A DNA stretch of 33,015 nucleotides from contig CACZXQ010000013.1 of assembly GCA_902785115.1 (NCBI GenBank), forward strand, positions 11,510 through 44,524. The letters are read 5' to 3'. Origin of the DNA: Oscillospiraceae bacterium (GTDB taxonomy: Bacteria; Bacillota; Clostridia; Oscillospirales; Oscillospiraceae). Numbering within the stretch: position 1 is the first letter of the stretch; each line of letters starts with the position of its first letter. Under the pieces are notes generated by a model that saw nothing but the letters and a program-made list of their open reading frames with translations, was not told the DNA's origin and made no database searches. The position numbers and the translations under genes were made by a program. This document shows positions 1 through 33,015 of this stretch, piece after piece.

Positions 1-43
1 GGACGCAAAAAAGAACGCTCTGCGATAAAGGACGGTTATTTTT

Positions 44-1597
44 ATGTTGAAACTTCTCTTTGCCAGCGCAAGCTCCGCCTGCTTGGAACTGCAGAACGAG
101 CTGCCATACTACGCGCCGGAAAGTTTTACCGTGCTCCTGAACGGGCAGGAGCAATATAACTGTGACACCAATGTGTTTTCTCTCTTTTCCCTTACGCCGG
201 ATACGGACTATACCGTGTCTCTCGTCGGCCGGGAGCTGTGTGAGGAGCTGTCGTTCCGCACCGCGCGGGAAAGCTGCGCCCTGAACGTGCGCGACTTCGG
301 CGCGATCGGTGACGGCGAGCATGACGACACGCAGGCGGTGCAGACTGCGATCTTCTACCTGCCGAAGCATGCGCGTCTCGTGTTCCCCGAAGGGCGCTAT
401 CTCTGCCGACCGCTTACGCTCAAGAGCCATATCACCCTGGAGCTAAATAAGAATGCGACGCTCCTCGGCTGGGCAAATCGGGAGGATTATCCCATTGTGC
501 CCGGTGAAGTAACAGGTCTTGGCGGCGAAGAAGTCTATTTCGGCGGCTTCGAGGGCAAGCCGGTGACCATGTACCAGTCCCTGATCACCGCCCAGTATGC
601 CGAGGACATCTGCATCGTCGGTGAGGGGACGGTGGACGGGAACGCCCAGAACACGGATTTCTGGACCGCCTACCGGGAGTTTCCCACATCCCGCCCGCGG
701 CTGATGTTCTTCAACCGCTGCGAGAATGTGACGCTGCACGGCGTTCATGCCTGCAACTCCCCCTCCTGGCAGCTGCACCCGCATTATTCCAAAAACATCG
801 GCATCTACGATGTGAAAATTTCCGCTCCGAAGGTGAGTCCGAACACGGATGCCATCGACCCGGAGTCCTGCGACGGCGTGAACATCATCGGCTGCCGCTT
901 CTCGGTGGGGGATGACTGCATCGCCATCAAGTCCAGCAAGATCGAGCTGGGGATGAAGCTGAATGTCCCCGCCGACCACCACACGATCCGCAACTGCCTC
1001 ATGGATCACGGCCACGGCGGCGTGACCCTCGGCAGCGAGATCGGCGCGGGGGTGCGCAACCTCACCGTAAGCCACTGCGTCTTCCACGGTACGGATCGCG
1101 GCCTTCGCATCAAGAGCCGCCGCGGGCGCGGCAAAAACTGCCGCATCGACGATGTGCTGTTCGAGAACATCCGCATGGAGGGGGTCCTGACCCCCATCGT
1201 CATCAACCTCTGGTACAATTGCTGCGACCCCGACAGCGAGAGCGAGTATGTCTGGTCGCGTGAGCATCTGCCGGTGGACGACCGGACGCCCTACATGGGC
1301 AGCTTCTGCTTTAAAAATATGGACTGCAGCGACGCGGAGATCGCCGCCTGCTACATTGATGGTCTGCCCGAGGCACCGATCGAGTCGGTAACGCTCCAGA
1401 ACATCTCCGTGCGCTTTGCCGAAAACGCAAAGCCCGGCATCCCCATTATGGAAAACTTCGCCAAAGAGCGCTGCAAGCTCGGTTTTTATCTCGACAATGT
1501 GCGCCGCATCTGCCTGGAGAATGTGAACATCGAAGGCGAGGAGGGCGACAAGCTGATCGCAAATCATTACGACAGTTTAGAGGCCAACGGACTTTAA
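44..1597 (+). CDS. GH28 exo-polygalacturonase-like glycoside hydrolase, cytoplasmic
   Basis: A 517-residue polygalacturonase-family (GH28) right-handed beta-helix enzyme, expected to hydrolyse galacturonic acid from oligogalacturonides. Residues 1-75 look like the fibronectin-III-like domain seen in exo-acting members. The helix starts near residue 82 (NVRDFGAIGDG). All four GH28 motifs are present: NTD at 267-269, DD at 290-291, GHGG at 323-326 and RIK at 355-357, giving catalytic candidates D269, D290, D291, H324, R355 and K357. There is no signal peptide, so it probably acts on imported oligomers in the cytoplasm. The ATG follows an AAAGGA-type ribosome site. The GH105 gene starts 14 bases after its stop, which suggests one transcript. 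Rhamnogalacturonan or xylogalacturonan specificity cannot be excluded from sequence alone. Confidence 0.9.
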   Translation: MLKLLFASASSACLELQNELPYYAPESFTVLLNGQEQYNCDTNVFSLFSLTPDTDYTVSLVGRELCEELSFRTARESCALNVRDFGAIGDGEHDDTQAVQTAIFYLPKHARLVFPEGRYLCRPLTLKSHITLELNKNATLLGWANREDYPIVPGEVTGLGGEEVYFGGFEGKPVTMYQSLITAQYAEDICIVGEGTVDGNAQNTDFWTAYREFPTSRPRLMFFNRCENVTLHGVHACNSPSWQLHPHYSKNIGIYDVKISAPKVSPNTDAIDPESCDGVNIIGCRFSVGDDCIAIKSSKIELGMKLNVPADHHTIRNCLMDHGHGGVTLGSEIGAGVRNLTVSHCVFHGTDRGLRIKSRRGRGKNCRIDDVLFENIRMEGVLTPIVINLWYNCCDPDSESEYVWSREHLPVDDRTPYMGSFCFKNMDCSDAEIAACYIDGLPEAPIESVTLQNISVRFAENAKPGIPIMENFAKERCKLGFYLDNVRRICLENVNIEGEEGDKLIANHYDSLEANGL

Positions 1598-1611
1598 GTG
1601 AGGTGCTGAGT

Positions 1612-2736
1612 ATGTATGAAAAAATCGACGCCTATGTACAGCGCCTGATCCGCGAGTCCACGCCGGAATACACGGTGTGGAACATCGAAAAGGTGCGCCA
1701 GGGGAAGCCCGCCAGCTGGAACTATATCGACGGCTGCATGATGACCGCGCTGCTGTCCATGAGCGAGATCACCGGCGACAGCCAGTACGCCGATTTTGCC
1801 GAGCATTACATCGACTGGTTCGTGCAGGAGGATGGCAGCATCCGCAGTTATGAGCAGGAGACCTATAATCTCGACGATCTCAACGAAGGGCGTGTGCTTT
1901 TCCCGCTCTATGCCGCCACCGGAAAGGAAAAATACAAAAAAGCCGCCGAGCTTCTGCATCGGCAGCTTGTGAACCAGCCCCGTACCTTTGAGGGGAACTT
2001 CTGGCACAAGGCCATCTATCCCAATCAGGTCTGGCTGGACGGACTGTATATGGCGCAGCCCTTCTATGCCATGTATGTGAAGAACCTGGGCAACGGCGAT
2101 TATTCCGACACCCTGCGCCAGATCGAGACCGTACGCGCACGGATGCGCGATGATGTGAGCGGTCTTTATTACCACGGCTATGACGCGAGCCGCAAGGCCT
2201 TCTGGGCTGACCCAGAGACCGGGCGCTCGAAGAACTTCTGGCTGCGCAGCATCGGCTGGTTTGCCGTGGCGCTGGCGGATCTCTGCGAGATTTTGCCGGA
2301 GGGCGAAGACAATGAGAAGCTTCGCGCCATCTTCCGCGAACTGATGGAGGGCGCCGCCCGCTGGAGCGATCCTGAAACCGGCCTCTACTGGCAGGTCGTC
2401 GATCAGGGCGGCCGCGAGGGCAACTACCTCGAAACCAGCGGCAGCAGCATGCTCGCCTATGCGATGCTCAAGGGCGCGCGCCTGGGTGTGCTGGAGAAAG
2501 AATATGCCGCAAAAGGCGAGAAGACCTTCCGCGGCATTGTGGATCGCTATCTATCCTTCACGGATGGGGAGCTGAATCTGGGCGGCATCTGCCTGGTGGC
2601 GGGTCTCGGCCCGGAGAACAACCGCCGCCGTGACGGTTCCTATGAATACTACATTTCCGAGCCGGTGGTGCAAAATGACGCCAAAGGCGTGGCGCCCTTC
2701 CTGCTGGCCTATACCGAGATCAAGCGTTTGGGCTGA
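1612..2736 (+). CDS. GH105 unsaturated galacturonyl/rhamnogalacturonyl hydrolase
   Basis: A 374-residue (alpha/alpha)6-barrel glycoside hydrolase of the YteR/YesR type. It removes the 4,5-unsaturated uronic acid that pectate or rhamnogalacturonan lyases leave at the non-reducing end. The released unsaturated uronate rearranges to the KduI substrate. The catalytic Asp lies in WLDGLYM at D143, with H132 in the preceding WHKAIYP segment. No signal peptide is present, so it is cytoplasmic. The ATG at 1612 is preferred over an in-frame GTG at 1603 because GAGG lies about eight bases before the ATG, whereas the GTG overlaps that ribosome site. The gene ends five bases from the stop of the convergent araC-type gene, with no obvious terminator between them. 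Confidence 0.9.
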   Translation: MYEKIDAYVQRLIRESTPEYTVWNIEKVRQGKPASWNYIDGCMMTALLSMSEITGDSQYADFAEHYIDWFVQEDGSIRSYEQETYNLDDLNEGRVLFPLYAATGKEKYKKAAELLHRQLVNQPRTFEGNFWHKAIYPNQVWLDGLYMAQPFYAMYVKNLGNGDYSDTLRQIETVRARMRDDVSGLYYHGYDASRKAFWADPETGRSKNFWLRSIGWFAVALADLCEILPEGEDNEKLRAIFRELMEGAARWSDPETGLYWQVVDQGGREGNYLETSGSSMLAYAMLKGARLGVLEKEYAAKGEKTFRGIVDRYLSFTDGELNLGGICLVAGLGPENNRRRDGSYEYYISEPVVQNDAKGVAPFLLAYTEIKRLG

Positions 2737-2741
2737 GGCGC

Positions 2742-3530
2742 TTATACCGGGAGCTTGATGCTTTCGCGGTCCGGCGCGTCCTCTTCGCTCTCCCGCGGCC
2801 GGTTCTGATACTGCTGCGGAGAAAGGCCGAACTTGGCGCGGAAAACACGCGAAAAGTACAGCGGCTCGTGAAAACCGCAGAGATGCGCGATCTCGGAGAT
2901 GCTCAGCTGCTCCTTCAGCCCGCCGTCCAGCCGCTCCGCCGCGGCCTGCAGACGGGTGTCATTGAGAAAGCGCAGCGGCGTCTGCCCAACCTCGCTCTTG
3001 AAGAGCTTGCGCAGATAGTCGTAGTTAAAGGGCAGGGAGCGCAGATACCGCTCCAGCTCAAAACTCTCATCCGGGTAGTTTAGGATGATCGTGCGTTCGA
3101 TCTCCTCCACTACAGCGCTGCGCTTGGGCGCTTCCAGGTTTGCCAGAAGCTGAAAGACGATGAGGTTTGCGTAAGCCGCGAGCAGCGCGCTCTGCTTGCC
3201 GGGGTCGGCGCCGAAGTGATAGAAGGCGGCGGTGAAAGCGTCCAGAATGAAGTGGTTGCTGTCATCCCGGATCAAGGTCGGCGTGCGGATCGGCAGCGAC
3301 GCGCCGCGCATATTCAAATGAATGTTGGTAAAGCCCTGTTTGCTCTCATTGTGATGGGACACGAGCGGCGGTATGATGACGACATCCCCTGTCTGGTAAG
3401 GCATGGTATAGTCCTCAAATACCATCTGTCCCTCACCGCTCGTGCAGTAGATAAATTCCCAGCTTCTGTGCTTGTGAGGGGAGACGTTGTAAGTCAGCAG
3501 GTGCTTTCCTGCATATATAATCTCGTTCAA
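2742..3530 (-). CDS. AraC/XylS-family regulator of the pectin locus
   Basis: A 262-residue regulator. The N-terminal half is a cupin-like ligand-binding region (HKHRSWEFIYCTSGEG, then a GDVVIIPP turn). The C-terminal roughly 100 residues contain the two helix-turn-helices of the AraC family, including the signature ISEIAHLCGFHEPLYFSRVF. The start is TTG at 3528-3530. It has a strong GGAAGGAG ribosome site nine bases upstream and no suitable in-frame ATG. It sits between the GH28/GH105 pair and the divergent ABC-ATPase/kdu/uxa genes, so it probably senses a uronate-derived inducer and controls both. The inducer cannot be read from sequence. Confidence 0.9.
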   Translation of the reverse strand: MNEIIYAGKHLLTYNVSPHKHRSWEFIYCTSGEGQMVFEDYTMPYQTGDVVIIPPLVSHHNESKQGFTNIHLNMRGASLPIRTPTLIRDDSNHFILDAFTAAFYHFGADPGKQSALLAAYANLIVFQLLANLEAPKRSAVVEEIERTIILNYPDESFELERYLRSLPFNYDYLRKLFKSEVGQTPLRFLNDTRLQAAAERLDGGLKEQLSISEIAHLCGFHEPLYFSRVFRAKFGLSPQQYQNRPRESEEDAPDRESIKLPV

Positions 3531-3553
3531 GCGGGATCACTCCTTCCAGCAGC

Positions 3554-3559
3554 ATTATA
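3554..3559 (-). promoter_or_regulatory. Minus-strand -10 box of the araC-type gene
   Basis: The 95-base divergent spacer 3531-3625 contains a perfect TATAAT on the minus strand. Its -35 is weak (GACAAA at 18-base spacing or TGGACA at 20), so an activator or autoregulation is plausible. The implied leader is short, under 20 bases, with the ribosome site close to the transcript start. No convincing plus-strand promoter was found for the divergent ATPase gene; a TTGTCC near 3579 has only a poor -10. Confidence 0.45.
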
Positions 3560-3625
3560 TTAGCAAATCATATCCGTTTTGTCCATAACGAAAGAAAGTT
3601 TTCATACGATCAAGGGGGATTAAAA

Positions 3626-4705
3626 ATGGCCTATTTAACGCTGAAAAACATCAACAAGATCTATCCGAACGGCTTCCACGCGGTACACGATTTCAATCTT
3701 GAGATGGAGAAGGGCGAATTCATCGTGTTCGTCGGACCCTCCGGCTGCGGCAAGTCCACCACACTGCGCATGATCGCGGGGCTGGAGGACATCTCCAACG
3801 GTGAATTCCTGATCGACGGCAAGCGCGCCAACGAGCAGGGCCCGCGTGAGCGCGGCGTTGCGATGGTGTTCCAGAGCTACGCGCTCTATCCCCAGATGAG
3901 CGTTTATGACAACATCGCCTTCGGTCTGGAGCTGCAGGGCGCCGATGAGGATTACATCGACGAGAAGGTGCGCAACACCGCCCGCATCCTCGGCCTGACC
4001 GATTATCTCGACCGTCTCCCCAGAGCGCTCTCCGGCGGCCAGCGCCAGCGTGTCGCCATTGGCCGCGCGCTGATCCGGAAGGTCGGCATCTTCCTGATGG
4101 ACGAGCCTCTGAGTAACCTTGACGCCAAGCAGCGCGTCACCATGCGCTCCGAGATCACGCAGATCCACCGCGAGACCGGCGCCACCACCATCTACGTCAC
4201 CCATGACCAGACCGAGGCCATGACCATGGCTGACCGCATCGTCGTCATGAAGGACGGCTATGTGCAGCAGGTCGGCACGCCCCGTGAGCTGTACTTCGAC
4301 CCCGTGAACGTCTTCGTAGCGGGCTTCATCGGTGAGCCGCCGATGAACTTCGTGCGCGGCAAGGTCAAGGGCGGCAAGCTCGACTTCGGCGGCACCGCCA
4401 TCGACCTCAAGCACAAGCTGGGTGACAAGCTCGCAAAGTACGAGGGCAAGGAGATCGTTTTCGGCTTCCGTCCCGAATCCATCAAGCTGGGCGAGCATAA
4501 GGAGTCCTACGTTCTGAACGCGGGCGTGGAGCTGACCGAGATGCTGGGCGACAACACCAACGTCTACATCGAGATGGGTGAGCTGCACTCCATCCTGAAG
4601 GTCGATCCGCACGACACCCCCGAGGTGGACAGCAAGATCACCTTCTCCATCCCCTATGAGAACGTGTATCTCTTCGACGGCGAGACCGAAAAAGTTATCA
4701 AATAA
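3626..4705 (+). CDS. MsmK/UgpC-type sugar ABC transporter ATPase
   Basis: A 359-residue ATPase of the MalK/MsmK/UgpC class that powers CUT1 carbohydrate importers at the inner face of the membrane. Visible motifs are Walker A GPSGCGKST at 37-45, Q-loop Q83, signature LSGGQ at 135-139, Walker B ending in DE at 159-160 and switch H193. The C-terminal roughly 120 residues form the OB/TOBE regulatory domain of this class. The start follows a GGGGG-rich ribosome site. No permease or binding-protein gene lies next to it, so it is probably a shared ATPase serving uronate/oligogalacturonide importers encoded elsewhere. Placement at the head of the kdu/uxa genes suggests co-induction. Confidence 0.93.
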   Translation: MAYLTLKNINKIYPNGFHAVHDFNLEMEKGEFIVFVGPSGCGKSTTLRMIAGLEDISNGEFLIDGKRANEQGPRERGVAMVFQSYALYPQMSVYDNIAFGLELQGADEDYIDEKVRNTARILGLTDYLDRLPRALSGGQRQRVAIGRALIRKVGIFLMDEPLSNLDAKQRVTMRSEITQIHRETGATTIYVTHDQTEAMTMADRIVVMKDGYVQQVGTPRELYFDPVNVFVAGFIGEPPMNFVRGKVKGGKLDFGGTAIDLKHKLGDKLAKYEGKEIVFGFRPESIKLGEHKESYVLNAGVELTEMLGDNTNVYIEMGELHSILKVDPHDTPEVDSKITFSIPYENVYLFDGETEKVIK

Positions 4706-4715
4706 GGAGAAAGCT

Positions 4716-5558
4716 ATGGATATTCGCTATTCCACCGGCCCGAATGACGTAAAACGCTATACCACCGAGGAACTCCGCAAGGAGTTTCTGATCGAGAATC
4801 TCTATGTGGCAGACCAGGTCGTCGCCGTGTACAGCCATGTGGACCGCATGGTCACGCTCGGCTGTATGCCCGTGCAGGAGACCGTCTCCATCGACAAGGG
4901 CATCGACATCTGGTCGAACTTCGGCACGAAGTTCTTCCTGGAGCGCCGCGAGATCGGCATCTTCAACATCGGCGGCGCCGGCAAGATCAGTGTGGACGGC
5001 ACGGTGTACGAGCTGGGCTACAAGGACTGCCTGTACATCACCATGGGCGCGAAGGAGGTCTACTTCTCCAGCGACGACGCTTCCAAGCCCGCCAAGTTCT
5101 ATATGGTCTCCGCCCCGGCGCACAGAAGCTATGAGACCCGGCTTCTCAAGCTGGCGGACGCCAACAAGCGCCCCTGCGGCGACGCGGCGCTGTCCAACAA
5201 GCGCGTCATCAACCAGTTCATCCATCCGGCTGTCCTCCCGACCTGCCAGCTCTCCATGGGCATGACCGTGCTCGAGTCCGGCAGCGTCTGGAACACCATG
5301 CCCGCCCACACCCACGAGCGCCGCATGGAGGTCTATATGTACTTTGAAGTGCCTGAGGATCAGGTCGTGTTCCACATGATGGGGCAGGGGCAGGAGACCC
5401 GCCACATCGTCATGACCAACGAGCAGGCGGTCATCTCCCCGTCCTGGTCGATCCACGCGGGCGCCGGCACCTCCAACTACACCTTTATCTGGGCCATGGG
5501 CGGCGAGAACCAGGAGTTCGACGACATGGACACGATTCCCACGAATAAACTGAAATAA
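4716..5558 (+). CDS. kduI: 5-dehydro-4-deoxy-D-glucuronate isomerase
   Basis: A 280-residue cupin-fold isomerase, the usual KduI length. It converts 5-keto-4-deoxyuronate, the rearranged product of GH105, to 2,5-diketo-3-deoxygluconate. The zinc site is visible as H198 and H200 in AHTHERRMEVY, E205 in the same segment, and H247 in SWSIHAG. The ATG at 4716 follows TAAGGAG of the ATPase gene end, ten bases after that stop, and matches the family N-terminus (MDIRYSTGPNDVKRY). It is followed 18 bases later by kduD, which takes its product. Confidence 0.96.
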   Translation: MDIRYSTGPNDVKRYTTEELRKEFLIENLYVADQVVAVYSHVDRMVTLGCMPVQETVSIDKGIDIWSNFGTKFFLERREIGIFNIGGAGKISVDGTVYELGYKDCLYITMGAKEVYFSSDDASKPAKFYMVSAPAHRSYETRLLKLADANKRPCGDAALSNKRVINQFIHPAVLPTCQLSMGMTVLESGSVWNTMPAHTHERRMEVYMYFEVPEDQVVFHMMGQGQETRHIVMTNEQAVISPSWSIHAGAGTSNYTFIWAMGGENQEFDDMDTIPTNKLK

Positions 5559-5576
5559 TTTAGGAGGATGATTGAC

Positions 5577-6377
5577 ATGGACATTATGAAGAGCTTCTCC
5601 CTCGAGGGCAAGGTCGCCCTCATCACCGGCGCATCGCATGGCATCGGCATGGCGATCGCCAACGCCTTTGCCGCCGCCGGTGCGACGGTTTGCTTCAACT
5701 GCTCCAGCGAGAGCTCCAAGCTTCGCGCGCTGGAAGCGTACAAGGCCAACGGCGTTGACGCCCACGGCTATGTCTGCGACGTTTGCGACGAAGAGGCGGT
5801 CAAGGCGCTCGTAGCGCAGATCAAAGAGGAGGTCGGCATCATCGACATTCTCGTGAACAACGCCGGCATCATCAAGCGCATCCCGATGCTCGACATGAGC
5901 GCTGAGGATTTCCGCAAGGTCATCGACGTTGACCTGAACGCCCCGTTCATCGTCTCCAAGGCCGTTATCCCCGGCATGATCGAAAAAGGCCACGGCAAGA
6001 TCATCAACATTTGCTCCATGATGAGCGAGCTGGGGCGTGAGACCGTCTCCGCCTACGCGGCGGCCAAGGGCGGCCTCAAGATGCTCACACGCAACATCTG
6101 CTCCGAGTACGGCGAGTACAACATCCAGTGCAACGGCATCGGCCCCGGCTACATCGCCACCAGCCAGACCGCGCCGCTGCGCGAGCGCCAGCCCGACGGC
6201 AGCCGCCACCCCTTCGATCAGTTCATCATGGCCAAGACCCCCGCTGCCCGCTGGGGCGAGACCGAGGATCTGATGGGTCCGGCCGTCTTCCTCGCTTCCG
6301 ACGCCTCCAACTTCGTCAACGGCCATATCCTGTACGTTGACGGCGGCATCCTGGCCTACTTCGGCAAGCAGCCGTAA
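5577..6377 (+). CDS. kduD: 2-dehydro-3-deoxy-D-gluconate 5-dehydrogenase
   Basis: A 266-residue short-chain dehydrogenase that reduces 2,5-diketo-3-deoxygluconate to 2-keto-3-deoxygluconate with NAD(P)H. It carries the cofactor motif TGASHGIG at 17-24, NNAG at 94-97, and the catalytic Ser147, Tyr160 and Lys164 (YAAAK). The C-terminal segment with HPFDQFIMAKTPAARWG is typical of KduD. ATG 5577 is chosen over ATG 5568 because AGGAGG at 5562-5567 gives a nine-base spacing to 5577 and abuts 5568. Confidence 0.95.
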   Translation: MDIMKSFSLEGKVALITGASHGIGMAIANAFAAAGATVCFNCSSESSKLRALEAYKANGVDAHGYVCDVCDEEAVKALVAQIKEEVGIIDILVNNAGIIKRIPMLDMSAEDFRKVIDVDLNAPFIVSKAVIPGMIEKGHGKIINICSMMSELGRETVSAYAAAKGGLKMLTRNICSEYGEYNIQCNGIGPGYIATSQTAPLRERQPDGSRHPFDQFIMAKTPAARWGETEDLMGPAVFLASDASNFVNGHILYVDGGILAYFGKQP

Positions 6378-6415
6378 TTCGCCGGAAACTCGCTCCGCTC
6401 CTTCCTTCTTCCTCT

Positions 6416-6450
6416 CAAAATCAAATCCGCTTCGCCGGGCTTTGATTTTG
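6416..6450 (+). terminator. Hairpin after kduD, possible attenuator or terminator
   Basis: A 10-base perfect inverted repeat (CAAAATCAAA/TTTGATTTTG) with a 15-base GC-rich loop lies in the 117-base gap between kduD and the esterase gene. The right arm ends in a TTGATTTTG stretch but there is no clean U-tract, so intra-operon attenuation or RNA processing is as likely as full termination. Confidence 0.4.
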
Positions 6451-6494
6451 TATCACTGGGAGCGGTGAATCCCAAGGAAAGAAGGAAGAGCATC

Positions 6495-7274
6495 ATGAAA
6501 ATAGTTCGATTTGACGCAAACGACGCGCCGGTCATAGGTTATTTACACGACGACCATGACCGGCTCGTCGCGCATAAGACGCGCCCGGCGATCGTTATCT
6601 GCGCGAGCGGCGCGTACCGCTGGCTCTCCCCGCGGGAGAAAGACCCCGTGGCGCTGCGCTTTTCGGCGCTGGGTTATCAGTGCTTTTTGATCGACTACGC
6701 GGTCGGGGAGCGGGCAGGGGAGCTTCGCCCGCTGCGGCAGCTTGCCGCGTGTGTCAGCATTCTGCGCGAAAACGCCGAAGTCTGGCACATCGAGCGGGAG
6801 CATATCGCCGTCCTCGGCTTTTCCGCCGGGGGGCACCTCGCCGCAAGCCTCGGCACGCTCTGGCAGCGGGAGGAGCTGGTGTGCAGTCCCGGCTGTAAAC
6901 CCGACGCGCTTGTGTTATGCTATCCCGTGATCACGGCGGGGGACTTTGCCCACCGGGAATCCCTTGCGTATGTGAGCGGGGGAGACGATGCGCTGCGGGA
7001 GCTTTTGAGCCTTGAAAAGCGTGTCACCGCCCAGATGCCGCCCACCTTCCTCTGGCACTGCGTCGGGGACGAGAGTGTGCCGGTGGAAAACGCCCTGCTG
7101 CTCGCCGAGGCGATGCAGAGAGCGGGTGTTGACTATGAATGCCATCTCTTTGCACACGGCGCGCACGGCATCTCCACCTGCACGCAGGAGGTGGAGACGC
7201 CTTATCCCGACATCGCCCCCTGGTTTGACCTTTGCACAAGCTGGCTTAACCGCCAATTTCAATACACAATTTAA
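6495..7274 (+). CDS. Alpha/beta-hydrolase, putative acetylesterase
   Basis: A 259-residue serine hydrolase resembling the Axe1/BD-FAE-type carbohydrate acetylesterases. The nucleophile is in GFSAGG (Ser110). The likely acid is Asp192 in CVGDESVPVENA, and the base is His224 in HGAHGIS. The CASGAYRWLSPREKDP segment near residues 36-50 fits the oxyanion-hole region of such esterases. No signal peptide is seen. Its place between kduD and eda suggests removal of acetyl groups from imported pectic oligosaccharides, but that substrate is inferred from context only. ATG 6495 is chosen over an in-frame GTG 30 bases upstream because a GAAGGAAGAG ribosome site precedes the ATG. Confidence 0.8.
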   Translation: MKIVRFDANDAPVIGYLHDDHDRLVAHKTRPAIVICASGAYRWLSPREKDPVALRFSALGYQCFLIDYAVGERAGELRPLRQLAACVSILRENAEVWHIEREHIAVLGFSAGGHLAASLGTLWQREELVCSPGCKPDALVLCYPVITAGDFAHRESLAYVSGGDDALRELLSLEKRVTAQMPPTFLWHCVGDESVPVENALLLAEAMQRAGVDYECHLFAHGAHGISTCTQEVETPYPDIAPWFDLCTSWLNRQFQYTI

Positions 7275-7289
7275 GGAGGAACTACTGTT

Positions 7290-7931
7290 ATGAATGCTAT
7301 GAATACCGCGATCTCCAAGATCGGCGTTGTGCCGGTCATCAAGCTCAACCACCCCGAGCGCGACGCTGTGGGTCTTGCCAAGGCGCTCTGCGCGGGCGGC
7401 GTGCCTGTTGCCGAGGTCACCTTCCGTGCTGCCGGCGCCGATAAGGCCATCAAGCTCATGAAGGAGGCCTGCCCTGACATGATCGTCGGCGCCGGCACCG
7501 TCACCAACACTGCCCAGATCGACGCCGTGATCGCCGTCGGCGGCGACTTTATCGTCTCCCCGGGCTTCGATCCCGAGATCGTGGCCTACGCCCAGGCCAA
7601 GGGCATCCCCGTGTTCCCCGGCTGCACCACCGCCTCCGAGTATCATCAGGCGCTCAAGTTCGGCCTGGAGCTCATCAAGTTCTTCCCGGCTGAGCAGTCC
7701 GGCGGCCTTGCCAAGATCAAGGCGCTCTCCGCCCCCTTCCCCATGTTCAAGGTCATGCCCACCGGCGGCATCTCGCTCAAGAATCTGAAGGAATACATCT
7801 CCAATCCCGTCATTGCGGCCTGCGGCGGCAGCTACATGGTCACAGCTGACCTCATCGACAACAACAAGTGGGACGAGATCACCGAGCTCTGCAAGAAGTC
7901 CCGCGAGATCGTCGAGGAAGCAAGAGCCTAA
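7290..7931 (+). CDS. eda: 2-keto-3-deoxy-6-phosphogluconate (KDPG) aldolase
   Basis: A 213-residue class I aldolase of the KDPG/KHG family, usual length. It splits KDPG into pyruvate and glyceraldehyde-3-phosphate, the last step of the pathway. The Schiff-base lysine is Lys130 in ELIKFFPAE and the catalytic glutamate is Glu42 in VAEVTFR. The VGAGTV and PTGGI phosphate-binding motifs are present. It starts 15 bases after the esterase stop with a strong AAGGAGGA ribosome site. It precedes the two KDG kinases that make its substrate. Confidence 0.95.
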   Translation: MNAMNTAISKIGVVPVIKLNHPERDAVGLAKALCAGGVPVAEVTFRAAGADKAIKLMKEACPDMIVGAGTVTNTAQIDAVIAVGGDFIVSPGFDPEIVAYAQAKGIPVFPGCTTASEYHQALKFGLELIKFFPAEQSGGLAKIKALSAPFPMFKVMPTGGISLKNLKEYISNPVIAACGGSYMVTADLIDNNKWDEITELCKKSREIVEEARA

Positions 7932-7942
7932 AAACCCCTTCT

Positions 7943-8040
7943 GCCCAGTGCGCGCACTGGGCATCTCCCCCGAGGGGGGAGACATGCGCATGCTTCCCCC
8001 TTTGGGGGAAGTGGCCGAAGGCCGATAGGGGAACCCCGGT
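7943..8040. repeat. Composite palindromic intergenic element
   Basis: The 142-base gap between eda and the first kinase gene is filled by stacked palindromes. They are a perfect 20-base palindrome at 7943-7962, a TCTCCCCC/GGGGGAGA hairpin at 7964-7982, the palindrome CATGCGCATG at 7983-7992, a CTTCCCCC-TTT-GGGGGAAG hairpin at 7993-8011, GGCC-GAA-GGCC near 8013-8023, and GGGG-AA-CCCC near 8030-8037. The CTTCCCCCTTTGGGGGAAG core looks like a dispersed REP/MITE-type element common between Clostridia genes (from memory, not searched). It could also stabilise the mRNA ends. Confidence 0.7.
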
Positions 8041-8073
8041 CGGATTACTGAATAATAAAGGAGAAATGCTGTT

Positions 8074-9171
8074 ATGGAACTGAATTTACGCCCGAGAGAA
8101 GAATGCAAGTTTGACGCTGTGAGCCTTGGCGAGGTTATGCTGCGCCTCGATCCCGGCGAGGGGCGCATCCGCACCGCCCGCTCCTTCCGCGCCTGGGAAG
8201 GCGGCGGCGAATATAACGTCATCCGCGGCCTGCACAAGTGCTTCGGCATGAACACCGCCGTGATCACCGCCTTTGCTGACAACGAGGTAGGCAAGCTGAT
8301 GCGCGACTTCATCGAGCAGGGCGGCGTGAACACCGATCTGATTTTCTGGAAGAAGACTGACGGCATCGGCCGCATCTGCCGCAACGGCATCAACTTCACC
8401 GAGCGCGGCTTCGGCATCCGCGGCGCCGTGGGCTGCTCTGACCGCGCCAACACCGCGATTTCCCAGGCTCGCCCCGAGGACTTTGATTTTGACTACATCT
8501 TCGGCACACTCGGCGTGCGCTGGCTGCACACCGGCGGCATCTACGCCGCGCTCAGCGAGCAGAGCTGTGAGACCGTCATCGCCGCCTGCAAGGCCGCGAA
8601 GAAGTACGGCACCGTCGTGTCCTGCGATCTCAACTACCGCCCCTCCATGTGGAGCGCCATCGGCGGTCTTGAGAAGGCGCGAGAGGTCAACCGCGAGGTT
8701 GCCAAGTACGTTGACGTCATGATCGGCAACGAAGAGGACTTCACCGCCTGCCTCGGCTTTGAGATCGAGGGCAACGATGAAAACCTCAAGGAGCTGAACC
8801 TCGAAGGCTACAAGAAGATGATCGGCAAGGCCGCCGAGACCTACCCCAACTTCAAGGTCGTTGCGACCACGCTGCGCACCGTGAAGACCGCCACCGTCAA
8901 CGACTGGAAGGCCATCTGCTGGGCGGACGGCGAAATCTACCAGTCCAAGGAGTATAACGGCCTGGAGATCATGGACCGCGTCGGCGGCGGTGACTCCTTT
9001 GCCTCCGGTCTCGTGTACGGGCTCATGACCACGGGCGATGCGCTGCAGGCCGTCAACTACGGCGCTGCCCACGGCGCGCTCGCCATGACCACCCCGGGCG
9101 ACACCTCCATGGCAAGCAAGAACGAGGTCGAGGCCATCATGGGCGGCGCCGGCGCCCGCGTCAAGCGCTGA
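8074..9171 (+). CDS. kdgK: PfkB-family kinase, probable 2-keto-3-deoxygluconate kinase (copy 1)
   Basis: A 365-residue ribokinase-fold sugar kinase. The N-terminal SLGEVMLRLDPG strand, EGGGEYNVIRGL substrate region and C-terminal DRVGGGDSFASG signature (catalytic Asp307) identify a PfkB kinase. Its position after eda supports phosphorylation of KDG to KDPG. The substrate loop reads GGGEYNV where the neighbouring paralogue has GGSEANV, so substrate preference may differ. An AAAGGAG ribosome site precedes the ATG. The next kinase gene starts one base after its TGA. Confidence 0.85.
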   Translation: MELNLRPREECKFDAVSLGEVMLRLDPGEGRIRTARSFRAWEGGGEYNVIRGLHKCFGMNTAVITAFADNEVGKLMRDFIEQGGVNTDLIFWKKTDGIGRICRNGINFTERGFGIRGAVGCSDRANTAISQARPEDFDFDYIFGTLGVRWLHTGGIYAALSEQSCETVIAACKAAKKYGTVVSCDLNYRPSMWSAIGGLEKAREVNREVAKYVDVMIGNEEDFTACLGFEIEGNDENLKELNLEGYKKMIGKAAETYPNFKVVATTLRTVKTATVNDWKAICWADGEIYQSKEYNGLEIMDRVGGGDSFASGLVYGLMTTGDALQAVNYGAAHGALAMTTPGDTSMASKNEVEAIMGGAGARVKR

Positions 9172-9172
9172 T

Positions 9173-10258
9173 ATGGAACATACCAATCCGCTTATGAGCG
9201 GCGGCAATTCGCCCCGCTTCATCACCTTTGGCGAGATCATGCTCCGCCTGACTCCGCCGAACTATGAGAAGATCCGGGTCGCCACGAGCTTTGAGGCAAG
9301 CTACGGCGGGAGCGAGGCCAACGTCGCGCTCGCCCTGGCAAACCTCGGCATCGACAGCACCTTCTTCACCGTCGTGCCGAACAACTCCCTCGGCAAGAGC
9401 GCGGTCAGAATGCTGCGCTCGAACGACGTGCACTGCACCCCCGTCATCCTCTCCACCCAGGAGGAGACGCCCACCCACCGTCTCGGCACCTACTATCTTG
9501 AGACCGGCTACGGCATCCGCCCCAGCAAGGTCACCTATGACCGCAAGCACAGCGCCATCACCGAGTATGACTTCAGCAAGGTCGATCTGGACTGGCTGCT
9601 TTCGGACTTTGACTGGCTGCACCTGAGCGGCATCACGCCCGCCCTGTCCCCGAGCTGCGCGGACTTCATCCTTGCCTGCATGAAAAAGGCCAAGGAGAAG
9701 GGGCTCACCGTGAGCTTTGACGGCAACTTCCGCAGTCTGCTCTGGACCTGGGAGCAGGCGCGCGACTTCTGCACCCAGTGCCTGCCGTATGTGGACGTGC
9801 TGCTGGGTATCGAGCCCTATCACCTTTGGCGGGACGAGAACGACCACAGCAAGGGCGACTGGAAGGACGGCATCCCCATGCAGCCGAGCTACGAGCAGCA
9901 GGATGAGGTGTTTCAGGCCTTTGCCGAGCGCTACCCCAACCTCAAGTGCATGGCGCGGCATGTCCGCTTTGCCCATACCGGCAGCGAGAACAGCCTCATG
10001 GCCTATATGTGGTATCAGAACCACACCTTTGAAAGCCGCCTCTTCACCTTCAACATCCTTGACCGTGTGGGCGGGGGCGACGCCTTTGCCAGCGGCCTCA
10101 TCTACGCGATGATGAAGGGCTACAAGCCCATGGACACCATCAACTTCGCCGTGGCCAGCTCCGCCATCAAGCACACCATCCGCGGCGACGGCAACATCAC
10201 CGACGACGCCGAGAGCATCCGGCAGCTCATGAACATGAACTACGACATCAAACGATAA
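9173..10258 (+). CDS. kdgK: PfkB-family kinase, probable 2-keto-3-deoxygluconate kinase (copy 2)
   Basis: A 361-residue paralogue of the preceding gene. Features are TFGEIMLRLTPP at 18-29, YGGSEANVALAL at 44-55 and DRVGGGDAFASG with catalytic Asp303. The GGSEANVA substrate region is the more typical KDG-kinase form. The start codon is one base past the upstream TGA and has no recognisable ribosome site, so translation is probably coupled to the first kinase. The pair is diverged well beyond a recent duplication. Both being true KDG kinases is plausible, but either could act on a related keto-deoxy sugar acid. Confidence 0.85.
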   Translation: MEHTNPLMSGGNSPRFITFGEIMLRLTPPNYEKIRVATSFEASYGGSEANVALALANLGIDSTFFTVVPNNSLGKSAVRMLRSNDVHCTPVILSTQEETPTHRLGTYYLETGYGIRPSKVTYDRKHSAITEYDFSKVDLDWLLSDFDWLHLSGITPALSPSCADFILACMKKAKEKGLTVSFDGNFRSLLWTWEQARDFCTQCLPYVDVLLGIEPYHLWRDENDHSKGDWKDGIPMQPSYEQQDEVFQAFAERYPNLKCMARHVRFAHTGSENSLMAYMWYQNHTFESRLFTFNILDRVGGGDAFASGLIYAMMKGYKPMDTINFAVASSAIKHTIRGDGNITDDAESIRQLMNMNYDIKR

Positions 10259-10269
10259 AAAAGAAAAAC

Positions 10270-10304
10270 CTGCTCCCATCGGTTGAAAACGCCGATGGGA
10301 GCAG
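10270..10304 (-). terminator. Hairpin between the second kinase gene and uxaC
   Basis: A perfect 13-bp stem (CTGCTCCCATCGG/CCGATGGGAGCAG) with a nine-base loop. The A-rich tract lies on its left (10258-10268), so the U-tract of an intrinsic terminator would be on the minus strand. On the plus strand it is followed by CCCCTGCG. On plus-strand mRNA it is better read as a stability or processing hairpin. Confidence 0.4.
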
Positions 10305-10333
10305 CCCCTGCGAAGAAAGGCGGATTGATTACA

Positions 10334-11767
10334 ATGAGAGCATTTATGGACAAGGATTTCCTGCTGGAAACCGAAACAGCCAAGCACCTGTTCCATGACT
10401 ATTCCGAGCATATGCCCCTTGCGGACTACCACTGCCACATCTCTCCCCGCGAGATCTATGAGGATCGCCGCTTCAACAATCTGACCGAGGTCTGGCTCGG
10501 CGGCAAGAACCCCGACGGCAGCTATTTCGGCGACCACTACAAGTGGCGTGTCATGCGCTCCAACGCCGTCCCGGAGGAGTACGTCACCGGCGAAAGAGAC
10601 GCGTACGAGCGCTACCTCAAGTTTGTCGAGGCGCTGCAGATGGCGATCGGCAACCCCATGTACCACTGGTGCAATCTTGAGCTGCGCCAGTTCTTCGGCT
10701 TTATGAAGCCCCTGACTCCCGAGACCGCCGAGGAGGCTTGGAACTTCTGCAACGACAAGCTGCAGCATGACCCGAACCTCACCGTGCGCGGCATCATCAA
10801 AAAGGCCAACGTCGCCATGGTCGGCACCACCGACGATCCCATCGACTCCCTCGAGTGGCACAAGAAGATCGCGGAGGATCCCAGCATCACCGTCAAGGTC
10901 TGCCCCTCCTTCCGTCCCGACAAGGCCATCAACATCTCCAAGCCCGGCTTCGCGGCGTATATCGAGAAGCTGGCCAAGAGCGTCGGCAAGGAAACGCTTG
11001 CAAGCGCCGATGAGGTCAAGGCCGCTCTTGTCGAGCGCCTGGAGTTCTTCGCCGCAATGGGCTGCCGCGCCAGCGACCACGGTCTCGATTACATCCCCTT
11101 CCGTCCCGCCTCCGATGACGAGGTGAACGCCATCTTCTGCAAGGTCATGGCGGGTGAGTGCGTCAGCGTCGAGGACGCGGAGAAGTACCAGACCGCGATC
11201 CTGCTGTGCTTAGGCCGCGCCTACCACCGTCTCGGCATCGCCATGCAGATCCATTACTCCTGCCTGCGCGGCGTGAACACCCGCATGAACCGCCTGCTCG
11301 GACCCGACACGGGCTTTGACATGATCGCCCAGAACACCTGCGGCGGCGACATCGCCGCTTTCCTGGCCGCCCTGGACGAGACCGGCGAGTGCCCCAAGAC
11401 CATTCTCTACTCCCTCAACCCCGCCGACAATGAGCAGCTTGGCACGCTGATCGGCTGCTTCCAGTCCGACGAGGTGCCCGGCAAGATCCAGCACGGCTCC
11501 GCCTGGTGGTTCAACGACACCAAGTCCGGCATGGAGGCGCAGATGAAGTCCCTGGCCAATCTCGGCCTGCTTGGCAACTTCGTCGGCATGCTCACCGATT
11601 CCCGCTCCTTCCTGAGCTATGCGCGGCACGACTACTTCCGCCGCATCTTCTGCAACCTGGTGGGCAACTGGGTCGAAAACGGCGAGTACCCCGATAACGA
11701 CGCCGCGCTCAAGCGCATCGTCGAGGGCGTCAGCTACAAGAACGCTGAAAGATATTTTAATCTCTGA
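10334..11767 (+). CDS. uxaC: Glucuronate/galacturonate isomerase
   Basis: A 477-residue metal-dependent amidohydrolase-fold isomerase that converts D-galacturonate to D-tagaturonate (and D-glucuronate to D-fructuronate). The N-terminal DYHCHISP metal motif, RASDHGLDYIPF, MQIHYSCLRGVN and the C-terminal SFLSYARHDYFRRI segment are typical of UxaC, and the length matches the family. ATG 10334 is chosen because an upstream in-frame ATG at 10283 lies inside the 10270-10304 hairpin loop and would add a non-family extension. An AAAGG-type site lies about 13 bases before 10334. It starts the saturated-galacturonate branch and is followed by uxaB. Confidence 0.96.
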   Translation: MRAFMDKDFLLETETAKHLFHDYSEHMPLADYHCHISPREIYEDRRFNNLTEVWLGGKNPDGSYFGDHYKWRVMRSNAVPEEYVTGERDAYERYLKFVEALQMAIGNPMYHWCNLELRQFFGFMKPLTPETAEEAWNFCNDKLQHDPNLTVRGIIKKANVAMVGTTDDPIDSLEWHKKIAEDPSITVKVCPSFRPDKAINISKPGFAAYIEKLAKSVGKETLASADEVKAALVERLEFFAAMGCRASDHGLDYIPFRPASDDEVNAIFCKVMAGECVSVEDAEKYQTAILLCLGRAYHRLGIAMQIHYSCLRGVNTRMNRLLGPDTGFDMIAQNTCGGDIAAFLAALDETGECPKTILYSLNPADNEQLGTLIGCFQSDEVPGKIQHGSAWWFNDTKSGMEAQMKSLANLGLLGNFVGMLTDSRSFLSYARHDYFRRIFCNLVGNWVENGEYPDNDAALKRIVEGVSYKNAERYFNL

Positions 11768-11783
11768 AAAGAGGATCATGATT

Positions 11784-13241
11784 ATGGACAGATTAAGTTT
11801 TGCGACCCTGGAAAAGCAGGGCTATGAGGGCTATCTTCTGAAGGACGCGCCGGAAAAGATCGTGCAGTTCGGCGAGGGCAACTTCCTGCGCGCCTTCGCG
11901 GATCACTTTGTGGATGAAATGAACGAGAAGGCCGGCTTCAACGCCAAGGTCGTGCTGGTGCAGCCGCGCGGCGGTCACCCCGAGGCGGCCGACCGCTTCA
12001 GCGAGCAGGACGGGCTCTATACCCTGATCCTGCGCGGACGCGAGAACGGCCAGCCCGTGGAGCGCACCCGCGTCATCTCCGCGGCCTCCCGCTGTCTCGA
12101 CCCCAAGCGCGATTGGGCGAAGCTTCTCGACTGCGCGAGAAATCCCGAGCTGCGCTTTGTGATCTCCAACACCACCGAGGCCGGCATCGCCTTCGATCCC
12201 GCCTGCAAGCAGGATGACGCGCCGCCTTCCGCCTTCCCCGCCAAGCTCACGCTTTTCCTGCATGAGCGCTGGAAGCTCGGCTACAAGGGCATCATCATCC
12301 TCTCCTGCGAGCTCATCGACCACAATGGGCAGGAGCTGCACCGCTGCGTACAGGAGTACGTCAAGCTCTGGGGGCTGGAGGCGGACTTCGCCGCGTGGCT
12401 CGAAAAGGAGAACGTCTTCTGCTCCACGCTGGTTGATCGCATCGTCACCGGCGGTGCAAGAGGCGAGGCCGCGGCTGCTCTGTGCGAGAAGTTCGGCTAC
12501 GAGGATCAGCTCATTGACACCGGCGAGGTCTTTGCCGCATGGGTCATCGAAGGCCCCCAGTGGATCAAGGAGGAGTTCCCGTTTGAAAAGGCCGGGCTTC
12601 CCATCCAGGTCGTGGACGACGTGACCCCCTACAAGCAGCGCAAGGTCCGCATCCTGAACGGCGCGCACACCTCCATGGTGCTTGGCGCTTACCTCGCGGG
12701 CAAGAATATCGTGCGCGACTGCATGCAGGACAAGGCCATCCGCACTTACCTGGAAAAGACCATGTTCGAGGAGATCATCCCCACGCTCGACCTGCCGCGC
12801 GACGAGGTGGAGGGCTTTGCCGCCTCCGTGATCGACCGCTTTGATAACCCCTATATCGACCATCAGCTTCTGGACATCGCGCTCAACTCCGCCTCCAAGT
12901 GGAAAGCCCGCGTGATGCCGAGCCTGACCGCGTTTGTCAAGCGTCAGGGGAAGCTCCCCAAGCGCCTGACCTTCTCCCTCGCCGCCTTCATCGCCTTCTA
13001 CCACAAGGGCGAGCGCGACGGCGCAGCCTATCCCGTGCGGGACGATGAGTGGGTGCTGGACTTCTTCGCCGCCCACAAGAACGATGATAACGCCGCTCTC
13101 GCCAAGGCCGTCGTGAACGACGAACGCCTGTGGGACGGTGCGCTTGCCGAGATTGACGGCCTCGAGGCCGCTGTCGCCGCGGCGCTTGACCGCATTGACG
13201 AGATCGGTATGTATGAAGCCATGAAGGAGTGCGCCGAATGA
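11784..13241 (+). CDS. uxaB: Tagaturonate reductase (altronate oxidoreductase)
   Basis: A 485-residue NAD-dependent polyol dehydrogenase of the long-chain mannitol-dehydrogenase family. It reduces D-tagaturonate to D-altronate. The N-terminal IVQFGEGNFLRAF strand begins the cofactor-binding domain. The catalytic K-x4-N-x2-H signature of the family is visible in KVRILNGAH. ATG 11784 is preferred over the in-frame ATG 11778 because GAGGA at 11771-11775 sits eight bases from the former and two from the latter. Its TGA overlaps the uxaA ATG. Confidence 0.94.
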   Translation: MDRLSFATLEKQGYEGYLLKDAPEKIVQFGEGNFLRAFADHFVDEMNEKAGFNAKVVLVQPRGGHPEAADRFSEQDGLYTLILRGRENGQPVERTRVISAASRCLDPKRDWAKLLDCARNPELRFVISNTTEAGIAFDPACKQDDAPPSAFPAKLTLFLHERWKLGYKGIIILSCELIDHNGQELHRCVQEYVKLWGLEADFAAWLEKENVFCSTLVDRIVTGGARGEAAAALCEKFGYEDQLIDTGEVFAAWVIEGPQWIKEEFPFEKAGLPIQVVDDVTPYKQRKVRILNGAHTSMVLGAYLAGKNIVRDCMQDKAIRTYLEKTMFEEIIPTLDLPRDEVEGFAASVIDRFDNPYIDHQLLDIALNSASKWKARVMPSLTAFVKRQGKLPKRLTFSLAAFIAFYHKGERDGAAYPVRDDEWVLDFFAAHKNDDNAALAKAVVNDERLWDGALAEIDGLEAAVAAALDRIDEIGMYEAMKECAE

Positions 13242-14716
13242 AGCTCATTCGCATTCACCCCAATGACAACGTGGCGGTCGCCTTGACGGATCTGAAGGCC
13301 GGGGAGGAGCTCACGCGCGACGGCCTCACCGTCACCGCTGCCGAGGATGTGGCGCGGGGGCACAAGCTTGCCCTGCGCCCCATCGCCGAGGGCGAAGCCG
13401 TCGTCAAGTACGGAAACCCGATCGGCATTGCCAGGGCGGATATCCCGCAGGGCGCCTGGGTGCATGTGCACAACGTGCGCACCGGCCTCTCCGAGACCGC
13501 CGAGTACGAATACTGCCACAAGACCTACCCCTTGCCCGAGCTTGCCCCGCGCACGTTTATGGGCTACCGCAGACCGGACGGACGCGCCGCCGTGCGCAAC
13601 GAACTCTGGATCGTGCCGACGGTGGGCTGCGTCAACAGCATCGCCGCCGCCCTGGTGCGCGAAAACCAGCACCTCGTCACCGGCAGCATTGACGGGCTCT
13701 ACACCTTTGCCCACCCCTACGGCTGCAGCCAGATGGGGGACGACCATGCCCAAACCCGCAAGCTCCTCGCCGCCTTGGTGCGCCACCCGAACGCGGGCGG
13801 TGTGCTGGTGCTCTCCCTCGGCTGCGAGAACCTCACGCAGGAGCAGTTCAAGCGTGAACTCGGCGAGTGGGACGATCGGCGCGTGAAGTTTCTCGTCTGC
13901 CAGCAGTTTGAGGACGAGCTGGAAGAGGGCGCGAAGCTCCTCAAGGAGCTGGCAGAGTATGCGTCCCAGTTTCAGCGCGAGGAGATCCCGGCTTCGGAGC
14001 TTGTGATCGGCATGAAGTGCGGCGGCTCCGACGGCCTCTCCGGCATCACCGCAAACCCCATGGTCGGGCGCTTTTCCGACAGGCTTGTCTCCCTTGGCGG
14101 CTCGACCGTGCTGACCGAGGTGCCCGAGATGTTCGGTGCGGAAAACATCCTCTTCTCCCGCTGCAAGGATGAGGAAGTCTTCCAAAAGGCCGTGCGCATG
14201 GTCAACCGCTTCAAGGATTACTTCGTCAGCCACGGGCAGGTGGTCTATGAAAACCCCAGCCCCGGCAACAAGGCCGGCGGCATCACAACGCTCGAGGACA
14301 AGAGCTGCGGCTGCGTCCAGAAGGGCGGCAGCGCCCAGATCGTGGACGTGCTGGAGTACGCCGAGCCTGTCACCAAGAAAGGGCTCAACCTGCTCTCCGG
14401 CCCGGGCAATGACCTCGTCTCCGCGACCGATCTGACCGCCGCGGGCGCGCACATCATCCTCTTCACCACCGGGCGCGGCACGCCCTTCGGCGCCCCGGCT
14501 CCCACGGTGAAGATTTCCACAAACTCCGCGCTCTACAACAAGAAGGGCAACTGGATCGACTTCAACGCCGGTTCCGTGGCCGAGGGCGAGAGTCTGGACG
14601 CCGCGGGCGACCGTTTGCTGGACTATGTGCTGCGCGTGGCCTCCGGTGAAAAGACCAAGGCCGAGAAGCACGGCGCGAAGGAAATTGCCATCTTTAAGGA
14701 CGGTGTAACACTGTAA
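13238..14716 (+). CDS. uxaA: Altronate dehydratase
   Basis: A 492-residue UxaA/GarD-family dehydratase that converts D-altronate to 2-keto-3-deoxygluconate, joining the KduI/KduD branch. It has the short N-terminal SAF-like domain (first roughly 95 residues) and the large C-terminal domain with cysteine-rich signatures YGCSQMGDDH, KCGGSDGLSG and KSCGCVQKGG, probable metal ligands. The ATG overlaps the uxaB stop (ATGA), with AAGGAG eight bases upstream. It is the last gene of the pectin cluster and is followed directly by a long hairpin. Confidence 0.95.
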   Translation: MKLIRIHPNDNVAVALTDLKAGEELTRDGLTVTAAEDVARGHKLALRPIAEGEAVVKYGNPIGIARADIPQGAWVHVHNVRTGLSETAEYEYCHKTYPLPELAPRTFMGYRRPDGRAAVRNELWIVPTVGCVNSIAAALVRENQHLVTGSIDGLYTFAHPYGCSQMGDDHAQTRKLLAALVRHPNAGGVLVLSLGCENLTQEQFKRELGEWDDRRVKFLVCQQFEDELEEGAKLLKELAEYASQFQREEIPASELVIGMKCGGSDGLSGITANPMVGRFSDRLVSLGGSTVLTEVPEMFGAENILFSRCKDEEVFQKAVRMVNRFKDYFVSHGQVVYENPSPGNKAGGITTLEDKSCGCVQKGGSAQIVDVLEYAEPVTKKGLNLLSGPGNDLVSATDLTAAGAHIILFTTGRGTPFGAPAPTVKISTNSALYNKKGNWIDFNAGSVAEGESLDAAGDRLLDYVLRVASGEKTKAEKHGAKEIAIFKDGVTL

Positions 14717-14750
14717 TTATTCAGTCCCCTTAAGAGGGGACTGAATAATT
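14715..14750 (+). terminator. Long hairpin at the uxaA stop codon
   Basis: A perfect 16-bp stem (AATTATTCAGTCCCCT and its complement) with a TAAG loop overlaps the uxaA TAA. There is no U-tract beyond AATAATTAG. It most likely marks the 3' end of the catabolic operon, through termination or protection of the mRNA end. Confidence 0.6.
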
Positions 14751-14978
14751 AGGGACACTTGCGCTTATCGCACACGGCGCTTGCGTGAGACATGCCGTGT
14801 TTGGTCGGCGCAAGACCTCGCGAAGCTCGGTTTAGGGAGTTTTTGTCGGGGCAAAGCCTCGCAAAAACATATTTCGATTTATTTTTCGCGTTTCGACGCG
14901 AAAAATCAGAGGCGTCCCCCCTCTGAACTCCCCCCCCTGAGTTTGTGGGGATGACTGCTTACAATACAACAGAGATAC
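14751..14978. repeat. Hairpin-rich non-coding spacer
   Basis: No gene is evident between uxaA and the small CxxC gene. The spacer holds an imperfect GTTTTTG/CAAAAAC hairpin near 14838-14867, a perfect ATTTTTCGCGT-TTCG-ACGCGAAAAAT hairpin at 14881-14906, and a CAGAGG/CCTCTG hairpin at 14907-14925 followed by a C-run. A minus-strand open frame here looks spurious because it translates the repeats. Confidence 0.5.
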
Positions 14979-14992
14979 TGGGAGGAAAAAAC

Positions 14993-15169
14993 ATGGCGCT
15001 GCATGTGATGGAGGAGGCCAACCGCTGTCTTGGCTGCAACGGTAAGCGCGTGGCGGAAACGATGCACGCCTATCTACAGTCCCTCCCCATGCCCGAGCCT
15101 TCCGCTTACGCAAACGCTCCTCTCGCCGACGGCGTCGGCGGCGACGCCCTGGCCGAACAGCAGATATAG
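14993..15169 (+). CDS. Small CxxC protein resembling a GltD-type iron-sulfur domain fragment
   Basis: A 58-residue open frame with a good ribosome site (GGGAGG at 14980-14985, seven bases before the ATG). The segment MEEANRCLGC resembles the EAxRCLxC start of the N-terminal iron-sulfur domain of glutamate synthase small subunit and related flavoproteins. Only the first two cysteines are present, and no flavin or NAD domain follows. The tail is Pro/Ala/Gly-rich. It may be a relic of a larger oxidoreductase or a free-standing small metal-binding protein. Its stop overlaps the left arm of an inverted repeat. Confidence 0.5.
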   Translation: MALHVMEEANRCLGCNGKRVAETMHAYLQSLPMPEPSAYANAPLADGVGGDALAEQQI

Positions 15170-15274
15170 TTTTCAGAATTCAGGTTTCAGAAGCGAAAAC
15201 GAATAACAAGGAAACGACCTGCATTCTCTGTACGCGACAAATCAAACCGCTATGTTTCCTGAAAACTGAAAACT
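15168..15274. repeat. Imperfect 17-bp inverted repeat bracketing a 107-base spacer
   Basis: The left arm at 15168-15184 (AGTTTTCAGAATTCAGG) and the right arm at 15258-15274 (CCTGAAAACTGAAAACT) match as an inverted repeat except for two positions. The enclosed sequence has no open frame. This resembles a small MITE-like or simple-repeat element. Confidence 0.5.
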
Positions 15275-15320
15275 GTAAAAGGAACCTGAGACGCTTTTGC
15301 GTCTCAGGTTCCTTTTACAG
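15273..15320. terminator. Bidirectional terminator between the CxxC gene and cls
   Basis: A perfect 22-bp stem with a TTTT loop, with arms at 15273-15294 and 15299-15320. The cls stop codon (15315-15317, minus) lies inside the right arm. AAAA and TTTT runs near the stem bases on both strands fit a shared terminator for convergent genes. Confidence 0.75.
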
Positions 15321-16895
15321 CAGCGGGGCAATGACCTTGGCGAGAAAGCCCGCGAGCTTGACGAGCCAACTTTCTTTTCTCACGGTGTCCGGGCTGATCT
15401 CGCGGCAGAAGCGCTGCGTGCTCAGAAAATCGGCCTTGATCTCCGGGATACAGTCGGTATCCCGCATCCAGGCGGCACACTCGAAGTGGTGGTAAAGGCT
15501 GCGGTAATCGAGGTTGATCGTGCCTACGACGGCCTCGCGGTCGTCGCTCAGGAAAACCTTGGCGTGAACGAAGCCGGGGCTGTATTCGTAAAGCTTTACG
15601 CCCGACTGCAGAAGCGAGGCGTAGTGCGTTTTTGCAAGGGCGTAGGGAAGCTTCTTGTCCGGGATGCCCGGCAGGATCAGGCGCACGTCCACGCCGCGCT
15701 CGGCGGCAAACTTGAGCGCCGTTTCCATCTCCCCGTCGAGGATCAGATAGGGCGTCATGATGTAAACATAGCGCTGCGCGCGGTTGAGAATGTCCATGTA
15801 CAGCCACTCGCCCACGCGCTCCTCATCCACCGGGCAGTCGGCGTAGGGCATAACGTAGCCGCCGCTGTCGGGAAAAGCTTCTGCCGGGGCGTCAAGGAAA
15901 CCAGAGAAATCCTGCTCCTTCTCCGTGAGGTTCCATATCTGCAGGAACATCAGCGTGAAGCTTCGGGCAGCCTCGCCCCGCAGCAAGAGCGCAGTGTCCT
16001 TCCAGTGGCCGAAGCGCTTGATTTCATTGATGTACTCGTCCGCGAGGTTCACGCCGCCGGTGAAGGCCACCTTGCCATCGATCACCAGAATTTTGCGGTG
16101 ATCGCGGTAGTTGTAGTGCGTGGAGACAAAGGGCGCAATCGGCGCGAAGGGGCGGCACTCGATGCCGAGCAGCTTGAGCCGCTTCGGATAGTCGCGCGGC
16201 AGCGTGAAAAATTCGCAGGTGCCGTCGTACATCAGCCGCACCGTGACGCCCTCGGAGGCCTTGCGCGCCAAAATCTCCAGAACGCGCCCCCACATGAGTC
16301 CCTCGTCCACGATGAAGAACTCAAGAAAGATGAATTTTTCCGCCTTTTCCAGCTCCTCCAGCAGCACGGGGAACAGATCGTCCCCCAGCGGGAAATAGCG
16401 GCACTCGCTGTGCCGGTAGACCGGGTAGCAGCCGGTACGGTTGACGTAGCGCACAAGTCCCGCCGCGTCCGGCGCATCGGATGCGAAAGCGACGGCGGTG
16501 CCCGGGTCAGCCGGGATGCTGTCGCGGGTCTGCTCAATCAGATCGGCATAGCGCTTTCGCAGCATGCGGTGCCCGACGTCGCTCTGCGTGTAGAGGTAGA
16601 GAAGCGCCCCCACTGCCGGAAACAGCATGATGACGATGATCCAGGTGAGCTTGGCGCTGGGATCATGGCGGCTGCTCAACAGATAGAGCGCCATAACGGC
16701 GGAGAAAGCGCCGGATATGGTCACGTAATGGGGCAGGTAGTCCCGCAGGCTGCCGAACAGGTAGATCACCAGAAGCACCTGCATCAGCATCAGGATCGCG
16801 ATCAAGCCCGCCCGGCTGAACACCGCGCGCAAAAGCCCGCGCCGCCCCTTTTTCAGCAGCCGCAGCCCGCGCTTATCCTGAGAATTGCCGCTCAT
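15315..16895 (-). CDS. cls: Cardiolipin synthase (two-HKD phospholipase D family)
   Basis: A 526-residue membrane enzyme that joins two phosphatidylglycerol molecules to cardiolipin and glycerol. The N-terminus has hydrophobic segments at about 30-50, 55-74 and 84-104. Two HKD motifs follow: H266-x-K268-x4-D273 in DHRKILVID and H444-x-K446-x4-D451 in VHAKVFLSDD. A TAGGAGG ribosome site precedes the ATG. It lies 75 bases downstream of atpC on the same strand, separated by a strong hairpin, so it is probably its own transcription unit with some read-through possible. Confidence 0.94.
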   Translation of the reverse strand: MSGNSQDKRGLRLLKKGRRGLLRAVFSRAGLIAILMLMQVLLVIYLFGSLRDYLPHYVTISGAFSAVMALYLLSSRHDPSAKLTWIIVIMLFPAVGALLYLYTQSDVGHRMLRKRYADLIEQTRDSIPADPGTAVAFASDAPDAAGLVRYVNRTGCYPVYRHSECRYFPLGDDLFPVLLEELEKAEKFIFLEFFIVDEGLMWGRVLEILARKASEGVTVRLMYDGTCEFFTLPRDYPKRLKLLGIECRPFAPIAPFVSTHYNYRDHRKILVIDGKVAFTGGVNLADEYINEIKRFGHWKDTALLLRGEAARSFTLMFLQIWNLTEKEQDFSGFLDAPAEAFPDSGGYVMPYADCPVDEERVGEWLYMDILNRAQRYVYIMTPYLILDGEMETALKFAAERGVDVRLILPGIPDKKLPYALAKTHYASLLQSGVKLYEYSPGFVHAKVFLSDDREAVVGTINLDYRSLYHHFECAAWMRDTDCIPEIKADFLSTQRFCREISPDTVRKESWLVKLAGFLAKVIAPLL

Positions 16896-16937
16896 ATGCC
16901 CCTCCTATAAGTCTACCCGATTTCAAACGATGCGCCA

Positions 16938-16971
16938 ATGGATGGGGATGTGATTTCACATCCCCATCCAT
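16938..16971 (-). terminator. Perfect hairpin at the end of the atp operon
   Basis: A 16-bp perfect stem (ATGGATGGGGATGTGA and its complement) with a two-base loop overlaps the last base of the atpC stop. No U-tract follows on the minus strand. It marks the 3' end of the ATP synthase operon just before cls. Confidence 0.6.
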
Positions 16972-17237
16972 CATTCTATGATTGCCGCGTCGGAGCAGAG
17001 CAGGGTCAGCTCATTGTCACCGACGGTTGCGACGCCGTTGCTCACACGGACGCGAAGTGGGCTGCCGTCCTCCAGCGTACAGAGAACGATCCCACGGCTC
17101 ACCGCGCAGAGCATCGGCGCGTGATTTGCGAGAATACCGACCGAACCGAAGCCGGTCGGGAGCTTCGTGGATTTCACCCGCGTGTCAAGCACGGTGGCGT
17201 CACCGGTGACGACGGCGAAACGAAACAGCTTTTCCAT
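16971..17237 (-). CDS. atpC: ATP synthase epsilon subunit, short form lacking the C-terminal helices
   Basis: An 88-residue epsilon subunit of the central stalk. It contains the whole N-terminal beta-sandwich (FRFAVVTGDATVLD, FGSVGILANHAPML, RVRVSNGVATVGDNELTLLCSDA) and then stops. The usual 40-50 residue helical hairpin, which inhibits ATP hydrolysis or binds ATP in many bacteria, is absent. The TGA is followed at once by the operon hairpin, with no downstream remnant, so this looks like a native short form. Short epsilon subunits are known in some green sulfur bacteria. It starts nine bases after the atpD stop with a GAGGAGG site. Confidence 0.92.
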   Translation of the reverse strand: MEKLFRFAVVTGDATVLDTRVKSTKLPTGFGSVGILANHAPMLCAVSRGIVLCTLEDGSPLRVRVSNGVATVGDNELTLLCSDAAIIE

Positions 17238-17246
17238 GCGGCCTCC

Positions 17247-18698
<1,452 letters not shown>

Positions 18699-18731
18699 TC
18701 AGCCGGTCGATGAAGCTGCGCCTGCGCGGCT

Positions 18732-19601
18732 TCATGACCTGTCTGTGCTGTTCTGACGTAAGGCCTCCGCGCCGCCGGCGATCTCGGAGATCTCCGTGGT
18801 GATGGCGGCCTGGCGGGCGTGGTTGAGCTGCAGCGTGAGCTTTCCGATCAGTTCCTCGGTGTTGTCCGCCGCGGCGGTCATGGCGGTCATGCGGGCGGCG
18901 TGTTCGCCGGTGCGCGCCTCCAGCAGCGCCGCATGGACGCTGTTTAAGAGCGTCAGGTCAACGAGTGTTCGCAGAAGGCTGTCCCGATCCGGCTCGAAGA
19001 TCATGCCGCGCGCGTCCGTCTCCGCTTCCGCTTCGGGGAGCAGGAGAGGGAGCAGGCTGCGGCTGCCGGGGTTTTGCTGTAGGACAGATTTGAACTGCTG
19101 GTACACCAGCACGATCTCGTCCGCCTCGCCGCTCGTGTACAGCTCTCGCAGGGCATCAGCGATCACCTGGGCTTCGCTGCTCTCCGGCGCATCGCTGAGC
19201 TCAAAGCTCGCGCGAATGGGGATGCCCGCGCCGGGGACCATGTCCTTGCCCCAGCGGCCGCAGACGATCAGGGATTTTTCCCGCGTCTCCGCTGCCGCAA
19301 GCTCCTCAAGGTAGCGCAGAAGCGCGCTGTTGTAGGTGCCGCAGAGGCCGCGATTGCCGACGATCAGCACATAGCAGACCTTCTCGTTCTGCCCGTGCGC
19401 CTGCAGTAGGGGAAGATCCGTTCCGCCGACGGCGACCTTTTGCAGCATACTCTGCGCCTGTGCGGCGAAGTCCTTCAGCGAGGAATAAGCGGTCTGTGTA
19501 CGGCGAAGCTTCGCCGCCGCGACCATCTTCATGGATTTTGTGATCTGCCGGGTGTTTTCCACACTGCGGATGCGTGTGCGGATGGCGCGCAGATTCGCCA
19601 T
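18732..19601 (-). CDS. atpG: ATP synthase gamma subunit
   Basis: A 289-residue central-stalk rotor subunit. The N-terminal helix ANLRAIRTRIRSVENTRQITKSMKMVAAAKLRR is canonical in content, and the C-terminal helix ends with LNHARQAAITTEISEIAGGAEAL. ATG 19601 is chosen because it gives the family MANLRAI start and has GAGGAG about eight bases upstream. An in-frame ATG 15 bases earlier overlaps that site. The gene begins 25 bases after the stop of the alpha-containing fusion gene. Confidence 0.95.
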   Translation of the reverse strand: MANLRAIRTRIRSVENTRQITKSMKMVAAAKLRRTQTAYSSLKDFAAQAQSMLQKVAVGGTDLPLLQAHGQNEKVCYVLIVGNRGLCGTYNSALLRYLEELAAAETREKSLIVCGRWGKDMVPGAGIPIRASFELSDAPESSEAQVIADALRELYTSGEADEIVLVYQQFKSVLQQNPGSRSLLPLLLPEAEAETDARGMIFEPDRDSLLRTLVDLTLLNSVHAALLEARTGEHAARMTAMTAAADNTEELIGKLTLQLNHARQAAITTEISEIAGGAEALRQNSTDRS

Positions 19602-19626
19602 TTCATCACTCCTCAAAACTCAAAAC

Positions 19627-21882
19627 TTATTGAAACTCCCCCGCGAACTCCTCGACCGCCTGGCGCAGGCACTTGATCTGACCCGCGTCGAGCTTTTTAC
19701 CGCTGCGGATGATGTCGTCCATACGGGGAAGGCGCTCGTGCACGAAGGCGAGCAAGCCCTTTTCAAAGCGAGCAATGTCCTTGAGCGCCACCTTGTCGGC
19801 GTAACCCTCGTTGACCGCCCAGATGGAGATCACCTGGTCGCAGACGTCCATGGGACTGTACTGGGGCTGCTTCAAGAGCTCGGTCATGCGGTCGCCCCGG
19901 TGCAGCGTCGCGCGCGTGGTCTTATCGAGGTCGGAGCCAAACTGCGAGAAGGCAGCCAGCTCCCGGTACTGCGCCAGATCCATGCGCAGCCGCCCGGCTA
20001 CCTGCTTCATCGCTGCAAGCTGCGCCGAGCTGCCCACGCGGCTGACCGAGAGGCCGACGTTTACCGCCGGGCGGACGCCCGCGTTAAAGAGATCGGTCTC
20101 AAGGAAAATCTGACCGTCGGTGATGGAGATGACGTTTGTGGGGATATAGGCCGAGATGTCGCCGGCCTGGGTCTCGATGATGGGCAGGGCGGTCATGCTG
20201 CCGCCGCCAGCCTCCGGGCTGAGGCGCGCCGCGCGCTCGAGGAGCCGGGAGTGCAGATAAAACACGTCGCCGGGGTAGGCTTCGCGTCCGGGCGGACGAT
20301 GTAGCAGCAGGGAAATCTCACGGTAGGCGACGGCCTGTTTCGAGAGGTCGTCATACACGATCAGCACGTCCCTGCCCTGGTACATGAAGTATTCGCCCAT
20401 CGCGGCGCCCGCGTAGGGCGCGATGTAGAGCATGGGCGCGGATTCCGAGGCGCTGGCGCAGACGACAATGGTGTAGTCCATCGCGCCGTGCTGCCGCAGT
20501 TTCTCCACCACGCCCGCCACGGTGGATTCCTTCTGCCCGATGGCGACGTAGATGCAGATCATGTCCTTGCCCTTCTGGTTGATGATGGTGTCGAGGGCAA
20601 TGGCGGTTTTGCCGGTCTGGCGATCGCCGATGATGAGCTCGCGCTGACCGCGGCCGATGGGAACCAGCGCGTCAATGGCCTTGATGCCGGTCTGCATGGG
20701 CACTGAAACGCTCTTGCGCTCGATGACGCCGGGAGCGGGGCATTCGATGGGGCGGCTGTGGTGGCATTGCAGCTCACCCGCGCCGTCGAGGGGATTGCCC
20801 AGCGCGTCGACCACGCGGCCGATGAGCTTCGAGCCCACCGGAACCTCGATGATGCACCCGGTGCGGCGCACCCAGTGGCCTTCCTGCAGATTGTCGTAAT
20901 TGCCGAGTAGCACGACGCCGACGTTGTCCGGCTCTAAGTCCATGACCATGCCGCGCAAATTCCCCTTCATCTCCAGCAGCTCGCCCGCCATCGCGTCGGA
21001 CACGCCGGAGACGCGGCAAATACCGTCCGACACGCTGATGACGGTGCCGATCTGGTAGACCTCGGGGCTTTGATCGGCCTTTTGAAGCTGCTTTTTGAGC
21101 GACTCGATCAGCTCCTTGTCGGTGCTGTCGAAGCTCGCAAGCTGCCGCCGCGTGTGCTCCAGAAGGCCCGCGGCGCTGCCGTCGTACACGGTGTCGCCGA
21201 GCTGCAGCTTGACGCCGGCGATGAGCTCCGGGCGCACTTCGCGCTCGAGCAGGAGCTCCGGCTCCTCCCCGACGCGCTGCAGGGCCTTCTCCACCGCGGC
21301 GCAGAGCTGCGCGACCTGCTCGTCCGTGAGCGCCTCGCTGCTCGCGGCGCGCACGCGGAAGCTCCCCTTGCTGCGGATGCCGATGAGGTCGCCCGGCGTG
21401 ATGTGAAGGCGCTCGGGCAGCTTTTCGAGAAAGCGCTCGGTCATGCGGGCGCGCGCCTCGGCGTTCTCGGGCCGCGCGATCTGCTCGGCCGCGGCGGCCG
21501 TGATCTCCTCGGCGGCCTTCTGGTTGACAAGCAGGCGCTGCCGGTGGGTCAGGCGGCGCAGGTCCTTATGCGCCTCGAGCGCGACCTGCTCCGCGTCGCG
21601 TTTCCCGTTTTCACCGGAAACGCGGCGAATATCGTCCGCGCTCTGGCGCGCCTGCCGCAGGATCTCCTCCCGCTCGGCCGCGCCCCTGGCGTTCTCCCCC
21701 TCGATGCCCTCGAGGAGCTGTTTTGCGTTTTCCCGGGATTCCGCGGACTGCCGCAGATCCCCGCTCACCTTTTCGCGATGGTCCTCAATGCCTTTCACGA
21801 CGAGCTTGCGGCCCACAAAATACAGGCCGCCGCCGAGGATCGCGAAGTTGATCAGCGCGTAGATGATGTTCCATCCGCCCAT
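19627..21882 (-). CDS. atpA: ATP synthase b-prime / delta C-terminal domain / alpha fusion subunit
   Basis: One continuous 751-residue open frame. Residues 4-24 are a membrane helix ([20 protein letters not shown]). Residues 25-160 are a charged coiled coil like a b subunit. Residues about 164-250 match the C-terminal domain of delta/OSCP ([10 protein letters not shown], then [14 protein letters not shown] and [19 protein letters not shown]). Residues 253-751 are a complete alpha subunit: TVISVSDGI at 280-288, P-loop GDRQTGKT at 419-426, and [19 protein letters not shown]. The six-helix N-terminal domain of delta is missing, and no separate delta gene exists in the operon. A strong AAGGAGGG site precedes the ATG. 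No ATG lies between codons 147 and 298, so a separate alpha from internal initiation is unlikely. A mycobacterial b-delta fusion is known, but a fusion through to alpha is unfamiliar to me. Confidence 0.93.
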
Positions 21883-21910
21883 GTCCGTTCATCCCTCCTT
21901 CCTGTTGCGC

Positions 21911-22339
21911 TCATTCCTCCGAATCGAGGATCCGGGCCGTGAGCAGCGCAGTCAGCTCGCCGCTCTTTTCCGCGAGCAGCGCCTCCTCCTGCGTGTTCGT
22001 CGCGTCAAGCTGCGCCTTGCCCTCGCGCAGCGCGTCCTTCGCGCGGCTCTTCGCCTCGCGCAGAGAATCGGCGCGAAGCTGCTCGCCCTCGCTCTCGGCC
22101 GCGGCGATCAGATGGGCAGCCTCCTCGCGGCTGGCCTCCTTCTCCTCGGCAAGGCGATCGCGGTTGGCCTGCACGGCCGCCTGCGCCTCCCGCTGCGCGG
22201 TCATGCCCGCGTCGATCTTCGCCTGCCGCTCGTCGAGCAGCCTGCCGACCGGGCCGAAGAGAAAGCGCTTGAGCACGAAGTAGAGCAGGAAGAAGTTGAT
22301 GATCGTCCATATGAGCTCAGAGATATTGATGCTTAACAT
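21911..22339 (-). CDS. atpF: ATP synthase b subunit
   Basis: A 142-residue peripheral-stalk subunit. It has an N-terminal membrane helix (ISELIWTIINFFLLYFVLKRF) and a long charged coiled coil from about residue 35 to the end (QREAQAAVQANRDRLAEEKEA). It is slightly shorter than the usual 155-170 residues. A GGGGAGGAG site precedes the ATG. Because the next gene encodes a second b-type segment, this protein probably pairs with it as a b/b-prime heterodimer. Confidence 0.92.
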   Translation of the reverse strand: MLSINISELIWTIINFFLLYFVLKRFLFGPVGRLLDERQAKIDAGMTAQREAQAAVQANRDRLAEEKEASREEAAHLIAAAESEGEQLRADSLREAKSRAKDALREGKAQLDATNTQEEALLAEKSGELTALLTARILDSEE

Positions 22340-22367
22340 GGACCGTCTCCTCCCCTGTAAGCTGTTT

Positions 22368-22607
<240 letters not shown>

Positions 22608-22680
22608 CTAAAAATTTTTTCTTTTCCAATTACGATAATTGCAAACAAGCAAGATTCTTGCCCCGAAGGGAATTGAAATC

Positions 22681-22822
22681 GTTTTTGAGGCAGCTTTGCC
22701 GCCTCAAAAACACCCTAAGGCGAGCTATGCGAGCCCTCGCTTCGACCAAGCTCGGCTTGTCCCCCGTAAGCCGAGCGCGATAAAAGCGAGTGTATCAATT
22801 GCGAAACGGGTTTCGCAATTGA
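22681..22822 (-). other. Three hairpins in the atpB-atpE spacer
   Basis: The 229-base gap between atpB and atpE holds three inverted repeats. They are GTTTTTGAGGC/GCCTCAAAAAC at 22681-22711, GCTCGGCTT/AAGCCGAGC at 22750-22776, and a perfect 13-bp TCAATTGCGAAAC/GTTTCGCAATTGA stem at 22795-22822 starting two bases past the atpB stop. A structured leader just before the c gene could raise stability or translation of the cistron needed in most copies. No open frame is evident here. Confidence 0.55.
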
Positions 22823-22824
22823 GT

Positions 22825-23514
22825 TTATTCTTCTTCGATGGCTTCGGAGATGTAGATCGACAAAAGCATCGTGAACACGATGGCCTGCAGCGCGCAGAAG
22901 AGCAGGCTCAGCACCTGCATGATGAGCGGCGCGGCGATCGGGAAAAGCTCGTAGAGCTGCTCGGTCACCGTCTCCTCGCCGTACATGTTGCCGTAAAGAC
23001 GCAGGGCCAGCGACAGGGGCCGGATGATCTGCTCGATGAGGTTCAGCGGCAGCATCAGGATGATGAGCAGGGCGGGCTTGATGCTCGCAAAGCTCTTGAG
23101 ATAGGGGCCGAGACCGCGCTCCTTCACGCCGATGACGTGCGTCGTGAAGAAGGCGACGACGCCGAGCCCCGCCGTGACCGACAGGCAGGCCGTCGGCACC
23201 GCAAAGCCCGTGACATGCCCCGCGCCGGGGAGCAGCCCCGAGTAGTTGCAGACGATGATGAAGATGAAAAAGGTGCCGAGGATCGGGAGATATTTGCGCG
23301 CGTGCTCCATGCCGAGGATGTCGGCAAAGAAATTGCGCAGCCCGCCGACCGCGAGCTCCGCCCCCGTCTGCAGGGGGCCGGGGATCTCCTCCAGCTTGCG
23401 CGTGGCAAGCCAGGACAGGAGCGTGATCAGCGCGATGATCGCCCACATGGTCGTGACCGTGCCTGTCACCTCCAGCGGGCCGATGCGAAACAGCACATTC
23501 GACGCCTCTTCCAT
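22825..23514 (-). CDS. atpB: ATP synthase a subunit
   Basis: A 229-residue membrane stator subunit that forms the ion half-channels. The essential arginine is Arg172 in LALRLYGNMYGEE. The IILMLPLNLIEQIIRPLSLALRLYGNM helix is canonical in content, and about five to six membrane helices are visible. It is the first gene of the operon in the window. No atpI gene precedes it. The ribosome site is GAGGTGATTCT. Confidence 0.95.
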   Translation of the reverse strand: MEEASNVLFRIGPLEVTGTVTTMWAIIALITLLSWLATRKLEEIPGPLQTGAELAVGGLRNFFADILGMEHARKYLPILGTFFIFIIVCNYSGLLPGAGHVTGFAVPTACLSVTAGLGVVAFFTTHVIGVKERGLGPYLKSFASIKPALLIILMLPLNLIEQIIRPLSLALRLYGNMYGEETVTEQLYELFPIAAPLIMQVLSLLFCALQAIVFTMLLSIYISEAIEEE

Positions 23515-23545
23515 AGAATCACCTCTGTTTATTTCAGATAAATGT

Positions 23546-23551
23546 TATTAT
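23546..23551 (-). promoter_or_regulatory. Candidate -10 box for the atp operon
   Basis: A perfect TATAAT on the minus strand lies 31 bases upstream of the atpB ATG. The hexamer at 17-base spacing (CCATAT) is a poor -35, so the assignment rests on the -10 and its position only. A second TATAAT on the plus strand at 23634-23639 may serve the divergent DUF1653-mutY genes, also without a good -35. Confidence 0.35.
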
Positions 23552-23666
23552 ATCATAGACGCGGCGCGGATATGGTATAATTTGTCATGTTTTTCGGTTG
23601 CCGCGTCAGCGGCGAGAAAAACGACCCAAATCCTATAATAACGGCATTTGTGAAGGAAGTGTTTTC

Positions 23667-23888
23667 ATGAACGGATTGAAGCCCGGGCGCTACCGCCACT
23701 TCAAGGGGAAGGAATACGAGCTGCTCTTCACCGCGCGGCACTCCGAGACGGAGGAAGAGATGGTGGTCTACCGCGCGCTCTACGGCGAGGGCGGGCTGTG
23801 GGTGCGCCCGGCCGCCATGTGGAACGAGGAGATCGAGCGGGACGGCAAGCGCGTGCGCCGCTTTACCTATATCGGGGAGGCATCATGA
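23667..23888 (+). CDS. DUF1653 domain protein
   Basis: A 73-residue protein of the DUF1653 family, recognised from GLKPGRYRHFKGKEYELLFTA, the VVYRALYG core and the WVRPAAMW segment. The function of the family is unknown to me; it is a small soluble beta-rich domain. ATG 23667 is chosen because AAGGAAG lies seven bases upstream and the family begins near this residue. Its stop overlaps the mutY start (ATGA), so the two are translationally coupled. Confidence 0.85.
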   Translation: MNGLKPGRYRHFKGKEYELLFTARHSETEEEMVVYRALYGEGGLWVRPAAMWNEEIERDGKRVRRFTYIGEAS

Positions 23889-24931
23889 ACGAACAGGAAC
23901 GTCTGCAAAGCGCGGTCGAACGCGTTGTCGCATGGTACGCCTCCGCCCGGCGTGCACTGCCCTGGCGGGAGGAAGCGACGCCCTATCAGGTCTGGATCTC
24001 GGAGATCATGCTGCAGCAAACGCGCATCGAGGCCGTGATCCCCTATTACGAGCGCTTTTTGCGAGAACTGCCGGATCTCGCGTCCCTCGCGGCGGTGGAT
24101 GAAAACCGGCTGCTGAAGCTCTGGGAGGGGCTGGGCTACTACAGCCGCGCCCGCAACCTCCGCAAGGCGGCGCGGCAGGTAATGGAACAGTACGGCGGCG
24201 AGCTGCCGCGCCGGGCGGAGGAACTCAAAAAGCTTGCCGGTATCGGGGACTACACCGCCGGCGCCATTGCCTCCATCGCCTATGGCGAGCCGGAGCCTGC
24301 CGTGGACGGAAACGTGCTGCGGGTGCTCTCGCGGCTTTTGGCCTTTGACGATGACATCATGGAGCAGCGCACCCGCCGCGAGGTGAGCGCGAAGCTCCGC
24401 GCGGTCTATCCCGGCGGGGAGGACGCGGGGCTTCTGACCGAGGGCATCATGGAGCTGGGGGAGATCGTCTGCATCCCAAACGGGGAGGCAAAGTGCGATC
24501 TCTGCCCGCTGGGAAACCTCTGCCTTGCGAGGGAAAGGGACGCTGTGGCGCACTATCCGGTCAAAGCGCCGCCAAGGGCGCGGAGAATCGAGGAGCGCAC
24601 GGTGCTTTTGCTGCGCTGCGGCGAGTGCTGGGCGCTGCAAAAGCGGCCGGGCAAGGGGCTGCTTGCGGGGCTGTGGGAGTTTCCAAACGTCCCGGGCGCA
24701 CTGACGGCGGAGGAAGCGGCGGCACACGTTCCCGGCGCTCTAAGCTGCACACCCTGCGGCGAGGCCGTACACATCTTCACGCATGTGGAGTGGCATATGC
24801 GCGGCTATGTGCTGGATCTTTCCTCGGAAAACCCGGATTTCACCTGGCTCTCCGCCGAGGAGATCCGCGCGCGGTATTCGATCCCGACGGCGTTTCGCTT
24901 TTATCAAAATTGGATAGAACTGGGGCTGTGA
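23885..24931 (+). CDS. mutY: A/G-specific adenine DNA glycosylase MutY
   Basis: A 348-residue repair glycosylase that removes adenine opposite 8-oxoguanine. It has the catalytic Glu40 in SEIMLQQT, a helix-hairpin-helix LAGIGDYTAGAI at 118-129, and catalytic Asp141 in PAVDGNVLRV. The 4Fe-4S cluster cysteines are C196, C204, C207 and C213. The first spacing is seven residues where many homologues have six. The C-terminal part from about residue 235 is the NUDIX-like domain that reads 8-oxoguanine. It is co-translated with the DUF1653 gene, and its stop lies inside the downstream hairpin. Confidence 0.95.
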   Translation: MNEQERLQSAVERVVAWYASARRALPWREEATPYQVWISEIMLQQTRIEAVIPYYERFLRELPDLASLAAVDENRLLKLWEGLGYYSRARNLRKAARQVMEQYGGELPRRAEELKKLAGIGDYTAGAIASIAYGEPEPAVDGNVLRVLSRLLAFDDDIMEQRTRREVSAKLRAVYPGGEDAGLLTEGIMELGEIVCIPNGEAKCDLCPLGNLCLARERDAVAHYPVKAPPRARRIEERTVLLLRCGECWALQKRPGKGLLAGLWEFPNVPGALTAEEAAAHVPGALSCTPCGEAVHIFTHVEWHMRGYVLDLSSENPDFTWLSAEEIRARYSIPTAFRFYQNWIELGL

Positions 24932-24960
24932 AAAAACTTCGTTTTTTCACAGCCCCAGTT
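24918..24960. terminator. Terminator between mutY and the lipoprotein gene
   Basis: A perfect 20-bp stem with a three-base loop, with AAAAAA and TTTTTT runs at the top of the stem. The mutY TGA (24929-24931) is in the left arm, and the minus-strand lipoprotein gene ends at 24962. It is well placed to terminate both convergent units. Confidence 0.7.
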
Positions 24961-24961
24961 T

Positions 24962-25099
24962 TCATTCAAATACCACCAGTGCGGACTGCTGGTATTCCTC
25001 GGGTACGGGCTCGTCTTTCGTTTCCTGCCCGCAGGCCGCCGTCAGCAGCATGAGCGCCGCCAGAATTCCGGCAAGAACGGATGTTTGGATGTGTTTCAT
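24962..25099 (-). CDS. Small lipoprotein (45 residues)
   Basis: A short gene found by reading the minus strand after the M56 gene. It encodes a classic lipoprotein signal: basic start MKHIQ, hydrophobic SVLAGILAALMLLT, then TAAC with the lipidated Cys23. The mature part is only 23 residues, acidic and hydrophilic (EEYQQSALVVFE at the end). An AAGGAAG site lies about eight bases before the ATG. It begins 42 bases after the M56 stop, so it is probably the third gene of the blaI-M56 operon. Its role is unknown. Confidence 0.7.
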   Translation of the reverse strand: MKHIQTSVLAGILAALMLLTAACGQETKDEPVPEEYQQSALVVFE

Positions 25100-25141
25100 G
25101 CAATATCTTCCTTTCGTTCCGACGGCGCTGTTTGTGTACAG

Positions 25142-27970
25142 TTACGTTACGTTGTTCGCGCCCTCGCGCAGCGCCGCGCCGTTCCAGCTCGCGAGGTCGC
25201 AGTTGAAGAGATAGATGCTGTCATAGCTGCAGTCATGGATCGAGCAGCCGGTGAAGGCAATGCTCTTGCAGTTGGAAAATTGCGCGCCCATGTTGGAGCA
25301 CTCGAAAATCTCTGTGTCCTCCACGGTGACGCCTGCGCAGTTGTTTGCGAGGATGCCGTTGACGCCGCAGCCAAAGAGGCCGCAGCCGCGCACAGCGATC
25401 TCCCCGCAGTTGGTAAACTCCAGCACGTCGCCCGCGCAGGAGCCGGGGGCTTCCCGAAGATGCCCGGCGGTCAGCTCCTCCACAGAGATGTTCGAGCAGG
25501 AGTCGAAGTTCAGCACCTCGGCGTAGCGGGGCACGGCCTGCAGCGTGGTCAGAAGCTTGCCCCGGCCGATGATGTGGAAGTTCTCCACACCCGTGATGAC
25601 CAGATTGGGACCGTCAAATTCGTCGCGCCAGTAGTAGAAGCTTCCGCCGTAGCCGCCGTAGTTGGCGGCCTTGGAGAAGTCCAGCAGCTCGCAATCGACA
25701 TAGATCGTCGTGTCGCTCCCGATGGCGGCGAGAAAATCATCCACGTTATCCACATGGTAAACGTTTTCGCCGCGCTCGTTCATCTCGCCCTCGGGCTTTA
25801 CCGCCTCGGGCTGGTGCGGGCCGTAGTAGGGCGTCATGTAGGGCTGCTGCTCCATCGTGTAGAGATCGCTCAGCTCCAGCGCCTTGCCGTCGCCGTCCAC
25901 TACGGTTCCGGCGTTCACGCCGTCGTAGTTAAAGTACATGCCCGCGCCCTGCACGTCGTTGCGGGTAAAGCCGCAGTCGGCAATGATCGGGCTCTCTCCC
26001 GTGACATGAAACAGGCCGCCAAACGCCCAGAGATAGTGCGTGCCGTCCTCGCGGGTCTGCTCCTCGGCGGGAAGGGCGATGCTGTTGTCGTGTATGTTAC
26101 AGCCGCGCATCTGCACCTCGAGCGAATTTGCACTGTGTAATAGAGTTTGCGCCTTATTTTCGTAAATGTCAACATTAAATATTGCAAAACCTGTTGTTGC
26201 CTGGGCGCTGAAGAGGTCAAAGGCCATGGTTTCGCCCTTCTGACCGCAATGGTAGACCGCGCCGCTGTACATCCGCAGGTCCCAGCAGCCCCGGGCGTAG
26301 AGCGCGCCCTCGCTGCAGTCGTAGATGTCCGTGAGCGAGACGGTGACGCCGCGGCAGTTTTCCGCCCGGACGCCCAGTGTGCCGCAGCCGTAAAGCCCGC
26401 AGGCATTCACGTTCATGCCCTCGCAGGAGTCAAATTGCAGCACGCCGCCGGTGCAGGTGCCGGTCGATTCGGTGTGCCCCGCCGTGAGGGAGAGGAGGTT
26501 TACGTTCGCGCACTGCTGGAAGGCGAGCACATTTGCGTAGCGCGGCTCGGTGACGATGCGGGTCGTCGCCCGGTCACGCCCGACGAGGTAGAGATTCTGC
26601 ACCCCGGAGATCACAAGCTGCTTGCCGTCGCCCACGTCCTCCCAGCGGACGCTTTCGTTGCCGGTCTCCACGCCGTAGCTTTTGGCCTGGGCGAGATTAT
26701 ATTCGCCCTCGGCAAGCTGGAGGACGCGATCATTGCCGATGGCGGCGATGAGCTCGTCCACCGTGCGCACGGTGATGTGCTCTTCGGGGATGTTTGCGCC
26801 GGACAGCTCAGTGAAGTCGTTTTCGTTCGGCATCGGCGTGGGGGCAATGTCGATGGGATTTGCCGTCACGACGACGCTGGGCTTGTCCTCGGTGGTGACA
26901 GTGTTCATTAAATGGGGGCCGAAAGCCGCGCCGCAGCCGGACAGCAGCAGGATCGCGGCCAATGCCAGGGCGATACCCGCCCGGCCTCTGTTTTTGTATT
27001 TCATAATTTGCAGTAACCTTTCTTTCAGGTTCCGCTTCTCGGTTGCAAAGCTCATGGCGACCACGCTTCCGGGAAGCGGACGGTCGGCGGCGAGCGTCAA
27101 AAGCAGCTCGCCGTAAAGTTGTTTTTCGTCCCGCCCCATGCGCCGCAGCAGCCGCTCGTCACAGCTCAGTTCGCAGGCACGGTCGATCTCCCGGCGAAAA
27201 AGCGCCAGGAAGGGGTTAAACCAGTGCACACAGCTCACCAGCACCGCAAACCACTTGTAGGCCAGATCGCCCCGGCGGTAGTGCGTCAGCTCATGGCGCA
27301 GGATGCCGCGCAGCATATTTTCGTCATACACGCGATCCGGCAGCACGATGACCGGGCGCAGAAGCCCCAGGAGCATCGGCGTGCGCACTGCGCGGCTTCG
27401 CGCGAGCGCGGGCCAGGGGGAGGCGTTCAGGGCTTCGAGCGCAAGGCGGTCGATCTCCCGCGCGGGGAGAAAGCTCTTTGCGAGCGTGCGGCGAAAGCGC
27501 GCATAGCCCAGCGTGTACCGCAGGAGGCTGAACATCAGCCCCACGAGGTATACGCCGCCCCAGAAGCCCCAGCTTGCGAACACGGGGCGCAGATCGTTCC
27601 AAAGCGCGGAGAGGGAGAAGCCGGGCTTTTGCGCCTGCGGAGCGGGCGCGGTCTCGGGCGTGTCATCGTTCAGGGTAAAGCTCTGCGCGCTGTCCGGGTT
27701 GTAGACGCGCGGGGAAAAGGCGCTCTCCTGCGCGGAGGGGGCGCTAACGGTGACGGAAGGCGCGGGAGCGCTCGCGGCTTGCGTATTTTCCGCCGTGGGC
27801 AGCAGTCCCGGCAGCGGCAGCACAAAGCGCAGCAGCACCAGCAGCCAGGCGTAATAGGCAAAGCTTGCCGGGAGCCGGGCTTTCAGCAGTCTTTGCAGCA
27901 GCATCAGCACCGCCGCCAGCATACAGCCGCCGAGCGACAGGCTCAGCAGCATGCGAAGCAGTTCCTCCAT
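25142..27970 (-). CDS. BlaR1-like M56 membrane metalloprotease with duplicated beta-helix sensor domains
   Basis: A 942-residue protein. Membrane segments lie at about 7-28, 35-56, 134-152 and 331-346. The M56 zinc site is HELTH at 226-230 with a likely third ligand Glu267 in RACELSCDE. In BlaR1/MecR1 a penicillin-binding domain follows the last membrane helix. Here residues about 398-930 form two homologous right-handed beta-helix units instead. Unit 1 starts at VRTVDELIAAIGND (401) and unit 2 at VDNVDDFLAAIGSD (740). Both contain LTAGH, a GxCxGxVLxF segment and CGL(Y/F)GCG. The last membrane segment ends in LLSGCG, which resembles a lipobox. It is read with blaI three bases upstream. Signal binding outside the cell leading to BlaI cleavage is the inferred role. 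The ligand is unknown. Confidence 0.88.
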   Translation of the reverse strand: MEELLRMLLSLSLGGCMLAAVLMLLQRLLKARLPASFAYYAWLLVLLRFVLPLPGLLPTAENTQAASAPAPSVTVSAPSAQESAFSPRVYNPDSAQSFTLNDDTPETAPAPQAQKPGFSLSALWNDLRPVFASWGFWGGVYLVGLMFSLLRYTLGYARFRRTLAKSFLPAREIDRLALEALNASPWPALARSRAVRTPMLLGLLRPVIVLPDRVYDENMLRGILRHELTHYRRGDLAYKWFAVLVSCVHWFNPFLALFRREIDRACELSCDERLLRRMGRDEKQLYGELLLTLAADRPLPGSVVAMSFATEKRNLKERLLQIMKYKNRGRAGIALALAAILLLSGCGAAFGPHLMNTVTTEDKPSVVVTANPIDIAPTPMPNENDFTELSGANIPEEHITVRTVDELIAAIGNDRVLQLAEGEYNLAQAKSYGVETGNESVRWEDVGDGKQLVISGVQNLYLVGRDRATTRIVTEPRYANVLAFQQCANVNLLSLTAGHTESTGTCTGGVLQFDSCEGMNVNACGLYGCGTLGVRAENCRGVTVSLTDIYDCSEGALYARGCWDLRMYSGAVYHCGQKGETMAFDLFSAQATTGFAIFNVDIYENKAQTLLHSANSLEVQMRGCNIHDNSIALPAEEQTREDGTHYLWAFGGLFHVTGESPIIADCGFTRNDVQGAGMYFNYDGVNAGTVVDGDGKALELSDLYTMEQQPYMTPYYGPHQPEAVKPEGEMNERGENVYHVDNVDDFLAAIGSDTTIYVDCELLDFSKAANYGGYGGSFYYWRDEFDGPNLVITGVENFHIIGRGKLLTTLQAVPRYAEVLNFDSCSNISVEELTAGHLREAPGSCAGDVLEFTNCGEIAVRGCGLFGCGVNGILANNCAGVTVEDTEIFECSNMGAQFSNCKSIAFTGCSIHDCSYDSIYLFNCDLASWNGAALREGANNVT

Positions 27971-27973
27971 GGC

Positions 27974-28348
27974 TCAGTCCTCCACCTTGAACATCCGGCG
28001 CAGCTCGTCAATATCCTCGGCGCTCAGACCCTCGGACTTGACGAGTGTCGCGACCAGACTGCGGGCGCTGCCCTTGAAGAGCCGGTCGACCAGATCCCGG
28101 GTCGCCCAGTCGCTGTACTCTTCGCGGCCGATCAGGGGACGGTAGTAAAAAACCTTGCGTTTTTCCTGCGCCAGCGCGCCTTTGGCCACGAGGCGGCTCA
28201 CCAGGGTCTTCACGGTGGTGGCCTCCCAGCCGCGGCGCTGCTGCAGGACGGTGCGCAGCTCCGTGATCGGCAGGGCGTCCCCCGCCTCCCACAAAAGCTT
28301 CATAACCTCCAGCTCGGAGTCGGAAATTTTCTCGGGTAAAATAGACAT
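27974..28348 (-). CDS. BlaI/MecI-family transcriptional repressor
   Basis: A 124-residue winged-helix repressor. The N-terminal ISDSELEVMKLLWEAGDALPI and the recognition region WEATTVKTLVSRLVAKGAL are characteristic of BlaI/MecI, followed by a short dimerisation/cleavage region. An AAAGGAG site precedes the ATG, and the M56 gene starts three bases after its stop. Two BlaI-type operators lie in its own promoter, so the operon is autorepressed and the M56 protein is the likely inducer-responsive protease. Confidence 0.93.
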   Translation of the reverse strand: MSILPEKISDSELEVMKLLWEAGDALPITELRTVLQQRRGWEATTVKTLVSRLVAKGALAQEKRKVFYYRPLIGREEYSDWATRDLVDRLFKGSARSLVATLVKSEGLSAEDIDELRRMFKVED

Positions 28349-28394
28349 GGTGTTTTCTCCTTTTGTAAACGGTGATCGGGCGTTTACGGCAGAC

Positions 28395-28443
28395 TACATA
28401 TGTAACCTGATTGCACCATAGCATAAGAGACTACAGATGTCAA
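28395..28443 (-). promoter_or_regulatory. blaI promoter with two BlaI-type operators
   Basis: On the minus strand TTGACA (28438-28443) and TATGGT (28415-28420) are 17 bases apart, a good sigma-A promoter. A dyad GACTACATATGTAAC with core TACATATGTA at 28395-28404 covers the expected transcript start. A second, TACAGATGT at 28432-28440, overlaps the -35. The cores match the ACTACA-TGTA operators known for BlaI/MecI. Confidence 0.85.
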
Positions 28444-28529
28444 CCCAAAGAAAGGAAAATTAAGAATTTTGTGGAAATCTTAAGAATTTCCATTGTTGCC
28501 CGGGGAAGGGAACAAGGCTGCAAAAACCG

Positions 28530-28558
28530 TTGCGCCCAGCATTTGCATCTGATATAAT
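28530..28558 (+). promoter_or_regulatory. Promoter of the coiled-coil gene
   Basis: TTGCGC (28530-28535) and a perfect TATAAT (28553-28558) are separated by 17 bases. The expected transcript start near 28565 lies downstream of an in-frame ATG at 28559, which argues for a later start codon. Confidence 0.65.
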
Positions 28559-28585
28559 ATGAAAAAAACAAGGCAGGTGGATGGC

Positions 28586-29155
28586 GTGGCGCTGGACAAG
28601 GAATATTTTGATGCGATCGACCTTGAAGTGGTCAAGAAAAAGTACTATAACGCCAAGAAGGTGGAGGCTGTTTTTCGCGACATTCAGCGGCAGGCGGCGG
28701 CACTGGAGGCGGATAACGAGCGGATGCGCGCCGCGATCTCCGCGCTGGCTGACCGGCGCGTGGAGCTGGGGGACGCCGTGATCTCCGGACAGGGGGTCTA
28801 TCGCGGGATCGTTGAAAAGGCGAACGCGCGCGCACAGGAGATCGTGGGCGAGGCGGAACGACGCGCTGCCGAGATCGAAAAAAGGTCGCAGCAGCGGCAG
28901 GAGGAGCTTGTCCACCGCACGGAGCGCCTGTTTAACGCCATGAAGCGGCAGTACCAGTCCGCGATCGACGCCATCAACGGCGAGTGGCAGCGCTATCTCT
29001 GCTCGCTTGATTCAGAGGAGGCGGAGACGCCGGAGGCAGCGGACACGTCAGAGGCGCCGGACGATCTCTCCGACAAGGTGGACGCCATCGCCCGGCAGAT
29101 TTTTGCCATAGAGGAGGGCGAGGAAGCGCCCTGGCTGGCAAACGACGAGGATTGA
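28586..29155 (+). CDS. Coiled-coil protein, possibly DivIVA-like
   Basis: A 189-residue soluble protein with a GTG start. The N-terminus (LDKEYFDAIDLEVVKKKYYNAKKVE) is followed by coiled-coil segments at about 30-60 and 80-140 (EIVGEAERRAAEIEKRSQQR), then an acidic tail with DEASEAP-like composition. The layout recalls DivIVA/GpsB-type or septum-site scaffolds but no firm family match is claimed. GTG 28586 has GGTGG five bases upstream and lies about 20 bases after the predicted transcript start. ATG 28559 abuts the -10 box and is rejected. Confidence 0.65.
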   Translation: MALDKEYFDAIDLEVVKKKYYNAKKVEAVFRDIQRQAAALEADNERMRAAISALADRRVELGDAVISGQGVYRGIVEKANARAQEIVGEAERRAAEIEKRSQQRQEELVHRTERLFNAMKRQYQSAIDAINGEWQRYLCSLDSEEAETPEAADTSEAPDDLSDKVDAIARQIFAIEEGEEAPWLANDED

Positions 29156-29181
29156 AGCTCTCAGCATATTACAATGGGGCT

Positions 29182-29402
29182 GTGAAAAAAGCCAAAATTC
29201 CCACTGTCTCCCGTAGGGGCGGTTATTAACCGCTCGCGCGGTGTAGCCCGATATATAGGAGAAAAGCACGGCGAAGTCGTAATAAACTACGAATTCGCCG
29301 TGCTTTCTTTGTAAAAAAGCTGTGTTATGCTGCCGGGCGGCTGATAGCGACGCAAAGCTAGTCCTTTAGGGCCGCCCCTACGAGTTCAGGGACTTTTTTC
29401 AC
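29182..29402. repeat. MITE-like nested inverted-repeat element
   Basis: An 11-bp terminal inverted repeat (CGTAGGGGCGG at 29212-29222, CCGCCCCTACG at 29372-29382) encloses 171 bases with no gene. Outside it a second pair, GTGAAAAAAG (29182-29191) and CTTTTTTCAC (29393-29402), is also inverted. Inside is a strong hairpin with arms AAAGCACGGCGAA and TTCGCCGTGCTTT (29264-29307). The structure resembles a non-autonomous mobile palindrome. The right edge runs into the 3' end of the 61-residue gene. Confidence 0.65.
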
Positions 29403-29571
29403 ATTCCCATTTTTCTCCACCCTCAATATACAGATCCTCACACTCGCATTGTGCACGTTTCAAAAGCGTTGCTGCCTCGTCGAGCTGGGAATTCTCCAAA
29501 AGCCGAATCACATCGGTAACACGGTTAAACAGGTGAAGATACATTTTTTTGTAAAGCGATAAATCTTCCAT
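29386..29571 (-). CDS. Small cytoplasmic protein of unknown function (61 residues)
   Basis: A 61-residue protein, predicted mostly helical (LSLYKKMYLHLFNRVTDVIR, then LDEAATLLKRAQCECEDLY). No known domain is recognised. ATG 29571 is chosen because AGGAGG lies nine bases upstream; the longer in-frame extension is AT-rich and includes the promoter. It is divergent from the XRE regulator gene. Its last codons lie in the edge of the MITE-like repeat, so the C-terminus may have been altered by it. Confidence 0.6.
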   Translation of the reverse strand: MEDLSLYKKMYLHLFNRVTDVIRLLENSQLDEAATLLKRAQCECEDLYIEGGEKWECEKSP

Positions 29572-29590
29572 ATGGAAATCCTCCTTTAAC

Positions 29591-29656
29591 TTCATCTTTA
29601 GAAGTATGATACAAAATTTTATGAGTAAAATCAAGCTTGTATTTCATCTTTAGAAG
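29591..29656. promoter_or_regulatory. Divergent promoter with a 14-bp direct repeat
   Basis: TTCATCTTTAGAAG occurs exactly at 29591-29604 and 29643-29656, 52 bases apart (about five helical turns). Between the repeats a minus-strand promoter is visible: TTGATT (29629-29634) and TATCAT (29606-29611) with 17-base spacing. One repeat lies in the small gene's leader and one just before the XRE ribosome site, so they are candidate operators for the XRE protein. Confidence 0.6.
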
Positions 29657-29667
29657 GAAGATTGGCC

Positions 29668-29904
29668 GTGAAGATTTATTGGCACGGGGATTCAAAAAAT
29701 ATAATCGGCGAGCGGATTCGAGCACTCCGGACAGAACGAGGGTGGACGCAAAAGCATCTGGCGGAGCTGCTGCAGCTCGCCGGGTATGATTTTACGGATT
29801 TAACAGTTCTGCGCATTGAAAACGGAACGCGCTTTGTCCCGGACTATGAGGTAAAGGCGCTTGCGGAGGTTTTTGGCGTGCAGTATGAAACGCTTCTTGA
29901 TTGA
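29668..29904 (+). CDS. XRE-family helix-turn-helix regulator
   Basis: A 78-residue Cro/CI-type DNA-binding protein. The helix-turn-helix runs from about IGERIRALRTERGWTQKHLA (13-32) through DLTVLRIENG, and ends VKALAEVFGVQYETLLD. It has no effector domain. A GTG start at 29668 is chosen because AAGGAA is eight bases upstream; the TTG at 29662 is too close. The sequence around it is more AT-rich than the neighbouring operons. It probably controls the divergent small gene and itself. Confidence 0.85.
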   Translation: MKIYWHGDSKNIIGERIRALRTERGWTQKHLAELLQLAGYDFTDLTVLRIENGTRFVPDYEVKALAEVFGVQYETLLD

Positions 29905-29935
29905 TTACAGCCCGGCGGCTATGCCGCTGGGCTGT
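29901..29935 (+). terminator. Intrinsic terminator after the XRE gene
   Basis: A 13-bp stem (one G-U pair) with a TAT loop at 29907-29935, followed by GTAATTTTT. The XRE stop codon is inside the left edge. The 35-base unit recurs 1.2 kb downstream after the CPBP gene. Confidence 0.75.
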
Positions 29936-30212
29936 GTAATTTTTCGTGTATATATCAGTAAGAAGCGCTTGTGCTTCCCGGCATTTTGCAGTATAATGAC
30001 CCTCGCTTGAGCGAGCCGATTGATTTTCGGCATGAGGCCGCAAGCTGATTTTACCACAGGAGTACCGGCGCGAACACAAAATGGATTCGGCGTCTGTACG
30101 ACGCGGGGATACGGCTGGAGATTCGAGTGGATAGGCTGATCGAACGGGTTATCAGCAAGCGCTTTCTCCGGCTGTTTCTCCGCGCGGCATAAAGGATAGG
30201 AGGTTTGAAACA
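29936..30212. other. Spacer with a possible coding remnant
   Basis: About 280 bases without a gene that has a start signal. A CTCGCT/AGCGAG hairpin lies at 30002-30015. One open frame, 30049-30192, reads NTKWIRRLYDAGIRLEIR and then DRLIERVISKRFLRLF before TAA, protein-like but with no start codon. It may be the 3' end of a lost gene. The CPBP ribosome site AGGAGG is near 30198. Confidence 0.35.
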
Positions 30213-31109
30213 ATGGACGAACAAAAAATGACTGAACAAAGCGTTTCGGAGGCGGAAAAGCCCCGCAAGCCAATCCGGCACATGATCTGGGTCGTGGCGC
30301 TGATTGCGCTGGCGCTTATGATCGTCGGAGAACTGCTGGGTGGTTTCATCACTGGCTTCCTCACGGCACTTTTGAACATACAAAGCGGCGAGATGCTGTT
30401 TCTTTTTATGTATTTCACCTTTATCGGCATCGACCTGATCGTGCTGCTCTATACCGGACTTTTTGAGAAGCCGGTGTTCCGCTCCTTTGGCTATCGCACG
30501 CCGGGCGGCGAGGGTAACACTTGGAAAAACTTTGGCATCGGCCTTCTGGTCGGCTTCGGCATGAACGCGCTGTGTATCCTGCTCGCCTGGCTGCACGGAG
30601 ATATTCACTTTTCCGTCGGCGCGTTCCGGCTGCCCTACCTGCTGCTCGCGCTGGTGTTCGTGTGCATCCAGTCCGGCGCGGAAGAACTGCTCTGCCGCGG
30701 CTATATGATGGGCGCGCTGCGTGACCGCTACAATGTCTGGATCGCAGCCGCGTTCAACGCGCTCTTCTTCGGCGCGCTGCATCTCGGAAACAACGGCGTC
30801 ACGGCGCTCGGCATCGTAAGCGTGGTGGCTGTGGGCTTTGCACTGAGCGTCGCCATGATTTCGCTCGACAGCTTGTGGTTCTGCATTGCCGTACATACCG
30901 CGTGGAATTTCTCGCAAAGCATCTTCTTCGGTTTGCCCAACTCCGGCATCGTCTCCGAGGGCACTTTCCTGCATCTGGAGGCTGCCAAAAACAGCTTCTT
31001 CTATGACACCGGCTTCGGTGTTGAGTCCTCCTGCCCTGCCGTTATCGCCATGCTGGTGTTGACAGCGGTGCTCTTTTGGATCGGAAAGAAAAAGAAAGCT
31101 GATAAATAG
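30213..31109 (+). CDS. CPBP-family intramembrane metalloprotease
   Basis: A 298-residue polytopic membrane protein with about seven to eight hydrophobic segments. It carries the CPBP/Rce1 motifs: EELLCR with Glu157, Glu158 and Arg162, FNALFFGALH with His190, and HTAWN with His228 and Asn232. Members cleave within membranes and include CAAX proteases and bacteriocin-immunity proteins; the substrate here is unknown. AGGAGG precedes the ATG. It stands alone between two near-identical terminator repeats in an accessory-looking region. Confidence 0.9.
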   Translation: MDEQKMTEQSVSEAEKPRKPIRHMIWVVALIALALMIVGELLGGFITGFLTALLNIQSGEMLFLFMYFTFIGIDLIVLLYTGLFEKPVFRSFGYRTPGGEGNTWKNFGIGLLVGFGMNALCILLAWLHGDIHFSVGAFRLPYLLLALVFVCIQSGAEELLCRGYMMGALRDRYNVWIAAAFNALFFGALHLGNNGVTALGIVSVVAVGFALSVAMISLDSLWFCIAVHTAWNFSQSIFFGLPNSGIVSEGTFLHLEAAKNSFFYDTGFGVESSCPAVIAMLVLTAVLFWIGKKKKADK

Positions 31110-31110
31110 A

Positions 31111-31151
31111 TTGATTACAGCCCAGCGACAAGGCCGCTGGGCTGTTTTTTT
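31111..31151. terminator. Terminator between the CPBP gene and dnaJ
   Basis: An 11-bp stem (ACAGCCCAGCG/CGCTGGGCTGT) with a seven-base loop is followed by a run of seven T residues, a clear rho-independent terminator for the CPBP gene. It can also serve convergent dnaJ, whose stop is at 31153. Confidence 0.85.
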
Positions 31152-31152
31152 G

Positions 31153-32289
31153 CTATTTTTTCTTCTTTCCAAAGATACCGGAGGATTTGCTGCCGCTGTC
31201 GTATTCGCCCATGGAGGCCGCGAACTGGCGCAGCAGCTCCTTCTGCGAGCTGGTGAGGTTCTTCGGGATGCCCACCTTGACGGACACAAACTGGTCGCCG
31301 CGTCCGCCGCCGCGCAGGAAGGGGATGCCCTTGCCGCGCAGGCGGAACACCGCGCCGGGCTGTGTGCCCTCGGGTATGTTGAGCTTGACCTTGCCGTCGA
31401 GCGTGGGCACCTCGATTTCCGCGCCGAGGGTGGCCTGGGCATAGGAAAGCTCCTGCTCCATGACGACGGAGCTGCCGTCGCGCTCAAAGATCGGGTGCGG
31501 CCGCACGATCACGTTGATGAGCAGATCGCCGGCGGGGCCGCCGTTTGCGCCCGCATTGCCGTAGCCCTGGCGGGAGATGGTCTGGCCGTCGTCGATGCCG
31601 GCAGGGATCTTCACGGTCATCTTGTGCTGGCGGCGGATGCTGCCCATACCGCGGCAGGTCTTGCAGGGCTGATGGATGATCTTGCCCGTGCCGCGGCACT
31701 TGGAGCAGGGGGCGGTGGACTGCATCGCGCCGAAGGGGGTGCGCTGGGTGGTGCGCACGGTGCCGCTGCCCTTGCAGTCGGGGCAGATCTCGGGCGTTGT
31801 GCCGGGGGCGCAGCCATTGCCCTTGCAGTCGGGGCACTGCTCCACGCGCGGGGCGGTGACCTCCTTTTCACAGCCGAAGGCCGCCTCCTCAAAGGAGATG
31901 TTCACGCTCACGCGCACGCTCTCGCCCCTGCGGGGGGCGTTGGAGTTGCGGGTCTGAGCGCCGAAGCCGCCGAAAATGTCCCCGAAAATATCGCCCAGAT
32001 CCCCGAAGCCGCCGAAGCCGTCAAAGCCGCCGAAGCCGCCCGCGCCGTAGCCGGCGTTGGGGTCGAAGGCCGCGTGACCGAACTGGTCATACTTCTTGCG
32101 CTTTTCCTCGTCGGAGAGCACCTCGTAGGCCTCGTTTGCCTCCTTGAAGCGCTCCTCGCACGCCTTGTCGCCGGGGTGCAGGTCGGGGTGGTTCGCCTTG
32201 GTGATCTTGCGGAAGGCCTTTTTGATCTCGTCCTGTGTGGCGTTCTTCTCTACGCCGAGCACCTCATAGTAATCGCGTTTTTCTGCCAT
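31153..32289 (-). CDS. dnaJ: Co-chaperone DnaJ (Hsp40)
   Basis: A 378-residue type I J-protein that delivers unfolded substrates to DnaK and stimulates its ATPase. The J domain is at 1-70 with HPD at 34-36. A Gly/Phe-rich linker runs from about 79 to 112. Four CxxCxGxG zinc motifs start at C152, C169, C195 and C209, followed by the C-terminal substrate-binding domains. A TAGGAG site precedes the ATG. It lies 81 bases after dnaK and is probably co-transcribed with it. Confidence 0.97.
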   Translation of the reverse strand: MAEKRDYYEVLGVEKNATQDEIKKAFRKITKANHPDLHPGDKACEERFKEANEAYEVLSDEEKRKKYDQFGHAAFDPNAGYGAGGFGGFDGFGGFGDLGDIFGDIFGGFGAQTRNSNAPRRGESVRVSVNISFEEAAFGCEKEVTAPRVEQCPDCKGNGCAPGTTPEICPDCKGSGTVRTTQRTPFGAMQSTAPCSKCRGTGKIIHQPCKTCRGMGSIRRQHKMTVKIPAGIDDGQTISRQGYGNAGANGGPAGDLLINVIVRPHPIFERDGSSVVMEQELSYAQATLGAEIEVPTLDGKVKLNIPEGTQPGAVFRLRGKGIPFLRGGGRGDQFVSVKVGIPKNLTSSQKELLRQFAASMGEYDSGSKSSGIFGKKKK

Positions 32290-32309
32290 ATTTTTCTCCT
32301 ACGCGCCAA

Positions 32310-32334
32310 TGCGCTGAGGGGATTCCTCAGCGCA
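32310..32334 (-). other. Hairpin in the dnaK-dnaJ spacer
   Basis: A perfect 10-bp stem (TGCGCTGAGG/CCTCAGCGCA) with a five-base loop lies between dnaK and dnaJ. No U-tract follows on the minus strand before the dnaJ ribosome site, so it probably reduces or stabilises rather than stops read-through. Confidence 0.5.
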
Positions 32335-32370
32335 AAGGCAGGGTTATTTATGAGAGAGGATAAGAAAGAA

Positions 32371-33015
32371 TCACTTCTTGTCGTCGTCCACGACGGTGTA
32401 GTCGGCGTCGTAGTAATCCTGCCCGTTCGGGGCCTGACCGCCGTAGTTCTGCGCCTGGCTGGGATCAAAGCCCTGGCCCTGGGGATTGGCCTGCTGGTAG
32501 AGCTTCTCACTGAGCTTGTAGAAGGCCTGAGTCAGCTCCTCGGTGGCGGACTTGATGGCGGCGGTGTCGGTGCCGGTGAGCGCCTGCTTGAGGGCGTTGA
32601 GCTTCTGCTCAACCTCCGCCTTCTCGGCGGCGTCGAGCTTGTCGCCCAGCTCCTGCATGGTCTTCTCGGTCTGGTAGACCATCTGATCGCCCTGGTTGCG
32701 CACGTCGACTTCTTCCTTGCGCTTGGCGTCTTCGGCGGCGTACATCTCGGCTTCCTTGACGGCCTTGTCGATGTCCTCCTTGGACATGTTGGAGGAGGCG
32801 GTGATGGTGATGTGCTGCTCCTTGCCGGTGCCGAGATCCTTCGCGGAGACGTTCACGATGCCGTTTGCGTCGATGTCGAAGGTGACCTCGATCTGAGGCA
32901 CGCCACGGCGCGCCGGGGCGATGCCGTCCAGGTGGAAGCGGCCGAGGCTCTTGTTGTAGGCTGCCATCTCGCGCTCGCCCTGCAGGACGTTGACCTCAAC
33001 GGAGGTCTGGTTGTC
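32371..33015 (-). CDS. dnaK: Molecular chaperone DnaK (Hsp70), 3' part
   Basis: The C-terminal 214 residues of Hsp70; the 5' part lies outside the window, and the frame is open to the edge. The substrate-binding beta-sandwich is visible ([53 protein letters not shown]). It is followed by the helical lid and a tail ending [10 protein letters not shown], typical of bacterial DnaK. It is upstream of dnaJ on the same strand in the common dnaK-dnaJ order. Confidence 0.97.

Follow-up and report, generated by a model that had tools for sequence, protein, structure and literature searches.

Together, the analyses show that one gene in the window, the 33,015-nucleotide stretch of Oscillospiraceae DNA under study, is a single 751-codon open reading frame on the minus strand (21882→19627) that joins a b'-type stalk helix, the C-terminal domain of the delta/OSCP subunit (dCTD) and a complete alpha subunit of the F-type ATP synthase, and that its carriers are mostly uncultured gut and rumen bacteria. 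On sequence evidence, we consider it on balance probable that these genes encode a natural F-type enzyme with more than one b/b' stalk, up to three, each alpha carrying its own dCTD and b'.

That an F-type enzyme has a single peripheral stalk and a single a-subunit has been treated as a fixed design rule; alpha is present in three copies per F1, delta in one. According to Ueno et al. (2025; PMC12229609), it is the delta N-terminal domain that underlies this rule, by lying on the threefold axis and so restricting the stalk number to one. In Bacillus PS3 these authors deleted delta residues 2-104 and fused the rest to alpha; the resulting delta-deltaN–alpha FoF1 had up to three peripheral stalks and three a-subunits, showed an H+/ATP ratio of 5.8 vs 3.0 and made ATP at low proton-motive force (PMC12229609). 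In that study, three-stalk particles were extremely rare on cryo-EM grids, which the authors attribute to dissociation, ATP-driven proton pumping was below that of the wild type, and a version with stably bound stalks is called for. A few genomes suggested to them that nature may break the rule: a natural dCTD–alpha fusion is cited from Acidaminococcus fermentans and two UniProt entries, and a multi-stalk enzyme is proposed (PMC12229609).

The fusion frame begins with ATG behind a strong ribosome-binding site (-12.8 kcal/mol). The original prediction of an uninterrupted 751-codon, three-part frame proved correct: the frame is real at 19627-21882 on the minus strand, and its domains were recovered by Pfam, NCBIfam and structure prediction. 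It lies in a compact operon with the gene order atpB-atpE-atpF-[fusion]-atpG-atpD-atpC, the features of which are as follows.

22825..23514, minus strand: atpB, a subunit, 229 aa (PF00119, 161.6 bits)
22368..22595, minus strand: atpE, c subunit, 75 aa (PF00137, 54.3 bits)
21911..22339, minus strand: atpF, separate b subunit, 142 aa, probable partner of b' (PF00430, 54.8 bits)
19627..21882, minus strand: b'-dCTD-alpha fusion gene, 751 aa (open reading frame, Pfam, NCBIfam, structure prediction)
21403..21882, minus strand: fusion residues 1-160, membrane helix and b'-type stalk helix (Pfam ATP-synt_B, predicted helices)
21136..21402, minus strand: fusion residues 161-249, delta/OSCP C-terminal domain without the N-terminal domain (OSCP profile, model)
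21055..21135, minus strand: fusion residues 250-276, linker and alpha N-terminal helix at 258-267 (start-codon scan, model)
19630..21054, minus strand: fusion residues 277-751, complete alpha subunit with P-loop GDRQTGKT (TIGR00962, sequence)
18732..19616, minus strand: atpG, gamma subunit (PF00231, 278.5 bits)
17247..18632, minus strand: atpD, beta subunit (TIGR01039, 802.3 bits)
16971..17237, minus strand: atpC, epsilon subunit, beta-sandwich domain only, 88 aa (PF02823, 56.3 bits, residues 5-84)

The stalk part matched ATP-synt_B (PF00430) over fusion residues 6-125 with 27.6 bits, just under the Pfam cut-off of 28; in the genome search b' scored 27.4 bits, or 32.2 with its in-frame neighbours. 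The OSCP profile (PF00213) was matched at residues 172-248 by positions 100-172 of 172 (40.8 bits, cut-off 22.3). No match to positions 1-99, which correspond to the delta N-terminal six-helix domain, was found in the fusion chain or elsewhere in the 86.9% complete genome, and the predicted structure agrees, so that the loss of this domain, proposed earlier, is borne out. All three Pfam alpha domains were matched within residues 277-746. The NCBIfam atpA model TIGR00962 aligned residues 255-750 with its positions 4-501 of 503 (789.7 bits, cut-off 484.45), and the N-ATPase alpha model TIGR03324 reached 644.6 bits, below its curated cut-off of 750.5. An AlphaFold2 model computed from 68 aligned members (mean pLDDT 78.9, pTM 0.71, with the alpha stretches 572-600 and 609-619 under pLDDT 50) predicted stalk helices at residues 4-136 and 138-158, a confident dCTD at about 163-249 (block pLDDT 83-92), and, for alpha, a short N-terminal helix at 258-267 with the barrel starting at 274. 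The domain order is physically natural, the stalk rising from the membrane to the dCTD at the top and from there to the alpha N-terminus. When residues 159-298 were searched against the PDB by sequence, the best match was chain I of the PS3 construct (9jc1_I, 5.5e-17), colinear across its designed junction. The fold search likewise returned 9jc1 chains I, K and J as the top three (575 columns, 57-59% identity, E 1.2e-60 or better). The mycobacterial b-delta chain 7jg5_d (445 aa) was among the PDB matches listed.

All subunits of the operon are F-type by Pfam and NCBIfam profiles, and the c subunit contains the motif EALTIYG, which we take to be proton-type. The epsilon of the window, at 88 aa, is without C-terminal helices; the epsilon stop-to-stop frame of 18 fetched relatives is at least 112 aa in 15 and 95-99 aa in L067, L078 and L079. 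In the engineered multi-stalk enzyme the C-terminal part of epsilon had likewise been removed. Elsewhere in the window, a pectin and galacturonate utilisation cluster occupies 44-14716 on the plus strand (GH28, GH88, KduI, KDPG aldolase, PfkB kinases, UxaC, and mannitol-dehydrogenase-type and altronate dehydratase-type proteins), and a 942-aa protein encoded at 25142-27970 on the minus strand combines an M56 (BlaR1-type) peptidase domain with a right-handed beta-helix region behind it.

The genome to which the window belongs (2.03 Mb, 86.9% complete, 5.9% contaminated) was searched for further copies of these subunits. As originally proposed for the operon, there is no second delta gene: the only OSCP match in this 86.9% complete genome is the fusion itself, which is also the only F-type alpha over the cut-off. 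Weaker alpha-profile matches correspond, by score and length, to beta and to probable V/A-type subunits, and those on contigs C34 and C32 are V/A-like on the same grounds. The cell may thus hold a second rotary ATPase. One a gene and one separate b gene besides b' were found, with a further weak PF00430 match below the cut-off.

This single set of a and b genes fits an enzyme with one working stalk, in which just one b' would find a b and the a-subunit while the two remaining arms stayed idle, and the weld would only strengthen the stalk-to-F1 joint; spare arms would need no b, though gene copy does not set stoichiometry. Such an arrangement would burden each enzyme, throughout the clade, with two idle membrane helices, which is wasteful, and the engineered dCTD–alpha enzyme is described as averaging about two stalks that brought a-subunits along (PMC12229609). 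We regard a single working stalk as rather unlikely.

Two of the outcomes considered at the outset as fatal to the fusion were a frameshift and an assembly collapse at the junctions. Among 80 named loci, out of 490 relatives, 67 have an intact frame, 63 of these with a delta profile match and four without; the remaining 13 comprise seven broken by a frameshift or contig end, two split and four unfused. Median dN/dS (NG86, 21 pairs of seven close sequences) was 0.41 for the linker/junction, 0.35 for b', 0.58 for dCTD and 0.13 for alpha, indicating that the junction is translated. The conserved frame excludes both outcomes, and together with the junction dN/dS it rules out an assembly artefact or pseudogene. 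The dCTD appears to be under weaker constraint than alpha, since its dN/dS is the highest and four of the 67 intact loci lack a delta match.

The chain might also be a polyprotein from which, once translated, a b'-dCTD piece and free alpha are cut to form an ordinary single-stalk enzyme with a b-delta part resembling the mycobacterial one. The linker varies in length and sequence and could be a cutting site, and b'-dCTD has changed more quickly than alpha (median dN 0.27-0.34 vs 0.06). The linker alignment, however, shows no outstanding conserved motif, and cutting would leave each F1 with three b'-dCTD pieces, while the other alpha N-termini would lack a delta N-terminal domain to hold them. 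We consider this improbable.

When related genomes were searched for the same three-part architecture, as proposed, it turned up in five families, all belonging to a single order. A query made of residues 1-252 matched 54 of the 300 genomes covered within the window's own family. A three-part frame of at least 741 aa was present in 21 of these 54, in eight genera, and five more were interrupted by contig ends; in genomes G178, G228 and G267 the frame measures 745-748 aa. The operon order a, c, b, fusion, gamma, beta is kept in all 19 fetched loci of this type (L062-L080), and epsilon is present in 18 of them, the fetched stretch of L070 stopping at beta. At the level of the order, 18 of 394 genomes from five families matched at E 4e-32 or better, the next match being at 9.7e-20; domains were checked in ten fetched loci, one of them truncated by a contig end, which together with the window cover all five families. 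In wider samples of the class (391 genomes) and the phylum (398 genomes), only the window's own genome matched at 4e-32 or better, the best other matches being 2.1e-21 and 2.4e-26, respectively. In most of the other class and phylum matches listed, a stop codon separates delta from alpha; some frames without such a stop, about 580-690 aa long, are candidate dCTD-alpha or delta-alpha fusions. Loci L179, L189, L198 and L202 from Verrucomicrobia/PVC were promising candidates that turned out to be unfused, and L121 (genome G038) gave an OSCP match (E 3.5e-6) in a stretch where no ATP synthase model found a gene. Most of the named records bear the titles Oscillospiraceae, Ruminococcaceae, Clostridiales or Clostridia, and many stem from rumen or gut samples; the title of one (CCFG01000005) names Amazonia massiliensis MS4.

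Besides the fusion, no F-type alpha over the cut-off was found in 18 of 20 fusion genomes, the window's own included, some of which are only 66-83% complete; G148 and G178 carry an ordinary alpha beside it. The gene rnfC, a marker of the ion-pumping ferredoxin:NAD complex, was found in 14 of 15 fusion genomes including the window's own, a physiology that agrees loosely with a multi-stalk enzyme. Genomes G174 and G224 (same genus, 95% complete) had no F-type alpha over the cut-off and two weak V/A-like matches each.

Within the family, loci were picked to represent the types of architecture, not as a census. They comprise a separate full delta (type A, L115-L120); a full or nearly full delta–alpha chain of 662-706 aa (type B, L082-L091), in which the delta profile match begins only at position 29-72 of 182 in six of ten; dCTD–alpha of 579-629 aa (type C, L092-L100); the b'-dCTD-alpha architecture of the window (type D); and b-dCTD with alpha separate (type G, L107-L114). 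In type F (L102-L106) delta is reduced to a lone dCTD, 76-86 aa in length, whose gene is placed between those for b and alpha, and the 681-aa frame of L101 has a tandem pair of dCTDs ahead of alpha. L103 and L104 are two ATP synthase operons in one single-contig genome (G098), with equal gene order and near-equal frame sizes; the L104 alpha is broken up over two frames.

Trees of alpha plus beta were built from 75 and 51 loci, L132 and L190 being frameshifted loci. The quick trees are weak at deep forks, and their supports, like the E-values of small profile searches, are approximate. The type D loci form one clade (SH-aLRT 99, starred) that also contains three split relatives. Two of these have a separate gene for b' and, by eye, two dCTD repeats beside a dCTD-alpha gene (L187:2560-3507, 316 aa; L188:3898-4869, 324 aa), and the third has b' and one dCTD in a gene separate from dCTD-alpha (L081:3342-4073, 244 aa); Pfam OSCP was below the cut-off in the b'-dCTD genes of L187 and L081 and absent in that of L188. 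Hence, the weld between b' and alpha is not indispensable. A single origin of all delta-alpha fusions was rejected, all fused types as one clade giving p-AU 4e-69. In the mixture-model tree, type D was separated from most dCTD-alpha loci and grouped instead with unfused relatives (support 94, not starred); types B and C formed one clade (100, starred) with two unfused rows inside, and the type C locus L098 fell with types F and G instead. This placement suggests that b'-dCTD-alpha probably arose independently of most dCTD-alpha fusions.

An internal start could yield free alpha from the fusion gene, so that only part of the alphas would be fused. We examined the usual alpha start for ATG, GTG or TTG preceded by a Shine-Dalgarno of at most -6 kcal/mol, with control windows inside alpha as background, in 79 of 99 fused type D loci, 19 of 20 loci of delta-alpha types (B, C and E) and 19 of 23 unfused loci. 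A strong start was present in five of the 79 type D loci, compared with about ten expected from background (13.2%), and any start codon in 36 of 79, compared with a background of 61%. Strong starts were found in one of 19 loci of types B, C and E, and in 17 of 19 unfused loci; 18 of these 19 have some start. In the window's fusion gene, none of the three codons occurs between residues 236 and 283. Although some type D loci do have a start, both frequencies lie below the in-gene background and unfused relatives keep theirs; an internal start is thus disfavoured, and we rate it as highly improbable.

Type G provided a positive control. Gamma and beta share one stop-free frame in all eight of its loci, from three genera, and the internal beta start was strong in each of them (-10.3 to -12.2 kcal/mol), three of the eight being near-identical. 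These frames are 767-814 aa long with a linker of about 16 residues, and the internal beta start is translated KEAN or similar. By sequence, a tether between rotor (gamma) and stator (beta) would either be made or have to be cut. That the beta start is kept in type G and none in the alpha fusions suggests that an internal start is retained where fusion would harm. A similar gamma frame runs into beta in L096, with beta broken by a frameshift.

With three alphas per F1 and no internal start kept, each alpha should come with a stalk of its own. On the multi-stalk reading, which we favour, the fusion would be made and kept as one chain, so that each of the three alphas bears its own dCTD and b' arm. 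Loss of the delta N-terminal domain would leave the threefold axis free and allow more than one stalk to assemble, each b' pairing with the separate b (142 aa) into b/b' stalks, up to three. The extra stalks would recruit extra a-subunits, the least certain step, and H+/ATP would then rise with the number of a-subunits, making ATP synthesis possible at low proton-motive force. The use of all three arms, the b'-b pairing and the recruitment of a-subunits are what we infer, the last by analogy with the engineered enzyme. The suggestion that a covalent link replaces the docking function of the missing domain stands in part: a stalk-alpha link is the natural reading, but the 3:1 stoichiometry, by which each alpha would bring a stalk, had been missed. 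The strongest form, a natural three-stalk F-type enzyme with half a b/b' stalk per alpha, up to three a-subunits and an H+/ATP of up to three times the c-ring value, is a possibility to which we give somewhat less than even chances.

Several stalks might also be combined with a single a-subunit, the extra ones bracing F1 in a V-type-like manner and leaving the ion-to-ATP ratio unchanged. V-type enzymes normally have three stalks, bound to the non-catalytic subunits. The stalks observed in the engineered enzyme, by contrast, are reported always to have had an a-subunit bound (PMC12229609), and bracing alone seems to us quite improbable.

The multi-stalk reading is supported by 9jc1 being the top match in both sequence and fold together with the stalks of that engineered enzyme, and by the 18 of 20 fusion genomes in which no other F-type alpha over the cut-off was found, the few internal starts and the single clade. 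Against it stand the split relatives L081, L187 and L188, the ordinary alpha in G148 and G178, the 36 of 79 loci with some start codon and the weaker constraint on dCTD, as well as the few three-stalk particles and lower pumping recorded for the engineered enzyme (PMC12229609). A protease could also release alpha, which likewise counts against it.

These results describe a whole clade that is without the delta N-terminal domain, has dCTD on alpha, and has a stalk helix welded on too. Natural multi-stalk enzymes, and an ion-to-ATP ratio varied through the number of a-subunits, thereby become directly testable, with near relatives that have full or nearly full delta–alpha, dCTD–alpha, a lone dCTD or separate genes as natural controls. 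If its strongest, three-stalk form is true, these fermenting gut bacteria could sustain ATP synthesis at proton-motive forces below those that ordinary enzymes need, and in the b' weld nature would have a remedy for the loss of stalks that limited the engineered version.

No description of a b'-dCTD-alpha chain was found in searches of open-licence literature, and such proteins are expected to sit in sequence databases as "alpha subunit". In mycobacteria, a second b-like helix is fused to delta beside a separate b, both delta domains are kept and alpha is separate. The window's gene resembles this b-delta in that a stalk helix is joined to delta although a separate b exists as well, and differs in having alpha in the same frame and only the dCTD of delta. 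V/A-type ATPases, which have two or three peripheral stalks, would be alike in working if three stalks sit on non-catalytic subunits; they differ in that the operon of the window is F-type throughout, its stalk parts being b and OSCP. The Acidaminococcus fermentans fusion is alike in missing the delta N-terminal domain and having dCTD joined to alpha. That part of the architecture, originally supposed to be undescribed, is already in print; it is the b'-containing version that the open-licence searches did not find. No b is mentioned in the chain of the Acidaminococcus fermentans fusion (PMC12229609), whereas the window's fusion adds b'. The type C loci L092-L100 have the same architecture as described for that fusion, Acidaminococcus itself being absent from the tree. 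The closest counterpart is the PS3 delta-deltaN–alpha enzyme (9jc1): in both, dCTD is on the alpha N-terminus and the delta N-terminal domain is gone, and neither has a separate delta or alpha, as far as the window's 86.9% complete genome shows. The PS3 construct was designed, whereas the present chain is natural and known here from its genes. The stalks of the construct are separate b2 dimers, whereas here b' is covalent in each chain, with a separate b beside it, and would be the stably bound stalk version for which the authors of the engineered enzyme called.
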